From contig NZ_CP093312.1 in assembly GCF_023213175.1 (NCBI RefSeq), forward strand, positions 1,116,001 to 1,180,000: a stretch of 64,000 bases of DNA, in the 5' to 3' direction. Source of the stretch: Sulfurovum sp. XGS-02 (GTDB lineage: Bacteria > Campylobacterota > Campylobacteria > Campylobacterales > Sulfurovaceae). Below, piece after piece: positions 1 to 64,000 of the stretch (within the stretch, counting starts at the first letter, position 1; each line of letters starts with the position of its first letter). The notes beneath the pieces are model-generated. The model ran no database searches and had not been told where the DNA came from. It saw only the letters and a program-made list of their open reading frames with translations. Both the position numbers and the translations under genes were made by a program.

Positions 1-1
1 T

Positions 2-682
2 TCTCAGATCATACTGACCAAACCCAAAGGACTGACAGAAGATAAACTCTATGGCCTTATACAAGGCAGCGTCGTTGCAGGGACTGCAAGAGTCCGCAAC
101 AATCAACTCTATGGCTATCTGACATCAGATAAAAAGTGCCGCTTCTCTGTCTTCATCGGTGAGACTAAAGCACCGGGTATCGCTTTGGGATTAAAAGAAA
201 ATGAAATGATCGTCAAGTTCATACCAAAATGGCATAAAATAAAAGAAGGGGATGCCGTCCTTACATCAGGTTTGGATGGTATATTTTTTGCAGATATACC
301 TGTAGGCCTTGTCACAAAAGTAGAAGTACAGAGTTCTTATACAGTTGCACATATCAAAACCTACAGTGATATTTTCCATCCTAAAGCATTTTTCCTGATC
401 AATGATGCCAAAGCCACCCTTGCAGAAAATTATGATGCTAACAGAACCAACATGGCAACACGATACAGTACTCCTGATATCAATTTTGAGCAGGACCGTT
501 CGGTGGAACCGCTCAAAGATGCCAATATAAGTACACCTGTTGTATCCAGTATACCGAGACGTATTGACCAGACACAAGAAGATGTTATCGAGCCTGCTGA
601 AGTTTCAGAAATCGTAGAAGCACCTAGAAAAGTCAATAAGAAGAAGCTTGAAATCGGGTCAAGTAGTTTAGACCTCTTTTAA
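2..682 (+). CDS. mreC: Rod shape-determining protein MreC (5' truncated)
   Basis: The reading frame is open from the first bases of the window to the stop at 680-682, so the true start and the N-terminal membrane segment lie outside. MreC is a periplasmic scaffold of the elongasome that links MreB/MreD to the cell-wall synthesis enzymes. What remains is the beta-rich core with the family-typical stretch GDAVLTSGLDGIFFADIPVG, followed by an acidic, proline-containing tail of about 60 residues ending in SLDLF that looks disordered. An internal TTG at 185 could be mistaken for a start, but the frame is continuous upstream with MreC-like sequence. A strong terminator follows directly. Confidence 0.85.
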   Translation, partial: SQIILTKPKGLTEDKLYGLIQGSVVAGTARVRNNQLYGYLTSDKKCRFSVFIGETKAPGIALGLKENEMIVKFIPKWHKIKEGDAVLTSGLDGIFFADIPVGLVTKVEVQSSYTVAHIKTYSDIFHPKAFFLINDAKATLAENYDANRTNMATRYSTPDINFEQDRSVEPLKDANISTPVVSSIPRRIDQTQEDVIEPAEVSEIVEAPRKVNKKKLEIGSSSLDLF

Positions 683-693
683 AAGCGTATTTT

Positions 694-714
694 GCCCTTT
701 TTTAAGGGCTTTTT
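694..714 (+). terminator. Rho-independent terminator after mreC
   Basis: A perfect 6-bp stem (694-699 GCCCTT with 704-709 AAGGGC) around a TTTT loop is followed by five T residues at 710-714. It lies 12 bp after the mreC stop and separates it from the carB promoter. Confidence 0.85.
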
Positions 715-728
715 CCATCTAAATCATG

Positions 729-734
729 TATAAT
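729..734 (+). promoter_or_regulatory. -10 box of carB
   Basis: A consensus TATAAT lies 29 bp before the carB ATG. No clear -35 box is visible, which is common in Campylobacterota sigma-70 promoters. The short leader would start near 741. Confidence 0.6.
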
Positions 735-763
735 AACCAACTAAAAATTAAGGGTATTTCTCC

Positions 764-3700
764 ATGCCAAAACGCAATGACATCAACACTATTTTACTTA
801 TTGGTTCTGGGCCTATCGTTATCGGTCAAGCTTGTGAATTTGACTATTCTGGAACTCAAGCAGCTAAAACACTCAAGGAATTAGGCTATAGAGTCGTTCT
901 TATCAACTCTAACCCTGCTACGATCATGACAGACCCTGAGTTTGCAGACCGTACCTATGTTGAACCTATTACACCGGAAGTCATTGATAGAATTATCAAA
1001 AAAGAAAATGTTGATGCGATCTTACCTACCATGGGTGGGCAAACTGCACTTAACGTTGCTATGGAAATGTATGAAGCAGGAATGCTTAAAGATGTGAAGT
1101 TCCTTGGAGCACATCCGGATGCCATCAAAAAAGGGGAAGATAGACAACTCTTTAATGAAGCAATGATCAAGATCGGTATGGATCTGCCTAAGAGTGCCAA
1201 TGCCTACAGTGTTGATGAAGCGATAAAAGTAGCCAAAGAGATCGGTTTCCCTGTCATCAGTAGAGCCTCATTTACACTTGCCGGTGGCGGTTCAGGTGTA
1301 GCATACAATATGGAAGAGTTCAAAAAACTGGCGGCAGAAGGTATCGATGCAAGTCCGATCAATGAGATCGAGATCATGGAATCTATGTTAGGCTGGAAAG
1401 AATACGAAATGGAAGTGATCAGGGACAGTCAGGATAACTGTATTATCGTATGTTCTATCGAAAACTTTGATCCTATGGGTGTACATACAGGAGATTCGAT
1501 CACCATTGCCCCTGCTCTGACGCTTACGGACAAAGAGTTCCAAAATATGAGAGATGCCTCTTTCAAGATTTTACGTGAAGTAGGTGTTGATACAGGCGGG
1601 TCCAATGTACAATTCTCTATCAATCCGGATACAGGACGTATGATCGTCATCGAAATGAACCCGAGAGTCAGCCGTTCTTCTGCACTTGCATCTAAAGCTA
1701 CAGGGTATCCTATCGCTAAAGTAGCAACACTTTTGGCTGTCGGATTTACATTGGATGAGATCACAAATGACATTACGGGAACACCAGCGAGTTTCGAACC
1801 GGTGATCGACTATGTGGTCACAAAACTTCCGAGATTTACCTTTGAAAAATTCCCTCTTGCAGACTCTACCCTCACAACTTCTATGAAGTCTGTGGGTGAA
1901 GTAATGAGTATAGGTAGAACCTTTAAAGAGTCTTTCCAAAAGGCACTCTGTTCATTGGAAACAGGACTGATCGGTTTTAACCCGATCAAATGCGATGGTG
2001 AAGAGCTTGTCAGAGAGATCAGACGTCCAAATGAGAACCGTATGCTGTATGTATTTGAAGGACTCAGACGCGGAATGAGTGTGGATGCTATCTTTGACCT
2101 TTGTAAGATCGACAGATGGTACCTTTACCAGCTTGAAGAACTTGCACAGCGTGAAAAAGAGATGGAGATCACCCTGCTCTCTGATGCCACACGTCTTAGA
2201 CAAGTAAAAAGTGAAGGTTTCTCTGATGCGATGATCGCAGAGGTCATTAACAAAAAAGAGGGTCTCAACCTTACAGAAAATGATATCTATAATGCCAGAG
2301 AAAAGGCCGGTGTCTTACTGGAATATAATGAAGTGGATACCTGTGCTGCGGAATTTAAAGCATTGACCCCTTACCTCTACTCTACAACGAATATAACCAA
2401 GCTTCCACAACAAGAGGCAGCTGAATCTACAGAGAAAAAGGTACTTGTGATCGGTGGCGGACCTAACCGTATCGGTCAGGGTATAGAGTTTGACTACTGT
2501 TGTGTGCATGCGTCATTTGCTATCGAAGATATGGGGATGAAGTCCATCATGTACAACTGTAACCCTGAGACTGTTTCAACAGATTATGACACTTCAGATG
2601 TCCTTTACTTTGAACCTATCGATTTTGAACATGTCAGAAGTGTGATCGAACTTGAAAAGCCCGATGGTGTGATCGTACACTTTGGTGGACAAACGCCATT
2701 GAAACTGGCAAAGAACCTTACAGCGATCGGTGCGAATATTTCCGGAACCACGGCAAAAGTGATCGACCTTGCTGAAGACAGAGAACAGTTCTCTACTTTC
2801 ATCAATGATCTCGGACTAAAGCAGCCTGATAACGGTACTGCATTTGCCAAAGATGAAGCGATGACGATCGCAAACCGTATCGGTTATCCTGTACTTGTAC
2901 GCCCTAGTTTCGTACTTGGTGGACGTGGTATGCGTACGGTCTACTCTGATGCTGAGCTCAGAGAGTATATGGATGAAGCCGTCAGCGTATCCAACGATGC
3001 ACCAGTACTGATCGATAAATTCCTGGACAGTGCTATTGAACTTGATGTCGATGCGATCTGTGACGGGGAAGAGGTCTACATCGGATCGATCATGCAGCAT
3101 ATTGAAGAGGCAGGTATCCACTCAGGTGACTCTGCATGTTCTCTTCCTCCGGTCTCTATCTCTGAGGAGCTTCAAGAGAAAGTGAAAGAACAAACGGCAC
3201 AGATCGCACTGGGTCTTGGTGTAGTGGGTCTTATGAATATCCAGTATGCCATCCATAAAGGTGAGATCTACCTGATCGAAGTAAACCCGAGAGCCTCAAG
3301 AACCGTGCCGTTTGTATCAAAGGCTACAGGTGTACCATTGGCAAAAGTAGCAACCAGAGTTATGCTCCAGGGAGATCTCAGAGAAGCACTCAAGTTCTAC
3401 GATACTTTTGGCGTGGTAAATTTTGACAAAGTGATCATGGAACCGAACCTTAAAGGCCACGTGGCAGTTAAAGAAGCAGTATTCCCATTCAACAAGCTCC
3501 CGGGATCTGACCTGATCCTCGGGCCGGAGATGAAATCAACCGGTGAGGTTATCGGGATCAGTGACAATTTCGGTATGTCTTTTGCCAAGAGTCAGTTTTC
3601 AAGTAAGAACAATATCCCTCTAGAAGGCAAACTTTTCATCTCTCTTACTGAAATAGACAAACCTCAGGCAGGAGAAATAGGTAAGATGTTCATCGATCTC

Positions 3701-4024
3701 GGCTTTGATATCGTTGCGACATCGGGAACACATGCCGCACTGGAAGCCGCAGGTGTACCTTCGACCAAAGTACTCAAGATTTCAGAAGGCCGTCCGAATA
3801 TTGATGATATGATCAAAAATGAAGAGATAGCACTGGCTATCAATACTTCAGACAACAAAGCAAGTAAAGATGATGCTAAAACGATTAGACAATCCGTTCT
3901 TGCCAACCATGTAGCCTACTTCACTACATTGGCCGCTGCACGAGCAACAGCAGCAGCGATCAAAGAACTGAAGGCGACAAGCGGTGAACTTGAGCCCAAA
4001 GCATTACAAGATTATCTCAGCTAA
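764..4024 (+). CDS. carB: Carbamoyl-phosphate synthase large subunit
   Basis: Makes carbamoyl phosphate from bicarbonate, ATP and glutamine-derived ammonia for pyrimidine and arginine synthesis, in the cytosol together with CarA, which is not in this window. The 1086-residue length and the duplicated layout fit the family: two homologous ATP-grasp halves, each opening with a GSGP- or [10 protein letters not shown]-type loop (near residues 15 and 565), and a C-terminal MGS-like allosteric domain (from about residue 940, with the motif [13 protein letters not shown]). The start is set by the -10 box at 729-734 and by the conserved N-terminus MPKRNDI. The next gene begins 1 bp after the stop. 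Confidence 0.97.
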
Positions 4025-4025
4025 A

Positions 4026-4457
4026 ATGGAAAATAAAGTTTTTTTGACACAAACCGATACCACGATCGGTTTTGTCTCTCAAAATGCAGACAAACTCACA
4101 GAAATCAAACAACGCCCTCCTCACAAGTATTACATTAAAGCAGTGAACTCCCTCCACACACTCAAAACATTTACCCGGGTACCTCATATACACAAAAACA
4201 AGGTGCGAAGAGCAAAAAAAACAACATTTATCATGCCAAGTGGAGATTCGTACCGCGTGATAAAAGACAAACATCATCTATTACTCTTAGACCGTCTCAA
4301 ATGGGCCTATACAACTTCGGCCAATTTAAGTAATGAAGCCTATGATGAGTCGTTTGCCAGAGAGATGGCAGATGTCATTATAGAACCGATCAAAGAGACC
4401 AAACAAGCCTCGAGTATTTACAAGCTTGGAAAAAACACACTAAGAAAGATACGTTAA
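4026..4457 (+). CDS. Sua5/YciO/YrdC-like protein (short)
   Basis: The 143-residue product has the N-terminal pattern TDTTIGFVSQNADKL and the later stretch WAYTTSANLSNEAYDESFA, both recalling the Sua5/YrdC fold that binds double-stranded RNA and makes threonylcarbamoyl-AMP for tRNA t6A37. At 143 residues it is shorter than typical TsaC (about 180-190), so it may be a divergent Campylobacterota member rather than the t6A enzyme itself. I chose the ATG at 4026, just after the carB stop, over an upstream in-frame ATG at 3984 that would overlap carB. It overlaps the next gene by one base (TAATG), suggesting translational coupling. Confidence 0.7.
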   Translation: MENKVFLTQTDTTIGFVSQNADKLTEIKQRPPHKYYIKAVNSLHTLKTFTRVPHIHKNKVRRAKKTTFIMPSGDSYRVIKDKHHLLLLDRLKWAYTTSANLSNEAYDESFAREMADVIIEPIKETKQASSIYKLGKNTLRKIR

Positions 4458-4822
4458 TGTCAGTGATCTATGAAAATGAAAATATCAGAATTGAAATAGA
4501 AGAGAGCGAAATACCTTGGCTCAAGATATTTACCCAGCACGCTTACAAAGAGATGAGTGAAGTACCCGCTTTGATAAAACACGAAATCTATGAGCTTTTG
4601 GAGATCATAGAAAAAGAGATGCTCTCCTACTACAAACCTAAAAAGATCAACATTGCCAGTTTTGGTAACTATGTTCCCCACGTACATTGGCACATCATGG
4701 CACGTTTTGAAGAGGATAGTTTCTTCCCTGAACCTATGTGGGGAACAAAACAGCGTGAAAGTAGTTTGAAGTTACCAGACTTTGAAAGTTTTTGTAAACG
4801 CGTGATTAAAGCTATAGTATAA
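4457..4822 (+). CDS. HIT-family nucleotide hydrolase/transferase
   Basis: A 121-residue cytosolic protein with the histidine-triad signature at residues 75-79 (HVHWH, followed by I), preceded by the usual NYVPH context. HIT proteins hydrolyse or transfer nucleotidyl groups from substrates such as AMP-NH2 or dinucleoside polyphosphates; the substrate cannot be told from sequence. Its start overlaps the stop of the Sua5-like gene by one base, so carB, the Sua5-like gene and this gene probably form one transcript that ends at the hairpin at 4834-4860. Confidence 0.8.
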   Translation: MSVIYENENIRIEIEESEIPWLKIFTQHAYKEMSEVPALIKHEIYELLEIIEKEMLSYYKPKKINIASFGNYVPHVHWHIMARFEEDSFFPEPMWGTKQRESSLKLPDFESFCKRVIKAIV

Positions 4823-4833
4823 CCTATGGTTTA

Positions 4834-4860
4834 CTCGTCCTAAAGCACGTTTGGGACGAG
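4834..4860. terminator. Hairpin between convergent genes
   Basis: The 7-bp arms CTCGTCC (4834-4840) and GGACGAG (4854-4860) can pair around a 13-nt loop. T-rich sequence follows after a short gap (4862-4880). It sits between the HIT gene and the convergent small membrane protein gene and could end transcripts from the left. Confidence 0.5.
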
Positions 4861-4872
4861 GATTTTCGAGTT

Positions 4873-5013
4873 TTATTTTCCTTCGTTCTCCGGACTGTGA
4901 TCATCAAATTTCATTTCCTTATCCGCAGCTTTCTTTGAAAACATATCTACATCAATAAAAACACCGACTACTACACCAATAATAATTCCGACTACTATAC
5001 TAAAAATATCCAC
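4873..5013 (-). CDS. Small single-pass membrane protein (46 aa)
   Basis: A 46-residue frame with a GTG start at 5013-5011, preceded by a good AGGAG ribosome site with 5-nt spacing. The N-terminal half is a glycine/valine/isoleucine helix (MDIFSIVVGIIIGVVVGVF) followed by a charged cytoplasmic-type tail with several Asp, Glu and Lys. I do not recognise a family. Support is the ribosome site, the clear membrane segment and the lack of any other gene in this 370-bp gap. Confidence 0.6.
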   Translation of the reverse strand: MDIFSIVVGIIIGVVVGVFIDVDMFSKKAADKEMKFDDHSPENEGK

Positions 5014-5128
5014 AACGACTCCTCTTTTTAATAGTTTTAACCCGCTAGGTTATTATATAGTATAACATAAAATTTATTTTAATTATTCTTAAATATAAAG
5101 AAATTGGAAATATGATTTATCTATGACA

Positions 5129-5144
5129 CTACTAAGATTAGTAG
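5129..5144. promoter_or_regulatory. Perfect inverted repeat upstream of the PiT gene
   Basis: CTACTAA (5129-5135) and TTAGTAG (5138-5144) form a perfect 7-bp dyad with a 2-nt spacer, about 50 bp before the start of the phosphate transporter. A partial echo (TACTAA) follows at 5150-5155. This could be an operator. The rest of 5014-5194 is AT-rich with no other visible gene. Confidence 0.35.
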
Positions 5145-5194
5145 GGGTATACTAATAAAATTGACTTGCAGGAAAAGGATGAAATAGACAGATT

Positions 5195-6823
5195 ATGATA
5201 CGTATGGCCAAGAAAATAGAAAAAGCAGCAATCAAGAGTAGCGGTATTGATTTCATCAGACTTGGATTTGCACTCTTTTTCCTCGTTGCGGTTTTAACCT
5301 ACAGTTTTGTAAGCTCAGGGCATATACCCAATAGTATGTTTTTAGCTATCGCAGCACTCTTTGGTGCCTATATGGCTATGAACATCGGTGCAAATGATGT
5401 TGCAAACAATGTAGGGCCAGCGGTTGGTTCAAAAGCACTTACCATGGGTGGTGCGATCGTGATTGCAGCTATTTTTGAGGCAAGCGGTGCCATTATAGCC
5501 GGTGGAGATGTCGTCGATACTATCAAAAAAGGTATCATAGATATCAATGCATTCGATACGCATGTTGATCCGTTTATTTGGGCCATGATCGCAGCCCTTT
5601 TAGCAGCTGCACTATGGCTGAACTTTGCCACAATGATGAAAGCGCCGGTATCAACCACCCATTCGATAGTAGGTGGTGTCATGGGTGCAGGTATTGCGGC
5701 AGCCGGATTCACTATCGTCTCATGGAGTACCATGGGACAAATAGCCGCTTCCTGGATCATATCTCCAGTGCTTGGAGGTGTAATTGCCGCAATATTTTTA
5801 TATACCATTAAAAGAACAATTATATTTCAAAATGACAAGGTTGCAGCCGCAAGGAAATGGGTACCTATTTACGTAGCCATTATGGCTTGGTCTTTTGTGA
5901 CCTATTTAACACTTAAGGGCCTCAAAAAGATCTGGCCTTCGATCGTAGAAATTTTACAGTTTCTTCCTGATGAGAAAAAACCCTCTTTCCTTATTGCATC
6001 TCTATTTGGACTTATTGTAGCCGGAATAGTCTATATTATACTAAGAAATACGGTTTCAAAAAGGGCAACCAATCTTCATAACACAAGAGATTCCATTAAT
6101 TTGCTCTTTACTGTTCCGCTCATCTTTGCTGCAGCGCTTTTAAGTTTCGCGCATGGTGCAAATGATGTTGCCAATGCCATTGGTCCGCTCGCAGCGATCA
6201 ATGATGCCGTGCTAACAGGCGGTATTTCAGCTAAAGCGGGTATCCCTTTATGGGTCATGGCTGTCGGAGCCCTTGGTATTGCTCTTGGGCTTGGACTTTA
6301 CGGACCAAAACTCATCAGAACAGTGGGCAGCGAAATAACAGAACTGGACCAAATGAGAGCATTTTCAGTAGCCATTGCCGCAGCCATTACAGTGATCATT
6401 GCTTCTCAATTGGGTCTTCCTGTCTCTTCAACTCATATTGCGGTCGGAGGTATATTCGGCGTAGGTTTTTTAAGAGAATATCTCGAATCTACAGGACAAG
6501 TAGAACGTATGGAAAAAGAGCAGATCAATATTGAAGATGAAAAGAAAGTTTTAAAAGCATACAGCAGTGAACTCAAGACATTAGAAGAGAAAACAGATAA
6601 AACAAAAGCAGATTATGAAAGAATCGTTGATCTTTATAAAGCAATTGACCAGGAAGAAGAGAGCATCAAGGCAGCTAAAAAACATATAAAAAGCATTGAA
6701 AAAGTAAAATATGTCAAAAGGGATGCATTGAAAAAGATCATCGCTGCATGGGTTATCACAGTACCGGCTTCTGCTGTACTTTCAGCAGCCATATTTTTTA
6801 TGATCAAAGGCATAGTACTTTAA
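5195..6823 (+). CDS. PiT-family inorganic phosphate transporter
   Basis: An integral inner-membrane transporter of 542 residues. Both halves carry the PiT signature: GANDVANNVGP near residue 65 and GANDVANAIGP near residue 320, each later followed by a P-V-S-S/T-T-H motif. PiT proteins import phosphate, usually as a metal-phosphate complex, with H+ or Na+. Unusual is a charged, coiled-coil-like segment of about 80 residues (roughly 430-510) between the second PVSSTH region and the last membrane helix. The start is uncertain: ATG at 5195 or at 5204 (MAKK); an AAGGATG lies rather far upstream. Confidence 0.9.
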   Translation: MIRMAKKIEKAAIKSSGIDFIRLGFALFFLVAVLTYSFVSSGHIPNSMFLAIAALFGAYMAMNIGANDVANNVGPAVGSKALTMGGAIVIAAIFEASGAIIAGGDVVDTIKKGIIDINAFDTHVDPFIWAMIAALLAAALWLNFATMMKAPVSTTHSIVGGVMGAGIAAAGFTIVSWSTMGQIAASWIISPVLGGVIAAIFLYTIKRTIIFQNDKVAAARKWVPIYVAIMAWSFVTYLTLKGLKKIWPSIVEILQFLPDEKKPSFLIASLFGLIVAGIVYIILRNTVSKRATNLHNTRDSINLLFTVPLIFAAALLSFAHGANDVANAIGPLAAINDAVLTGGISAKAGIPLWVMAVGALGIALGLGLYGPKLIRTVGSEITELDQMRAFSVAIAAAITVIIASQLGLPVSSTHIAVGGIFGVGFLREYLESTGQVERMEKEQINIEDEKKVLKAYSSELKTLEEKTDKTKADYERIVDLYKAIDQEEESIKAAKKHIKSIEKVKYVKRDALKKIIAAWVITVPASAVLSAAIFFMIKGIVL

Positions 6824-6849
6824 GCACTTTCCAATTCAAGCAACTGTGA

Positions 6850-8049
6850 TCACTCCTCTTCGTACTTGAAAAGCCATTTAAGTAAAAATGGCGGGGCAAT
6901 AGTTGTTACAATGATAACAAAGATCAAAACGGCATAGATCTCATCACCCAGTATGCCGTTTACACGCCCTACTTCAGCAAATATGAGCCCAACTTCTCCA
7001 CGTGGTATCATAGAGATACCGATCAATGCTTTTTTCAATGCACCTGTGTCTCTGAGTAAAAAAGCACCTATATACTTTCCAATAATCGCGATCACCAGGA
7101 AAACAAATGCTAAACTCCAAAACGTTATAGAGGTAAAGTCAATCACTTTTAAGTTCATCGATAACCCTACCATCACAAAAAAGATAGGCGTAAACATCTG
7201 TGCGATAGGCGTTATGGCCTTTTTTACTTTCTCTAAAAATACTTCATCATGTTGTAACCCCATTCCAAAGGGAAGTATGAAACGTCTTGAAAGTGCTATT
7301 CCCGCAGCAAATGAACCTAAAATTTCAGGCGCACCGAAAAGATGTGACATATAAGCAAAAATAGCTATCAGTGAAATGATGATCGTAGGTATGAACCCAG
7401 GCACTTTTTTATGTTCATCAAATTTTCTCATAAAATGAGAGATAAAATGTGCAAAGGCAGGAGCCAGTAAAAAAAATAATAAGATAAATACCGTTGTATT
7501 CAATGTATTTGTTAGACTTAATGTTTGTGTGATCGCATAGTCGTAGATAAAAACAAGAACTATTACACCTAATATATCGTCGAGTACTGCCGCACCAATG
7601 ACGATCTGGGCAACTTCAGAATGTTCTTTTTTAAGATCTTTCAGTACCCTCATCGTGATCCCTATACTCGTCGCTGTCAGTGTACCTCCAATAAAGAGTG
7701 AGACAACCAGTGTCAAACCAAATAGATAGTAGGCAACGAAGGCGGAAACAGTAAAGGGAAACACTGCACCAAACAGTGCAACAATGATCGCTTTGCCACC
7801 TGCTTGCTTAAGACGTGCGATATCAGTATCCAACCCAATTTCAAAAAGCAGAAGAAGAATACCGATCTCAGCCAGTATTTTGAGTACATCGTTCACCTCT
7901 ACAAGACCAAAACCTGAGACACCCAGAAGTATACCTGCACTCAATTCACCCAGTACAGAAGGTATGCCCAATCGGGCAAAGAGTTCACCCAGGATCCTTG
8001 CCGTGACCAATATTAAGAAAAGTATGAGAAAAAAATTATGTACATCCAT
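6850..8049 (-). CDS. Cation:proton antiporter, CPA2 family
   Basis: A 399-residue hydrophobic protein with about 12 membrane helices, matching the Na+/H+ exchanger domain of CPA2 (KefB/RosB/NapA-like). Visible family features are FARLGIPSVLGELSAGILLG near the N-terminus, LLLFEIGLDTD near residue 70 and ATSIGITMRVL near residue 125. It lacks the C-terminal TrkA/RCK domains of Kef systems, so it is probably a simple Na+ or K+/H+ antiporter for pH and salt homeostasis. It converges on the PiT gene with a 26-bp gap. Confidence 0.88.
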   Translation of the reverse strand: MDVHNFFLILFLILVTARILGELFARLGIPSVLGELSAGILLGVSGFGLVEVNDVLKILAEIGILLLLFEIGLDTDIARLKQAGGKAIIVALFGAVFPFTVSAFVAYYLFGLTLVVSLFIGGTLTATSIGITMRVLKDLKKEHSEVAQIVIGAAVLDDILGVIVLVFIYDYAITQTLSLTNTLNTTVFILLFFLLAPAFAHFISHFMRKFDEHKKVPGFIPTIIISLIAIFAYMSHLFGAPEILGSFAAGIALSRRFILPFGMGLQHDEVFLEKVKKAITPIAQMFTPIFFVMVGLSMNLKVIDFTSITFWSLAFVFLVIAIIGKYIGAFLLRDTGALKKALIGISMIPRGEVGLIFAEVGRVNGILGDEIYAVLIFVIIVTTIAPPFLLKWLFKYEEE

Positions 8050-8128
8050 ACTTTATTGTACAGAAAATAATATAAAATCGATACCATTAAGAGTACATCG
8101 TGTGAATAAAGAGCAAATCTCAATAAGG

Positions 8129-8134
8129 TATAAT
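8129..8134 (+). promoter_or_regulatory. -10 box upstream of the DUF2459 gene
   Basis: TATAAT lies 35 bp before the ATG at 8169, in the divergent gap between the antiporter gene and the lipoprotein gene. Confidence 0.5.
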
Positions 8135-8168
8135 AGTGTTTTAATGAAAGGGTTTAAAAAGGTCTCTT

Positions 8169-8828
8169 ATGGTGTGTAACTACTATCTACATAACATACT
8201 GACAAGCTTGATAGTTTTGTCTGTTACTCTCTTGACCGGTTGCACTAAACCTATCAGCGAATTTTATCCACCCGATCCGGATCGTACTGATAACACAACA
8301 GTTTATGTTGTCAATCATGGGTTGCATACAGGTATTGTATTGCCTCATGAGGATGCAACCCCTTATATGTCTGCATTCGATGATTTTAAAACTGCTCGAT
8401 ATTTAGAGATAGGCTGGGGAGATGAGACCTATTATCAAACGGATCCAAATACGCTTTGGATGGGTATAAAAGCACTCTTTTGGCCTACGGATTCGGTGAT
8501 CCATGTCGCTGCATTCCAGACAGATCCCGTAACCTATTTTCCCAACAAAGAGGTAGTCCCGTTAAAACTTTCCCATGCAGGTTTTATCAGAATGGTAAAA
8601 GTCATCCATAATAGTTTTGCATTGAACCAACAAGGACAGCCTATCAAATTGGGAAAAGGGCTATACGGCACAAGTAAATTCTATCGTGCAAAAGGATCGT
8701 TCCATCTGTTCAATAATTGTAATGTATGGAGTGCAAGAGCAATCCGTTCCTCCGGCTTCCCGATAAACATATTTTCTGTATTTACATCTGATAACATCAT
8801 CTATCAATTAAAAGAGCATAAAAATTAG
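8169..8828 (+). CDS. DUF2459 (TIGR02117-type) lipoprotein
   Basis: A 219-residue exported protein with a lipobox (LLTGC, Cys about 25) after a hydrophobic signal. Characteristic parts are TVYVVNHGLHTGIVLP, LEIGWGDETYY and FHLFNNCNVWSARAI, which match the DUF2459 family as I know it. Conserved His and Cys in these blocks suggest a hydrolase-like (NlpC/P60-related) fold, but no function is established. The ribosome site AAAAAGG is 6 nt before the ATG. It converges on the next gene with a 22-bp gap. Confidence 0.75.
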   Translation: MVCNYYLHNILTSLIVLSVTLLTGCTKPISEFYPPDPDRTDNTTVYVVNHGLHTGIVLPHEDATPYMSAFDDFKTARYLEIGWGDETYYQTDPNTLWMGIKALFWPTDSVIHVAAFQTDPVTYFPNKEVVPLKLSHAGFIRMVKVIHNSFALNQQGQPIKLGKGLYGTSKFYRAKGSFHLFNNCNVWSARAIRSSGFPINIFSVFTSDNIIYQLKEHKN

Positions 8829-8850
8829 TCGTACTTATATGTCTACTTTT

Positions 8851-10197
8851 TCATAAACTGTCCGGGATCTCACAGGTAATCTTTTCATCACCGACTATCT
8901 CAGCAAGTTCAGTACTCTCTACTATCTCTTGTTCAATAAGCTTAAGTGCCAACGTTTCTATCTTCTCCCAATGCGCATCAACCAATTGTTCACTATATTG
9001 TTTTGCTACATGCATCCAATGTAAAAACCTTTTTTCTATTTGTTGCTCCAGGAAGTAATTATCTAATGCATTGATCGCATTGAGGTTTATATAGCCCAGT
9101 TCTTTATCCATCCCCAAGGTTGTAATGGCAGCATAGGCTTGTAAAGAGGCTTGTGAGAGATCGTTTTGTGCGCCGCTGTCCATCTGATCATCCCCTAGTT
9201 TTTTTACTTTTGCTGTACGTCCGGAGAGTAGCACACAAATATCATGGAAAAGGTCGATCTTCGAGATATTGGACAACTGGTCTTCCTCATTGTATGAGAC
9301 AAAACCAAGCATCTTGCTTCGCGGAGAGATGGTCACCTGCTCAATTTTGATATGGGGCAAAAGTAGTACTGAAAGGACTGCATGTGCTGCTTCATGATAA
9401 GCTGTCATTTTGAGTTCTTTCTCAAGTGTTTCAACCATTTGCTTTTCAACTTTATGCCCATACTTGATGATATTGATCTGTTCAATGAGTATCTCTTCTG
9501 TAATATGCTTTTTGTCCTGTTCTACTACGCTCAGAGCTGCCATACGCCCTATTCTTTCAAGTTCCAGGGCACTCATACCGGTGATATAGCGCACTATTCG
9601 TTCGATATCTATATTAGGATCATGAGGTTTTTCCATGATCTTTTCTATGAAAAACCTTCTTGCATCCTTGTCCAGCTCCAAAACCTCCAACAAAAAATCA
9701 AGCTTTTGCGGTGAAGTGAGTATAGGATCGATCTCATCAAGGCTCTCCGCTGTTGCAAAAGTAAAAACACGCTCATCTGCAGACTCCATGATCTTGGCAA
9801 TATCTGAAAAGGAGACATTGGTGATCGCACCCTGCACAATGCCTTTTATATCAATATCTTCCAGTATCACGGTGCAGGGAGCATTTTTGGAAGCAATATC
9901 GTATACCTCTTTGATATACTCCAGTTCAAAAAGTTTTGAACCTGATATCTCAAGATAAGAGACTCCTGCCTCTTTTGAAAATCCTTTTGCAAGCATACTC
10001 TTCCCAACACTTACGGGACCATAGAGCAGCAGACCTTTAGGAACGGGAGTATCAAATCGTTCAAGCATTTTCGGATTTTTAATGATCTTAATAATACCCT
10101 TCAGACGCTCTTTGATATGCTTGTGCCCTACAATATCATCAAATCCGATTTTGGATTTCTTTATTTTCGGTGTATCTTTTGTTTTTTTTGTTGCCAT
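8851..10197 (-). CDS. Soluble FtsH-like AAA/M41 metalloprotease with degenerate ATPase motifs
   Basis: A 448-residue protein with an AAA domain (about 18-240) followed by an M41 zinc-peptidase domain. The peptidase site is intact: HEAAH at 268-272, and the third ligand Asp346 in QNDL. The ATPase site is altered: Walker A is GPVSVGKS (60-67) instead of GPPGTGKT, Walker B has ED (113-114) where FtsH has DE, and the arginine-finger region reads DPILTSPQKLDF, lacking the usual R-x-x-R arginines. There is no N-terminal membrane segment, unlike FtsH (about 640 residues). It is probably a second, divergent FtsH homologue; the altered motifs suggest weak or no autonomous ATP hydrolysis. This is inference. 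Confidence 0.85.
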   Translation of the reverse strand: MATKKTKDTPKIKKSKIGFDDIVGHKHIKERLKGIIKIIKNPKMLERFDTPVPKGLLLYGPVSVGKSMLAKGFSKEAGVSYLEISGSKLFELEYIKEVYDIASKNAPCTVILEDIDIKGIVQGAITNVSFSDIAKIMESADERVFTFATAESLDEIDPILTSPQKLDFLLEVLELDKDARRFFIEKIMEKPHDPNIDIERIVRYITGMSALELERIGRMAALSVVEQDKKHITEEILIEQINIIKYGHKVEKQMVETLEKELKMTAYHEAAHAVLSVLLLPHIKIEQVTISPRSKMLGFVSYNEEDQLSNISKIDLFHDICVLLSGRTAKVKKLGDDQMDSGAQNDLSQASLQAYAAITTLGMDKELGYINLNAINALDNYFLEQQIEKRFLHWMHVAKQYSEQLVDAHWEKIETLALKLIEQEIVESTELAEIVGDEKITCEIPDSL

Positions 10198-10300
10198 TTC
10201 TAACCTTTGTACACTCTATATCATCTAATTCTATCATAACTCTTTGTGCAAAGCATATATTTTGTGTAGGACTGTACTATTCCGTAGTATAGAGTTTGGC

Positions 10301-10306
10301 TATAAT
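10301..10306 (+). promoter_or_regulatory. -10 box of upp
   Basis: TATAAT at 10301-10306 lies 27 bp before the upp start; the transcript would begin near 10313 and include the ribosome site AAAGGA. Confidence 0.55.
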
Positions 10307-10332
10307 AAAGTATTGAAAGTGAAAGGACTGTT

Positions 10333-10956
10333 ATGATCTATGAACTCTCCAACCCTGTTGCAAAAACCTTATTGAACCATTTACGAGAAAAGAAAGCAGA
10401 TGCATTGCGTTTTCGGCATATTATTCAAGAGTTATCTCGACTTCTTGTCTACGAAGCCCTGAAAAATGAGACACTCTATGATCAAACTATCACGACATGG
10501 CAAGGTGAGGAGACATTTGGATTTATTAAGGAAGAAGATATCATATTTGTCACTATTTTGCGTGCCGGTCTTCCTATGATAGAATCTGTCACAGCACTAT
10601 TTCCAAAAGCATCTTCCGGGTTTCTGGCCATGAAACGCGATGAAGATACCCACCAGAGTATTCTTTACTATGACCGTATCCCTGAGTGTGCAGGCAAAAC
10701 TGTGATTATCGTTGATCCTATGGTAGCGACCGCAGGATCTCTCTGTGATGCGATATCCGTTATTGAAGGGAAATCGCCAAAAAAAATCATATCGCTCAAC
10801 ATCATAGGGTCTCCAGAAGGAATGGCCATACTGGACCATAAACATCCAAATGTAGATGTATTTATCACACAGATCGATGATAAACTTGATGAACATAAAT
10901 TTATTATACCTGGATTAGGAGATGCCGGTGATCGTTCCTATAATACATTAGAGTAA
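10333..10956 (+). CDS. upp: Uracil phosphoribosyltransferase
   Basis: Salvages uracil to UMP with PRPP in the cytosol. The 207-residue length and motifs fit the family: VTILRAGLPMIESV (substrate loop), the PRPP-binding loop VIIVDPMVATAGS (family form DPMLATGGS), and the C-terminal uracil-binding stretch IPGLGDAGDRSYNT (family form PGLGDAGDR). AAAGGACTG provides a ribosome site 5' of the ATG. It stands alone with its own promoter; no terminator is evident after it. Confidence 0.95.
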   Translation: MIYELSNPVAKTLLNHLREKKADALRFRHIIQELSRLLVYEALKNETLYDQTITTWQGEETFGFIKEEDIIFVTILRAGLPMIESVTALFPKASSGFLAMKRDEDTHQSILYYDRIPECAGKTVIIVDPMVATAGSLCDAISVIEGKSPKKIISLNIIGSPEGMAILDHKHPNVDVFITQIDDKLDEHKFIIPGLGDAGDRSYNTLE

Positions 10957-10971
10957 AAAATTTGTTTAAAT

Positions 10972-11026
10972 CACATTTATCAATATATTCTTATTCATAA
11001 GTAAATATGATTGATAATAAAATGTG
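10972..11026. repeat. Imperfect inverted repeat in the upp-sorA gap
   Basis: CACATTTATCAAT (10972-10984) pairs with ATTGATAATAAAATGTG (11010-11026), with four extra bases in the right arm. It could end the upp transcript or serve as a binding site before sorA. The remainder of 10957-11162 is AT-rich, with a second near-palindrome of TAATAAATT type around 11125-11145 and no gene. Confidence 0.3.
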
Positions 11027-11162
11027 AGATAATAGGTATATCTAGATAAAAAGGTATATTTGGCCCGCTAAAAGCCCTATTTTCAGTATCTATTAAGAGA
11101 GAATCTCCCATAATCTCAATAATAATAAATTAAATTTATTATCTCAAACTGAAAGGTATGTT

Positions 11163-12368
11163 ATGGAAAGAAGAGACTTCTTTAAAAAAGCTATTGTAAC
11201 TGCTGGTGCAGCAGCTGTAGGAACTAGTACACTAGATGCTGGGGAAACAACTCAACCGATTGATAATAGAGAAGTATCAAAGGTTGCTTTTCCTGAAAAA
11301 AGACCACTGATCATGTATTCTGACAGACCTCCTTTGTTAGAAACACCTAGAGAGGTATTTACCTCTGCACTTACGCCAAATGACCAGTTCTTTGTACGTT
11401 GGCATATGCCGGATATCCCGACACATATCGATCCGGATACCTATACTATCCATATCAACGGACTTGTAGAGAAAGAACTTCATATCTCACTGAATGACCT
11501 TAAAACAAAATTTGAACAGGTAGAAGTAACAGCTGTTCTTCAATGTGGTGGTAACAGCCGTTCTGCATTTAAACCGATCGCCGGCGGTATCCAGTGGGGT
11601 TCAGGTGCTATGGGATGTGCAACATGGAAAGGTGTTCGTTTAAGTGATATTCTTGACCAGGCAGGACTCAAAAAAGATGCAAAGTGGATAGGATTTAATG
11701 GTTCAGAAAGAGCTGCTTACTATGAAACACCTGAGTTTGTACGTGAACTTGAACTAAGTGAACTTGATGACCATGTTATCTTGGCATATGAAATGAATGG
11801 TGAAGATCTGCCGTACCTCAATGGTTATCCTCTTAGACTTGTACTGCCGGGATACTACTCTGACTCATGGGTAAAAATGCTTTCAAATATCACCGTGACT
11901 AATGAGTACAAGAAGCTCTTCTTTATGGATGTTGCCTATCGTGTACCTGATAATGCGACGGAATCAGAGACTCCGGAAAAAAGATACCCTACGACAAAAC
12001 CTATCAAAAAGATGAATGTGAAGTCTGTCATTGGTTATCCGACTAGAGACTCTATTTTATCTCACAACTCTCATGTTGTCATTCGTGGTGTAGCATGGGA
12101 TGATGGACATGGTATACAAGATGTACTTATTTCAACGGATGGTGGAAAAACATGGGATAAAGCTATTCTTGATGATGGTAAACTTGGGCGTTATGCATAT
12201 AGAGCATTTAGATTCGCATATAAACCAAACACATTTGGGAAAGTCACTATTATGGCTAAAGCGATCAACAAGATAGGTGATGAACAACCATTTGCAAAAG
12301 ATATCAAATGGAATCATGGTGGATATAAATATAATGGTATCGATGAAGTTACCGTAGAAGTTGTATAA
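11163..12368 (+). CDS. sorA: Sulfite:cytochrome c oxidoreductase, molybdopterin subunit
   Basis: Oxidises sulfite to sulfate in the periplasm and passes electrons to the cytochrome encoded next. The 401-residue protein begins with a twin-arginine signal (RRDFFKK then a hydrophobic stretch). The oxidoreductase molybdopterin domain carries the Mo-binding Cys128 in VLQCGGNSR, with further substrate-pocket residues in YYSDSWVKML. A C-terminal Mo-co dimerisation domain follows (about 285-400). The arrangement with a monoheme cytochrome matches Campylobacter jejuni Cj0005c/Cj0004c. SoxC is the alternative, but no soxD-like or sox gene is nearby. Confidence 0.9.
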   Translation: MERRDFFKKAIVTAGAAAVGTSTLDAGETTQPIDNREVSKVAFPEKRPLIMYSDRPPLLETPREVFTSALTPNDQFFVRWHMPDIPTHIDPDTYTIHINGLVEKELHISLNDLKTKFEQVEVTAVLQCGGNSRSAFKPIAGGIQWGSGAMGCATWKGVRLSDILDQAGLKKDAKWIGFNGSERAAYYETPEFVRELELSELDDHVILAYEMNGEDLPYLNGYPLRLVLPGYYSDSWVKMLSNITVTNEYKKLFFMDVAYRVPDNATESETPEKRYPTTKPIKKMNVKSVIGYPTRDSILSHNSHVVIRGVAWDDGHGIQDVLISTDGGKTWDKAILDDGKLGRYAYRAFRFAYKPNTFGKVTIMAKAINKIGDEQPFAKDIKWNHGGYKYNGIDEVTVEVV

Positions 12369-12378
12369 GGAATTGGAC

Positions 12379-12687
12379 ATGAAAAAATTATTATTAATAG
12401 CAATGCTTATTGCTACACCACTTTTTGCTCAAGTGAAAGAAAAAGTAGAGGTTCCTTATGTACCTTTTCCTATAAAAATGGGTAAAGGTTTTGACGCGGT
12501 ACAAGCGAATTGTCTTACTTGTCACTCTTTTGGATACATGATCAACAGCGGGAAACAGTCTAAAGCATTCTGGCGTGGGAAAGTTGACAAAATGATCGTA
12601 CACTTTAAGGCACCTATTACTGATAAAGATGCAGATATTATTACTAACTACTTTTTTGAACACTACGGAAACGGAAAGCTAAAATAA
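12379..12687 (+). CDS. sorB: Monoheme c-type cytochrome, sulfite dehydrogenase subunit
   Basis: A 102-residue exported cytochrome: an N-terminal signal peptide ending at about LFA-Q21, then one heme site CLTCH near residues 49-53 and a methionine soon after (SFGYMI) as a likely axial ligand. It should accept electrons from SorA and feed the respiratory chain. The start was set at 12379 because AAGGA precedes it and the signal peptide then begins properly; an upstream TTG at 12361 overlaps sorA and is unlikely. The gap from sorA is 10 bp, so the two are one operon. Confidence 0.88.
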   Translation: MKKLLLIAMLIATPLFAQVKEKVEVPYVPFPIKMGKGFDAVQANCLTCHSFGYMINSGKQSKAFWRGKVDKMIVHFKAPITDKDADIITNYFFEHYGNGKLK

Positions 12688-12697
12688 GTTTATTTCT

Positions 12698-12716
12698 CCA
12701 CCTCGCTAAGAGGTGG
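12698..12716. terminator. Hairpin after sorB
   Basis: A perfect 7-bp stem (CCACCTC 12698-12704, GAGGTGG 12710-12716) with the loop GCTAA sits 10 bp after the sorB stop, between convergent genes. There is no long T tract, so it is a moderate terminator candidate. Confidence 0.5.
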
Positions 12717-12750
12717 AACGCTTTAACATATTCAAAAATCTCTGAGTATT

Positions 12751-13647
12751 CTACTCTCTTCCAGACCTATTTTCTGACTCATTTGTTTTTGTTCTGGTTT
12801 TTGTTCTAACACGTTCTCCATCCTGGTTCACCCTGGTCTTTGTTCTAACACGTTCTCCGTCCTGGTTCACCCTGGTTTTTACTCTCACACGTTCACCATT
12901 CTGATTGACTCTGGTCGTTGTTCTGACACGTTCCCCGTTCTGATTGACTCTGGTTGTTGTTCTAACGCGTTCACCATTTTGGTTGACTCTGGTCTTTGTT
13001 CTAACACGTTCTCCATCCTGGTTGACTCTGGTCTTGACTCTCACACGTTCACCATTCTGATTCACTCTGGTCTTGACTCTCACACGTTCACCATTCTGAT
13101 TCACTCTGGTCTTGACTCTCACACGTTCTCCATTTTGGTTCACTCTGGTCGTTGTTCTGACACGTTGTCCATCCTGATTCACTCTGGTCGTTGTTCGTAC
13201 AGTATCTCTGTCATTTATTCTTCTGTCTGTGTACGCTCTATTATAGTCACGATTTCGATCACGGTTTCTGTAGTGACTTGATCTTTGGTAGGCAGCCTTA
13301 CTTCTATAATATCCATACTTACCCTCTACTGCACGATAACGGCGTCCATTATAGTAACGATAATTATTGTGATAATAGTGTCCATGACGGAACTTTCTTC
13401 TTCCATAATAGTAATACCCATCTTTGTAATATCCACCATAGTAGTAGATCCCACTGTAATAGTAATATGGTACACCATAATAATATGGATAACTGTAGTT
13501 TGAAAGAGACACCCTCACACTAGAGTAAGGCGCCGGGTCATAATATCCGGTATTATAGTACCCTGAATGATAGGTTGTACATCCGGAGAAGAACAAAGTG
13601 GAAGATGCCACCGTAATTAGCCCTAAATATTGTGTTTTACTTAACAT
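12751..13647 (-). CDS. Tyr-rich lipoprotein with ten tandem 13-residue repeats
   Basis: A 298-residue protein with a signal peptide and lipobox (FFSGC, Cys about 22), so it is probably a membrane-anchored lipoprotein. Residues 25-110 are rich in Tyr and Gly, with runs such as YYYSGIYYYGGYY. A basic Arg/Tyr linker follows. Residues 155-284 are ten copies of a 13-residue unit of the form RVNQxGxRVRxxT. The tail is short and charged. The repeat region is strongly basic and could bind polyanions or form a surface fibre. I do not recognise a family; the function is unknown. Repeat number is expected to vary between strains. Confidence 0.8.
   Translation of the reverse strand: MLSKTQYLGLITVASSTLFFSGCTTYHSGYYNTGYYDPAPYSSVRVSLSNYSYPYYYGVPYYYYSGIYYYGGYYKDGYYYYGRRKFRHGHYYHNNYRYYNGRRYRAVEGKYGYYRSKAAYQRSSHYRNRDRNRDYNRAYTDRRINDRDTVRTTTRVNQDGQRVRTTTRVNQNGERVRVKTRVNQNGERVRVKTRVNQNGERVRVKTRVNQDGERVRTKTRVNQNGERVRTTTRVNQNGERVRTTTRVNQNGERVRVKTRVNQDGERVRTKTRVNQDGERVRTKTRTKTNESENRSGRE
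12796..13185. repeat. Ten tandem 39-bp repeats
   Basis: Ten 39-bp units encode the 13-residue repeats of the lipoprotein on the minus strand. Some neighbouring units are identical at DNA level (for example the two between about 13033 and 13110), which points to recent duplication by slippage. The reverse strand also happens to be open over 100 codons here; that is a by-product of the repeats. Confidence 0.95.
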
Positions 13648-13703
13648 GTAAATCCTTTCAATTTATTGTATCATAGAGTATAAAAGTGTAACCATTGTGT
13701 AGA

Positions 13704-14357
13704 TTAAAAATCCAATATCTCATCATTGAACTCTGACATTATCCGGCCTTTACTCTTTCGAACAATGGTATCCCTATAGATCCACTCTGCTTTTATCTCT
13801 TCTTTTTTTTCATGGCTCAAAACAGAAGTATCGTAACTGCCGGCATCTTCACGTTGTCTTTGCGCTTCATAGAGTATCAGACCCGTGGCAACAGAGACAT
13901 TAAGACTTTGTACCATCCCTAACATCGGGATGATGATGACTTCATCAGCCAACTCCACTATATCTGCAGAAACCCCATCTTTTTCATTTCCCATCACAAG
14001 CAGTGTCGGTTTTGTATAGTCTACGTGCCGAAAAGAGACAGCCCGTTCATCAAGATGGGTCACAACTACTTGAAAACCCTGCGCCTTTTTTCCCTTTATA
14101 AATGCTGCCTTCTTATCATCATGCATACGGTAACGGTGAGTCCATCTGTGTGCACCCTGTGTGATCGTTTTGTGGATACGAAGACTTTCATCTGCCTTGC
14201 TAGTGTAGTAAATATCAAGTACTCCCACCGCATCAGCTGAACGTATAATAGCTGAAAGGTTTTGTGAACTGTGGACATTGTCCAGCATCACTTGCAGGTC
14301 AGGTTGTTTTTTACTCAATACATCATCAATACGGTCTATACGTTTTTCATTTAGCAT
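13704..14357 (-). CDS. trmH: tRNA (guanosine-2'-O)-methyltransferase TrmH
   Basis: A SPOUT-class methyltransferase that methylates the ribose of G18 in tRNA. The 217-residue protein shows the family N-terminus RIDRIDDVLSKKQPDL and the motif NLSAIIRSADAVGV, then VMGNEKDGVS and IPMLGMVQSLNVSVATGLIL, which form the SAM-binding knot. The start is placed at ATG 14357 because this aligns with the E. coli TrmH N-terminus; an upstream TTG at 14393 would add 12 unlikely residues. No good ribosome site is visible for either. Confidence 0.88.
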   Translation of the reverse strand: MLNEKRIDRIDDVLSKKQPDLQVMLDNVHSSQNLSAIIRSADAVGVLDIYYTSKADESLRIHKTITQGAHRWTHRYRMHDDKKAAFIKGKKAQGFQVVVTHLDERAVSFRHVDYTKPTLLVMGNEKDGVSADIVELADEVIIIPMLGMVQSLNVSVATGLILYEAQRQREDAGSYDTSVLSHEKKEEIKAEWIYRDTIVRKSKGRIMSEFNDEILDF

Positions 14358-14407
14358 AAGAAGATTATAACCATACAAACTAAATATATACAAGCTGCAA
14401 ATTCGGG

Positions 14408-14413
14408 TATAAT
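14408..14413 (+). promoter_or_regulatory. -10 box before the 14438 gene
   Basis: TATAAT 24 bp before the ATG; a ribosome site AAGGAAG follows. It lies in the divergent gap with trmH. Confidence 0.5.
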
Positions 14414-14437
14414 TGCAAAAAAATACAAGGAAGTGCT

Positions 14438-14935
14438 ATGTGCGACTTCAACGCTTTAACAGATGAAGAAAAAAAGCTTTACCATGAACAACTTTTACAG
14501 TGTGCAAACAACTTTGGAGGAAAGAACTTCTTTCTTCATCTCTTAGAAGCCATACGTGAAACAAAGCCTCATCCACTTACGGCAGGCAATTGTCAATTTG
14601 ATATGGATCTTGGTACGATCAAATGGAATAAGGTGATCTTCAATGACAAGCTCCAACTTTTGCTTAAAGCACGTGTCAATGAGAATGCTCAAGACAATTT
14701 TCTACCCGATCCTGATGCGAAGAGCTATAAAAAGATACTCAATGTCGTACGTACTTTAAAACCTATTGTTTTTCATGTAAAACCTGCCCATAAAGAAGAT
14801 GGACCAGGGTTTCTCTTTCAACCTTTTGATACGATAGATGAGCATAAAACAAAATTAAACCCTCTGTTTGATGCACTCTTTTTCTGTTCTGTGGAGACAG
14901 TCAAAAAAATACTGAACTACGAACCAAAGGCTTAA
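14438..14935 (+). CDS. Conserved-looking hypothetical protein
   Basis: A 165-residue, probably cytosolic protein without signal or membrane segment. The ribosome site AAGGAAG precedes the ATG by 5 nt. It has three Cys in the N-terminal half (MCDF, LQCANN, NCQFD) and one near the C-terminus (FFCSVE), which could bind metal. I do not recognise a family. One base separates it from the ywbE-like gene, so it belongs to a three-gene operon with ywbE and yaiI. Confidence 0.75.
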   Translation: MCDFNALTDEEKKLYHEQLLQCANNFGGKNFFLHLLEAIRETKPHPLTAGNCQFDMDLGTIKWNKVIFNDKLQLLLKARVNENAQDNFLPDPDAKSYKKILNVVRTLKPIVFHVKPAHKEDGPGFLFQPFDTIDEHKTKLNPLFDALFFCSVETVKKILNYEPKA

Positions 14936-14936
14936 A

Positions 14937-15131
14937 ATGACTGGTGGGCAAAAAAGAGCAAATATCAAATATGGTTTGGATGTTGCAGTGGTACTGAAAG
15001 AAGATCAAGGAACAGGAAGACTTACCTATGGCAAAGTACAGAAGATCCTCACCAATTCCCCTACCCATCCCCACGGTATCAAAGTACGTTTGAATACCGG
15101 TGAAGTCGGTAGAGTCAAAGAGATCCTATGA
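14937..15131 (+). CDS. ywbE: YwbE family protein (DUF2196)
   Basis: A 64-residue basic protein that matches YwbE over nearly its whole length: IKYGLDVAVVLKEDQGTG, then ILTNSPTHPHGIKVRL and GEVGRVKEIL. The function of the family is not established; the size and KOW/OB-like character suggest nucleic-acid binding (inference). It overlaps the next gene by 4 bp (ATGA). Confidence 0.85.
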   Translation: MTGGQKRANIKYGLDVAVVLKEDQGTGRLTYGKVQKILTNSPTHPHGIKVRLNTGEVGRVKEIL

Positions 15132-15574
15132 CACTCTTCATTGATGGTGATGCGTTCCCCAATCTTCTTAAACCCATCGTCTTACGAAGCATAGAACGTC
15201 TGGCCCTATCTACCAAGGTCATAGCCAATAAAAAGATCCATATTGGTCAATCAAAACACATCGAATACATCATCGTAGATCAGGGTGCTGATGAGGCAGA
15301 TCATCATATCGTAGAATTATGTGAGGCTGGTGACCTTGTCATCACTGCAGACATCCCACTTGCAGACAGGATCGTAAGTAAGGATGCGCATGCCATAGAC
15401 TATAGAGGTGAGCTCTACAGCGTAGATAACATTAAACAATATCTGGCCATGAGAAATCTTATGGAAAGTATTCGAGAGAGTGGTGAGATGACAGGCGGAC
15501 CCAAGGCATTTGGTCCAAAAGATGCCCATGCCTTTGCAAATCAGCTCAATGCCTTTCTAGCCAAATATGCATAA
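15128..15574 (+). CDS. yaiI: YaiI/YqxD family protein (DUF188)
   Basis: A 148-residue cytosolic protein beginning with FIDGDAFPN (family form DADACP), followed by the conserved stretches DQGADEADHHIVE and GDLVITADIPLADRIV, and a C-terminal GGPKAFGPKDAHAFANQL. The fold is PIN/NYN-like, with acidic residues suggesting a nuclease, but activity is not known. The 4-bp overlap with ywbE indicates coupling. Confidence 0.88.
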   Translation: MTLFIDGDAFPNLLKPIVLRSIERLALSTKVIANKKIHIGQSKHIEYIIVDQGADEADHHIVELCEAGDLVITADIPLADRIVSKDAHAIDYRGELYSVDNIKQYLAMRNLMESIRESGEMTGGPKAFGPKDAHAFANQLNAFLAKYA

Positions 15575-15639
15575 TAACTCTACTTATGCCTTGATGAAGA
15601 CTTCAATAGGTCTCTTTTTATTAAAAATCATTTATCTTT

Positions 15640-15648
15640 CCCCCCCCC
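15640..15648. repeat. Nine-base C homopolymer tract
   Basis: A run of nine C followed directly by T6, in the 177-bp gap before the lipoprotein gene at 15752. Poly-G/C tracts of this length are slippage hot spots in Campylobacterota. Here it is intergenic, about 100 bp upstream of the start. The gap holds no gene that I can see. Confidence 0.8.
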
Positions 15649-15751
15649 TTTTTTATATTAGAATAAATTATTGTATAGAATTAGGAAATAGAAAAGCTTA
15701 ATTAAATCTTAACCTTGTTACAATCTTAAACTTCAAAATTTAGGATGTTTA

Positions 15752-16306
15752 ATGAAAAAAACTATAATAATCTCCAGCGCTCTATTGTTGACAGCTGTCT
15801 TTAGTGGATGTGCAAGTTCATCATCACCGACTACTTCTCAAGAGGTTCGTGATTCAGTCGGCAGTGGTATGTTTAGTACTAAAAAGGATAGCTTTGTTGT
15901 AAATCGTCCATATTATAAAGTTGCTAGTTTGCTTCAAAGGAATTCAAATAAATGTTTAAATAAAGCATTTAAACATACAAGTACAACACACAATGGATAC
16001 TACATGCAAACAAGTACGGACACCATGTACTATAAAACAAAGTTTAAAAGAGGCCGTACATTATCTACTTTAGAAGTAAAAGGTGATTCAGATAGTCTAC
16101 AGTCAGGTATGACCTCTGCTATTTACGGTGAGGCTTTCAAAGACGGTTATTTCATTGCAGTTGTAGATTTACATAATAAAGGTAATAAAACACAAGTTGA
16201 TATTTATCGTGGTTCAATGTTGATGGGTGTTCAAGAGGATATTGTTAATGCTATAAAGAATTGGGCAAAAACCGGATCTAGATCATGTCCAAATATTGCA
16301 CCATGA
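15752..16306 (+). CDS. Lipoprotein of unknown function
   Basis: A 184-residue exported protein with signal peptide and lipobox (FSGC, Cys about 20) followed by a Ser-rich linker. The mature part contains YKVASLLQRNSNKCLNKAF with a second Cys, and a beta-rich half ending in an amphipathic helix and RSCPNIAP. I do not recognise a family. Its stop overlaps the start of the next lipoprotein gene (ATGA), so the two are co-expressed. Confidence 0.75.
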   Translation: MKKTIIISSALLLTAVFSGCASSSSPTTSQEVRDSVGSGMFSTKKDSFVVNRPYYKVASLLQRNSNKCLNKAFKHTSTTHNGYYMQTSTDTMYYKTKFKRGRTLSTLEVKGDSDSLQSGMTSAIYGEAFKDGYFIAVVDLHNKGNKTQVDIYRGSMLMGVQEDIVNAIKNWAKTGSRSCPNIAP

Positions 16307-16827
16307 ATATGATACGTATATTATTATTTTATACCCTTACCAGTATAGCATTCCTCCTGAATGGTTGTTCTTCAGCAGGAGCTTATCAACAGGAGGGTAA
16401 GAAAAACCTTGTTGTAAATGTTAAGGCTGACAGCAGTACATATTTGGAAGTGTATGAATTGGATGGACCATGTGATCAGAAGATGAAAGGGGAAATGAAA
16501 CTCCATAACGGGATAAATAAGTTTGCACTTATCAATAATAAACACTATTATCTTCGTATTAATTTCAAGACAATGTCATTGCTTTCAGGATCACAAAATA
16601 TAACATTAGGTTCCTATGTTACACCAAAGAGTAACTATACATATCTAATTGATGCTGTCTATGAAGATGATATGTATGATGTTGAAATCAAGAAACGAAA
16701 CATACATAGTCACAAAGTAACGAATATGACAGTAAAACCTTTAGAAAGCTGTAAAGAAAAAGAAGGTGGACCTTTTATATCAATAGACTGGCTCCCTGCT
16801 TTAAATAAAAGTGTTGAAGTTCTCTAA
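16303..16827 (+). CDS. Second lipoprotein of unknown function
   Basis: A 174-residue protein starting at the ATG that overlaps the previous stop; a frame start at 16285 inside the previous gene is less likely. Signal peptide and lipobox (LLNGC), then a beta-rich domain starting NLVVNVKADSSTYLEVYELDGPCD. The pattern (short beta-sandwich with a charged ligand-like loop) recalls DUF2846-type lipoproteins, but I cannot confirm that. It pairs with the upstream lipoprotein by overlap. Confidence 0.7.
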   Translation: MNMIRILLFYTLTSIAFLLNGCSSAGAYQQEGKKNLVVNVKADSSTYLEVYELDGPCDQKMKGEMKLHNGINKFALINNKHYYLRINFKTMSLLSGSQNITLGSYVTPKSNYTYLIDAVYEDDMYDVEIKKRNIHSHKVTNMTVKPLESCKEKEGGPFISIDWLPALNKSVEVL

Positions 16828-16890
16828 GTTATTTATACTTCAACGCTGCAATATGACAGTTACAATAAAAACTTTTGGAGAGCATTACGC

Positions 16891-17445
16891 ATGAAAAAAT
16901 TCTTATATGTATTTACTACATTGTGTGTTGTTACAGCAAATGCTGAGATCTATAATATTGAGACAAAAGGCAATTTAGAATCAAAATACCCAACTAATTG
17001 TATTGAAGTAAAAGAACTTACCAATACAAACACTCCTGCAGATATTTTTGTTGGGATTGCAAAGTGTCTTGAGAAATCAGATTATCAAAAAGCCGGTGAA
17101 CTCTATTTTACCGCATTGGCATATGGACGTTTCGATGCATATAGAGTCAAAGACCAGACTGCGCATCAAGCAATTCCTGTTTTACGAATGAATTATTTAG
17201 GCAATTTAAATGAAACTGATACGAATGAGTTTCAATTAGCACTGAAAAAGGTCAATGGTGAGCTAAATACAATATGTAGTGCATTGAAAGAATTAGGTAA
17301 ACCAGCCTATTATCCAAATTATATGATTCAGCATGGTATGCGTGCTTTCTTAGGGGAGCAGTCAAAAAGTGCTTTGGTTGATAACTTTGATTCTGACAAA
17401 GCATGGGAAGATGTATTAACCAACTATGTAAAATGTACAAAATAA
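16891..17445 (+). CDS. Exported protein of unknown function
   Basis: A 184-residue protein with a clear signal peptide (cleavage near ANA-E19) and no lipobox Cys. The mature protein has four Cys (CIEVKE, AKCLEK, TICSAL, VKCTK), suitable for periplasmic disulfides, and helical content with KAGELYFTALAYGRFDAYR, which may be a Sel1/TPR-like helix pair. It follows the two lipoprotein genes in the same direction and is closed off by two strong terminators. No function can be assigned. Confidence 0.72.
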   Translation: MKKFLYVFTTLCVVTANAEIYNIETKGNLESKYPTNCIEVKELTNTNTPADIFVGIAKCLEKSDYQKAGELYFTALAYGRFDAYRVKDQTAHQAIPVLRMNYLGNLNETDTNEFQLALKKVNGELNTICSALKELGKPAYYPNYMIQHGMRAFLGEQSKSALVDNFDSDKAWEDVLTNYVKCTK

Positions 17446-17455
17446 TGAAGTTATC

Positions 17456-17502
17456 AAAACCTTATAGAATATATAACTTTATGAGGTTTTCTGTTTTATT
17501 TT
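17456..17502 (+). terminator. Terminator 1 after the 16891 gene
   Basis: AAAACCTTATA (17456-17466) pairs with TATGAGGTTTT (17480-17490) in an 11-bp stem with one G-U pair. A T-rich stretch follows to about 17503. Confidence 0.7.
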
Positions 17503-17509
17503 TCACTCC

Positions 17510-17551
17510 CTAAAATTCAGTAGCTCACCTCACTGGATTTTAGATTTTTTT
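17510..17551 (+). terminator. Terminator 2, overlapping the convergent gene's stop
   Basis: CTAAAATTCAGT (17510-17521) pairs with ACTGGATTTTAG (17532-17543), 12 bp with one wobble pair, loop of 10. T7 follows at 17545-17551. The T tract includes part of the stop codon of the methyltransferase on the other strand. Confidence 0.8.
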
Positions 17552-18128
17552 ATTGGACTGATAATTTGGCATCAATGGTATATCGCCAGCCATACTGACG
17601 TATAGATACTGAAAAACCGTGACTTCTCAGTATCTCTTCCAGTCTTCCAGGTGTGAAAAAATTACCGGGTTCACCCAATATTTTTTCCACCCTGCAGAGC
17701 ACTTTACCTATAAAGGTACTCGAATCAAAATCATAGATAAAGAGTTTTCCCTCTTTCTTAAGTACACGTACGATCTCATCTATTGATGCTTCAATATCAA
17801 CAAAATGATGCAGTGCTTCACCGATCAGGATCGCCTCAAAGCTATTTTCTTCAAAAGGGAGTCTTTCTGCAACGGCTTTATGTGTTTGTATATATTCAGC
17901 AGAATATTTCAACATACCCTCGGCAGGGTCAACTGCTGTAAATCGAAGATCGCTTCTACATGCATACGCAAACTCACTCATAATGCCGGTTCCTGCACCA
18001 AGGTCCAGTACCGATGCAGATCTTGGAAGTGGTATTAAAAAAGTGCAAAGAGACACTCGTACTTTACGGGGATATATGGCTGGTCCGATGTATTTGAATA
18101 TCCAACCCAAATGATTAAACGGAATCAT
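17550..18128 (-). CDS. Class I SAM-dependent methyltransferase
   Basis: A 192-residue cytosolic protein with the Rossmann methyltransferase motifs: motif I VLDLGAGTGIMSE near residue 40, post-I acidic residue in FTAVDPAEGML, motif II/III in FEAILIGEALHHF and VRVLKKEGKLFIYDFD. It resembles Methyltransf_11 and ubiquinone/menaquinone-type enzymes. The substrate is unknown. A basic RKVRVSLCTFL segment near the N-terminus may contact membrane. Convergent with the preceding gene, divergent from mltG. Confidence 0.8.
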   Translation of the reverse strand: MIPFNHLGWIFKYIGPAIYPRKVRVSLCTFLIPLPRSASVLDLGAGTGIMSEFAYACRSDLRFTAVDPAEGMLKYSAEYIQTHKAVAERLPFEENSFEAILIGEALHHFVDIEASIDEIVRVLKKEGKLFIYDFDSSTFIGKVLCRVEKILGEPGNFFTPGRLEEILRSHGFSVSIRQYGWRYTIDAKLSVQ

Positions 18129-18263
18129 GGATATCTCTCCTTTTTAGACACTTTGCATCTCTATAACACTTCATATGTATGACAATTTGACATATATCCA
18201 TACCAAATTATACAACTTTGATATAATGGTCAAATAAAATCAACTATAAAGTCATAGGCAGTT

Positions 18264-19241
18264 ATGAAAAAGATACTTTTAGATCTATACAGAAATTTTG
18301 TTCTTTACTTTGAACTCTACATACTACTATTACTGATTCCTATTGCTTATAATTTTATTCCGATCAATGAAGGAACCAAAACGTTCTATATCTCTTCGTC
18401 AAACCTAGATGACGTGATCAAAACACTCAAAACAAACGGCTACGAAGTTACCTGGATGGATAAACTGATGTTAAAGCTCAGAAAAACTCCCGAAGTGGGA
18501 TGGTACAGTGTTGAGCCATCTGAACAGGGACGCTTTTTATTTTTCCAACATCTCTATCAACAAAAAACAGATGAACTTATGGATGTGGTGGTCTATGCCG
18601 GTGAAACGAAAGAAGAACTTACCGCCCGTCTTGCGAATGATATGAAACTCGATCAGGAACAACTTTTAAACACATACAATAGACTTGCCTGGTTTAAAGA
18701 ATCAGATATACTGGCCCAACGCTATACCCTTGCTCGTAAAGCAGATGAAAATACAACGATGCGTTACATCTTCTATAAATCCAGACAAACATTAAACACA
18801 TTTGTAAAAGAGTATTTTGCAACATCTCCACAACAGTACGAATTGAAAATGGTCCATATCATCGCCTCCATCATACAAAAAGAGAGTAATTCTATAGTAG
18901 AGATGCCACTGATCTCTTCAGTAATCCACAATCGTCTTGAAAAAGGTATGCGGTTGCAGATGGATGGTACGCTCAATTATGGCCCCTATGCACATACCAT
19001 CGTTACACCGGAACGTATCAGAAGTGATGAGAGTGCCTATAATACATACAAACGTAGTGGCTTACCGCCACATCCCCTCAGTACAGTCACTTTAGATGCC
19101 CTGAAAGCTTCCGTGAAACCAATAAAAAGCAATTATATTTTCTTTATGCTGAATGAAAATGGTACGCATGACTTTACGGTAACCTATGACGAACATTTGA
19201 AAAATATCAGGGCTTTTAGAAGGTATCAAAGAAATAGGTAA
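18264..19241 (+). CDS. mltG: Endolytic peptidoglycan transglycosylase MltG
   Basis: Cleaves nascent glycan strands at the inner membrane, limiting their length. A 325-residue single-pass membrane protein (helix about 12-32) with a LysM-like N-terminal periplasmic part and the YceG domain. Family motifs are visible: IIASIIQKES with the catalytic Glu, VIHNRLEKGMRLQMDGTLNYG, and the SGLPPHPLS variant of YRGLPPGPI. A consensus TATAAT lies at 18222-18227, 36 bp before the start. It converges on clpB. Confidence 0.92.
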   Translation: MKKILLDLYRNFVLYFELYILLLLIPIAYNFIPINEGTKTFYISSSNLDDVIKTLKTNGYEVTWMDKLMLKLRKTPEVGWYSVEPSEQGRFLFFQHLYQQKTDELMDVVVYAGETKEELTARLANDMKLDQEQLLNTYNRLAWFKESDILAQRYTLARKADENTTMRYIFYKSRQTLNTFVKEYFATSPQQYELKMVHIIASIIQKESNSIVEMPLISSVIHNRLEKGMRLQMDGTLNYGPYAHTIVTPERIRSDESAYNTYKRSGLPPHPLSTVTLDALKASVKPIKSNYIFFMLNENGTHDFTVTYDEHLKNIRAFRRYQRNR

Positions 19242-19306
19242 ATAGAGAAAGAAACAGATGATAAAGCTGGCCTATGAATATATCATTCACCGCTTTTATC
19301 ATTGAA

Positions 19307-19345
19307 GGTCATACCTTAAATAGGTATGACCAAAAAGGTTTTTTT
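19307..19345. terminator. Strong hairpin between mltG and clpB
   Basis: A perfect 10-bp stem, GGTCATACCT (19307-19316) with AGGTATGACC (19322-19331), loop TAAAT, followed after AAAAAGG by T7 (19339-19345) on the plus strand. It probably terminates mltG and may act for clpB too. Confidence 0.65.
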
Positions 19346-19351
19346 GGTGGG

Positions 19352-21925
19352 TTAAGAGATATGAACGACTATCTCACCCTCTGCAACATCAAAGCTTACT
19401 GATGAACCTTCAACCACCTTATCTTCAAGTATGAGTTCTGCAAGCCTATCTTCTACCACTTCGTAGAGCGCTCTTTTTAATGGACGAGCACCATAGACAG
19501 GGTCGAAACCGGCTTCAGCAATGTATGCTTTAGCATTGTCTGTCAGAGTGATACTGATATCACGCTCAGCAAGTTTACTTTGGATACTTTTAAATAAAAT
19601 ATCCACGATGCTCGTAATGGCATCAAGGTCAAGTGGATTAAAGATCACCTGGTCATCCAGACGGTTGAGGAACTCCGGTTTAAAGTTTCGTTTCAATTCA
19701 TCATTTACCGCTGCTCTTCTCTCTTCTTTGTCTGTGATGGTCATGATCTTGTCAGATGCGATATTCGACGTCATGATGATGATCGTGTTCTTAAAATCGA
19801 TCGTGACACCTTTATTGTCCGTCAAACGGCCATCATCGAGTACCTGCAAGAGCGTATTGAAGACATCAGGGTGTGCCTTTTCTATCTCATCAAAGAGTAC
19901 GACTGAATAAGGTTTTCTTCTCACTGCCTCAGTCAGTTGTCCGCCCTCTTCATAACCGACATATCCCGGAGGTGCCCCTACAAGTCTACTGGCAGCATGT
20001 TTCTCCATATATTCACTCATATCGATACGGATCAGTGACTTCTCTGAGTCAAATAGGAATTTTGCAAGTGTTTTAGCCACCTGTGTTTTACCTACACCCG
20101 TTGGACCAAGGAACATAAAGCTACCGATAGGACGGTTGATATCACTCAGACCTGCTTTATTACGCTTAATGGCACGTGCAACAGCTTTGAGTGCTTCTTC
20201 CTGCCCTACTACCTCTTCTTTGAGAATGCTTTCTATCGCAAGGATCTTCTCTTTTTCACCCTGCAGCATCTTGCTGACCGAGATACCCGTCCAACGGCTT
20301 ACAATGCTGGCGATCATCTCTTCATCCACAGAATTCTTAAGCAGTGTACCTTCAGACATCATCTGGTTCCACTTCTCTTCAAGACCTTTTAACTTCTCTT
20401 GCTGTGCTGGGATCTGACCATATTCGATCTCTGCTGCTTTGTTAAAATCACCTTCTCTTTTTACATGTTCTGCCTGTGTTTTAAGTGAATCAATATTTGA
20501 TTTGATCTCAGCGATCTCATTGAAGACATTCTTTTCATTGTCAAATTGATTCTGAAGCGATACACGTCTCTCTTCCAGATCTGCCAACTCCTTTTCTATC
20601 TCTTCCAGACGTGTAGAGTTTTTATCACTCTCCTCCATCTTAAGTGCCTCTTTTTCAACCTGAAGTGTCGATATATCACGTTTAGACTTTGCAAGATCCA
20701 TAGGTTCAGACTCTATCTGCATCTTAAGTTCCGCTGCAGCTTCATCTATCAGGTCTATGGCTTTATCCGGCAAGAACCTGTCCGTAATGTAACGGTCACT
20801 CAGTTTTGCCGAGGCGACTAACGCAGAATCTGTGATATTGACATTATGGTGCGCTTCGAGCTTGTCTTTGATACCTCTAAGGATCTGCAACGCTTCATTG
20901 ATACTAGGTTCATCAACTTTCACAGGCTGGAAACGTCTTTGCAGTGCAGCATCTTTTTCAAAATACTTTCTATACTCTTTGAGTGTCGTTGCACCGATCG
21001 TATGGAGTTCACCACGTGCCAGGGCCGGTTTAAGGATGTTTGCCGCATCCATACTTCCTTCGCTTGCGCCTGCACCGACGATCGTATGGATCTCATCGAT
21101 GAACAAAATGACATTGGCTGCCTCTTTGACTTCATCCACGATGGCTTTGAGTCTGTCCTCAAACTCACCTCTGTACTTTGCACCGGCGATCAGTCTGCTC
21201 ATATCCAGTGAGATCACGCGCATGTTCTGAAGACTGAGAGGAACCTCTTTATTAACGATCCTTTGTGCCAGTCCTTCTACGATAGCTGTTTTACCGGTAC
21301 CCGGTTCACCGATAAGTATAGGGTTATTCTTGGTTTTACGAATGAGTATCTGCATCATACGCTGTACCTCTTCATCTCTACCAATAACTGGGTCAAGCTC
21401 ACCGTCAAGCGCTTTTTGGTTCAGGTCGATACCATACTGCGCAAGTGCTTCAAGGGTTTCATCACCACTTTGAGAGTCTATCTGTTTTCCGCCTCGAATA
21501 CTCTCTAACGTTTTTTCAAATTCAGAGATATCAAGATATTTTGACATGGTATCACGGATAAAACTCTCTCCTACATTTGCCATAAGCCATGCATCAACAG
21601 CAAGATACTGGTCGCCGTTTGCAGCCATCACACCTTCTGCATTTTGTAAAGTACGTACCAGGTTTTGTGAAAGTTTAATGTTCTCTTTGGTCACAGAAGA
21701 GACTGTCGGTAATTTATTGGCAATACTTTTTGTCTCTAATTCAATGGCTGCCTTATCAACATTCATTTTATTAAGCGCCTGATGTAAGATAGATCCGGAA
21801 TTCGTAAGCAGTGCCCAAAGTAAATGTATAGGTTCTACTTCTTGATTTTTATTATGTAATGCTAAAGATACCCCCGATTCGATCGTACCTTGCATTTGGT
21901 TGGTTAATTTTTCCAGTATACTCAT
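19352..21925 (-). CDS. clpB: ATP-dependent protein disaggregase ClpB
   Basis: Hsp100 chaperone that extracts and refolds aggregated proteins with DnaK. The 857-residue length is typical. In order: ClpN repeats (1-145), AAA1 with Walker A GEPGTGKT near 205, the coiled-coil middle domain (about 400-520), AAA2 with GPTGVGKT near 605, and the C-terminal D2-small domain. AAGGAG precedes the ATG. A consensus promoter lies just upstream. No clear HspR (HAIR) or CIRCE operator is visible. Confidence 0.97.
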
Positions 21926-21959
21926 AGAATAACTCCTTAAAATGTATTAGATTTGAATT

Positions 21960-21989
21960 ATTATACAACCTTTAGTCACTTATTGTCAA
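21960..21989 (-). promoter_or_regulatory. Consensus sigma-70 promoter of clpB
   Basis: On the minus strand TTGACA (21989-21984) and TATAAT (21965-21960) are separated by 18 nt. The leader to the clpB ATG at 21925 is about 30 nt and holds AAGGAG. Both boxes match consensus exactly, which is rare in this window. Confidence 0.8.
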
Positions 21990-22156
21990 GTTTATTTAAT
22001 AAAATGATTTATGTAGTGTTATCTATGGTATTCATCTTAATAATATACTTACTTCTCGTGTAGTATATGTGCAATTATATTTCTCCAATTTAGATAGATC
22101 TATAAAAATTCTGAAACCAGAAAATCTTTCAAAGTAAATTACGTTATGATATATCT

Positions 22157-23080
22157 ATGAATTACACAATTGCTTCAGAATTTACCGTTCTCATTGATGC
22201 TATAGAGACCCATTTGGTGGGGAAAAGAGAGACGATCGCTTTATCTTTGGCGACTTTTTTTGCAGGCGGGCATTTGCTTTTAGAAGATATCCCCGGTGTG
22301 GGGAAAACCACATTGGCAAAACATCTCTCTCAAGTCTTAGGACTGGACTTTGGCCGTATACAGTTCACCTCTGACATGCTTCCATCAGATATACTCGGGG
22401 TCAACTACTATAACCAGAAAGAAGGCGCTTTTATCTTTAAAAAGGGGCCTATCTTTACCTCTTTTCTTTTGGCCGATGAGATCAACCGTTCCATGCCTAA
22501 GACACAGTCTGCCCTGCTCCAGGCTATGGAAGAAGGGTCCATCAGCATAGACGGAACACTGCATACTCTACCCAAACCTTTCTTTGTCATAGGGACACAA
22601 AATCCACATGAAGAGGTAGGTACTTTTCCTCTGCCCACCTCCCAACTGGACCGTTTTATGTGTTCATTTGGCATTGGATATCCTGACAGTGTATCGGAAA
22701 GAGAGATCTTAAAAGGTGAAAGAGGACACAGTTCCGCTGTATCCGAAACCCTTCTGAGACCCCAGCAGATAGAAAGCTACATGAAACAGGCTTCAGAGGT
22801 CACGCTGAGTGAGACACTATTGGATTTTCTTCAGGAGATCATCGCATATACAAGAGAGAGCGGCGTATTTGAGTATGGACTCTCTACACGCGGGGCACTC
22901 TCTCTGACCGCCATGACCAGATCCTGGGCAATGCTTCAGGGCCGTACCTATGCCACTGCGGATGACTTGCAGGCAGTCACTGCTGTTGTCTGCTCACACC
23001 GCCTGCAGTTTAAAGAAGGTTCCACCACAGCCAAACGTATACATGATGAAATCTTTACGCACGTTCGCTCAGATATATAA
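22157..23080 (+). CDS. MoxR-family AAA ATPase
   Basis: A 307-residue AAA+ chaperone-like ATPase. Walker A is GVGKTTLAK at 47-55 in DIPGVGKT, Walker B is LLADEINR near residue 112, with the sensor-1 context VIGTQNPHEEVGTFPLPTSQLDRF typical of MoxR/RavA. MoxR proteins usually act with VWA or DUF58 proteins in maturation or envelope stress. The next two genes overlap and encode DUF58 and transglutaminase-like proteins, the classic trio. A TATGAT box at 22145-22150 lies only 6 nt before the ATG, and no ribosome site is visible. Confidence 0.92.
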   Translation: MNYTIASEFTVLIDAIETHLVGKRETIALSLATFFAGGHLLLEDIPGVGKTTLAKHLSQVLGLDFGRIQFTSDMLPSDILGVNYYNQKEGAFIFKKGPIFTSFLLADEINRSMPKTQSALLQAMEEGSISIDGTLHTLPKPFFVIGTQNPHEEVGTFPLPTSQLDRFMCSFGIGYPDSVSEREILKGERGHSSAVSETLLRPQQIESYMKQASEVTLSETLLDFLQEIIAYTRESGVFEYGLSTRGALSLTAMTRSWAMLQGRTYATADDLQAVTAVVCSHRLQFKEGSTTAKRIHDEIFTHVRSDI

Positions 23081-23915
23081 ACGCATAGACCAGCACGCTA
23101 CGCGCTACAGTGCAGTTGTAGTAGTTCTGCTTTTCGGGCTTTTTCTAGAAGCCTATATGCATGATTTCAACCTTGTGTACATTACGCTTTTTTTTGTCTT
23201 TTCTCTTGCATTTTCTGCAGGGCCGATAGGGATCTTGAATCTTGGACACCTTAAAGCCTCTTATGTACGTTCCGGACGTCTTTTTGCACATCAAGAGGGT
23301 CATCTTTCTATGCAAATAAATAATGATTCAGCAACAACATCATGGTCTGTCATGCTCCGTCATGAAGATACTTCCATACCGCTCGGACCGATTAAAGGTG
23401 ATGCATCAACGATCGTGCAGCTGCCTGTACTGCCCGAAAAACGCGGCAGTTTTACCCATACAGGCTGCTACCTGGAAAGTAAATATCCTCTTTCAACCGT
23501 ACGTTTGGTCATGAAGATAGATGACTCCTATCAAGGAATGGTCTACCCCCAGCCCAAAGGCATCTCCCTTCATGACTTTTTACAGCAGGAAGAGAACCAT
23601 TACGGGGAGGAAAAAGAGTTTGACGGCCTGCGTACCTATGACGGGTCACAAAAACTTTCCCATATCCACTGGGCATCTGTGGCAAAAGGAGAGATGTCCG
23701 TCAAGGTCTTCAGTAAAGAGACACGGACACCTAAACTGGTTTTCAATTTTTATACAGCAGCGACAAATGATGAATCACGTTTATCCCAGCTCTGTTTATG
23801 GGTACTCGAGTGTGAAAAACAAAACCTGCCTTTCATGATACAGATGCCAAGCAGAGTCTTAAATTCAGCAAAGGAGAGTACGGATGTTATCCTTGAAACA
23901 CTTGCAAGATACTAA
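23046..23915 (+). CDS. DUF58 domain protein
   Basis: A 289-residue membrane protein: two N-terminal hydrophobic helices (about 20-60) with the body in the cytoplasm or periplasm, and the DUF58 signature FDGLRTYDGSQKLSHIHWAS followed by VAKGE (family form REYxxGDxxRxIdWkasAR). I place the start at ATG 23046 (ATG 23043 is equally possible); it overlaps moxR by 35 bp. The frame is open from 22950, but a start there would add residues unlike the family. Its end overlaps the transglutaminase gene by 32 bp, so the three proteins are made together. Confidence 0.82.
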   Translation: MKSLRTFAQIYKRIDQHATRYSAVVVVLLFGLFLEAYMHDFNLVYITLFFVFSLAFSAGPIGILNLGHLKASYVRSGRLFAHQEGHLSMQINNDSATTSWSVMLRHEDTSIPLGPIKGDASTIVQLPVLPEKRGSFTHTGCYLESKYPLSTVRLVMKIDDSYQGMVYPQPKGISLHDFLQQEENHYGEEKEFDGLRTYDGSQKLSHIHWASVAKGEMSVKVFSKETRTPKLVFNFYTAATNDESRLSQLCLWVLECEKQNLPFMIQMPSRVLNSAKESTDVILETLARY

Positions 23916-25824
23916 ACTCTCTCCTTTAGCGCTTTTAGACACAGCCTACATTATCGTGCTCTTTCCTCTGATGCTCATACTGAAAGTACCTATGCTGCTC
24001 TTCTCATTCATGGTGTTAGCATTGCTCTTCTTCAAGAAAACACCTGCAGACAAATATCTTATACTTTTTGTCTTTTTGATGGGTCTTTTGGCACTCTATC
24101 TGTCAATGTACGGGCTCTTTTCATTCAGGGGTCTCTCACGTTTAAAACTTTTTCTGGAGTTGCTCGTTTATGTTCTGATCATCGTGGTTTCCATGCAGAG
24201 ACTGACAAAAGAGATCAACTTTTATCTACTGCTCTCCCCTATGTTATTCCTGGCTTTGTCCCTGTTTTTCTTTCATGGTATTGTCATGCTCTCATATGTC
24301 ATATTTGAAATTTTCTTTCTACTGTGGCTTCTGCTGGCACACCGAATGGACGGTGACATGATAGAGAGCTTCCGGTCAAGCATGGTTATGTTTATGTATT
24401 CTCTGCCTTGGGTGGTTGTACTTTTTATCTTCTTTCCCCGTATCTCGTTTGATCATGCAGACTACGGATTCAAAGGTGAAAAGATACAGCGTATGGGACA
24501 TGACGGTACAATGTTCTTGGATTCTAAAGCCCTTCTGGTCCCTTCAGACCGAATTGTCATGGAAGTGGGTTTTGATAAAGAGGTCCCTTCGTCTAACAAA
24601 CTCTATTTCAGGGGAAGTATACTCTATGTGGATAAAAAAGATCATTGGGAAACACTGCCTAAGTATATCAAAAGAGAAAACAGAACCTATCATCCTATGC
24701 AGGGAGAAACAGTAGAGTATAAAGTGACTTTGTACCCCACACAAAAACGCTGGATCTATCTGTTGGATATGCCTGTGGAGGCAGTTAATGATTCAGAGTT
24801 GGACAGTGATCTCATAAGTACCGTAGAAAAACCTATAAAAGCACCACTACATTATACTGCACGTTCTGTGTTAACTCCTACATTTCATGATGATCTGGAC
24901 CAAGATACGCTTGATGCTTCAACACATTTTGATCCAGAACGCAATCCCAAAACGTACCGGGAAGCACAAAAAATCAAAAACCACTATAAAAAAACTGATA
25001 AAAGAGCTTCTGCTCTTGTCAACTTCTTTCAAAACCAGTCATTGACCTATAGTTTAAAACCGAAGGCACTTGATATCAATAACTCTGCAGACAGTTTTTT
25101 ATTTGACAGACGTTTGGGTTATTGTGTACATTTTGCATCTTCATTTGTAACCATGGCCCGCATGGCAGGGATACCTTCGCGGATCGTCACAGGCTATAAG
25201 GCGGACAAAACCAACAGTCTCAATAATTATCTGGCCGTAAAGGAGCGTGATGCACATGCCTGGGCCGAACTCTATATCAATGAACACTGGGTGAGAATTG
25301 AGACAACGAATACCGCATCAGCAATAGACGGGGAATCAGCTCAATTATTGGGTACGGATACCAATCAAAAAGATAAGACATTGATCGAAAGAGTAAATCT
25401 CTATCTGATGTATGTAAAATATCAGGTAGAGACATGGATACTCTACTACAGTCATATCCGCCAACTTCAACTGATCCAGTATGCAAAAGATAATCCGAGA
25501 TTTGTCTTACTTTTTGTACTCTCTTTACTGGTCCTGGTTTTGATCACTTTCAGCATTACTGCATATTTCCGTCGTCCTCGCTGCAGACATAAAATACTTT
25601 GTATCATTGAACCTCTTGTAAAGAGACTCAGGAAAGAAGGGTACATCAGAAAAAAAGATGAAACAATGCACCAGTACTTCTTACGGTATATGAAAGATCA
25701 TCCGGAAAATAGTGCACTAAAAGAGGTCGACAGCTATTATGAAGCCGTCTCTTATGGCGGGGAGAGTTCAGCCGCTACAATGAAGCAATTGAAACGTATG
25801 GTCGAGAAGAGTTTGTCTTCTTAG
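23884..25824 (+). CDS. Transglutaminase-like membrane protein (TgpA type)
   Basis: A 646-residue protein with about seven N-terminal membrane helices (20-190, DUF3488 region), a periplasmic transglutaminase-like domain, another membrane helix (about 500-520) and a C-terminal DUF4129-like tail. The catalytic Cys414 sits in LGYCVHFASSF and His458 in RDAHAWAEL. The third position reads WVRIETTN, with Glu473 where the family has Asp. Partners are the moxR and DUF58 products. The family is linked to envelope integrity; the substrate is unknown. Confidence 0.88.
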   Translation: MLSLKHLQDTKLSPLALLDTAYIIVLFPLMLILKVPMLLFSFMVLALLFFKKTPADKYLILFVFLMGLLALYLSMYGLFSFRGLSRLKLFLELLVYVLIIVVSMQRLTKEINFYLLLSPMLFLALSLFFFHGIVMLSYVIFEIFFLLWLLLAHRMDGDMIESFRSSMVMFMYSLPWVVVLFIFFPRISFDHADYGFKGEKIQRMGHDGTMFLDSKALLVPSDRIVMEVGFDKEVPSSNKLYFRGSILYVDKKDHWETLPKYIKRENRTYHPMQGETVEYKVTLYPTQKRWIYLLDMPVEAVNDSELDSDLISTVEKPIKAPLHYTARSVLTPTFHDDLDQDTLDASTHFDPERNPKTYREAQKIKNHYKKTDKRASALVNFFQNQSLTYSLKPKALDINNSADSFLFDRRLGYCVHFASSFVTMARMAGIPSRIVTGYKADKTNSLNNYLAVKERDAHAWAELYINEHWVRIETTNTASAIDGESAQLLGTDTNQKDKTLIERVNLYLMYVKYQVETWILYYSHIRQLQLIQYAKDNPRFVLLFVLSLLVLVLITFSITAYFRRPRCRHKILCIIEPLVKRLRKEGYIRKKDETMHQYFLRYMKDHPENSALKEVDSYYEAVSYGGESSAATMKQLKRMVEKSLSS

Positions 25825-25936
25825 ATAAAAAACGGTTAACCTTCCTTATGTATAGTAATACTGAGCGTTCAAAGCAACCTCTTAGATGTTTTTAAATAAA
25901 ATTATAAACCAATTCTCATAGGGAGACATCACCTTA

Positions 25937-27295
25937 ATGATTAAGAAAAGCAAAAAAGTTATTGTTGCGGGACTTGTAAGCACTTTAAGCGTGGCATACA
26001 TGTTTGGATCTTTCGCCCAGGCTAAAGATACTGCTACAAAAACACATGCACCTTCTACAGCCAAAGAAAAGCTGGAAGCCTACATCAAATTTACACAAAT
26101 TCTTAATGTCATTGAGAGTCAATATGTAGATGATGTCAATACTACAGACCTTGTAGATAAAGCCCTCAAAGGTCTTATGGCCAACCTCGATTCTCACTCC
26201 TCTTTCATGGACACCAAGGAATTCAAAGACCTCTCTGTCCAGACAAAAGGTGAATTTGGAGGTTTGGGTATCTCCATAGGTATGAAAGACGGTGCACTGA
26301 CTGTCATCGCCCCTATCAGTGATACACCTGCAGATAAAGCGGGGATCAAAGCCGGTGATATCATTTTGAAGATCAATGATACAGCCACTATCGGTATGAG
26401 TATCGATGAGTCGGTAAAACTGATGAGAGGAAAACCTAAAACTTCTTTGGTACTAACGATCATCCGTAAAGGTGAAGCCAAACCTCTCGAAGTGAAGATC
26501 ACCAGAGACATCATTAAGATCCAGTCTGTCTATGCAAAGACCATAGAAGATAATATACTCTATCTCCATGTCACTTCTTTTGACCAAAAAGTGGTTAAGG
26601 GTGTCCAGGAGGCTATCAAAGATAACAAAGATACCGAAGGTATCATCCTGGATCTAAGAAATAATCCCGGGGGACTGCTTGACCAGGCTGTCGGACTTGC
26701 AGACCTTTTTGTTGATGAGGGTGTGATCGTCAGTCAAAAAGGAAAAGTAGCGAGTGAAAATATAGAGTATAAAGCGACCAAAAAGGGTACAGACAAAGAT
26801 ACACCTATCGTTATACTCATCAACGGAGGATCCGCATCTGCTTCTGAGATCGTATCAGGGGCGCTTCAGGACCTTAACCGTTCTGTGCTCGTTGGAGAAA
26901 AAACATTTGGAAAAGGCTCTGTTCAAGTCGTGATGCCAATAGGTGCAGATGAAGCACTGAAGCTTACCGTGGCGCGTTACTACCTTCCGAGCGGACGGAC
27001 GATACAAGCAGTGGGTGTAACACCTGACATTACTGTACCCCTTGGAAAAATAGATTTTATTGAAGACTCTGCTATGCTTAAGGAAAAAGATCTCAAAAAG
27101 CACCTACAAAGTGAGCTTGAGAAGATCAACAATGGCACGACCAATTCATCCAAGACCGAGCCAAATACAGAAACCAACGCAACAAAAACAGATAACACGA
27201 TCATCACTGAAGAGCAGATATATAAAGATCTGCAACTCAAAAGTGCTGTAGACATCTTAAAAGCTTTGATCATCACAACTAAAGGAAAAATATAA
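25937..27295 (+). CDS. ctpA: C-terminal processing protease (S41 family)
   Basis: A periplasmic serine protease that trims C-termini of exported proteins. The 452-residue protein has a signal sequence (cleavage near AQA-K30), a helical N-terminal part, a PDZ domain (about 100-185) and the peptidase domain. The catalytic Ser lies in GGSASASE (from Ser299), with Lys326 in [10 protein letters not shown] low-complexity Asn/Thr/Lys stretch (about 395-420) precedes the C-terminal helix. Its stop overlaps the purC start by one base, so this envelope protease is transcribed with purine genes. Confidence 0.93.
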
Positions 27296-28008
27296 TGCCA
27301 AAGACTGAACTTTTGTATGAAGGTAAGGCAAAAAAAATCTGGAAAACAGAAGATGACAATCTTCTTATTTCCGAATTTAAAGACAGCCTGACTGCATTTA
27401 ACGGTGAAAAAAAATCATCAGAAGAAGGCAAAGGTGCCCTTAACAACCAGATATCAACAGAACTCTTCAAATATCTGCAGGAAAAAGGTATCCCTACCCA
27501 CTATGTAGATACTATAGATGAAAACAACATGCTTCATAAGGCTGCAGAAGTGATCAAGATCGAAGTGATCGTAAGAAATATTGCTACAGGGAGTCTCAGC
27601 AAAAATCTTGGTATTAAAGACAAAACCGTACTTCCTTTCACGCTGGTTGAATTTGACTATAAGAATGATGCACTTGGAGATCCGAAATTAAACGATCAAC
27701 ACTGTCTTATTTTGAACCTGGTCAATGACGAATCCGAACTTGATTATATTCGTTACATGGCAAGAAGGATCAACACACTGCTTGTAGAGTTCTATGCAGG
27801 ACTTGACATTAAAGTGGTAGACTTCAAGATCGAATTCGGTAGAGATAAGGACGGAAATATCATCCTTATCGATGAACTAAGTCCGGACAACTTTAGACTC
27901 TGGGATGCCAAAACAGACGAAAAGCTCGACAAAGACAGATTTAGACAAGGTTTGGGCGGACTCACTGAAGCCTACAGACAAGTATTAGACAGAATTAAAA
28001 ACAGATAA
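27295..28008 (+). CDS. purC: SAICAR synthase
   Basis: Phosphoribosylaminoimidazole-succinocarboxamide synthase joins CAIR and aspartate with ATP in purine synthesis. The 237-residue protein starts [11 protein letters not shown] and shows [14 protein letters not shown] and [13 protein letters not shown], all family signatures. The ATG overlaps the ctpA stop (TAATG), with AAAGGAAAAA as ribosome site. It opens a purC-purS-purQ cluster. Confidence 0.96.
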
Positions 28009-28017
28009 GGAATAGTA

Positions 28018-28257
28018 ATGACAGCAGTAGTAAATGTATTTTTAAAAGAAGGTGTTCTAGATCCGCAAGGTAAAGCAGCGCACCATGCACTTGACTCTTT
28101 AGGGTTTGCCGGAGTAAATGATGTACGTATCGGTAAACAGATCATCCTTAACCTGGATACAGAAGATAAAGCGGCAGCTGAAGCTGAAGTAAAAGAGATG
28201 TGTGAGACACTTCTTGCCAATACGGTTATCGAAGACTATACAATAGAGATAAACTAA
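28018..28257 (+). CDS. purS: FGAM synthase subunit PurS
   Basis: The 79-residue small subunit that bridges PurQ and PurL in formylglycinamidine ribonucleotide synthase. It shows the family pattern KEGVLDPQGKAAHHALDSLG, then VRIGKQIIL and the C-terminal CETLLANTVIEDY. GGAATAG precedes the ATG by a few bases. It lies 9 bp after purC and 1 bp before purQ. purL is not in the window. Confidence 0.95.
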   Translation: MTAVVNVFLKEGVLDPQGKAAHHALDSLGFAGVNDVRIGKQIILNLDTEDKAAAEAEVKEMCETLLANTVIEDYTIEIN

Positions 28258-28258
28258 T

Positions 28259-28930
28259 ATGAAAGTAGCAGTATTAAGATTTCCGGGAACAAACTGTGAG
28301 TTTGATACACAGTATGCTTTTGAAAAGTTAGGACATACCACAGAGCTTGTATGGCATGAAAGCGAGCAACTTCCAGAAGATATCGATCTTGTGGTTGTAC
28401 CTGGTGGATTCTCTTATGGTGATTATCTGCGTTCAGGGTCTATTGCACGATTTTCACCTGTCATGAAAGCCGTATCAACGTATGCAAATGCCGGTGGTAA
28501 AGTACTGGGTATCTGTAACGGTTTCCAGATCCTTACAGAAGCAGGACTACTTCCTGGTGCATTGAAACGTAACAACAACCTTCACTTCATCTCGAAACAC
28601 CAAACACTTTGTGTCATCAACAATGACAATGCATTTTTAAATAAATGTGAGAAAGGCGAAGTATTGAACATCCCTATCGCTCATGCTGACGGTAATTATT
28701 ATATCGATGAGGAAGGCTTTAAAAAGCTCGAAGCCAATGGACAGATACTTCTTCGTTATTCAGATGAGAAAGGTAATCCTGTAGTAGTGAATGGTTCGGT
28801 AACATCCATAGCAGGTGTATGTAATGAAGCCAAAAATGTATTTGGCCTTATGCCTCACCCTGAGCGTGCTTTAGAAGCAATACTCGGAAGTGAAGACGGT
28901 ATACGTATGCTTCAAGGTTTTGAAGCATAA
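28259..28930 (+). CDS. purQ: FGAM synthase glutaminase subunit PurQ
   Basis: A class I glutamine amidotransferase that supplies ammonia to PurL. The 223-residue protein shows VLRFPGTNCEFDT, GGFSYGDYLRSG, the nucleophile Cys in VLGICNGFQIL near residue 84, and the catalytic His/Glu pair in GLMPHPERA near 198-200. The stop overlaps the start of the next gene by one base (TAATG). Confidence 0.96.
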   Translation: MKVAVLRFPGTNCEFDTQYAFEKLGHTTELVWHESEQLPEDIDLVVVPGGFSYGDYLRSGSIARFSPVMKAVSTYANAGGKVLGICNGFQILTEAGLLPGALKRNNNLHFISKHQTLCVINNDNAFLNKCEKGEVLNIPIAHADGNYYIDEEGFKKLEANGQILLRYSDEKGNPVVVNGSVTSIAGVCNEAKNVFGLMPHPERALEAILGSEDGIRMLQGFEA

Positions 28931-29973
28931 TGCAACACTTTCGTTCTGTATGGCTAGTCATAGCACTCATATTCGCTTATACTACGCTACTCAGTGCACA
29001 GAACGAATTTAAATACAGTTATATGCCAAAAAAGGTATATGAGAACCAACTCTTCCCTGTCACCGTTATCGCTCCTGGTGAAAAAACTGAAAGTAAACGT
29101 CAATTCACTTTTGACAGTTCAAGTAAAATACAACCTCTTTTCAAAGAGCCGCTTACCATCCATAATGGTCCGGATAGTTTCTATACTTTTTATTTTAAAG
29201 CTTCAAATGTGGATATACGTATTCCAAGACTATTCATCTCTTCTGAAAGCGGAGAGCACTCACTTGGACCCAATACCGTTTTTATAGAGTCTCTTGAACC
29301 ACATGAAGAGTTCTGTCATGTACTTGCAGCTGATATGAAGATCAAAAATTCACAAGTATCAAACTACGATGAGAAGCGTCATATCGTCACCCTCTCCGTA
29401 GAAGCCTTTGAAGCCAACCTTGAAGATATGAAACTTGACAAAGTAGAAGAGTCCGGTGTAGAGAATATCAAACGTGATTTTGCAAAGGTAGAGGGTGAAT
29501 TTTACGTCGTACTACCTGTAGAAGACAAACTGCTTAAATTTGCCTATTTCAACACGATCAAAAAACAGTATGAATTTTTAGAAGTTCCTGTAGAAGTGGT
29601 AGATGCTTCTGTAACGACACAGTCTGATCTAAATCCTAAAGAAGACAGTTTTGAAAAATTAAAAAAGTATACATTCATGTCTCTGGTCGGTTTCTTTTTT
29701 ATCATGTTCTTATTTAAAAGAGATTTCTTCTATCTGGTTTTTGGTGTTGTTTCATTTATCACCCTTTTGACCTTTTATATTCCGCATAAAAAAATATGTG
29801 TAAAGCAAGGTGCCCCACTTTATATTTTACCGACACATACTAGTACGGTCAGTACAAAGATAGACCAGAAGCTTGACACCATGCTGCTGAGTGAACGTGA
29901 TGGCTTTAAAAAAGTGGAATACAAAGAAGGTGTCATAGGATGGATCAAAAATGAAGATCTTTGCGACCATTAG
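28930..29973 (+). CDS. Membrane protein with C-terminal SH3-like domain
   Basis: A 347-residue exported protein: signal sequence (about 1-23), a beta-rich periplasmic region (24-235) recalling BatD/immunoglobulin-like folds, two membrane helices (about 245-285), and a C-terminal bacterial SH3-like domain with the pattern APLYILPTHTST and GWIKNEDLC. I do not recognise a specific family; a role in cell-wall sensing is guesswork. It is translationally coupled to purQ and overlaps plsC by 23 bp. Confidence 0.75.
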   Translation: MQHFRSVWLVIALIFAYTTLLSAQNEFKYSYMPKKVYENQLFPVTVIAPGEKTESKRQFTFDSSSKIQPLFKEPLTIHNGPDSFYTFYFKASNVDIRIPRLFISSESGEHSLGPNTVFIESLEPHEEFCHVLAADMKIKNSQVSNYDEKRHIVTLSVEAFEANLEDMKLDKVEESGVENIKRDFAKVEGEFYVVLPVEDKLLKFAYFNTIKKQYEFLEVPVEVVDASVTTQSDLNPKEDSFEKLKKYTFMSLVGFFFIMFLFKRDFFYLVFGVVSFITLLTFYIPHKKICVKQGAPLYILPTHTSTVSTKIDQKLDTMLLSERDGFKKVEYKEGVIGWIKNEDLCDH

Positions 29974-30661
29974 GTTTTACTGGGGTGCATTTGTCATCTC
30001 ATTTAATACCGCTGTTTTTATGATACCTGCTTTAATGCTGTTCGGTAAGTACAAAAGTACCATTGTGCATCACATCAACCGTCTGACGCTTTTTATGATG
30101 GGTGGCAGATTGGCCCAGGAAGGCACGATGGATACCAGTGCAGATATGTATGTCATGAACCACCAGGGAATCGTAGATATCATCGGACTTGAAGCTTTGC
30201 AGAATAACCATCTTCGCTGGGTTGCTAAGAAAGAGCTTTTTGAGACACCATGGTTCGGTAATCTTTTACGTCATGGAGAGATGATCTCACTGGACCGTCA
30301 AAATAAAGCCGGTTTAATAAAACTCATCAAAGATGTACAAGAGTCTAAAGAGGTCTACCATCGTCCTGTAGCTATCTTCCCTGAAGGTACCAGAACAAAT
30401 AAACAGCCTTTACTTCCTTTTAAACAAGGCACTAAGCTCATAGCAGAGAAGCTGGGGTTGCGTATACAGCCCATCGTTATCACAGGCAGTAAATGGGTCT
30501 TAAATGAACATGTCCGGACCGCTCACAGCGGTACTGTAAAATATACCTTTTTACCTAGTTTTACTGTGGACAGTGATGATAAAGAGTGGTTTGATACACT
30601 TAGAGAAAACATGCAAAAGGTTATAGATGACGAGTTTAGCAACAATCATTGCAGTCGCTAG
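29951..30661 (+). CDS. plsC: 1-acyl-sn-glycerol-3-phosphate acyltransferase
   Basis: Adds the second acyl chain to lysophosphatidic acid at the inner membrane. The 236-residue protein has a hydrophobic N-terminus, the catalytic H-x4-D motif as NHQGIVD near residues 64-70, and the substrate motif FPEGTRTNK near residue 142. Both ends overlap neighbours (23 bp upstream, 35 bp downstream), typical of this compact gene run. Confidence 0.9.
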   Translation: MKIFATIRFYWGAFVISFNTAVFMIPALMLFGKYKSTIVHHINRLTLFMMGGRLAQEGTMDTSADMYVMNHQGIVDIIGLEALQNNHLRWVAKKELFETPWFGNLLRHGEMISLDRQNKAGLIKLIKDVQESKEVYHRPVAIFPEGTRTNKQPLLPFKQGTKLIAEKLGLRIQPIVITGSKWVLNEHVRTAHSGTVKYTFLPSFTVDSDDKEWFDTLRENMQKVIDDEFSNNHCSR

Positions 30662-31016
30662 CGGCGGTGCTATAGGTGCCACACTGAGACTGCTTATCAA
30701 CGGGGCAGTCAATAAGCACTTTATCCATGCACTTCCATTGGGAACATTGGCAGTGAATTTCATAGGAAGTCTGATCATAGGTATGCTTTTTGCTTATTTC
30801 CATCTGAACACTTCTCTGTCACCTCATGTAAAAACGTTTTTAGTGACAGGTATACTAGGTGCACTGACCACCTACTCTACCTTCGCTATAGAGAGCTTCT
30901 TTTTACTGGAAGCAGGACATTACCTCCATGCCTTTGCCAACATGGCGCTTAACCTTTTTGGTACCATACTGCTTGCAGGTATCGGGTATCTTCTCATTAT
31001 GCAAATTTCAAAATAG
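30627..31016 (+). CDS. crcB: Fluoride ion channel CrcB/FluC
   Basis: A 129-residue membrane protein with four helices. Family hallmarks are GGAIGATLRLL near the N-terminus, LPLGTLAVNFIGS and GALTTYSTFAIES with the fluoride-channel Asn, Thr and Phe residues. It exports fluoride passively and protects enzymes. The start lies inside plsC (35-bp overlap). I see no fluoride riboswitch, and the overlap argues against one. Confidence 0.93.
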   Translation: MTSLATIIAVASGGAIGATLRLLINGAVNKHFIHALPLGTLAVNFIGSLIIGMLFAYFHLNTSLSPHVKTFLVTGILGALTTYSTFAIESFFLLEAGHYLHAFANMALNLFGTILLAGIGYLLIMQISK

Positions 31017-31024
31017 GAAAAACA

Positions 31025-31285
31025 TTGTCAACACTAAACGAAGAGATAGAAAAACACATTAAAAAGCTAGTACACCCTCTTAAAGAGCCAGAAGAGCTCA
31101 TGGAAGTACTCAAGGTAAAACTGACTAAAAAAGAGTTCAAACTCTTAAGATCATGGGCAGATGAAGTGCCGCAAGAAAAGATACAATCTGAACTCAATCT
31201 TGACGAAGAGCGTTACGGTGAACTTTCCACAAAGCTCATCAAAAAGCTCAACCAGGAAAAGATCAAACAGGCGATGTGTATCTAA
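31025..31285 (+). CDS. Small helical protein of unknown function
   Basis: An 86-residue, highly charged protein with a TTG start, supported by AGGAAAAA a few bases upstream and by its place 8 bp after crcB. The sequence is helical; KLTKKEFKLLRSWADEVPQEKIQSEL followed by LDEERYGELS resembles a sigma-70 region 4 or helix-turn-helix layout, so nucleic-acid binding is possible but unproven. Confidence 0.65.
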   Translation: MSTLNEEIEKHIKKLVHPLKEPEELMEVLKVKLTKKEFKLLRSWADEVPQEKIQSELNLDEERYGELSTKLIKKLNQEKIKQAMCI

Positions 31286-31294
31286 GCCTGTATC

Positions 31295-31726
31295 TTACGA
31301 TATGATCATAAACACAGAACAGAAGTTATAAAACATGTGCAGGAATATACTAGGCACTATGTTATTATACTGATCTTTAAAATACCCAAAGATCAAAGAA
31401 GGCACAAATACCAACAGTGCCCAAACAGGTGTATGATGTACAAAATGTATCAAAACAAAAAGTACTGATGTCATTATATTAGCCACTGTCAAAAAGAAAA
31501 TGGAAGGGTATTGTTCCGTTTTTGAAGCGATATACTCCTGTATTACCCCACGAAAAGCCAACTCCTCGATCACCGGATAAAATACGATAAGAAAAAAAAG
31601 AGAGTTTGTATCGGAAAATAATCGTTCTATATCAACTGATTGATGTTGAAAAATGTAGTTATAGAAAAGAACAAAAAGAGGAGCAGCTAGAATAGCTGCT
31701 CCATATTGTATATGTGTTTTATTCAC
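31295..31726 (-). CDS. CPBP-family intramembrane protease (MrtJ-like sortase candidate)
   Basis: A 143-residue membrane protein with about four helices and the glutamic-type (CPBP/Abi) protease motifs: EELAFRG at 54-60 (EExxxR), His94 in VLIHFVHH, and His130 with Asn134 in LHMFYN. It is short for CPBP proteins (often 200 or more). It lies 8 bp downstream of, and in the same direction as, a secreted protein with a C-terminal GGGGC-helix-RRR tail. Short glutamic-type proteases next to one such substrate are known in MrtJ/JDVT-CTERM systems, so cleavage of that tail is the likely role (inference). Confidence 0.82.
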   Translation of the reverse strand: MNKTHIQYGAAILAAPLFVLFYNYIFQHQSVDIERLFSDTNSLFFLIVFYPVIEELAFRGVIQEYIASKTEQYPSIFFLTVANIMTSVLFVLIHFVHHTPVWALLVFVPSLIFGYFKDQYNNIVPSIFLHMFYNFCSVFMIIS

Positions 31727-31734
31727 GGAGAAGA

Positions 31735-33621
31735 CTATTTGATAAATCTTCTTCTGAATGGATAGAATAATCCAAGAGCCATCATTACTAAGAACATCAT
31801 ATCAAAGTGCTTGCTGTCAGGGTTGTATGTACAACCTCCACCACCGCTGCTTGGAACTAGATCTGGATCTGTAACTGGTGGTGTAACAATTCCATCTGTT
31901 GCTGTAGTTTCTGCAGTGAGTCCTTTATAGGTAGCTGTTACAACAGTTCCATTCACCACATTAACGATTGTATCCTGTGTAGCAACAGTATTTGTATCAG
32001 TCGCTATAGTTCCCACATATATAGAACTGTTAACATCCGTTTCTGTCAGTGTAAGGTTTTCTTCATCACCATTACTTGCTGTAAGTACAACTATTACTTC
32101 ATCGATTACACTATCAGTCGCCCCTGTCACATTAGTATCTGCTACACCCACAGATAGGTTAGTATCTAGATTAAAATACGGTGCCGGACTGATAACAAGA
32201 TGTGTATCTGTACCATTATAATCTGTCGATGGCATAATATACGTTACATTATCATCCATAATATAATTAGGAGCTGTCTGATCTGCTGCAACACGTGGTG
32301 TAATACGTATAGTAAATGTATCACCTATATTAGAATTTTTCCCAACATTCACAATATAATTTAACCCTAAGTTAAGTGTATCTTCAATATTTCCTTGTGC
32401 ATACAATGGATCAGTCATCCAAGTCAGTAACTCCTCCGGTGAAGGCTCAGCCCAACTATTAGCATCATTTACGTAATCCTTACCCTTATGCCATGCAGGA
32501 GCTGTACCTTCAGGTGCATTTGGTACTGTACCCCAGAACGCTACAAGTTCTGCATCAGTAGTTGGATCATTGTCATCATCAAAGAATATACCGATTGGCT
32601 GCCATTTGGAAGGTAACCACATACCAAAGAGTGCTTCATAATTACTGCCCAGTGTATCAGGCCCACCTACGAGTTCTGGTGTTCCATGTCCTGACTCAGC
32701 AACAACAAAACCTGCTCTTTTTGAATCAAAGAAACCATCTGTAGGAAAATGTGGCTCTGGTTCTTCGTATGTTTTAGGTCCCCATAGGCCATGAGAAAAG
32801 TTTGCCATATCCTCCACATCCCAAATATTTACATCACCTGTTGCTTTAGGATTTTCAAGAAGTCCAATAGAAAGTGTAAGATCGTCAGGTTTTACTGTTC
32901 CATTCTCATCTAATACTTCGATCTTATATCCCTCTAATCTCTTGCCAGTATAGTTATTGATCTTTTGGAAAACTTGATATCTAGTATTTTCAGTACTTTC
33001 ATCAGTTGGATCAAGATTAAATACAAGCTCTACAGGCTTTCCATATCCAGTGGTAGTATTATGATCTACAACCGTATTTTCAGTCATATTGACCTTGAAA
33101 CGTTTATGTGTCTGGAATGGACTTGAACATGTTGTAGGTGCTGGTGTATCACTGTCAAGATATCCATTTATCCCTCCATTATCTTCTGCTGCCAAGTATG
33201 AAGTTGTCATGATACAATTTTCAGGTTTTCCATTGTGTGTATTCAAATCACCATTGATAATTTTGATACCTGTGGGTTCACCTACCGGCCAGTCTTTCCC
33301 ATGAAGCTTACCTCTCTCTTCACCACCAACACTAATTATAGATTCAAAAGACATTGTATCATCCATTGTCGGATAACTGCCATCCGTACTCGTAGGATCA
33401 GGGAAAATATCACCATAAATAATATTACTAAAGTTTTGATCACTTGTAATATTCACAACTACATTCTCTAAGTTCCATCCACCAAAACCATACTGGGTCA
33501 ATTCATTCCAACCTTGTGTATCAGTATCTGTAATGATCTTCCCTGCATATGCACTTGAGCTAAGCAGCATTGCTGCCGCAGCACTCATACCTAAAATTTT
33601 ATTTTTATAGTTTTTTTTCAT
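31735..33621 (-). CDS. Secreted protein with C-terminal sorting signal (JDVT-CTERM-like)
   Basis: A 628-residue exported protein. The signal peptide ends near AYA-G27. The N-terminal half contains FGGWNLENVVVNI and LHGKDWPVGEPTGIKI, which recall choice-of-anchor proteins; a beta-rich Thr/Asn/Val domain follows (about 480-585). The tail is a cell-surface sorting signal: GGGGC at 593-597, NPDSKHFD, a hydrophobic helix (about 606-622) and RRRF at 623-626. The helix is led by FDMM, in the place where JDVT-CTERM tails have their conserved Asp. Cleavage is presumably done by the adjacent CPBP protease; Cys597 may be lipidated or otherwise modified (inference). GGAGGAG precedes the start. Confidence 0.85.
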   Translation of the reverse strand: MKKNYKNKILGMSAAAAMLLSSSAYAGKIITDTDTQGWNELTQYGFGGWNLENVVVNITSDQNFSNIIYGDIFPDPTSTDGSYPTMDDTMSFESIISVGGEERGKLHGKDWPVGEPTGIKIINGDLNTHNGKPENCIMTTSYLAAEDNGGINGYLDSDTPAPTTCSSPFQTHKRFKVNMTENTVVDHNTTTGYGKPVELVFNLDPTDESTENTRYQVFQKINNYTGKRLEGYKIEVLDENGTVKPDDLTLSIGLLENPKATGDVNIWDVEDMANFSHGLWGPKTYEEPEPHFPTDGFFDSKRAGFVVAESGHGTPELVGGPDTLGSNYEALFGMWLPSKWQPIGIFFDDDNDPTTDAELVAFWGTVPNAPEGTAPAWHKGKDYVNDANSWAEPSPEELLTWMTDPLYAQGNIEDTLNLGLNYIVNVGKNSNIGDTFTIRITPRVAADQTAPNYIMDDNVTYIMPSTDYNGTDTHLVISPAPYFNLDTNLSVGVADTNVTGATDSVIDEVIVVLTASNGDEENLTLTETDVNSSIYVGTIATDTNTVATQDTIVNVVNGTVVTATYKGLTAETTATDGIVTPPVTDPDLVPSSGGGGCTYNPDSKHFDMMFLVMMALGLFYPFRRRFIK

Positions 33622-33656
33622 AATTTGTCTCCTCCACTTTCAAACTATACACATTT

Positions 33657-33688
33657 ATTCTACTAAATAAATGTTAAGTCAATGTTAA
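33657..33688 (-). promoter_or_regulatory. Promoter with AATGTTAA direct repeats
   Basis: Two copies of AATGTTAA (33670-33677 and 33681-33688) have an 11-bp period. On the minus strand a TAGAAT -10 box (33662-33657) follows after 7 nt, about 36 bp before the start of the sorting-signal protein. The layout fits an OmpR/PhoB-type activator site, but the repeat word differs from that near the two-component system. Confidence 0.4.
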
Positions 33689-33702
33689 ATTATACTTATT
33701 TC

Positions 33703-35001
33703 TTAAAACAGCATATTGAAACTGATCAGGAAGTCCCTATAGTCTTCTATATCTGATCTTGACGGTTTAGCCCAGCTATGCTCTACCGAAAGCTTCATAG
33801 GCAGGTAGTACTTGAACGAGTAGTCCATACCCACAGTGATGGCATGATCCAGATCTTGCACATTGACCTTCTTCAGTTCACCCTTTCCACCATCCGCATA
33901 ATCATAACGATCATTCATTGTAAGATAAGAGAGTTTCACACCAAAATCCGGGGTAAGGTTCACTTCTCCTCCTACAGAGAATGCTTCATTATCTAGGTTA
34001 TCAACGTCACTGGTTGAGCCCGCACCCATCCCTGTGTAAGTTACTTCATTTTTAAAGACCTTGCTCATCGTCAAAGTAGCACTTTTATCACCGATGTAAC
34101 CTTCAACCATGAAATCCATTCCATACGTTTTACGCTCTATGCTGAGAGAACTTGTAGCATCTACCGTATCTCCACCGTTCATGACAAATCCGCCCAGTAT
34201 AAGGTTATAAGCTCCTAGAGGGTATTCGTAGGCGATTCTGGTAAAAGGGATCAGGTTGCTTGTAAGCTCCAGTTGATTATTGTCCTGGCCTTGAGCATAC
34301 ATACCTACGGTTGCAAACAGATGATCGCCACCGATCAATGCACTATCTATGTCATAGTAAACCTGCAGTCCTGTTGCCGCACCAGAACCTATCCCCGTTG
34401 CCTGGAGTGCATTGGAGAGTCTTCTTATATCAAACGTTCTAAACGGTTTGTAGAGACCCGAGTTGTAAATTTCCATACCTGAGAATGGGCCAAAGTCAGC
34501 GGTAGAATATGCTGCCAATCCCATATATCCATCTTGTATCTCTTCGGCATAGACCATTTTCCCGGAAATGGCATTGTCCCTTTGCGCTTTATAAGAAAGG
34601 TTGACAAGGGCCCCAAGTTTGTTCGTTAACCTTCCCCCTACATAGAGTGCAGCGGTTCTAGGTACAGATAAGATACCGTCATTGGTCACGATCGTATCTT
34701 TGACCTTTCCTGATTTACCCGGTTTATTGTCTGTTTTTTCATAGATGGACTTGAACATCACCGATGGATTGATGTCCGAACCGCTGCTGTTCGCATCTGT
34801 AAATTTTTGGCTCATAGTCATACCTGAAGCCAAAAATTTTCTACCGAACTTGTTGAGCCTTTCTATATGCTGTATATGACATGCAGTACAGTCCATCCCT
34901 GTCTGTGTAGCAAACAGAGGCAAAGCTTTTACTTCACTTGTCAAACTGATGAATCCAAGTATACCCACTGCTACTAAACTATGTCTATTTATTTTTATCA
35001 T
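33703..35001 (-). CDS. Outer-membrane fused cytochrome-porin (Cyc2-like), copy 1
   Basis: A 432-residue exported protein. After a signal peptide (cleavage near VKA-L28) comes LFATQTGMDCTACH with one heme c site, then LNKFGRKFLASGMTM, then a beta-barrel of alternating aromatic and polar strands that ends in Phe (SFNMLF), the usual outer-membrane assembly signal. This layout, one N-terminal heme fused to a porin of about 400 residues, is that of Cyc2-type proteins, which carry electrons across the outer membrane in Fe(II) oxidisers. Its donor or acceptor here is unknown. GGGAGG lies before the ATG. It is paralogous to the gene at 35544. Confidence 0.8.
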   Translation of the reverse strand: MIKINRHSLVAVGILGFISLTSEVKALPLFATQTGMDCTACHIQHIERLNKFGRKFLASGMTMSQKFTDANSSGSDINPSVMFKSIYEKTDNKPGKSGKVKDTIVTNDGILSVPRTAALYVGGRLTNKLGALVNLSYKAQRDNAISGKMVYAEEIQDGYMGLAAYSTADFGPFSGMEIYNSGLYKPFRTFDIRRLSNALQATGIGSGAATGLQVYYDIDSALIGGDHLFATVGMYAQGQDNNQLELTSNLIPFTRIAYEYPLGAYNLILGGFVMNGGDTVDATSSLSIERKTYGMDFMVEGYIGDKSATLTMSKVFKNEVTYTGMGAGSTSDVDNLDNEAFSVGGEVNLTPDFGVKLSYLTMNDRYDYADGGKGELKKVNVQDLDHAITVGMDYSFKYYLPMKLSVEHSWAKPSRSDIEDYRDFLISFNMLF

Positions 35002-35100
35002 TCTTCCTCCCTTTATAAATAGCCTTGTACTATCTATAAAATTCTAGCACACTGTTACAAATAAGCAAGACAGATTACCTGAATCCAAATGATATAAATA

Positions 35101-35106
35101 TATAAT
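35101..35106 (+). promoter_or_regulatory. -10 box of the 35135 cytochrome gene
   Basis: TATAAT 28 bp before the ATG, in the divergent gap with the first cytochrome-porin gene. Confidence 0.5.
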
Positions 35107-35134
35107 AAACCTAATTTAGTTAAAAAGGAATAGT

Positions 35135-35443
35135 ATGAGATTCATAAAAACAGGCGTATCACTTTTAGCAGTAAGTGTTCTTTCTGCATCACCTGCACAG
35201 AATATCTATGTGCAAAAGTGTGCAAGCTGTCACGGTGCAAACGGAGATATGAAAGCTATGGGAACTTCTAGGTCGATCAAAGAGATGCCGGTCGAAGAGA
35301 TAGAAAAAGCGCTCATAAACTATGCATCAGGAGAAAGGAAAGCGATGCCTTTTGTTAAAAGTGTAAAAAAAGATTTTATGAACAAATATACCAAAGAAGA
35401 GGTGCATGGGCTTGCTAACTATATTCATGGGCTGAATAAGTAG
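35135..35443 (+). CDS. Small periplasmic monoheme cytochrome c (class I), copy 1
   Basis: A 102-residue protein with a signal peptide (cleavage near SAS-P), heme site CASCHG near residues 29-34 and a helix-rich body ending in YTKEEVHGLANYIHGLNK, the typical C-terminal helix of c553/c5-like cytochromes. The axial methionine is probably the Met in RKAMPFVK. It lies between the two outer-membrane cytochrome-porin genes, on the opposite strand, and could shuttle electrons to or from them. A paralogue lies at 39864. GGAATAG is the ribosome site. Confidence 0.88.
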   Translation: MRFIKTGVSLLAVSVLSASPAQNIYVQKCASCHGANGDMKAMGTSRSIKEMPVEEIEKALINYASGERKAMPFVKSVKKDFMNKYTKEEVHGLANYIHGLNK

Positions 35444-35456
35444 CTATTTTAGGAGT

Positions 35457-35484
35457 AAGGGTACTGTAAGTCACAGATACCCTT
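35457..35484. terminator. Hairpin after the cytochrome gene
   Basis: AAGGGTA (35457-35463) pairs perfectly with TACCCTT (35478-35484) around 14 nt. A T6 run comes 12 nt later, so it is only a moderate terminator candidate for the cytochrome gene. Confidence 0.45.
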
Positions 35485-35500
35485 CATATATAGTACTTTT

Positions 35501-35539
35501 TTAGTGGTGACCTCGGCCACCATCTCTTTGTCCACCCAT
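35501..35539 (-). other. 12-codon Gly/Arg/His-rich open frame, possible gene remnant
   Basis: Just beyond the end of the second cytochrome-porin gene the minus strand has ATG at 35539 and a stop at 35501, encoding MGGQRDGGRGHH. The frame is also open upstream but overlaps the porin gene and shows nothing there. The end closely resembles the tails GGGGRH and GGGGRR of the two small exported proteins at 37086 and 37442. It may be the leftover 3' end of a related gene removed by a deletion or duplication. Confidence 0.35.
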
Positions 35540-35543
35540 CGCT

Positions 35544-36833
35544 CTAGAATGGCAAAGTAAGTGTCGTCATAAAACTCTGATAATTTTCAACTCTATCCAG
35601 TGATGGGTTCATCCATGCATACTCAACCGCAAGTTTCATATCTTTATTGATCAGATTAAATCCATAATCCAAACCTACATTGATAGCAGAGTCAAGGTCT
35701 TTTGCATTAATTTTCAATGGTCTAGAATTTTTTCCAGTATACCGATAGTCAAACTCATCATTATATGTCATATAGCCTACTTTTGTAACAATGGTCGGCG
35801 TAATACTAATAGCTCCTTCTACAGAGAATGCCGAATTATAACTATCTTCCGTGTCAGAGTCATCTGATTGTGCACCAATACCGGTAAATTCAATTTTATT
35901 TTTAAGAATATTTGTCACTGTCAAAGAGGCTTCTCTATCTGCTATATCACCTTCTATCTGTATATCGAAACCATATGTTTCTCTTTTCATACTAAGTGTC
36001 TCAGTATCTGTAACAGTGTCTCCACCCGATATGATAAATGCGCCCAACATAACGTTATAGTCTCCTATAGGATGTTCATACGCTATTCTTGCAAAGGGTA
36101 AGATATTATCATTCATATCTATGTATGCATTATCTTGTGTAGGTGTGTAAATACCCGCAGTGATAAAAAAGTGGTCTCCACTATTTAGAAGATTATCTCT
36201 ATCATAATATAGTTGTAACCCTGTTGCACCTTTTGAATAGGCTTTCGTCGTTTGAGCTGCATTGCTATAGACCTTATTGTCAAACATCCTTAGAGGTTTG
36301 TACAAACCTGTATTATAGAATTCCATTCCTGAGAATGGTCCCTGACTGTTATTTGAATATGCTGTAATACCCCAATACCCATCTTCTACAGCATTGGCAT
36401 AGGTCACTCTTCCTGAGATCGACCTACCCTCGTGTTGTCTATAACCTAGATTAAGTGTACCACCTATGTTCTCTGTCAATCGACCACCTAGATAAATCGT
36501 TGCCATACGTATATGTGAAAAATCACCATCATTGGTATCACCTTCTTTAATAGCACCTTTTCCATCCGGTTTATCCCATGTTTTCGCATATTTAGATTTG
36601 ATCAAGACTGATGGATTAATATCCATATTTTCAACTTGTTGGCTCATCGTCATACCCGATGCGGCAAATTTTCTACCAAACTTATTCAGTCTTGGCATGA
36701 TCTGTGTATGACATCCTGTACAGTCCATACCTGTTTGTGTCGTGAACATTGGTAATGCTTTTGCTTCTTGTGTCAGACCTGCAAATGTCAGTAATCCCGC
36801 TAGCGCAACCTGATACCCTTTTATTTTCTTCAT
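35544..36833 (-). CDS. Outer-membrane fused cytochrome-porin (Cyc2-like), copy 2
   Basis: A 429-residue paralogue of the protein at 33703. It has a signal peptide (ending near AKA-L), the heme segment FTTQTGMDCTGCH, then LNKFGRKFAASGMTMSQ, and a beta-barrel ending in Phe (TLTLPF). The shared core includes GPFSGMEFYNTGLYKPLR and INPSVLIKSK. The start at 36833 has a strong GGGAGG with 8-nt spacing; an in-frame codon at 36863 would add ten unlikely residues. Two copies may serve different redox partners or conditions. Confidence 0.8.
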   Translation of the reverse strand: MKKIKGYQVALAGLLTFAGLTQEAKALPMFTTQTGMDCTGCHTQIMPRLNKFGRKFAASGMTMSQQVENMDINPSVLIKSKYAKTWDKPDGKGAIKEGDTNDGDFSHIRMATIYLGGRLTENIGGTLNLGYRQHEGRSISGRVTYANAVEDGYWGITAYSNNSQGPFSGMEFYNTGLYKPLRMFDNKVYSNAAQTTKAYSKGATGLQLYYDRDNLLNSGDHFFITAGIYTPTQDNAYIDMNDNILPFARIAYEHPIGDYNVMLGAFIISGGDTVTDTETLSMKRETYGFDIQIEGDIADREASLTVTNILKNKIEFTGIGAQSDDSDTEDSYNSAFSVEGAISITPTIVTKVGYMTYNDEFDYRYTGKNSRPLKINAKDLDSAINVGLDYGFNLINKDMKLAVEYAWMNPSLDRVENYQSFMTTLTLPF

Positions 36834-37046
36834 TCTGTTTGCCTCCCTATAGAATAAATACATTTTAACTATAGCATGTATCTAAAATACAAATCAAGAA
36901 AAGTGTATAAATTGTACGCAAAAAGGTTCAAGCATGGATATATGTAACTACTTTATCGGTTATAGTAATTTGTCTTTTATAGATGAGAGTTTTCAGTAAA
37001 TTGATTGGTAAAAGAGTATGCATGCATGATGTAGAGTGCATTTTTG

Positions 37047-37066
37047 GTAAAGGGTAACCCCTTTAC
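37047..37066. terminator. Hairpin downstream of the 37086 gene
   Basis: GTAAAGGG (37047-37054) and CCCTTTAC (37059-37066) form a perfect 8-bp stem. There is no T tract on the minus side, so termination is uncertain. The rest of the 36834-37085 gap is AT-rich and holds only the leader of the cytochrome-porin gene. Confidence 0.35.
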
Positions 37067-37085
37067 ACATATGATTGAGAAAGTT

Positions 37086-37358
37086 TTAGTGACGACCGCC
37101 CCCACCGCTTCTTTGGCCAGAAGATGATCTCATGCCTGATCTGTTTGAATTGGTACCATTATATCTGTATTGGTTCTGATACTGGTATTTATATTGATTT
37201 TTATCTCTACTGCCTGTACCGTCTTTTAGCCTTTTTTGGTATTTCTGTTGAAGCTGTTGTTCCATACGAAGATGCTCTTGAAGTGTATCTTGCGCTGCAA
37301 ATAGTGAAGGAGAAGCAAGCAGTGCTATTGTACTTAATATACGTAAACTCTTTGTCAT
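37086..37358 (-). CDS. Small exported protein with Gly-rich basic tail, copy 1
   Basis: A 90-residue protein: signal peptide (cleavage near LFA-A), a Gln/Lys/Leu helical part (LQEHLRMEQQLQQKYQKRL), a Tyr/Gln/Asn-rich stretch of alternating YQ units, and the tail SGQRSGGGGRH. The mature protein is strongly basic and probably disordered in its second half. I do not recognise a family. The next gene on the same strand encodes a protein with a similar tail. A partial response-regulator-type repeat lies 38 bp upstream of its start. Confidence 0.7.
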   Translation of the reverse strand: MTKSLRILSTIALLASPSLFAAQDTLQEHLRMEQQLQQKYQKRLKDGTGSRDKNQYKYQYQNQYRYNGTNSNRSGMRSSSGQRSGGGGRH

Positions 37359-37395
37359 GTTAGATCCTTTGAATGTAAATATTATGTGTTACATT

Positions 37396-37419
37396 AAAAG
37401 TATAGGATAAGAGTGTGAA
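37396..37419 (-). promoter_or_regulatory. Weak copy of the direct-repeat operator
   Basis: AAAAGTATAGG (37396-37406) and AAGAGTGTGAA (37409-37419) resemble the AAAAGTATGAA repeats at 37875, but with a 13-bp rather than 11-bp offset. The first repeat is 38 bp from the start codon, exactly as at the 37442 gene. The -10 box is not clear. Confidence 0.4.
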
Positions 37420-37441
37420 GCATCTATGAAGGAAAAGAGGT

Positions 37442-37837
37442 CTATCTTCTACCTCCGCCGCCGCTTCCTCCACCTTGACCTGCTCCGCCACCCATGGATC
37501 CGCCCATGCCTGCATTTCCGCCGTATCCGCTCATGAAGTTCCCCTGTGCCGAACCGTCATTGAATTTGAATTTGAACCTGGATCTGTTGTCATAATCATA
37601 ACTTTCTGATTTCTTTTCGGCCACAGCCTTATTTCCAGATTCTATATCATTTGATTTATATTCATCTTTAAATATAAAGCGTTTCTTATTTTTAGACGGT
37701 TTCTTTTGAGGCTCAGGTTTAGTCAGTGCTTTCTTCTGCCCAGCTTCTTGAAGGATATTACCTAATCCTTTCTGCTCTGCATGAAGTGACATGGTGCCAA
37801 ATATACAAAGTGTAGGAAGTAAATATTTACATTTCAT
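37442..37837 (-). CDS. Small exported protein with Gly-rich basic tail, copy 2
   Basis: A 131-residue protein. The signal peptide (MKCKYLLPTLCIFGTMSLHA) is followed by a Lys/Pro-rich segment, a charged aromatic part (YDYDNRSRFKFKF) and a Gly/Met-rich tail ending SGGGGRR. The start at 37837 gives a proper signal peptide; the open frame upstream to 38014 runs into the regulator gene and its first 59 residues are unlikely. It is divergent from the response regulator gene and has the best copy of the repeat operator in front of its -10 box. Confidence 0.72.
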   Translation of the reverse strand: MKCKYLLPTLCIFGTMSLHAEQKGLGNILQEAGQKKALTKPEPQKKPSKNKKRFIFKDEYKSNDIESGNKAVAEKKSESYDYDNRSRFKFKFNDGSAQGNFMSGYGGNAGMGGSMGGGAGQGGGSGGGGRR

Positions 37838-37864
37838 TATTCGCACCTTTCTCAATTTTTGTTT

Positions 37865-37896
37865 ATTATAGTACAAAAGTATGAAAAAAGTATGAA
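37865..37896 (-). promoter_or_regulatory. Promoter with two 11-bp direct repeats (response regulator site)
   Basis: AAAAGTATGAA occurs twice in perfect tandem (37875-37885, 37886-37896). Read toward the gene at 37837, TTCATACTTTT repeats are followed after 4 nt by a TATAAT -10 box (37870-37865). Repeats one helical turn apart covering the -35 position are the classic target of PhoB/OmpR-type activators. The divergent gene is such a regulator. Confidence 0.65.
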
Positions 37897-37917
37897 CTAC
37901 TCTTTTCATGAGTATGT

Positions 37918-37923
37918 TATAAT
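37918..37923 (+). promoter_or_regulatory. Extended -10 box of the two-component genes
   Basis: TGTTATAAT (37915-37923) is an extended -10 motif, 24 bp before the regulator ATG. The direct repeats at 37875-37896 end 21 bp upstream, so autoregulation is possible. Confidence 0.6.
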
Positions 37924-37946
37924 CATGGTAAATATCAGGAGTACCG

Positions 37947-38624
37947 ATGAAAATATTATTATTGGAAGATGATATAGGTTTGGCAGATATCATGTCAGAG
38001 TACCTTGAAGACAATGATTTTGAGCTTGACCTTGTCTATGATGGAGAGGAAGCCCTAGATAAAGCCTATGAAACACAGTATGATCTCTATATCTTCGATG
38101 TCAATGTGCCTGCGATCAAAGGTTTTGATCTATTGAAAACATTGCGGGACAATGGTGATGCGACCCCTACGATATTTGTGACATCACTCAATGACATAGA
38201 GGATGTATCACAAGGCTTTGAAAGCGGTGCAGATGATTACCTCAAAAAACCTTTTGAACTTGCGGAACTTCTTTTACGTATTAAAAACATTCAGAAGCGT
38301 TCTTTTGCACAAAAACGTTCTACCCTGATACAGATAGATAAAGATATCACTTTTGATATAGATACTGAATTACTCCATACAAACGGAGAGAGTGTTTCTC
38401 TGCCGCAAAAAGAACTTAAACTGCTCAAGCACTTTTTGAAACATCCCAATGAGGTCGTCACATTTGAAAGTCTTTATGATGTACTATGGGATTATGATGA
38501 AACAGCCTCAGCTGAATCTCTAAGAGCACATATCAAAAACCTTAGAAAGCATCTTACAAAAGATATGATACAGAATCTAAGAGGTCTAGGTTACAGATTT
38601 GAAATGGAAACCTCGGACCGATGA
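37947..38624 (+). CDS. OmpR-type response regulator
   Basis: A 225-residue cytosolic regulator: receiver domain (1-120) with acidic pair Glu7-Asp8-Asp9, phosphoacceptor Asp51 in IFDVNVPAIKG, and the conserved Lys near 101 in DYLKKPFE, followed by a winged-helix DNA-binding domain (about 130-225) ending in RGLGYRFE. It overlaps the sensor kinase gene by 4 bp (ATGA). Its likely targets are the 11-bp repeats at 37875 and 41235. Confidence 0.93.
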   Translation: MKILLLEDDIGLADIMSEYLEDNDFELDLVYDGEEALDKAYETQYDLYIFDVNVPAIKGFDLLKTLRDNGDATPTIFVTSLNDIEDVSQGFESGADDYLKKPFELAELLLRIKNIQKRSFAQKRSTLIQIDKDITFDIDTELLHTNGESVSLPQKELKLLKHFLKHPNEVVTFESLYDVLWDYDETASAESLRAHIKNLRKHLTKDMIQNLRGLGYRFEMETSDR

Positions 38625-39775
38625 AGGCCAGTACCAAAAGTGTCATTATTTTCATGGTGGTCTACCTGGGGTCACTCAGTATTTTAGCCACATGGGTAGG
38701 TTATCTTTATTATATAGACCAAAAGAATGCTTTGATCGAGAAGATGCATTTGGAAATGAGATACAAAGCAAGAAGTATTAATGCACAGTTGGAATACTAC
38801 CATATGAACAAAAGCGAACAGTTCACTTTTTATGAAGAGGGGTACGATATCGCACTCTATGATAACAAAAGAGAACTGCTCGCTTCTACATTTATGGATG
38901 ATATTGATTTTACCAAACTCTTTTATGCCAATGATGAGGAGTACTATCTTGTAGAGACACTCTACAAAGAATATCTTGATGTGAAATACATAGTGATCAA
39001 AAAACCTCTTGATGTACAAAAGTTAAATGAGATCATTGAAGAGATCACTCGCATAGCATTTTATGGGTTTGTTTTTATACTTTTTGTCGCACTGCTCTTG
39101 GCCAAGATCATGTTGTCTCCGATCAAAAGATCCATCGCCTCTCTCACCAAATTCATGAAAGATGCCACACATGAGATGAATACACCTATCAGTACGATAC
39201 TGATGAGCTACGAACATATGGATAAACACAATCTCAATACAAAACAGCTTCGCTCACTTGATCGTATAGATATAGCAACCAAAACACTCTCCAGTCTTTA
39301 CAGAGACCTCTCTTTTGCTTCTTTCCATGACTATATAGAGTATGAAGACACACCCATAGATGTAATAGATGTTGTGCTTGAAAGAATCAAATATATGGAT
39401 ACACTCATACAATTCAAAGGCTTAAAGGTGAACACGCTCTTAAAGCCCAAGACGATCAGTATGGATAAGCGAAAACTGATATTACTGATAGATAACCTAC
39501 TCTCAAATGCGATAAAATTCTCCAAAAAAAATGGTGAGATCCAAGTGAATTTGACAGAGCAATACTTTTCTGTAAAAGACAATGGTATCGGCATTTCAAA
39601 AGAAGATCAAAAAAGTATCTTTGATCGTTTTAAATCCACGAACAGTTTACATGGAGGATTTGGTGTAGGACTGGATATAGTGAATCAGATCTGTAAAGAG
39701 TACGATATAAAGATCGAACTGGAATCAGAGCCGTCTAAAGGGAGTGAATTTAAATTAATCTGGTCAACAAAATAA
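38621..39775 (+). CDS. Sensor histidine kinase
   Basis: A 384-residue inner-membrane kinase: membrane helix 1 (about 8-30), a small periplasmic sensing region of about 110 residues, helix 2 (145-165), then the HisKA motif with His184 in ATHEMNTP, and the ATP-binding domain with the N box (LIDNLLSNAIKFSK), G1 (VKDNGIGIS) and G2 (GGFGVGLDIV). The stimulus is unknown; the neighbourhood suggests a redox or metal signal at the envelope. It is coupled to the regulator by a 4-bp overlap. Confidence 0.92.
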   Translation: MKASTKSVIIFMVVYLGSLSILATWVGYLYYIDQKNALIEKMHLEMRYKARSINAQLEYYHMNKSEQFTFYEEGYDIALYDNKRELLASTFMDDIDFTKLFYANDEEYYLVETLYKEYLDVKYIVIKKPLDVQKLNEIIEEITRIAFYGFVFILFVALLLAKIMLSPIKRSIASLTKFMKDATHEMNTPISTILMSYEHMDKHNLNTKQLRSLDRIDIATKTLSSLYRDLSFASFHDYIEYEDTPIDVIDVVLERIKYMDTLIQFKGLKVNTLLKPKTISMDKRKLILLIDNLLSNAIKFSKKNGEIQVNLTEQYFSVKDNGIGISKEDQKSIFDRFKSTNSLHGGFGVGLDIVNQICKEYDIKIELESEPSKGSEFKLIWSTK

Positions 39776-39863
39776 AATAAACTCTATATACTACTTTCAG
39801 GTGATGAAATTTTTTTATTATTCTGCTATCATTTAATCTATTAAATGTTAGAGGAGAATATAA

Positions 39864-40166
39864 ATGAGTTTAATGAGAATTGTGTTACCGGTACTTTCTA
39901 CAAGTATGCTAATGGCAGCATCAGGTGAGTCGATCTATCAAACAAAATGTGCAAGCTGTCATGGTAAAATGGCAGAAAAGAAAGCTTTGGGACACTCAAA
40001 TGTTATCAAAGGTATGCCAGTTGATCAATTTGTCAAACTTACAAAAGCATTTGCAACAGGTGAGAAAAAAGCTATACCTATCGCTAAAATTGTTAAAAAG
40101 CAATTCATTGATGGATATAGTGATGAAGAGATACGATCAGTTGCTGAATATGTCAATAAATTATAG
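39864..40166 (+). CDS. Small periplasmic monoheme cytochrome c, copy 2
   Basis: A 100-residue paralogue of the cytochrome at 35135: signal peptide (ending near MAA-S), heme site CASCHG near residue 31, and the C-terminal helix YSDEEIRSVAEYVNKL. In the position where copy 1 has KAMPFVK, this one has KAIPIAK, so the expected axial methionine is missing; another Met (GMPVDQ) might serve instead. GAGGAG is the ribosome site. It lies 88 bp after the kinase gene in the same direction. Confidence 0.87.
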   Translation: MSLMRIVLPVLSTSMLMAASGESIYQTKCASCHGKMAEKKALGHSNVIKGMPVDQFVKLTKAFATGEKKAIPIAKIVKKQFIDGYSDEEIRSVAEYVNKL

Positions 40167-40189
40167 CGGTGTAAAACCACTATAAAACC

Positions 40190-40612
40190 TTAATTAACTT
40201 TACGGCCTGCGTAGTAGTTTATTTTCCATCCATCTTTTTCTTTTGAAAAGTAGAGTTTCTTTATTTTCCCATCTTCTGTGTAGTCAATTGTCTGTCTTTT
40301 TTCTCCGTTCCATGATACAGACTTTATATCTATTTCAGGAGAGTTCTTTCTAGCAATGAGGTCGTAGGAAAGCTTGGTTTCAACCACTGCTAACGCATCT
40401 TCATCTTCTTTTATATTTTTCAGCAGTGCCTTGAACTCTTGGTCTCTCAACGATAATCTTAAGCCGAATGTTTCCAGAGTCATACTATACGACTCTGTTG
40501 TCATCAACTCTTTGACCGTGCTAAGATCACCGCTATACAGTGAAGTATAGTAAAGCGCAAGTATATCACTAGGCTCTAACAATGAAAAAGTACTGCTTCT
40601 ATTTTTGAGCAT
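40190..40612 (-). CDS. Hypothetical protein, NTF2-like (DUF4878-type) pattern
   Basis: A 140-residue protein without a clear signal peptide. It begins with a helix pattern DILALYYTSLYSGDLSTVKELMT and ends in a beta-sheet with KKLYFSKEKDGWKINYYAG, which resembles SnoaL/NTF2-like lipoprotein domains (DUF4878). It lies 6 bp after the DUF2202 gene on the same strand and is presumably co-transcribed with it. The function is unknown. Confidence 0.68.
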   Translation of the reverse strand: MLKNRSSTFSLLEPSDILALYYTSLYSGDLSTVKELMTTESYSMTLETFGLRLSLRDQEFKALLKNIKEDEDALAVVETKLSYDLIARKNSPEIDIKSVSWNGEKRQTIDYTEDGKIKKLYFSKEKDGWKINYYAGRKVN

Positions 40613-40618
40613 AATAAA

Positions 40619-41188
40619 TTATGCTCTTTCGATCGCAGTCTGAAATGCATCAAGGTGACTTAAACTACCCTCTTTCAGGCTTTCAAATACAGCTACAACA
40701 TCTTCTGGCATACCTTCAGATGCATGCTCCAGGTCTTCAATGTCAGTGTATTCGATCAATTCACCTATTTTCAGTGCATCAAGAAGTGATTTTTCACCTT
40801 CACCCACACAAGTATCATAAAGTTCTTGCAGTACCGGTAATACAAAGCTTCCTACTGCATCTTCATCTACCCCTGAAGTGTCCACACCGTATTTTTCACA
40901 CAATTCTTTTGCAGAATCCATATGTCTCTGTTCCGATATCTGAATAGAAGCAAATGTATTTTCATCGGTATAGATGTTACCCAGGGTAATATATACATCT
41001 CTAGCTACTTTTTCTTCCTGGTAGATGTAGAAGAGCATATCTTTTTGATCTTCTGTTAATACTACAGTGGTATCTGTAGTTTCTTTTTTTGCATAGGCTG
41101 AAGATGAAAGCAATGCTACACCACTTGCTCCTGCAACCAATATTTTAGTTAAAAAACTTCTTCTATCTTTAATATTATTCGTATTCAT
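40619..41188 (-). CDS. Tat-exported DUF2202 ferritin-like protein
   Basis: A 189-residue protein with a twin-arginine signal (DRRSFLTK, then hydrophobic, cleavage near AYA-K). The mature part is DUF2202: LTEDQKDMLFYIYQEEKVARD, ISEQRHMDSA and EYTDIEDLEH, then LSHLDAF. Spaced Glu and His residues fit a four-helix ferritin-like fold that could hold a di-iron site. Folding before export by Tat suits a metal protein. An activator-type repeat promoter lies directly upstream, matching that of the 37442 gene. Confidence 0.85.
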   Translation of the reverse strand: MNTNNIKDRRSFLTKILVAGASGVALLSSSAYAKKETTDTTVVLTEDQKDMLFYIYQEEKVARDVYITLGNIYTDENTFASIQISEQRHMDSAKELCEKYGVDTSGVDEDAVGSFVLPVLQELYDTCVGEGEKSLLDALKIGELIEYTDIEDLEHASEGMPEDVVAVFESLKEGSLSHLDAFQTAIERA

Positions 41189-41224
41189 TTTAATCCTTTT
41201 AGAATATGTATTAATTACGAAAGC

Positions 41225-41256
41225 AGTATAAAATAGAAGTATGAAGAAAGTGTGAA
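41225..41256 (-). promoter_or_regulatory. Promoter with two 11-bp direct repeats before the DUF2202 gene
   Basis: AGAAGTATGAA (41235-41245) and GAAAGTGTGAA (41246-41256) are in tandem with exact 11-bp period. Read toward the gene, the repeats are followed after 4 nt by TATACT (41230-41225). The spacing is identical to the promoter at 37865-37896, which supports control by the same regulator. The rest of 41189-41287 holds no gene. Confidence 0.6.
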
Positions 41257-41287
41257 GAAGAACATCACACTTACAAAGAGATAGTTT

Positions 41288-43018
41288 TTATGATTTACTT
41301 GAACAGTAGGCTTGGTTCTCTTCTCTTTTTTTTGAACGTACTATAACATCATCCATACTGAGCTCATCGATGTGTCTTTTACCCATCACGGCAAGCAGCG
41401 AACGTACACCATGAAGCAGTTGATGATGATAGAATGCAATGTGTTTTGATTTTTCAATGACAAGATATTTACTTCTTTTGGCCTCATTCATAGTATTGAG
41501 CCCAACAGGACAGTCCCTTCCGTTTGCCCCACTACACTCCCTCGCACGTATACAGCCTGCAGCGATCATGAAACCTCTGGCGATATTGATAAAGTCAGCA
41601 CCATGACAAAGCAGATCAACCACATCATCAGGTGTCAGTACCTTCTCACTCGCGATGATCTTAATATGTTCTCTAAGTTCATATTCATTGAGCACTTCAT
41701 TGACGATAAGGAGTGCTTCGCGTATTGGTAAACCGATTTTACTCATCATCTCCAAAGGTGCCGTCGCAGAACCGCCGTCACCGCCATCTATCGTAATAAA
41801 ATCGGCAATATCTTTCCCCTCTGAGACTCTTTTTTTCAGCGCTTTGGCATAGGTCTCAAAGTTCTCTCGTGATGAGATCACGATCTTAAAACCTACCGGT
41901 TTATCTGATAGTTTCTGCAAACGTTCAATAAAATCAAAAAATGTCTCCATGTCGGGAGCATAAGGAAACCGATTGGGGCTTACAAGGTCTTTATGTGCAG
42001 GTACACCTCTATAGTAGGCAATATCATCACTCACCTTTGTTGCAAGCAGCTTACCTCCCGTCTGTTTTGCTCCCTGTGCCAGTTTTACTTCGGTCATGCG
42101 ACAGAAACGCATCACTTTCTGGTAAAGATCATCACTGAAATTCCCCTCTTCATCCCTTACACCATACAGTCCGCTTCCCATCTGGAATGTAATATCCGGT
42201 ATACCTTCGGATATGCTTTCCGGAAATGACTCTAAAGGGCTATGCCAATTAATTCGGAAATAAACCAGTCTGGCCCTGTCAAAAATGAAAGAACCTCTGT
42301 CTTTTTGTCGTACAACCATACGTCTGTAAAGGCGTTGAGAAACTTCTCTATTGGTAAAGAATCTCATGATCCTATAGATAGACTTGGCGAACCATGTTCC
42401 CTCTTTCATCTCAAGATAAGAACACTCACAATCCTTGAATTTGAGAGTTGCAAGGAAGTTAGAGGTCAAACCGCCCTCACCTGTATTGATAGGAAATTGT
42501 CCATTAAAAGCACCACGTGCATACGCTCGTGTTCCCTCCGGTGAGACCGCCCCATCACTCATAGCTGACCTGCCTATGATACTTTTACTCTCAAAGGGTA
42601 TTTTTCTGTTATCACCAAACCGTACAGAAAAGTCAGCTTGTACTTCATGCAGTTCATTGACAAAATTGGCGTGCCTGAAAAGTGTTTTTTGATTACCGTA
42701 AGGATTGGAGGGAGAAAAAGACAAATAAGGATTTTCTCCATGTGACACTTTATTAATCCACTCAATTTTTTCAAAAGAATCATAAAATGTCTCATCTCCA
42801 AAATATTGGCGCATTGGATTTCTCAACATATAAAAAAGATATCTCATACGTCCTATAAGCGGAAAATTGATAAGAAGTTGATTTTTTCTTTGTATAAACC
42901 TATCATAAATTGCGATATTGACAAGTACCAGTATCAATATAATGAGTAAAAGTTTAATGAATATACCCCAGTCCGCAGAAAAAAGAGGGAAATAAGAGAA
43001 GAGATTTTCTTTAGTCAT
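41288..43018 (-). CDS. Membrane-anchored glutamate synthase-like FMN protein
   Basis: A 576-residue protein with one N-terminal membrane helix (about 18-38) and the FMN-binding domain of glutamate synthase large subunits (about 120-520). Family features: SDGAVSPEGTRAYA, INTGEGGLTSNF, AQGAKQTGGKL, ITIDGGDGGSATAP. The Fe-S loop reads CIRARECSGANGRDC, so the second Cys spacing is three residues longer than in GltB. There is no glutaminase domain. The start at 43018 overlaps the DoxX gene by 8 bp; the open frame extends to 43144 but lies within doxX. The substrate is unknown. Confidence 0.85.
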   Translation of the reverse strand: MTKENLFSYFPLFSADWGIFIKLLLIILILVLVNIAIYDRFIQRKNQLLINFPLIGRMRYLFYMLRNPMRQYFGDETFYDSFEKIEWINKVSHGENPYLSFSPSNPYGNQKTLFRHANFVNELHEVQADFSVRFGDNRKIPFESKSIIGRSAMSDGAVSPEGTRAYARGAFNGQFPINTGEGGLTSNFLATLKFKDCECSYLEMKEGTWFAKSIYRIMRFFTNREVSQRLYRRMVVRQKDRGSFIFDRARLVYFRINWHSPLESFPESISEGIPDITFQMGSGLYGVRDEEGNFSDDLYQKVMRFCRMTEVKLAQGAKQTGGKLLATKVSDDIAYYRGVPAHKDLVSPNRFPYAPDMETFFDFIERLQKLSDKPVGFKIVISSRENFETYAKALKKRVSEGKDIADFITIDGGDGGSATAPLEMMSKIGLPIREALLIVNEVLNEYELREHIKIIASEKVLTPDDVVDLLCHGADFINIARGFMIAAGCIRARECSGANGRDCPVGLNTMNEAKRSKYLVIEKSKHIAFYHHQLLHGVRSLLAVMGKRHIDELSMDDVIVRSKKREENQAYCSSKS

Positions 43019-43451
43019 GTAGACCATCCTTGAACAATACCCTGTCCAAACTATATTTTCCAGCACCGAAACTGGCAAGAAACACAAGAAACAACAGATA
43101 GTAAAGTGGTATCTCCAATCCATTATTTGCAACGGAAAACCCATTTTCTATATGGACAAAAAATATGGCGCCCAACATTACACACGACAGTAAAATAGAT
43201 ATATAACGTGTAAAGAGTCCCAAAAACAGAAGGACGATTCCCATGGTTTCAATACTTGAAACGAGATAGGTTGATAAAAGGGGAACAGGAATAGCCATAC
43301 TCTCAAACCATGTTACAGTATCTTCCAAATTGTTTATCTTAAGTAGAGCAGGTGTGGCAAATCCATAGGACAAGATCAGTCTAATTACTAACTTAATGAG
43401 GTTCTTAGGGTAAGAGAAAAGAACAGCAACCTCACTCATAAAATTTTTCAT
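43011..43451 (-). CDS. DoxX family membrane protein
   Basis: A 146-residue protein with four membrane helices in DoxX fashion (RLILSYGFATPALLKI, then LSTYLVSSIETMGIVLLFLGLFTRY and IENGF near the third helix). I chose ATG 43451 because AGGAG is 5 nt before it; a GTG at 43457 would overlap that site. Its 3' end overlaps the FMN protein start by 8 bp, so the two are coupled. DoxX proteins often accompany redox enzymes; the role here is unknown. Confidence 0.82.
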   Translation of the reverse strand: MKNFMSEVAVLFSYPKNLIKLVIRLILSYGFATPALLKINNLEDTVTWFESMAIPVPLLSTYLVSSIETMGIVLLFLGLFTRYISILLSCVMLGAIFFVHIENGFSVANNGLEIPLYYLLFLVFLASFGAGKYSLDRVLFKDGLHD

Positions 43452-43515
43452 AAACACTCCTTTAAGGTATAGCGTATCTTCTCTATCTATATAAATTTAC
43501 TGTAAGAATACAGTA

Positions 43516-43710
43516 TTACATAGCTTTGGAACTAAACCGGCACTCACCCAGTGTAATGATCTTTCCCTTTTCTATCTGCGAGATGATGTATTTTAAAGTA
43601 GCCTCAGGATCTGTTTCAGGCATCTCTTCTGCTATCATACGCAGTGCATCTTTTTCACTGGTTTTCTGCCATCTTTTTTCATAGGTATATTGTGTATATA
43701 GCTCCACCAA
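43516..43710 (-). CDS. Small protein, possibly coupled to the gene at 43712
   Basis: A 64-residue frame starting with TTG at 43710, one base after the stop of the upstream small gene (GTG at 43707 is also possible). It contains ALRMIAEEMPETDPEATLKYI and ends GECRFSSKAM. A longer reading from 43827 runs through the neighbouring gene in another frame and is less likely. No family is recognised. A frameshift joining it to the upstream 64-residue product cannot be excluded. Confidence 0.5.
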   Translation of the reverse strand: MVELYTQYTYEKRWQKTSEKDALRMIAEEMPETDPEATLKYIISQIEKGKIITLGECRFSSKAM

Positions 43711-43711
43711 T

Positions 43712-43906
43712 TTATATCCAACCCAGTTCAGCAAAGATAGGTTCCATCTCCATCCACCAGTTTTCAAACCGTACAGAGACCTCTGCAATAGCATCATCTT
43801 CTTCTTTCCACTCTTTAAGTTTCTCAAGGATCAAAGGTTTATTCTCCTCAGATACTTTCGTGGATTTCTGTACATGTTCTATGACTTCTTCTATGTTCTT
43901 TTTCAT
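43712..43906 (-). CDS. Small acidic helical protein (64 aa)
   Basis: A 64-residue, mainly helical cytosolic protein (MKKNIEEVIEHVQKSTKVSE onward, later RFENWWMEMEPIFAELGWI). AAAGGAG lies before the ATG and a consensus promoter precedes it. It resembles small DUF4404-type proteins in size and charge, but I cannot assign a family. Confidence 0.65.
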   Translation of the reverse strand: MKKNIEEVIEHVQKSTKVSEENKPLILEKLKEWKEEDDAIAEVSVRFENWWMEMEPIFAELGWI

Positions 43907-43926
43907 ACGACAACTCCTTTGTTCTT

Positions 43927-43955
43927 ATTCTAGTTCATTCTCATATAATTGTCAA
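43927..43955 (-). promoter_or_regulatory. Sigma-70 promoter of the 43906 gene
   Basis: On the minus strand TTGACA (43955-43950) and TAGAAT (43932-43927) are 17 nt apart, about 20 bp before the start codon. A TATAAT at 44009-44014 faces the other way and probably serves nhaA. Confidence 0.7.
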
Positions 43956-44028
43956 TATTAACTTGCTATTTATTTTGATTAGTGAATTTTAGTTAGAATA
44001 ATGAAATTTATAATAGAGGGTTAAAATC

Positions 44029-45237
44029 ATGTTCACACAGTTTCTTCAGGATTTCATCAAAAAAGAATCAGCCGCAGGTATTTTACTGATCATTGCCACG
44101 ATATTGGCACTGCTCCTCGAAAATTCTTTTATGTCCACGTTCTATACAAGTTTTCTACATACGCCTGTTGAAATACGTTTTGGAGATCTACAGATCGCTA
44201 AACCTCTTCTTTTATGGGTCAATGACGGTCTAATGGCAGTATTCTTCCTCGTGATAGGTCTTGAAATTAAGCGTGAAGTACAGGAAGGACATCTCTCTTC
44301 TCTTTCACAGATCACCTTACCGGGTATCGCTGCATTAGGTGGAATGATCGTACCTGCTTTGATCTTTATCGCATTCAATAGAGGTGAAGATTTTTCTATG
44401 AATGGATGGGCGATCCCTACGGCTACTGATATAGCCTTTGCTTTAGGTATCTTATCTCTACTTGGGAAGAGAGTTCCTGTCTCTTTAAAAGTATTTTTGA
44501 TGGCATTGGCTATTATCGATGACTTAGGTGCTATTTTGATCATTGCATTCTTTTACACCAGTGAACTTTCAACCATGTCTATCACCATTGCAGCGATCGC
44601 ACTTTTTATACTTTTGATTATGAACCGTATGCATGTCGCCATTAAGTCAGCCTATATCGTCGTAGGGATCATTCTATGGGTTTCCGTACTCAAGTCAGGG
44701 GTACACGCCACACTTGCAGGTGTTGCACTTGCTTTTATGATCCCTCTCTCTTCTAAAGATAAAGAAGGTAATCACTTCTCCATGGCAAAAGAGATGGAGT
44801 ATGACCTCCATAACTGGGTCGCCTATATGATCTTGCCTCTCTTTGCATTTGTGAATGCAGGTGTTGACCTTCAAGGTATCTCCATAGAAGAGATGGCCGG
44901 CCCTGTACCCCTAGGGATCATGCTTGGTCTTTTTATCGGTAAACAAGTGGGTGTATTTGGTTTCTCCTGGTTGGCTATAAAAATGGGACTTGCCTCTTTA
45001 CCACAAGGAAGTAACTGGACCTTAATGTATGGGGTCAGTGTCCTCACAGGGATTGGTTTTACCATGAGTCTTTTTGTAGATACACTGGCTTATAATGATA
45101 CACAGATATACCATTATGCAGACAAATTGGCCATCCTGCTTGGATCATTTCTCTCTGCCATAGTCGGGTATATTATTTTATATCTAAAAACAGGCAGACC
45201 ATCATTGGCTAATAGAGAAGAGGTTTTAGAAAAATAA
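44029..45237 (+). CDS. nhaA: Na+/H+ antiporter NhaA
   Basis: Exports Na+ in exchange for H+ at the inner membrane. The 402-residue length and motifs fit: VNDGLMAVFFLVIGLEIKRE, AIPTATDIAFALGILSLLG, LAIIDDLGAILIIA with the paired Asp residues that bind Na+ and H+, and GIGFTMSLF near the C-terminus. Its -10 box is at 44009-44014 and AGAGGG lies before the ATG. It fits a marine or brackish habitat, as does the CPA2 antiporter at 6850. Confidence 0.95.
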   Translation: MFTQFLQDFIKKESAAGILLIIATILALLLENSFMSTFYTSFLHTPVEIRFGDLQIAKPLLLWVNDGLMAVFFLVIGLEIKREVQEGHLSSLSQITLPGIAALGGMIVPALIFIAFNRGEDFSMNGWAIPTATDIAFALGILSLLGKRVPVSLKVFLMALAIIDDLGAILIIAFFYTSELSTMSITIAAIALFILLIMNRMHVAIKSAYIVVGIILWVSVLKSGVHATLAGVALAFMIPLSSKDKEGNHFSMAKEMEYDLHNWVAYMILPLFAFVNAGVDLQGISIEEMAGPVPLGIMLGLFIGKQVGVFGFSWLAIKMGLASLPQGSNWTLMYGVSVLTGIGFTMSLFVDTLAYNDTQIYHYADKLAILLGSFLSAIVGYIILYLKTGRPSLANREEVLEK

Positions 45238-45302
45238 AAGTCTTTTTGTCCTATCATATAAGAAGGTGTTTTAAATAACCTAAAACAGAAAAAGGATGGA
45301 GT

Positions 45303-45452
45303 ATGATTGAAAAAAAACAGATTAAAAAGTACATTAAAAAACAGATGGACAGCATGCTTAAAAAAGAGCTGAAACAAGAAATCAAAAAGCATATTAAAGA
45401 TTATAAGAAAAAAGAGAAAGCGGAGAAAGCAGCAAAAAAGAAAAATAAGTAA
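45303..45452 (+). CDS. Small Lys-rich protein (49 aa)
   Basis: A 49-residue frame (MIEKKQIKKYIKKQMDSMLK, then further Lys/Glu-rich helix, ending AAKKKNK). AAAGGATGGAG lies a few bases before the ATG. It is almost entirely a basic amphipathic helix, perhaps nucleic-acid or membrane binding. Support is the ribosome site and its place in an otherwise empty gap. Confidence 0.55.
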   Translation: MIEKKQIKKYIKKQMDSMLKKELKQEIKKHIKDYKKKEKAEKAAKKKNK

Positions 45453-45465
45453 CCCGGCTTTTTCA

Positions 45466-45492
45466 CCTCGTTCACTCTTCAGATGGACGAGG
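45466..45492. terminator. Hairpin between convergent genes
   Basis: CCTCGT (45466-45471) pairs with ACGAGG (45487-45492). No strong T tract on the plus side; weak candidate. Confidence 0.35.
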
Positions 45493-45506
45493 GAAAACCC
45501 AAACCT

Positions 45507-46910
45507 TTATCCCAGATAGATCACCTCTTCATTCTCTACAATATGTGCTTTTTTATCTAGCGCATTTTCAATCACACTTCGTAAAATAGTCTGTTTGTCC
45601 TCTTCTCCATGTATCAGATAGATACGGTAAAGATCTTCCATCTGTGATATCCATTTGATGATCCCTTCCTGGTCCGCATGTGCAGAAAATCCGTTGATCG
45701 TATGCACACTTGCTTTGATCAGTATATCTTCATTAAATATCTTGACCCACCGTGCACCATCAACGATATGACGTCCCAACGTTCCAATAGCCTGATACCC
45801 CACGAATATAACGGCATTTTTAGGATTCCATAGACGATTTTTAAAGTGATGGATGATCCTTCCTCCCGTACACATACCACTCCCTGCTATGATAATGGCA
45901 CGGGTATCCACCTCATTAATAGCTCTCGAGCCTTCAACATCGGGTGTATAAATAAGACTTTCAAAATCAAACACTGTCCCGTCTCTTTTTTTGTAATCCT
46001 GACACTTCTTACTGAGCAGATCACTGTAGTTATTGTAGACTTCAGTCGCACGTGTGGCCATAGGACTGTCTAAAAATATCTTACAATGGGGGAGTTCTTT
46101 CCTCTCATACATCTCTTTTAAGATGATCAGGATCTCTTGTGTACGTTCCACGGCAAATGAAGGTATCAGCACATTACCCCAATCACGCAGGGTATCGATG
46201 ATCACACGTTTGAACTCTACGATACTTGCATCAAGGTCTTTGTGATTACGGTCACCATAGGTAGATTCTATATAGAGATAATTGGCATAGGGACATTTTG
46301 CCAGATTTTCCATGACCAGATTTTTATCATTGCCTATGTCTCCGGAAAATACAATGGTCTGTTCTACACTGTCTTCCTTATAGGTGATCTCTATAAAAGC
46401 GGCACCGAGTATATGCCCGGCATTGCGATAGGTCACTTTAAGAGACTCTTGAATGATGATCATAGTGTTGTCATACTCAGGATATTCCCATGTCAGATCA
46501 AATGCTGCTTCGACATCATCTTCATCGTACAAAGGTTCTCTCACATCGTCTTCTTTTCCCTTTCGCTGTGCTTTCCTGTAATTGGTCTCAAAATCCTCTT
46601 TCATGATCTTGGCACTGTCAAGGAGTATAATTTCTGCAATATCACGTGTGGCTTCCGTTGCATAGATCACACCGTTAAACCCTTCTTTGACCAGTTTAGG
46701 AATACGTCCGACATGGTCAAGGTGTGCATGTGTAATAAGAAGATAATCTATCTCGGAGGGCTCAAAACCAAATGCACAATAGTTTCGATCCTCTTCAGGT
46801 CCTTGAAACATACCGCAATCAATAAGGATACGAGGTCCGTGCTCGATCGCAAGCAAATGACAGGAGCCGGTTACTACTTTCGCCGCTCCGTGGGAAGTTA
46901 CTGTTGCCAT
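45507..46910 (-). CDS. Metallo-beta-lactamase/beta-CASP hydrolase (RNA-processing type)
   Basis: A 467-residue cytosolic protein of the MBL-fold, beta-CASP class (CPSF73/RNase J-like, often annotated as RNA exonuclease). The zinc motif is THAHLDHVGR near residue 60; later come YIESTYGDRNH, ILIPSFAVERTQEIL and IAGSGMCTGGRI, then GFSAHADQEGI and LIHGEEDK, all typical of the RNA specificity domain. It probably degrades or processes RNA; a nuclease role is family inference. RNase J proper has about 550-680 residues, so this is the shorter kind. Confidence 0.9.
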   Translation of the reverse strand: MATVTSHGAAKVVTGSCHLLAIEHGPRILIDCGMFQGPEEDRNYCAFGFEPSEIDYLLITHAHLDHVGRIPKLVKEGFNGVIYATEATRDIAEIILLDSAKIMKEDFETNYRKAQRKGKEDDVREPLYDEDDVEAAFDLTWEYPEYDNTMIIIQESLKVTYRNAGHILGAAFIEITYKEDSVEQTIVFSGDIGNDKNLVMENLAKCPYANYLYIESTYGDRNHKDLDASIVEFKRVIIDTLRDWGNVLIPSFAVERTQEILIILKEMYERKELPHCKIFLDSPMATRATEVYNNYSDLLSKKCQDYKKRDGTVFDFESLIYTPDVEGSRAINEVDTRAIIIAGSGMCTGGRIIHHFKNRLWNPKNAVIFVGYQAIGTLGRHIVDGARWVKIFNEDILIKASVHTINGFSAHADQEGIIKWISQMEDLYRIYLIHGEEDKQTILRSVIENALDKKAHIVENEEVIYLG

Positions 46911-47056
46911 GATGATTCCTTTATATTATCTATATTTATTTTACTTTCTAATGGTTTGATTTGAGCTTAGATACATACAGTAAAAAAGGGTTTGAATGAT
47001 AGATATATCTCTTTTTTATACCGTTACCATAAGCAAAAATATAACCGATACTAAGA

Positions 47057-47062
47057 TATAAT
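47057..47062 (+). promoter_or_regulatory. -10 box of mgtE
   Basis: TATAAT 58 bp before the start. The leader region carries no evident magnesium riboswitch, but its fold cannot be judged by eye. Confidence 0.45.
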
Positions 47063-47119
47063 TTTCTATCTTACAGACGTTAAAAACGATAAAAAAAGTA
47101 AACAGATCAAGGATGCAAA

Positions 47120-48514
47120 ATGCACTCCACTGACACCATCGGGAAAATAACAATGAATGAAGAATTTTTGCAAAAGTTAAATACGTTAGAACAACATATA
47201 GATCACTACAATGAGGGTATTGACATTGGGGTACACCCTTTTGATATCGCTGATCTGCTCATAGAGATCAGAGAAGTCGATGAAGAGCTCTATACTGCAT
47301 CTTTAAATAAACTACCAAGAATACTTTTGGCAGAAGTACTTGTTGAGTTGCCAAAATCTTTACAAGAAGAGCTCTATACGCATTATGGTCCTAAAAAACT
47401 TGCAAAACTTACTGAATCACTCGATACGGATGATGCAGCAGTCTTGATACAGCATATTGAAGAAGTAGATGAAGAGAAAGCAGATGCTATCCTCTCCAAT
47501 CTTTCTGAGGAAGATAGGGATACTCTTGAAGAACTGATCTCATATGAAGACCATGAAGCCGGTTCTTATATGCAGACAGAAGTTTTTGAAGCACATATAG
47601 ATGAAACCATCGGTGCTTCAATACACCGTCTAAAAAAGATGAAAGCTAACAGAGAGATAGACAATGTCCATCATGTATTTGTTGTTTCAAACAAGAGAAA
47701 GTTCGTTGGTATGATACCCCTTGAAGATCTTATTCTTCATGGACCCAAAGAACTCTACAAGGATGTCATAGAAGAAGGAAAGATCACCATCTCGGTAGAG
47801 CCGCATGATGAGATAAAAAATGTGATCGAAACGGTTGCGAACTATGACCTCAGTGTGATCGCCGTGGTCAACAAAAGAGGCATACTCATGGGTCGTATCA
47901 CTGCGGATGACATCTATGATATCATAGAGGAAGGTGCAACAGAGCAGATCTATCACCTTGCGGGTGTCAATGATACAGCCGAACAAGAGGAGAGTATTTG
48001 GAAGATCGGACGTGCAAGAGGACTCTGGCTGGGGATAAACCTTTTAACGGCGATTGCCGCATCTTTGGTCATCGGACTTTTCGACGCGACACTACAATCC
48101 CTGGTCGCACTTGCCATTCTAATGCCGATTGTTGCTTCTATGGGAGGTAATGCCGGGACACAAACACTGACGGTTACAGTCAGACAGATGGCACTGGGAG
48201 ATATAGAGACGGATGAGGCAAAAAAAACCATTTATAAAGAGGTTTTCATCTCTTTGATGAATGGCATTGTGTATGCTGTAACCATGGGTTTGATCGCTTA
48301 TATCTGGTTTCAATTGCCTATGCTCGGTATCGTCATAGGTCTAGCAATGATAGTGAATCTTCTATCTGCAGGATTCTTCGGTGCAGTGATTCCCTTGACA
48401 CTCAAAAAATTCGGTGTAGACCCGGCCATAGGGTCCACTGTACTTTTAACAACGGTAACGGATGTAGTAGGCTTTTTCAGCTTTCTTGGACTTGCAACGA
48501 TCATATTATTATAA
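47120..48514 (+). CDS. mgtE: Magnesium transporter MgtE
   Basis: A 464-residue Mg2+ channel/transporter. In order: an N-terminal superhelical MgtE-N domain (about 30-140), two CBS domains that sense Mg2+ (about 145-265), and the membrane domain with five helices containing IPIVASMGGNAGTQTLTV-like sequence near 335 and the last helices near 440. The start at 47120 has AAGGA at 47109-47113; an in-frame ATG at 47153 is less well placed. It is 12 bp upstream of the CaCA gene, so they probably form an operon. Confidence 0.93.
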   Translation: MHSTDTIGKITMNEEFLQKLNTLEQHIDHYNEGIDIGVHPFDIADLLIEIREVDEELYTASLNKLPRILLAEVLVELPKSLQEELYTHYGPKKLAKLTESLDTDDAAVLIQHIEEVDEEKADAILSNLSEEDRDTLEELISYEDHEAGSYMQTEVFEAHIDETIGASIHRLKKMKANREIDNVHHVFVVSNKRKFVGMIPLEDLILHGPKELYKDVIEEGKITISVEPHDEIKNVIETVANYDLSVIAVVNKRGILMGRITADDIYDIIEEGATEQIYHLAGVNDTAEQEESIWKIGRARGLWLGINLLTAIAASLVIGLFDATLQSLVALAILMPIVASMGGNAGTQTLTVTVRQMALGDIETDEAKKTIYKEVFISLMNGIVYAVTMGLIAYIWFQLPMLGIVIGLAMIVNLLSAGFFGAVIPLTLKKFGVDPAIGSTVLLTTVTDVVGFFSFLGLATIILL

Positions 48515-48526
48515 AAGAGTATATCT

Positions 48527-49678
48527 ATGGACACAACTGACACACGCTTAGAAGAATTTATAGAAGACTATTGGGATATTATCGTGGGGATGATCGCCAT
48601 AGTGGCAGCGATCATTTTTCATCAACATGGAAATGGTTACCTGTCTACTGCTTTTGCAGCATTGGGTATTGCAACGCTTTCACTCACTGTATCAGAAGTG
48701 GCTGAAATACTTTCTCAGAGACTTGAAGAACCCTATGCAAGTTTTGTCCTGACCTTCAGTGCCGTCATCGTTGAGATCATTCTTCTGTATATCATCCTAC
48801 TCCAAGCATTGTATGATCCAAAAGTCATAGAGACCGTCAAAGGCGGTATTATTTCGGCTGTGATCGTCGACATGAATGTACTTTTGGGTCTTGCCGTATT
48901 TATCGGTGGGTTGAAATTTACCGAACAGGAACATAACAAAGAGACTTCCAGTACCTATACTACCATACTGTTGGTGACAGCCCTTGCACTGCTTGTACCT
49001 AGCCTACTAAACCAGACTGACCATAACCCAAAAGTACTCAAAGAGGTAAGTATGATCATTGCGGTAGCCTTGATGTTCTTTTATATCATCATTTTTATTT
49101 TTCAGACAAGAACCCATACACACTTCTTCAAGGCAACAGCAAGAAGCAGGATGTTCAGACTGAGAAAACGGAAAGAGGAAGGGAAAGAGGAAGAGGTAGA
49201 GAGCAGTGTCTATATTTTTGAAAGATTTAATAATAGTGGAAATTTCATTACCATCTTTGTGCTGATCGCTATCATTTCTGTCGGTGCAGAGATGTTTGCA
49301 ACCGATGGTATCAAGATGGCAAAAGATTTTGGGATATCTGCCGGACTGGCCGGTTTGATCATTGCGATCATTGCAGTTGCTCCTGAAATAGCTACCGCTG
49401 TCAAAGCAGCCAAAAATGACCAGATCCAAAGAGTGGTCAATATTGCCATGGGTGCCTCTGTGGTCTCGATCCTGCTTACGGTACCCATTTTACTCGGACT
49501 GGCCCACATCAGCGGGATCGATCTTTTTCTTGATTTTAATCCCCTGCAGATCGGTGCACTGATCATGACCATTATTCTGGCATGGAAAAGTACAGAAGAG
49601 GGACAGACCAACTACTTCGAAGGATTATCCCACCTGATGTTCTTTGTCTGTTATGCGATCATTGCAGCCTATTACTAG
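48527..49678 (+). CDS. Ca2+:cation antiporter (CaCA/ChaA-like)
   Basis: A 383-residue membrane protein with two homologous halves of about five helices, and the alpha-repeat features LSLTVSEVAEILS (first half) and IIAIIAVAPEIATAVKAA (second half) with the Glu residues expected in the ion pathway. A charged cytoplasmic loop of about 40 residues (195-240) separates the halves. It probably exports Ca2+ (or Na+/K+) for H+. Co-transcription with mgtE suggests divalent cation control. Confidence 0.85.
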   Translation: MDTTDTRLEEFIEDYWDIIVGMIAIVAAIIFHQHGNGYLSTAFAALGIATLSLTVSEVAEILSQRLEEPYASFVLTFSAVIVEIILLYIILLQALYDPKVIETVKGGIISAVIVDMNVLLGLAVFIGGLKFTEQEHNKETSSTYTTILLVTALALLVPSLLNQTDHNPKVLKEVSMIIAVALMFFYIIIFIFQTRTHTHFFKATARSRMFRLRKRKEEGKEEEVESSVYIFERFNNSGNFITIFVLIAIISVGAEMFATDGIKMAKDFGISAGLAGLIIAIIAVAPEIATAVKAAKNDQIQRVVNIAMGASVVSILLTVPILLGLAHISGIDLFLDFNPLQIGALIMTIILAWKSTEEGQTNYFEGLSHLMFFVCYAIIAAYY

Positions 49679-49691
49679 ACTTCAAAAGTGG

Positions 49692-52103
49692 CTAGAGGTG
49701 TTTTGATTCCAGTTCACTGATGTGAGAGATCGTCTGTAACACTGTATCAGGATTCAAACTGATGGACTCTATACCCATTTTGACCAAAGCTTCTGCCATC
49801 TCAGGGTAATCCGAAGGTCCTTGTCCGCAGATGCCGCTGTGTCTGTGATTGCGTGTTGCACCCTCCACTGCCATTTCTATCATCTTCATCACACCAGGGT
49901 CGCGTTCATCATAATCAAAGGCAACGACTTCAGAATCTCTATCCACCCCAAGTGTCAATTGGGTCAGGTCATTGGAACCTATGCTTATCCCATCAAAAAG
50001 CGTACAGAATGCATCGATCTGTATCACATTATTCGGTATCTCACACATAACATAGACCTTTAAACCGTTCTCACCCCTCTTTAGACCGTATTTCTCCATA
50101 GCATCCAATACTCTCTTCCCCTCTTCTACTCTACGACAAAACGGTATCATCAAAATGACATTATCAAACCCCATCTCTTCTCTGACATGTTTCATTGCTG
50201 CACATTCCAGTGCAAACCCTTCTTCATAGTTTGGGTGGGTATAGCGTGAAGCACCGCGGAAACCGATCATAGGATTGGCTTCATCCAGTTCAAAGAACTC
50301 TCCACCAAGCAATGAAGCGTATTCATTCGATTTAAAATCGCTCATCCTTACTACACAAGGGTGAGGATAGACTGAGGATGCAATACTGGCAACCCCTTCG
50401 GAGAGGACTTTGACAAAATAGGATTGAGGATTGTCATAGGCAGCTGTAAGCTGACCGATCTTTCTATCTGTAGTCTCATCGATCTTTTCAGGGTGGATCA
50501 GTGCCATCGGATGTACTTTGATGGAGGTATTGATAATAAACTCCATACGTGCCAGTCCTATACCATCGACAGGAAGTGAGGCCAATGTAAATGCCATATC
50601 CGGGTTCCCAAGATTCATCATGATCTGTGTCTTGGTCTTAGGTAGAGTACTAAGATCTGTTTTAGTGATCTCAAAATCTAAAATACCTTCATGCACAAAC
50701 CCGGTTTCACCCTCCGCACAGCTTACAGTGATCTCTTGACCGTCTTCTAACATTTCAACAGCATTTTCGACACCGACAATAGCTGGTTTCCCCAACTCTC
50801 TTGAAACAATGGCTGCATGACAGGTTCTTCCTCCAGTATTCGTCACAATTGCCGAGGCGATCTTCATCACAGGTTCCCAATCAGGACTGGTCGTTTCTGC
50901 CACTAGTACATCACCAGCTTTAAAATCATCCAGGTTACTCGGATCAACGATCTTACATACTTTTCCCGCACCTATTTTCGTACCCACAGCTTGACCTGTA
51001 AGTAACACTTTACTCTGTTCTTTTAATCGGTACATTTCAAGATGTCGGGTTTCTCTTCTGGATTCCACCGTTTCCGGACGTGCCTGCACGATGTAGATCT
51101 CTCCATCCACACCGTCTTTTGCCCACTCCATATCCATCGGTTTCTGATATCCTGCCTGTTTCGAGTAGTGTTCTTCGATTTTGATGGCATACTCAGCCAG
51201 AAGCAGCACATCCTCATCATTAATGCAGAACTTCTCTTTTTCTTCTTTAGGGGTATCTATATTCTTCGTATACTCAACGGAAAGATTATCCTGGTTGATA
51301 CTCTCTGAGAAGATCATTTTGAGTGCTTTAGAGCCAAGTTTTCTTCTTAAGACGGCACAATACCCTTTTTTAAATGTGGGTTTATGGACATAAAAACTGT
51401 CCGGAGCAATACTCCCCTGTACAATGTTCTCTCCCAAACCGTACGCAGCATTGATAAAAACAACATCTTTAAACCCTGTCTCGGAATCAATAGAGAACAT
51501 GACCCCGCTCTCACCAATGTCACTTCTTACCATTTTCATTACAACGACGCTCAGATAGACTTTCATATTATCAAATCCATGGACAAATTTGTAATGTATG
51601 GAACGGTCTGTAAAATTTGAAGCCAGACAGCGCTTATAAGCATCCAACAGGGCATCCAACCCTTGAATGTTCAGATAACTTTCATTTTGTCCGGCAAAGG
51701 ATGCTTCCGGAGAGTCTTCGGCGGTTGCAGAGCTTCTTACTGCGAGACTTACATCCTCGCCATATTCTTCTTTTAGTGCTTGATACGCTTGATCTATCTG
51801 ATCTATCATCTCATCGGGTAGTGTGCAGTTATGGATGATCTCGCGACAGCGCTTTCCTCTTTCCTGTAACTGAGTGACATCATCGGGGTCAAGATCATCC
51901 AGTTGCGTATGCAGTTTTCCCCAGACGTCATTACTGTCAAGCACAAAACGATAGGCATCCGCAGTGATCGCAAACCCATTAGGGATTCGGATACCTTCCT
52001 GCGTTAGGTTTTGATACATCTCACCGAGTGAGGCATTTTTACCACCGACCAGGTCAACATCTTCTATAGCAAGTTCATTAAACCATTTAATATACTGAGA
52101 CAT
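49692..52103 (-). CDS. ppsA: Phosphoenolpyruvate synthase
   Basis: Makes phosphoenolpyruvate from pyruvate and ATP for gluconeogenesis. The 803-residue protein has the ATP-binding domain (1-350, with VRSSATAEDSPEASFAGQ near 125), the swivelling phosphohistidine domain (TNTGGRTCHAAIVSRELG with the active His near 425) and the C-terminal PEP/pyruvate TIM barrel (GANPMIGFRGASRY-like near 615 and GICGQGPSDYPE near 755). Such an enzyme fits autotrophic carbon fixation through the reductive TCA cycle. Confidence 0.97.
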   Translation of the reverse strand: MSQYIKWFNELAIEDVDLVGGKNASLGEMYQNLTQEGIRIPNGFAITADAYRFVLDSNDVWGKLHTQLDDLDPDDVTQLQERGKRCREIIHNCTLPDEMIDQIDQAYQALKEEYGEDVSLAVRSSATAEDSPEASFAGQNESYLNIQGLDALLDAYKRCLASNFTDRSIHYKFVHGFDNMKVYLSVVVMKMVRSDIGESGVMFSIDSETGFKDVVFINAAYGLGENIVQGSIAPDSFYVHKPTFKKGYCAVLRRKLGSKALKMIFSESINQDNLSVEYTKNIDTPKEEKEKFCINDEDVLLLAEYAIKIEEHYSKQAGYQKPMDMEWAKDGVDGEIYIVQARPETVESRRETRHLEMYRLKEQSKVLLTGQAVGTKIGAGKVCKIVDPSNLDDFKAGDVLVAETTSPDWEPVMKIASAIVTNTGGRTCHAAIVSRELGKPAIVGVENAVEMLEDGQEITVSCAEGETGFVHEGILDFEITKTDLSTLPKTKTQIMMNLGNPDMAFTLASLPVDGIGLARMEFIINTSIKVHPMALIHPEKIDETTDRKIGQLTAAYDNPQSYFVKVLSEGVASIASSVYPHPCVVRMSDFKSNEYASLLGGEFFELDEANPMIGFRGASRYTHPNYEEGFALECAAMKHVREEMGFDNVILMIPFCRRVEEGKRVLDAMEKYGLKRGENGLKVYVMCEIPNNVIQIDAFCTLFDGISIGSNDLTQLTLGVDRDSEVVAFDYDERDPGVMKMIEMAVEGATRNHRHSGICGQGPSDYPEMAEALVKMGIESISLNPDTVLQTISHISELESKHL

Positions 52104-52293
52104 AAGCCATCCTTTTTATTATTCTACACCCAAATAGTTAACAGGATAATATATTTGACTATAATAGATATTTATTTCGAATACACAAGTATTACATAAA
52201 ACATGTTTAAAATAACAAAGTCATGGATCTGTAAAATGTATATGTAGGTTGACATATCCTTTCTTAACTCTCATGATAAAGGAGATTGAAATA

Positions 52294-53151
52294 ATGAAAA
52301 AAATAGCAATTATCGGGGCTAACGGCTACATAGGGATGTATATGCAATCGTTTTTCAAGGCAGAAGGCTATACTGTGTTTCCTTTAGGAAGAAAAGATAT
52401 CGAAAAGAATATACCAGAGATCACCAAAGTACTAGAAGGAGTAGACATCATCATCAATCTCGCCGGTGCACCGATCATCCACAGGTGGAATGATGCCTAT
52501 AAAAAAGTCCTATATGACAGTAGGATCATCACGACCAAGAAGATCGTGACGGCTATGTCAAACATGAAAAAGAAACCGGAACTTTTTATCTCTACCTCTG
52601 CCATCGGTATTTATGCTACGAACGGTCCCATGAGTGAATCAAACTATACCTACTCGGATAATTTTTTAGCGAAGATCTGTAAAGATTGGGAAGCTGAAGC
52701 TCAACGTGCAGATGCATTTACCAGGGTGGTTATTTTTCGTTTCGGTGTTGTACTGGGCAAAGGAGGCGGTGCACTCTCTAAAATGCTGCCATCTTTCAAA
52801 TTAGGTATTGCTGGGACCATTGGAGATGGTAGTGAGCCATTTAGCTGGATACACATATCTGATCTTCTCAATGCTTATATGTTCGTATTCAGTCACAATG
52901 ACTTAAAAGGTACTTTCAATCTCTCCTCACCAAATCCTGTCACGAACAAAGTGCTCACGAAAACACTTGGGAAAATATTGCATAGGCCCACAGTGATACC
53001 CTTACCAAAATTTGTCCTGAGATTTCTCTATTCAGAAGGTGCAACGGTACTGACCGAAGGACAACGTGTTATCCCTGAAAGATTATTAGAACGTCACTTC
53101 GTCTTCAAATACCCAACCATAGAAGAGGCGCTTAGAGAAGTATTGGATTAG
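52294..53151 (+). CDS. TIGR01777 family epimerase (SDR)
   Basis: A 285-residue NAD(P)-binding protein with a short-chain-dehydrogenase fold. The dinucleotide loop reads IIGANGYIGMYM, followed by DIIINLAGAPIIHRW, FISTSAIGIY, FRFGVVLGKGGGAL and WIHISDLLNAYMFV, the family pattern of YfcH-like epimerases. The start at 52294 has AAAGGAG 9 nt upstream; an ATG-like start at 52249 would add 15 unlikely residues. A TTGACA at 52249 is probably fortuitous. Confidence 0.88.
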   Translation: MKKIAIIGANGYIGMYMQSFFKAEGYTVFPLGRKDIEKNIPEITKVLEGVDIIINLAGAPIIHRWNDAYKKVLYDSRIITTKKIVTAMSNMKKKPELFISTSAIGIYATNGPMSESNYTYSDNFLAKICKDWEAEAQRADAFTRVVIFRFGVVLGKGGGALSKMLPSFKLGIAGTIGDGSEPFSWIHISDLLNAYMFVFSHNDLKGTFNLSSPNPVTNKVLTKTLGKILHRPTVIPLPKFVLRFLYSEGATVLTEGQRVIPERLLERHFVFKYPTIEEALREVLD

Positions 53152-53189
53152 ATATTTCATCCTCTACTTAATGAGATATTATTTTTTTT
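53152..53189 (+). terminator. Terminator after the epimerase gene
   Basis: ATATTTCAT (53152-53160) and ATGAGATAT (53171-53179) form a 9-bp stem with one wobble pair, followed after TA by T8 (53182-53189). Confidence 0.65.
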
Positions 53190-53258
53190 ACTATTGATAG
53201 TGCTTTCTTCTATGGGTCCAGTATTTCTATGACAGGGAAAAAATCCTACGCCATTTTA

Positions 53259-53267
53259 TGCTATAAT
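53259..53267 (+). promoter_or_regulatory. Extended -10 box abutting the start codon (leaderless)
   Basis: TGCTATAAT (53259-53267) is an extended -10 motif whose end lies only 5 nt before the ATG at 53273. Transcription would start at or next to the ATG, giving a leaderless mRNA; no ribosome site is seen in the gap. Confidence 0.5.
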
Positions 53268-53272
53268 ATTTC

Positions 53273-54040
53273 ATGTTGAACGAATTAAAATCCCTGATCA
53301 TAAAACCTTCTCTATATCATCACAGTTATTCTCATACCGTGTGTGATGATACCGTTCCAAATGAGTTCAGTGTGCTTTGCTGGAATGTGCATAAGAACAA
53401 TGATACCTTTTCCTTCAGTAACTATATAGAAGAATTTTCCAAAAAAAAACCGGTTGACTTCTATCTATTCCAGGAAGCTGATTTTAAACACAATACGGAA
53501 CTCAATCTTCCAAGCCTCACATTCAATGCTGCAGCAAATCTGGAAAAAGGTTCTACATTTTACGGAGTTCTGACAGCAAGCAGATGTAAAACAGAGTACA
53601 GCAAGCCTTTTCTGTCACATGGCAAGGAGCTCATGTTCGGTCCCCGTAAAAGCCTGCTTTTGACGAAACACGCTTTTGAAGACGGTTCACCCTTATTGAT
53701 CTTAAATCTTCATGCAATCAATTTCAGAGAAAACAGACACTACTACAAAGAGATAGACAACATCATGCATATCATTGACGATTATGATGGTGCCATGATC
53801 ATCGCAGGTGACTTCAACTCTTGGAATCAAAGAAGAATGAAATTCCTTCATACCAAAATGAAAGAGCTGTATTTTACCCCTGTACCTTTTTCAAAAAGTG
53901 ACAGGGTGAAGTCTTTTATGAGAAATCATTTGGATTTTATTTTTTACAGAGGTATTGAACTTCTTGAACACAGTATAGAAAGAAACCATAAGCTCTCTGA
54001 TCACCATCCTCTATTTGCCAGGTTCGCCAAGTATAAGTAA
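53273..54040 (+). CDS. Endonuclease/exonuclease/phosphatase family protein
   Basis: A 255-residue protein of the EEP fold. Motifs: LCWNVHKNND (metal/Asn start), FLFQEADF with the catalytic Glu, LLILNLHAIN, MIIAGDFNSWN with the catalytic Asp and Asn, and SDHHPLFARF with the terminal His. It could act on DNA, phospholipid or inositol phosphates; the family does not decide this. There is no signal peptide. No Met alternative exists near the N-terminus, so the start at 53273 without ribosome site stands. Confidence 0.85.
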   Translation: MLNELKSLIIKPSLYHHSYSHTVCDDTVPNEFSVLCWNVHKNNDTFSFSNYIEEFSKKKPVDFYLFQEADFKHNTELNLPSLTFNAAANLEKGSTFYGVLTASRCKTEYSKPFLSHGKELMFGPRKSLLLTKHAFEDGSPLLILNLHAINFRENRHYYKEIDNIMHIIDDYDGAMIIAGDFNSWNQRRMKFLHTKMKELYFTPVPFSKSDRVKSFMRNHLDFIFYRGIELLEHSIERNHKLSDHHPLFARFAKYK

Positions 54041-54057
54041 AAAGTTATACATAAGGA

Positions 54058-54735
54058 TTATTGTTTCACCTCACTCTTGACTGCATGAAGTAAAACCTGG
54101 TAGGTATTACGGTTAAAAAGATAGGGTTTTGCATTAAATAATGTTTCAAACATGATCTTCCAAAGTGTTGAGAAGTTCTCCTCACCACGTACACTGCAAA
54201 GTTTGGCCTGCATTTGATACTCAAGTTCACTGAGTACCTTGGCATGCTCTACATATGCTTTTAAAACACTGTAATCTACACCTACTTCTTTAAAATAGAT
54301 CACTAGCTTGATTATACTCGCCTCTCTGTCTGTATAATCATCTTCATGTAGAGGTAACACGACACCATCGTCTAAAAGCGTCTCTAAGAGCGTTGCATCT
54401 ACATTGTAATGTTCAATAAACTCATCTTTGGTAAAATGTTTCGCATCTGTAGGGATATCACTGAGTGTATTCATCAATGGCTGTAACATGGTTGCTGACG
54501 TGGAAAGAGACTGATTTTGATTCTGCAGTGCGAATCTGATCTGTTCATTGCTGCTGCCTATCTCTTCTTGCATATATTTGATATACCGTATAAGTTCTAT
54601 ATGTTGATCATTGTATCGATGCACATTGGATTTGATCTTATTGGCTTCCGGAAGCAAGCCCTCTCTAATATAATACAAAATGGTTGATTTAGGGACACCT
54701 GTCTTTGCAACAAGTTCAGATATTTTATATTCCAT
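54058..54735 (-). CDS. MerR-family transcriptional regulator
   Basis: A 225-residue regulator. The N-terminal winged helix (1-70) has SELVAKTGVPKSTILYYIREGLL and HRYNDQHIELIRYIKYM, a MerR signature. The C-terminal part (75-225) is helical with two short acidic loops and a single Cys (near 183, KLCSVRGEE), longer than metal-sensing MerR proteins, so the signal is unknown. It is divergent from the AhpD-like operon across a large inverted repeat, which is probably its operator, and a TATAAT (minus, 54776-54771) lies beside it. Confidence 0.85.
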   Translation of the reverse strand: MEYKISELVAKTGVPKSTILYYIREGLLPEANKIKSNVHRYNDQHIELIRYIKYMQEEIGSSNEQIRFALQNQNQSLSTSATMLQPLMNTLSDIPTDAKHFTKDEFIEHYNVDATLLETLLDDGVVLPLHEDDYTDREASIIKLVIYFKEVGVDYSVLKAYVEHAKVLSELEYQMQAKLCSVRGEENFSTLWKIMFETLFNAKPYLFNRNTYQVLLHAVKSEVKQ

Positions 54736-54781
54736 CTTTCAGCCTTTTACGGTTAACTTTAATTTAAAGAATTATAGCATA

Positions 54782-54820
54782 TAATTCAAAACGTTAAGTT
54801 AAACTTTACGTTTTGAATTA
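54782..54820. promoter_or_regulatory. 39-bp inverted repeat, probable MerR operator
   Basis: Two 19-nt arms (54782-54800 and 54802-54820) are reverse complements around one central A, with a single mismatch pair. The core is AACGTTAAGTT/AACTTTACGTT. It lies between the MerR start at 54735 and the AhpD-like start at 54842, beside the extended -10 box TGCTATAAT of the regulator (minus strand). MerR proteins bind dyads of this kind between promoter elements. Confidence 0.65.
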
Positions 54821-54841
54821 CTGTTTACATCAAGGAAATAA

Positions 54842-55375
54842 ATGGCACACATACAATTATCCGAATTTGAAGATATGTCTCCGGAGATTCAAAAAAGAGC
54901 ACAACCTATACTGGAGAAGACAGGACAGCTGGGTGATATATTTAAACTCTTGGCTTTAGATGAAAAGGTCTATTTTGCAACAGATGGAATGATTCAGAGA
55001 TACCTGTTGGATGAGACAACACTCTCTTATGATACGAAAGAATCCATTGCCCTGCTCATCTCTTTAGAGAATGGCTGTAAAATGTGTGTAGATGTACATA
55101 AAGGTATTGCGAAAATGCTTGGTATGTCTGAAGCACGTATTGAAGAGGTGCTTCATGGCGTAGATACTATGAATGTTCCAGAAAGTGAGAAAGCCTTATT
55201 GAACTTTTGTATCAAAGCCTCAGGAAAAGAAAACTATAAAATTCTTAAATCAGAAATAGATACACTGAAGGCATATGGATACAGCGATATACAGATCCTT
55301 GAAGCTGTTTCAATTACGGGTTATTTTAACTATATTAATACCCTTTCAAATGTATTTGGGTTAGGACAGTCATGA
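54842..55375 (+). CDS. AhpD-like carboxymuconolactone decarboxylase family protein
   Basis: A 177-residue cytosolic protein with the AhpD redox motif CKMCVDVH: Cys79, Cys82 and His86, typical of alkylhydroperoxidase/CMD enzymes. It probably reduces peroxides or passes electrons between thiols. The next two genes overlap it by 4 bp each, and the third encodes a thioredoxin-like protein, which supports a thiol-redox operon. CAAGGAAATAA provides a ribosome site. Confidence 0.88.
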   Translation: MAHIQLSEFEDMSPEIQKRAQPILEKTGQLGDIFKLLALDEKVYFATDGMIQRYLLDETTLSYDTKESIALLISLENGCKMCVDVHKGIAKMLGMSEARIEEVLHGVDTMNVPESEKALLNFCIKASGKENYKILKSEIDTLKAYGYSDIQILEAVSITGYFNYINTLSNVFGLGQS

Positions 55376-55569
55376 AAAATCTATTCGGGCTCATAAAGAA
55401 TTTTTTTATTGGAATATGGGATTTTATTTTTTATCTCATTGGGGCACCGTATGAAGCACAGGCAAAAAAATTGAACTGGGATAAAAAGGATACTGCATTT
55501 AGAGGTCCAGAAAATCCAAAAACCAAAAAAATACATTACAAAGCGAATAAAGTGAGTAAACCATCATGA
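55372..55569 (+). CDS. Small protein of unknown function (65 aa)
   Basis: A 65-residue protein with a hydrophobic N-terminal segment (LFGLIKNFFIGIWDFIFYLI) and a Lys-rich tail. It is probably membrane-bound. It is coupled by ATGA overlaps to the genes on both sides, so it is translated with the AhpD-like and thioredoxin-like proteins and may anchor or assist them. No family is recognised. Confidence 0.7.
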   Translation: MKNLFGLIKNFFIGIWDFIFYLIGAPYEAQAKKLNWDKKDTAFRGPENPKTKKIHYKANKVSKPS

Positions 55570-56399
55570 AATTAAAAAAAATCCTTCTCTTGGTATTTTG
55601 TACCAATATCCTATTAAACGCATCAACGATATTTACATTATCGGGTGTCAACAAAGTCTATTTGGTGGTGGAGATCTCCGGCAAGACTATTCCAAAATCA
55701 TATAAAAGTATGATCATGGAAAGCCTACAGAACATGACCGATGATCTTAAGATCGACACCAAAGGTTATGATCCAAGATCTTTGGCTGTACTGGTCAATG
55801 AGACAAAGTTCAATGAGAGTATCCTGATCAATATTCAACTGATCATTGGTGAAGAGGTCAAACGTTTAGACAACAATGAAAAAACATTTGCACTGACCTA
55901 TCAGGATATGGGGCACTTTGTACTGAAAGATGGTGATGACCCCGAAGATGCCTTTGAAGACACTCTAGATACAATGCTTTTAAAATTTTCTGAACAATAT
56001 CTCGAAGAGAATAAAAAGATCTCAAAAGTAGCTATAGATGAACAACACTTTGCTTCTGAGATGGGTTATGAAACCAATTATGAAGAAGCCCTCAAAAAAG
56101 CTCAAAAAATAAAGAAAAATGTCATGCTTGTACTGGTATCAAATTTCTGTCCATGGTGTCGGAAATTTGAACAAAGGGTGCTGCTTAAAGATGAGATTAA
56201 TAGTATCATACAGCAAAACTATATTCCTCTGATTCTCAATAAAGAGAAAGATCCGTTTCCAAAAGAGTTTGATATCGGTTTCACACCTATTATTCACTTT
56301 ATAGACCATAAGACACAAAAGAGCTATAAACATGTCATAGGTTACAACAATAAGGATGAATTCACTTACATACTAAGATCGGACCATCTAGCAAAATAA
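55566..56399 (+). CDS. Exported thioredoxin-like protein
   Basis: A 277-residue protein with a signal peptide (ending near LLNA-S20). The first part (20-150) is a beta-rich domain of unknown type. The second (160-277) is a thioredoxin-like domain with CPWC at 195-198 in SNFCPWCRKFE, and cis-Pro in GFTPIIHF. It likely works in periplasmic disulfide exchange. It overlaps the previous gene by 4 bp. Confidence 0.82.
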   Translation: MKLKKILLLVFCTNILLNASTIFTLSGVNKVYLVVEISGKTIPKSYKSMIMESLQNMTDDLKIDTKGYDPRSLAVLVNETKFNESILINIQLIIGEEVKRLDNNEKTFALTYQDMGHFVLKDGDDPEDAFEDTLDTMLLKFSEQYLEENKKISKVAIDEQHFASEMGYETNYEEALKKAQKIKKNVMLVLVSNFCPWCRKFEQRVLLKDEINSIIQQNYIPLILNKEKDPFPKEFDIGFTPIIHFIDHKTQKSYKHVIGYNNKDEFTYILRSDHLAK

Positions 56400-56438
56400 A
56401 ATACTTATACTTTAGTGATAACAAATGCATTTTTAGTC

Positions 56439-56444
56439 TATAAT
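56439..56444 (+). promoter_or_regulatory. -10 box of the RMD1-like gene
   Basis: TATAAT 31 bp before the ATG, with AAAGGACCAAGAG as leader. Confidence 0.5.
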
Positions 56445-56474
56445 ATACTCTAGGAAACTATAAAGGACCAAGAG

Positions 56475-57239
56475 ATGGGGATCATAAAAGCATATAAATT
56501 TACCGATGGTTTTGACTTTGATCTGATCAGAAAAGAAGTGGTTGGCGCTTTTCGTGCAAAACTTTTAAAAGATGTGCTGATCATTGAAAAAGAGAACAAT
56601 CTCTGTTTTTTGTTTAAATATGGCGTGATCATATTTTGGGATTTTGATGATGAAGAGTACTTTCTTAAAACGATCAGTGCCTCCATCGGTGCGGTTAAGA
56701 TCTTAGAAGACTACAAGTATCACATTTCTCCGATTCAGCCTGTTAAAATTGAGTTAGACACCATCTATATCGATTCTGATGATGAATTGAAAAAACTTGC
56801 CATATCCTATGCCATTGAGCAATCTATCATGCTGGGAAACTTTGAAGACACTATCAAACAGGCCCTCGAATTAACGGAACATATTCCTTTGGATCTTGCT
56901 GAAAACGGTCGTGTAAAGATGAGCAGACGGGAAATAGCCAAAGAGAGAGGACGTCTTTTTATCACTAAATCAAACATCTATTTACATTTTGAACTTTTAG
57001 ATACACCGGAGTTTTTCTGGGAGTATCCTGAACTGGATATCTATTATCAGAGTATGAGAAAGTATCTTGAGCTGCAATCCCGTATCGAAATTCTTAATAG
57101 AAAGATGAATGTGATGCAAGAGGTATTGGCTATTCTTGCGGATGAGCAAAACCATAAACACAGCAGTACTTTAGAATGGATCATCATTATTCTGATCGCA
57201 TTTGAAATACTATTATTTATCTTGAATGATTTTACATGA
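56475..57239 (+). CDS. RMD1/YagE family protein (DUF155)
   Basis: A 254-residue protein. The central part has the family patterns FKYGVIIFWDFDDEE and YAIEQSIMLGNFED, then MSRREIAKERGRLF and PEFFWEYPELDIYYQ. A C-terminal hydrophobic helix (about 235-252) would anchor it to a membrane. The yeast RMD1 group is involved in sporulation and mitochondria; bacterial function is unknown. It converges on rnz with a 12-bp gap. Confidence 0.85.
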   Translation: MGIIKAYKFTDGFDFDLIRKEVVGAFRAKLLKDVLIIEKENNLCFLFKYGVIIFWDFDDEEYFLKTISASIGAVKILEDYKYHISPIQPVKIELDTIYIDSDDELKKLAISYAIEQSIMLGNFEDTIKQALELTEHIPLDLAENGRVKMSRREIAKERGRLFITKSNIYLHFELLDTPEFFWEYPELDIYYQSMRKYLELQSRIEILNRKMNVMQEVLAILADEQNHKHSSTLEWIIIILIAFEILLFILNDFT

Positions 57240-57251
57240 TCATCGATATAA

Positions 57252-58205
57252 CTATAGTTTTTCAACCATGCCATCTTTACTGAGACGATAAACATCCAGA
57301 TCATTCGCTATAAATACTCTGCCTTTGTAGTACGCTTTAATTTCATGATAGAGTACGTCAGTACCCTTGATGCTATGGTTGTTATACCTCGGGTTGATAT
57401 GTGAAGCGATCACATTTTTGACATGCCTTTTTTGAACTGCTTTTCCCAGGTCTTTTGCAGTCGTGTGCAGCACTTTTGCCTGAAGATGATCATAATCTTG
57501 CTGCGTATAGGTACACTCATGTACCAAGAGATCGATCTCTTTAAGATATCTGCCGAGTATTTCCGGCTTGCTGTTATCTCCTGCTATGATCAATCTTCTT
57601 CCCCTTTCAGGTGGAAGCATAAACTCCCCTGGTTCCAGCTTTTTACCCTGGAATGTAATGCAATTACCCCTTTGCAGTTCACCATACAGCGGCGATGGCT
57701 CCAGACCGAAGGATCTCAATTTTGCTTCATTGAGTCTGTTCGTAATATCGTTCTCTTTGATATAAAACGCAAAACTTTCTATAGAGTGTTCAAGGGATAG
57801 GACTTTCAATGAAAACTTATCAAAACCAAATGTCTCCTCTGCTTTATACTCTATGATCTTCAACGTATATCCAAGATTCTCAAATGAAACATCTATCACA
57901 CACTCAAGAAATTTTTTGATCCCTGTGGGACCGTATAGAGTCAGAGGTCTAAATGCGGTATCGAGTTTTTTTGAGCTCAAGAGTCCGGGAAGACCATAGT
58001 AGTGGTCGCCATGCATATGTGTAATGAAGATCGTATCCAATTTACCGATCGAGAGTCTGCTTCTAAGTATCTGATGCTGCGTGGCTTCACCGCAGTCAAA
58101 AAGATACCATTTGTTGTCCTGTTCAAACTCCAAAGCAAGTGCAGATACATTTCTTTCTCTAGTCGGTTTCCCCGCGCTTGTACCCAAGAATGTCAGTTGC
58201 ACCAT
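57252..58205 (-). CDS. rnz: Ribonuclease Z
   Basis: The tRNA 3'-end processing endonuclease, an MBL-fold enzyme. The 317-residue length fits the short bacterial form. Zinc motif THMHGDHYYGLPG near residue 61, GTSAGKPTRERN at the N-terminus, GDNSKPEI near 210 and HVKNVIASHINPRYN near 262 match the family. It lies 12 bp downstream of the phosphatidyltransferase gene on the same strand. Confidence 0.94.
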   Translation of the reverse strand: MVQLTFLGTSAGKPTRERNVSALALEFEQDNKWYLFDCGEATQHQILRSRLSIGKLDTIFITHMHGDHYYGLPGLLSSKKLDTAFRPLTLYGPTGIKKFLECVIDVSFENLGYTLKIIEYKAEETFGFDKFSLKVLSLEHSIESFAFYIKENDITNRLNEAKLRSFGLEPSPLYGELQRGNCITFQGKKLEPGEFMLPPERGRRLIIAGDNSKPEILGRYLKEIDLLVHECTYTQQDYDHLQAKVLHTTAKDLGKAVQKRHVKNVIASHINPRYNNHSIKGTDVLYHEIKAYYKGRVFIANDLDVYRLSKDGMVEKL

Positions 58206-58217
58206 TTTCTCCTTTTT

Positions 58218-58778
58218 CTATGTTCTCTCTTTCATCGCATGCCAGATAGAATAGATATCTTTTTTTTGTTTCGGGAGTATAAGCGTGATCGCGATATTTT
58301 CAACCGTTGCGATCACTAAAAAATAGATCGCAGCATGAAACAAAAGATTATTATCAAATCCAAGTAGCATTACTACACCCACACTCATCACTACTGCAGT
58401 GATCTTAGTGATCCATGTATGATAACTGGCAAGCTTTCCAAATTTCAAAAGAGAAAAAATAGCAGGGAGAATATAGATAACGATCCCGGCAATGATATAG
58501 TAAAGTTCTTCTTTTACAATTTCCGGCCACAGCCACCAGACTGCCAAAGGTGTACTCAGATAGGTCAATATATCTCCATAACTATCGAGTTTTGCTCCCT
58601 GCTCAGTGGTATGATCCATCATACGTGCAATGATACCGTCAAGCGCGTCTGAAAGCAGCATCATTCCCAAAAGTACAAAAAAGAGTACGGGTAGGTCATA
58701 CCAGCCCGAAAGCAGTAAAAACGGTGCAGTGATAATACGAAACAGACTTAAGATATTAGGGATATGATGTAGTATCAT
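58218..58778 (-). CDS. CDP-alcohol phosphatidyltransferase family protein
   Basis: A 186-residue membrane enzyme with the complete CDP-alcohol motif: Asp-x2-Asp-Gly-x2-Ala-Arg-x8-Gly-x3-Asp-x3-Asp in SDALDGIIARMMDHTT and onward. It has about five membrane helices. It makes a phospholipid head group, most likely phosphatidylglycerophosphate (PgsA) or a related lipid; the exact product is uncertain. A minus-strand TATAAT (58859-58854) lies in the leader. It is cotranscribed with rnz. Confidence 0.85.
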   Translation of the reverse strand: MILHHIPNILSLFRIITAPFLLLSGWYDLPVLFFVLLGMMLLSDALDGIIARMMDHTTEQGAKLDSYGDILTYLSTPLAVWWLWPEIVKEELYYIIAGIVIYILPAIFSLLKFGKLASYHTWITKITAVVMSVGVVMLLGFDNNLLFHAAIYFLVIATVENIAITLILPKQKKDIYSIWHAMKERT

Positions 58779-58867
58779 AAAAGCTCCTATCGATTATATG
58801 ATACCGATACCTCAGAGAAAATGCATAGTTGAACTGTGGGGTACCCAATCGCCATTATAGATATACC

Positions 58868-58892
58868 ATGAAGAGGAGTCTTTCCTCTTCAT
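58868..58892 (-). terminator. Hairpin after hsp20
   Basis: ATGAAGAGG (58868-58876) and CCTCTTCAT (58884-58892) form a perfect 9-bp stem with a 7-nt loop, 11 bp after the hsp20 stop. There is only a short T-containing stretch after it, so termination is probable but not certain. Confidence 0.5.
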
Positions 58893-58902
58893 CAGGGAAT
58901 GG

Positions 58903-59340
58903 CTACTTTATCTTGATCTTCTTCGTCTCTTTTTTACTTCTCTCTACCTTTGGTATCACTACTTCGAGTACACCGTCTTTACAATTTGCTTCGATATTTT
59001 CCGCATCAGTATTATCCGGCAGTGTAAAACTTCTTTGAAACTTACCGTAAGAGCTCTCTTTCTTATAGTAATCTTTCTCTTTGACCTCTTTCTTGGTTTT
59101 TCTCTCACCCGAAATTGTCAGAACATTATCTTTAAGATCTACATGTATATCATCTTTTTTCACACCGGGAAGATCAACTTCTACATGGTAGGCATAATCC
59201 CCTTCTCTCGTATTGACTGAGGGTGTGAAACCTGAAACATTTGTAAGCTCACTACCGATCTCCGGAAATCTGAATGCACTTGCCATTCTCTCTTCTAAAT
59301 CTCTAAAATCTCTCATCGGGTCAAATTTCGTTAATAACAT
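58903..59340 (-). CDS. Hsp20/alpha-crystallin family small heat-shock protein
   Basis: A 145-residue chaperone that holds unfolded proteins. The alpha-crystallin domain (about 45-135) has VEVDLPGVKKDDIHVDLKDN, LTISGERK and GVLEVVIPK; an N-terminal helix DPMRDFRDLEERMASAF and the C-terminal IKIK motif (I-x-I) are present. GGAGC lies before the ATG and a sigma-70 promoter lies upstream. No CIRCE or HAIR operator is visible. Confidence 0.93.
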   Translation of the reverse strand: MLLTKFDPMRDFRDLEERMASAFRFPEIGSELTNVSGFTPSVNTREGDYAYHVEVDLPGVKKDDIHVDLKDNVLTISGERKTKKEVKEKDYYKKESSYGKFQRSFTLPDNTDAENIEANCKDGVLEVVIPKVERSKKETKKIKIK

Positions 59341-59374
59341 GATTGCTCCTTTGTATATTAGATATTATTTAATT

Positions 59375-59403
59375 AGTATATAACTTTTTAATATGCATGT
59401 CAA
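59375..59403 (-). promoter_or_regulatory. Sigma-70 promoter of hsp20
   Basis: On the minus strand TTGACA (59403-59398) and TATACT (59380-59375) are 17 nt apart, with about 28 nt to the start codon. It is a near-consensus vegetative promoter. Confidence 0.75.
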
Positions 59404-59504
59404 TAAGACCTATATCTTTAATTCTAGAGTATAATCATCATTCATATTTCGTAATATGTTATACTTTCTTTCAGTCTGTTACTTTAATGTATGAGGAGAA
59501 ATGT

Positions 59505-60020
59505 ATGAAAGCTTTAATCATCAGTACAGATCTTTTTGAAGATTCTGAGTTAAAAATCCCTTATCAATCTCTTCGGGAACTGGGTATACATGTAGATATC
59601 GCATCTACCAAAAAGGGTGCGATCATTGGGAAACACGGGTTTAATGTCTATGCCACAACCACACTCAAAGAAGTAGATCCAGAGCAGTATGACATGCTGA
59701 TACTTCCTGGAGGCAAAAGTCCCTCATTGATACGCCAAGAAGAGAAAGCATTAGAAATAGCACGATACTTTTTTGATCATGACAAGCTGGTTGCAGCTAT
59801 CTGCCATGGTCCTCAGATCTTGATATCAGCCGGTTTAATGGCAGGAAGAGTCGCAACAGGATACAAGAGCATTGCACAAGAACTTAAAGATGCAGGTGCA
59901 ACCTATAAAGATGAAGAAGTAGTCATCGATAAAAACTTGATCACTTCCAGACAGCCTTCAGACTTGAATGCATTTATGGATGCCATTAAAGAGTATTTGT
60001 ATTATGAGTCCAAAAAATAA
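59505..60020 (+). CDS. DJ-1/PfpI family protein
   Basis: A 171-residue cytosolic protein of the glutamine-amidotransferase-like fold. The nucleophile-elbow Cys lies in LVAAICHGPQILISAG near 103, with LILPGGKSP before it, and the later ATGYKSIAQELKDAG is typical of PfpI/YhbO. These proteins act as deglycases, chaperones or peptidases; the true role is debated. I set the start at 59505, where GAGGAGAA lies upstream, not at 59397. Its end overlaps the ribonucleotide reductase start by 17 bp. Confidence 0.88.
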   Translation: MKALIISTDLFEDSELKIPYQSLRELGIHVDIASTKKGAIIGKHGFNVYATTTLKEVDPEQYDMLILPGGKSPSLIRQEEKALEIARYFFDHDKLVAAICHGPQILISAGLMAGRVATGYKSIAQELKDAGATYKDEEVVIDKNLITSRQPSDLNAFMDAIKEYLYYESKK

Positions 60021-61989
60021 AGAGATCATCCACTCAAAAAAAGTTGTCAAGGAACGGTTCACTCTAGAAAAAACGTTTTGTGAAGAACTCATTGGCAAAA
60101 AGGCGAAGTTCGGTTTTGGTGGCTTCGGCGAAGCAGTCTATTATCGTACATACAGCCGGATCAAACCTGACGGTACACAGGAACATTGGGCAGATACGGT
60201 GATTCGCGTAATCAATGGCGTGCTGTCAATCCGAAAAGACCATTACCTCTCAAACGCTTTAGTCTGGGATGAAGTAAAATGGCAGCACTACGCTCAAAAA
60301 CTTGCTTTGTCCATGTTCGATATGCAGTGGCTTCCTCCGGGACGTGGTCTATGGATCATGGGTACGAAGTATATTTATGATCGTGGAGGTGCAGCATTAA
60401 ACAACTGCGGTGCTGTCGATACAACGGATCTTTCCCTTGCGGCAGAATGGACCATGGATATGCTCATGTGTGGGGTCGGAGTCGGTTTTAATACTGCATG
60501 GCAAGGTGATACTGTTATCCTGCCTGATAAAAAAAATCCGGCAGTGTATATCATCCCGGACAGTAGAGAGGGTTGGGCTGAGTCCGTAAAACTCTTAATA
60601 GAAAGCTATACAAAACAAACACCATGGTTCTCTTTTGATTATAGCCTGATCCGCCCCGAGGGTTCCCCGATCCATGGTTTTGGCGGTACTGCATCCGGTC
60701 CAGCTCCATTAAAAGAATTACATCTACGTATTGAAACATATCTGGACACTTATTGCAATGGAAAAATCGATAAGACGCGTTGTGTAGCTGATGTGATGAA
60801 TGCGATCGGTGTCTGTGTTGTAGCAGGGAATGTACGCAGAAGTGCTGAGATAGCACTGGGCTCAGTCGATGACAATAGTTTTTTGGAATTGAAGGATTAT
60901 AGAAAAAACCCGGAACGTGCTGAAATAGGATGGATCTCAAATAATACAGTTGTACTAACTAAAACAGAAGATCTTGAAAAACTCCCGCTGATCGCTGAAC
61001 ATATTCGTGAGAATGGGGAACCAGGCATCATGAACCTGATGAATGTTCAAAAATATGCACGTTACGGTGAGGAAGCCAAAGAGAGTGCATCGCTGGCAAA
61101 CCCCTGCTCTGAAATTGCTTTAGAGAGTTTTGAACTCTGTAATCTCTCTGAAGTTTTTCCATCACGCTGTCTGAATGAGGATGGTTTTTATCAAGCAATG
61201 GAGTATGCAACGTTTTACGCTTCAACAGTGTCATTACTCATGACACACCGTCATGAAACAAATGCGGTCATTTCACGAAATCGTCGTATAGGTGTCAGTA
61301 TTTCAGGCATTGCAGACATGCTTGATAGAGCTGGAATAGCAGATCTAACCTCTAGACTGAAAAAGGGGTACAAACTAGTACGTTCTGTCAATCAGAGATT
61401 GGCTGTAGAAGCAGATATTCCTCTATCAATCAGAGTGACAACCGTCAAACCCTCAGGGACTATCAGCCAGTTGGTCGGCTGTAGTCCAGGTATGCACTTT
61501 CCGACATTTCAGTATGCTATACGCCGTATACGGATCGGAAACATTTCACCTATTTGCAGTGTACTCAAAGAGGCTGGTGTACCATATGAAAAAGACCACT
61601 ACAGTGCCAATACAACGGTATTTGAATTTCCGATATATCAAGGTCAAACAAGGAAAGCAAAAGATGTTCCAGCCGAGGAGCAGTTCTCTCTTTTAACCCT
61701 GCTACAGCGTGAATGGAGCGATAATATGGTCAGTTGTACTGTCTATTTTGACCCAAAAATTGAAGGTCCCCATATCGAACATATGCTCTCAAAGTTTGTA
61801 CCACTCATCAAGTCTGTCTCGATGTTGCCACATTCAGATACAGGGGCATATGTACAAATGCCCTATGAAGGTATCACTAAAGAGCAATATGAAGCACGAA
61901 TATCAAGGATTTCCAATATCGACTGGAGCCATTTTAGTGGCAGTGATGGTATAGAAAGTCGATTTTGCAGCAATGATGCATGTGACTAG
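60004..61989 (+). CDS. nrdJ: Class II (adenosylcobalamin-dependent) ribonucleotide reductase, monomeric type
   Basis: Reduces ribonucleotides using B12 instead of oxygen or a metal radical subunit. The 661-residue protein (shorter than the 739 of Lactobacillus RTPR) shows FGFGGFGEAVYYRTYSR near the N-terminus, Cys135 in NNCGAVDTTD, the thiyl Cys368 in NPCSE, its partner Cys379 (offset 11, as in RTPR), and a C-terminal C-x4-C pair (655 and 660). All redox cysteines are present. Start 60004 overlaps the PfpI gene; no frame at 59968 is needed. Such monomeric B12 enzymes are unusual in Campylobacterota, which mostly use class I. Confidence 0.9.
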   Translation: MSPKNKEIIHSKKVVKERFTLEKTFCEELIGKKAKFGFGGFGEAVYYRTYSRIKPDGTQEHWADTVIRVINGVLSIRKDHYLSNALVWDEVKWQHYAQKLALSMFDMQWLPPGRGLWIMGTKYIYDRGGAALNNCGAVDTTDLSLAAEWTMDMLMCGVGVGFNTAWQGDTVILPDKKNPAVYIIPDSREGWAESVKLLIESYTKQTPWFSFDYSLIRPEGSPIHGFGGTASGPAPLKELHLRIETYLDTYCNGKIDKTRCVADVMNAIGVCVVAGNVRRSAEIALGSVDDNSFLELKDYRKNPERAEIGWISNNTVVLTKTEDLEKLPLIAEHIRENGEPGIMNLMNVQKYARYGEEAKESASLANPCSEIALESFELCNLSEVFPSRCLNEDGFYQAMEYATFYASTVSLLMTHRHETNAVISRNRRIGVSISGIADMLDRAGIADLTSRLKKGYKLVRSVNQRLAVEADIPLSIRVTTVKPSGTISQLVGCSPGMHFPTFQYAIRRIRIGNISPICSVLKEAGVPYEKDHYSANTTVFEFPIYQGQTRKAKDVPAEEQFSLLTLLQREWSDNMVSCTVYFDPKIEGPHIEHMLSKFVPLIKSVSMLPHSDTGAYVQMPYEGITKEQYEARISRISNIDWSHFSGSDGIESRFCSNDACD

Positions 61990-62024
61990 TTTGTCTTGAT
62001 CACTATCATAGTAAAGGATCATAC

Positions 62025-62654
62025 ATGTTTAAAGATCGTAAAGATGCCGGTCAAAAACTGGCTGCTGCACTGCAGAGATATAAAGTAGAGGACCCCTTGG
62101 TATTTGCAATTCCAAGAGGCGGTGTGGAATTGGGATATGAGGTTTCAAAAGCACTGAATAGTGACTTTTCACTACTTATCTGTCGGAAACTCCCTTTTCC
62201 TGATAATACAGAGAGCGGTTTTGGTGCTATTGCAGAAGATGGTTCACTCTATATCAATGCATCGGCTGCTTCTTCAGTATCTGAAAAAGAGATCGAACAG
62301 ATCATTGCAGAACAAAGCCTTGAAATAAAAAGACGTATCCAGACACTAAGAGAAGGAAAGCCGCATCCTACTATAAAAGGGCGTACAGTGATATTGGTCG
62401 ATGACGGTATAGCAATGGGATCGACCATGCATGTAGCAGTAGAACTGTGCAAAAAAGCAAAAGCTAAAAAGATCATCGTAGCTGCTCCCGTTGCCGGCCG
62501 TCAAACGATAGAAAAGTTTTCCAAAATAGTTGACGGGGTTATAGTATTGGAATCACCTGTGCCTTTTTATGCCGTAGCCCAAGTCTATGAAAACTGGTAC
62601 GATGTAAATGATAATGAAGTATTACGTTTCTTTAAAACTCAGGACAATTCTTAA
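62025..62654 (+). CDS. Phosphoribosyltransferase family protein
   Basis: A 209-residue type I phosphoribosyltransferase fold. The PRPP loop is VILVDDGIAMGSTMHVAV near residue 125. The N-terminus FKDRKDAGQKLAAALQRY with FAIPRGGVELGYEV is typical of a widespread group, often found with dienelactone or erythromycin-esterase domains. The substrate is unknown. It lies 35 bp after nrdJ with AAAGGATC as ribosome site, so it may join the PfpI-nrdJ operon. Confidence 0.85.
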   Translation: MFKDRKDAGQKLAAALQRYKVEDPLVFAIPRGGVELGYEVSKALNSDFSLLICRKLPFPDNTESGFGAIAEDGSLYINASAASSVSEKEIEQIIAEQSLEIKRRIQTLREGKPHPTIKGRTVILVDDGIAMGSTMHVAVELCKKAKAKKIIVAAPVAGRQTIEKFSKIVDGVIVLESPVPFYAVAQVYENWYDVNDNEVLRFFKTQDNS

Positions 62655-62695
62655 TACTATAAAATATTACAATAGCGGATGTTAAATTTTTAAAC

Positions 62696-63481
62696 CTATC
62701 TCATAAACGAAGTAATGATCTTTTTGTAATCGGGATGAAGATGTACAGTGTTGTGCCCGGTATTTTCAAGTGTTACAGCCTCTACCCGTGTTTTGCGAAA
62801 AGCCTTGATAAGATCAAGGCTACAACTATGAGGAATAATCCTGTCATCGGCCGCTGCTATGATAAGTGTATCAGCAGTGATATCAGCAGCCCTTCCAGCA
62901 GTATCTAACCGTTCCTTCAAAATAAGATCGATCGGGAAAAACCAGTAGTATTTTTTAGCAACATTCACGGCACTGTCAAATGGTGTTATGAGAATAAGCT
63001 TATCAACATTTCGTTTTGAGGCAAGATAGGTCGAAACCGCCGCACCGATACTGCGTCCCATCGTTGAGATTGCCGCATATTGTGTTCTAACATGATCATA
63101 GAGATACAATGCATCATGGTAAAATCCCTGCTCATGAGGTACTCCACTACTTCCACCATAACCTCGATAGTTCACAAGATAGACTGTACGGTCGGCAAAA
63201 AGTGTTTGAAAATCATCGATGTTGTAAGCAACGTTCTCAGCATTACCTCCAAAGTAGATTAGTGCTTTCTTTTTTCCTGGGTTAAGTGTCCATACCTTGA
63301 TACGTACTTCACCTGTATCTAGTATAGTGTATGCCGTATCCGGAACACTTACTTCAGAGGTGGGTAAATAAATCATCTGGCGCTGAAAGACAAAAAGTAA
63401 TACACACAGAAGCACGTAAGAGATACTCAATACAGCTATAAATGAAAGCATTTTTCTACCCTTTATTGCATTCTCCATCAT
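62696..63481 (-). CDS. Membrane-anchored alpha/beta hydrolase
   Basis: A 261-residue protein with one N-terminal membrane helix and an alpha/beta-hydrolase domain of the BEM46/YfhR kind. The nucleophile elbow is TMGRSIGAAVSTY, the oxyanion region LVNYRGYGGSSG, the acidic residue in IIAAADDRIIP, and the catalytic His in NTGHNTVHLHPD. The start at 63481 (ATGATG) has GAGG 8 nt upstream; the frame opens earlier, at 63514, but lacks a better ribosome site. The substrate is unknown. Confidence 0.85.
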   Translation of the reverse strand: MMENAIKGRKMLSFIAVLSISYVLLCVLLFVFQRQMIYLPTSEVSVPDTAYTILDTGEVRIKVWTLNPGKKKALIYFGGNAENVAYNIDDFQTLFADRTVYLVNYRGYGGSSGVPHEQGFYHDALYLYDHVRTQYAAISTMGRSIGAAVSTYLASKRNVDKLILITPFDSAVNVAKKYYWFFPIDLILKERLDTAGRAADITADTLIIAAADDRIIPHSCSLDLIKAFRKTRVEAVTLENTGHNTVHLHPDYKKIITSFMR

Positions 63482-63559
63482 ACAACCATCCTCAATTGGA
63501 TTCATGAATAGCAACCTTTGTTAAAAAACAAAACTAGCCATCAATAAACCTTGCTTCAG

Positions 63560-64000
63560 TTACTCTTTTACGATCCCCTTCATAAACTGCTGAAAATCAG
63601 ATGGAAAAGGAAAGACCACTGTATTGGTTTTATCATTGGATATATCACTAAGAGTCTGCAGATAACGCAATTGTATTCCATGAGGATTATCACTGAGAAT
63701 TTTAGCCGCTTCAACAAGGTTTTTACTGGCTTCAAGTTCTCCTTTTGCATTGATCACTTTTGCACGACGTTCTCTTTCTGCTTCCGCCTGCTTGGCAATA
63801 GCACGTACCATACTTTCATTAAGGTCTACATGCTTGATCTCAACATTGGATATCTTGATACCCCAGGTATCAGTCTGTTTATCAAGTATCTCCTGTATAT
63901 CATAATTCAATTGTTCCCGTTCTGCAAGCATTTCATCAAGTTCATGGCGACCAAGAACGGAACGAAGGGTCGTCTGTGCAAGCTGACTGGTCGCAGCATA
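63560..64000 (-). CDS. Slipin/stomatin-like SPFH protein (5' truncated)
   Basis: The frame continues to the window edge and beyond. What is visible is the C-terminal half of a band-7/SPFH protein: [52 protein letters not shown] (coiled-coil) and a short tail, all typical of slipins. These scaffolds organise membrane domains and often work with an NfeD-type protease or protein, expected just outside the window. Confidence 0.9.

Follow-up and report, generated by a model that had tools for sequence, protein, structure and literature searches.

Two neighbouring genes of Sulfurovum sp. XGS-02, here called A and B, encode monoheme cytochrome-porins of the Cyc2 superfamily, an assignment supported by a profile match, by the tree and by a predicted 16-stranded barrel, and they belong to a Campylobacterota clade whose heme environment differs from that of the tested Cyc2 proteins. 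We propose that A and B act as an outer-membrane conduit for electron uptake, through which a small donor in solution, unproven but most likely Fe(II), supplies electrons to a small cytochrome c, a reading to which we give a little less than even confidence. All features discussed lie in the window, the 64-kb stretch of DNA that was analysed (Table 1).

Table 1. Features of the cytochrome-porin locus, with positions in the window.
Feature	Position	Strand	Description
JDVT-CTERM system intramembrane protease MrtJ	31295..31726	-	NF033192, 107.8 bits (cut-off 75)
Choice-of-anchor F / JDVT-CTERM surface protein	31735..33621	-	NF033657, E 2.9e-57; NF033191, E 4.5e-13
Paralogue A	33703..35001	-	432 aa; putative signal peptide, then an N-terminal segment with one heme (CTACH), a beta-barrel porin body and Phe at the C-terminus
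Heme c motif CTACH of A	34876..34890	-	residues 38-42; preceded by ALPLFATQTGMD, followed by IQHIERL
Small secreted monoheme cytochrome c	35135..35443	+	divergent from A; PF13442/PF00034 above cut-off
Paralogue B	35544..36833	-	429 aa from likely start; architecture as A; predicted 16-stranded barrel
Heme c motif CTGCH of B	36708..36722	-	residues 38-42; preceded by ALPMFTTQTGMD, followed by TQIMPRL
Small Gly-rich secreted protein	37086..37358	-	conserved across congener loci
OmpR-type response regulator	37947..38624	+	PF00072, PF00486; adjoins the cytochrome-porin in several Sulfurovum loci
Sensor histidine kinase	38621..39775	+	PF00512, PF02518; partner of the OmpR-type regulator
Second small monoheme cytochrome c	39864..40166	+	paralogous to the first; PF13442 above cut-off; extra relative to congener loci L120 and L121 (synteny)
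140-aa protein	40190..40612	-	no Pfam/NCBIfam match; travels with the DUF2202 gene
DUF2202 protein	40619..41188	-	RR Tat-like leader; PF09968, E 4.1e-32

The open reading frames bear out what the preliminary description had seen in the two paralogues: in each, a hydrophobic leader is followed by a single CxxCH (CTACH or CTGCH), the segment FGRKF(L/A)ASGMTMSQ, a barrel body and a final phenylalanine. The frame of B extends from 35544 to 36863 (439 aa), the methionine at 36833 being its likely start. A and B are 49% identical over 435 aa, and A shares 83–85% identity with its orthologues from two congeners; this conservation, together with a dN/dS between orthologues of 0.09–0.13, indicates that the frames are not chance ones, and both genes are under purifying selection. 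The same description had called the genes tandem. They are same-strand neighbours but not strictly tandem, because the 542-bp gap between them holds the opposite-strand gene of a small monoheme cytochrome c.

Pfam has no family for A or B, NCBIfam yielded only a weak match of B to the LbtU porin, far under the cut-off, a sequence search of the PDB returned nothing meaningful, and the plasmid search found N-terminal matches only, to proteobacterial cytochrome C proteins. A profile made from other Cyc2-type proteins, with A and B left out (profile A2), matches B at E 1.6e-27 and A at E 6.2e-27, and the complete 2.19-Mb genome holds no others of the kind. The published definition of Cyc2 asks for a minimum of 365 aa, which both paralogues exceed, for AXPXFAR[Q/K][T/Y] upstream of CXXCH, the motif with which the published tree was also screened, and for a PXL motif four residues downstream (PMC8406198). 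The downstream motif is PRL in B and ERL in A, where proline is replaced by glutamate; proline is found in 12/15 rows of their clade. Neither A (ALPLFATQT) nor B (ALPMFTTQT) has the strict upstream signature, since the clade has lost the signature arginine, here a threonine in both: it is present in 0/15 clade rows versus 71/73 other rows. Two more cytochrome-domain residues, Lys57 and Tyr/Phe61, are likewise gone in all 15 clade members, the latter replaced by an invariant methionine, although all three positions are nearly invariant in the other Cyc2-type proteins sampled. The surroundings of the heme are consequently unlike those in the tested Cyc2s, and the electron donor may be different too.

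The AlphaFold2 model, run heme-free on B alone (with A 49% identical to it), has a pLDDT of 82.8 and a pTM of 0.82, and consists of two short helices carrying the heme segment followed by 16 strands; residues 21–60, which include that segment, are among the least certain, at a pLDDT of about 46–89. The nearest solved structures are OprP, OprB and OprO (Z about 23, rmsd 3.6–3.7 Å), with OprP the top match (Z 23.1 over 316 residues, 3.6 Å), and OprO/OprP is also the published fold of Cyc2PV-1 (PMC8406198). The model of B thus has the 16-stranded OprO/OprP fold of Cyc2. MtoAB, MtrAB and PioAB, which carry electrons across the outer membrane as A and B are proposed to do, differ in being two proteins, a porin of about 26 strands and a decaheme cytochrome. 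Each paralogue is one protein with one CxxCH, and no multiheme open reading frame is present in the 64-kb window.

In the tree, A and B lie within the Cyc2-type superfamily, in a fully supported Sulfurovaceae/Sulfuricurvum clade of 15 members whose nearest sets are one Campylobacterota set and the Gallionellaceae set. Of the published clusters, the reference sequences compared were Gallionellaceae members of Cluster 1; Cluster 1 comprises the Gallionellaceae-type proteins, the NNNP type being the other (Gallionellaceae survey and PMC10734462). Cluster 1 proteins, known from Gallionellaceae, Zetaproteobacteria and Chlorobium and including the biochemically tested Cyc2PV-1 (heme potential 208 mV), resemble A and B in having a signal peptide, one CxxCH with Q-T-G-M before it, the pattern CHxQ..(P)xLN.FGR.F..(S/A)G.T, about 430 aa, a 16-stranded barrel and a C-terminal phenylalanine; the barrel motif E..NTG is common to A, B and the Gallionellaceae proteins. 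A and B might simply be ordinary Cluster 1 Cyc2 in mechanism and origin, derived from iron oxidisers: such proteins have been reported for Epsilonproteobacteria, nested in Zetaproteobacteria (PMC12442345), and the AU test does not reject a grouping of the window clade with the Gallionellaceae set (p 0.158). The tree weakens this idea, however, and we consider it improbable. The Gallionellaceae-type clade (37 rows, support 100) leaves out A and B, its members are only 21–25% identical to B, and the signature Arg is lost in A and B. One Sulfurovum sequence, L009, is placed inside that clade, but it is another protein. Further differences from Cluster 1 are the loss of Lys57 and Tyr/Phe61 and a gene neighbourhood specific to Campylobacterota. 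The earlier label "Cyc2-like" stands for the superfamily, on profile, tree and predicted barrel, but not for the strict signature and probably not for Cluster 1.

The Sulfurimonadaceae Cyc2-type proteins (L013–L020) join the window clade in the tree (SH-aLRT 88–92), and have in common with it the phylum, K/R48, S59 and neighbouring cytochrome c and DUF2202 genes. They differ in being 26–33% identical to B, in keeping the signature arginine in most cases, and in retaining Tyr/Phe at position 61 in 8/8 tree members. Other Cyc2-type proteins (from methylotrophs, Burkholderiales and some Sulfurimonadaceae) have the same cytochrome-porin plan and N-terminal motif, their similarity to A and B being mostly confined to the N-terminal part; many carry NNNP in the barrel, and their clade is clearly separate (support 99–100).

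The heme motif is kept in all relatives examined. Of the outcomes named beforehand as speaking against a cytochrome-porin, namely a fold that lacks a barrel, a clear match to an unrelated secreted family or heme sites missing in close relatives, none was encountered. The host had been taken for a member of the Campylobacterota, in agreement with the close synteny of the locus to a record of Sulfurovum sp. AR (L039). Distribution is patchy, which weighs against the proposed conduit: cytochrome-porin genes are found in 7/37 congeneric genomes, and A and B together only in the window genome. Adjacent duplication had seemed noteworthy in such a genome and is less exceptional than supposed; we dropped it as an unusual feature, as pairs also exist in Sulfurimonadaceae loci (L125–L127) and in Gallionella MAGs. 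Both Cyc2 pairs and the occurrence of Cyc2 in Campylobacterota are already known; the clade that lacks the arginine and its locus appear to be undescribed in the literature searched.

The most constant neighbour is a cytochrome c. Strong homologues of the small one encoded between A and B occur in 6/7 clade genomes versus 0/53 others (Fisher p 1.4e-7), and a small monoheme cytochrome c is nearby in 12/15 separate loci, read by hand, Sulfurimonadaceae among them; the association may reflect a locus inherited as one block. In Acidithiobacillus and Ferrovum, cytochrome genes are known to follow cyc2 directly (PMC10879576). The gene of the JDVT-CTERM surface protein lies directly downstream of A, a position kept in many relatives, and the adjoining MrtJ is presumed to be its sorting enzyme. 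When the sequences upstream of A, of B and of the second cytochrome gene were aligned with those of two congeners, conservation was confined to the orthologues of A and no convincing common regulatory element emerged. The DUF2202 protein has a solved homologue, MJ0754 (3q4n, E 3.5e-26), and its gene is conserved beside the Sulfurimonadaceae pairs as well; the literature search found no paper on DUF2202. As a link to iron its presence is uninformative, since 31/60 relatives carry DUF2202 with or without a cytochrome-porin, and only its position beside the A and B genes is suggestive.

The two-component genes near many loci, taken with a barrel of the OprP/OprB type, would also suit a redox-gated or heme-sensing porin, in which the heme gates solutes or signals to the two-component system without net respiratory electron flow. 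We think this very unlikely: regulators commonly adjoin transport genes, the cytochrome c is the more constant companion, and several loci have no two-component genes, including all Sulfurimonadaceae loci with pairs.

In the conduit that we favour, A and B would be heme-plugged 16-stranded outer-membrane porins. A small reductant in solution, Fe(II) being the likeliest, would pass from outside into the barrel and there, at the periplasmic mouth, reduce the one heme of the N-terminal plug. From this heme the electron would move to the divergently encoded small cytochrome c, the putative periplasmic acceptor, and on to a terminal oxidase, with the metal remaining outside the cell. The genome has two genes of the COX1 (heme-copper oxidase) family, and the neighbouring two-component system may turn the locus on. 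Flow in the opposite direction, which would discharge electrons to Fe(III) or manganese oxide outside the cell, to an electrode or to a partner, deserves little credence. Outer-membrane conduits of the Mto/Mtr type can indeed run reversibly (PMC10734462) and a manganese oxide-reducing Sulfurimonas has been cited (PMC11748539), but a solid acceptor would hardly be within reach of one heme at the periplasmic mouth, dissolved Fe2+ has been argued to be what the Cyc2 family uses (PMC8406198), and the window holds no multiheme partner.

Sulfurovum is known for sulfur and hydrogen oxidation, which counts against Fe(II). A conduit for another donor, such as reduced sulfur species or the soluble carrier of a partner cell, with the altered pocket tuning the potential, is possible but rather unlikely. 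It would account for the three family-conserved residues replaced throughout the clade and for the invariant methionine; moreover, sulfur compounds sustain Sulfurovum, and how solid sulfur is handled at the outer membrane has yet to be settled for Sulfurovum indicum (PMC10045233). Against it, the fold and the linkage to a small cytochrome match the loci of iron oxidisers (PMC10879576). A more elaborate version, distinctly doubtful in our view, combines a rebuilt Campylobacterota heme pocket, in which arginine and lysine are lost and the invariant methionine is possibly a heme ligand, with a donor other than Fe(II), a small cytochrome c for each paralogue and an extracellular partner role for the MrtJ-sorted surface protein.

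Sulfurovum and Sulfurimonas, which are regarded as oxidisers of sulfur and hydrogen, are dominant chemolithoautotrophs of hydrothermal vents and sediments. If A and B do take up electrons from outside, some of these bacteria would have a further source of energy, one that current surveys can overlook, since the FAR signature demanded by the published screen is absent from this branch. The branch is also a natural experiment as to which residues of the heme pocket are needed for Cyc2-type function.

The main result at the sequence level is that the two Cyc2-like fused cytochrome-porins of the window, A and B, belong to a clade that has lost three residues of the cytochrome domain: the signature arginine, Lys57 and Tyr/Phe61. 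Cyc2 as defined by Keffer and colleagues has AXPXFAR[Q/K][T/Y] before CXXCH and PXL after it, is no shorter than 365 aa and forms a 16-stranded porin of OprO/OprP type; sequences lacking PXFAR[Q/K][T/Y] were removed from the published tree (PMC8406198). In both A and B the arginine is replaced by threonine; PXL is present in B and absent from A. In our alignment the arginine occurs in 0/15 rows of the window clade, which are one clade and not independent, versus 71/73 others. Position 57 (numbered as in B) is Ala or Leu in 15/15 clade rows and Lys in 70/73 others, and position 61 is Met in 15/15 and Tyr/Phe in 73/73, respectively. We infer that these changes alter the heme pocket, and Met61 could be a heme ligand. 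Cyc2 in Campylobacterota is already published: Epsilonproteobacterial sequences are nested in Zetaproteobacteria (PMC12442345), and FeGenie called Cyc2 in one Sulfurovum MAG (WC3F.bin.9 in Table 2, per column order; PMC12383625). In the open-access literature searched, neither the Arg-less clade nor its locus is described.

Both open reading frames of the preliminary description were found as it placed them, with a hydrophobic leader at the N-terminus, a single CxxCH at residues 38–42 (CTACH in A, CTGCH in B), a common FGRKF(L/A)ASGMTMSQ, a long barrel-like body and a final Phe. They share 49% identity, and a whole-genome search found no third such protein elsewhere in the complete 2.19-Mb genome. 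“Tandem” is apt as to shared strand and proximity, but the 542-bp gap carries a divergent cytochrome c gene, so that they are adjacent but not tandem in the strict sense. Two congeners have A orthologues (83–85% identity), and the dN/dS of 0.09–0.13 between orthologues shows purifying selection.

Table. Features of the window and of comparison loci (L-numbers) from relatives.
Feature	Location	Strand	Remarks
JDVT-CTERM surface protein and MrtJ sorting protease	31295–33621	minus	adjoins cytochrome-porin in many Sulfurovum loci
A	33703–35001	minus	432 aa
Small monoheme cytochrome c	35135–35443	plus	inside A–B gap
B	35544–36863	minus	likelier start 36833, giving 429 aa
Two small Gly-rich secreted proteins	37086–37358, 37442–37843	minus	conserved beside two-component genes; no Pfam family
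Second small cytochrome c	39864–40166		extra versus L120, L121
Sulfurimonadaceae cytochrome-porin pairs	L125:8544–11231; L126:8257–10950; L127:9542–12237		head-to-tail
Two adjacent Gallionellaceae-type Cyc2 genes	L043, L047, L048: ~6300–10900		Gallionella and other Nitrosomonadales MAGs

No Pfam family covers A or B, and no NCBIfam family does so above cut-off. A profile of other Cyc2-type proteins, with A and B left out, matched these two only in the genome (E 1.6e-27 for B and 6.2e-27 for A). With Sulfurovum relatives as query, a search limited to a single genome for each species matched Gallionella and other Nitrosomonadales proteins (E 1e-14 to 1e-20), as well as many methylotroph and Burkholderiales proteins with similarity in the N-terminal part. 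Cyc2-type proteins occur in 42/60 Gallionellaceae genomes surveyed, and those read carry, with few exceptions, FARQTGMxCxxCHxQ..P.LN.FGR.FK; we take this type as Cluster 1, because Cluster 1 Cyc2 is reportedly encoded by every Cyc2-bearing iron-oxidising Gallionellaceae (PMC10734462).

The expected barrel was predicted by AlphaFold2 for the B polypeptide (alignment of 40 rows; pLDDT 82.8, pTM 0.82), with 16 strands preceded by a pair of short helices that surround the heme motif. After re-alignment the best solved matches were OprP (2o4v; Z 23.1, 3.6 Å, 316 residues), then OprB and OprO. Since many other general porins score less than 2 Z units from the best match, the match shows a porin fold rather than a function. 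A Gallionellaceae Cyc2 modelled identically (lower confidence, pLDDT 73.7, pTM 0.76) has about 16 strands, counting interrupted ones as single strands by visual judgement, and its matches are to porins of the same kinds; in both models the heme segment is among the lowest-confidence parts. The Cyc2-like identity is upheld by profile, tree and predicted barrel, but not by the strict signature: A and B lie outside Cyc2 as strictly defined in print, yet likely function like it.

In a 92-row tree (SH-aLRT support), the 15 Sulfurovaceae and Sulfuricurvum-type rows form the window clade (100), grouped with eight Sulfurimonadaceae sequences at 88; two further clades consist of the Gallionellaceae set plus a single Sulfurovum sequence (100) and of all other types (99). 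A second tree, with a simpler model and four long rows left out, was concordant (window clade 100, with Sulfurimonadaceae 92, Gallionellaceae type 100). In an AU test, a union of the window clade with the Gallionellaceae type was not rejected (p 0.158). That one Sulfurovum sequence (L009:946–2135, minus, MAG G023) is Cluster 1-like and has an in-frame TAG shortly before its CxxCH, which would mean either a disrupted gene or an error in sequencing. Further Campylobacterota proteins of 370–440 aa with one N-terminal heme motif (L010:613–1728, minus; L027; L028), e.g. LARQYGMECSACHSQVPALN, sit on a very long branch.

A and B fall in different sub-branches, each with single-copy relatives from other genomes, and so the pair did not arise by recent duplication. 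The clade is present in 7/37 congeneric genomes searched, with A and B together in the window genome only. The region has gene-by-gene synteny with Sulfurovum sp. AR (L039), mostly at 82–97% identity, which indicates a Sulfurovum-type campylobacterotan as the source of the window. The syntenic loci L120 and L121 are without B and the second cytochrome c, which are thus extra genes in the window. Duplicates as such are less noteworthy than first proposed, as adjacent pairs also occur in Sulfurimonadaceae and Gallionella/Nitrosomonadales. In the Sulfurimonadaceae pairs the upstream copy is without the Pro of PxL, and the signature Arg differs between copies (FARQT, FSRQT, FSSQT, FAKQS); for the Gallionella/Nitrosomonadales pairs, each of six genomes checked held exactly two Cyc2-type profile matches.

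Neighbourhoods were read in 15 separate loci (L039 and L121 being one). In 12/15, the cytochrome-porin has a small monoheme cytochrome c no more than ~7 kb away; the exceptions are L038 and L040, each with under 3 kb of upstream sequence, and L036, in whose genome the cytochrome adjoins a DUF2202 gene on another contig. Strong homologues (>65 bits) occur in 6/7 clade genomes versus 0/53 others (Fisher p 1.4e-7). With linked genes and related genomes, this co-occurrence shows that they were inherited together, not that they became associated independently. Also recurrent nearby are a DUF2202 protein (Tat-like leader, solved homologue MJ0754), a 140-aa protein, an OmpR-type two-component pair and a surface protein, which in the window, where it may be an extracellular partner, is choice-of-anchor F with JDVT-CTERM and MrtJ, and in some relatives choice-of-anchor O. 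The DUF2202 and 140-aa genes also adjoin the Sulfurimonadaceae pairs, whose porins are ~31–33% identical to those of the window. Elsewhere in the window (11163–12684, plus), a small monoheme cytochrome c follows a protein with a Tat-like leader; the two may be a sulfite-dehydrogenase-like pair. Two COX1-family genes are present in the genome.

In both Acidithiobacillus and Ferrovum, cyc2 is immediately followed by a cytochrome gene (PMC10879576); a cytochrome link such as the one seen here is therefore what a Cyc2-like role would lead one to expect. The best-supported proposal is that A and B are heme-plugged outer-membrane porins taking up electrons from outside: a small dissolved donor would give electrons to the porin, which would hand them on to the small cytochrome c. 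By analogy, the likeliest donor is Fe(II), which tested superfamily members have been shown to use (PMC8406198, PMC7029218); with their altered cytochrome domain, and in a host that lives on sulfur compounds, A and B may instead use another.
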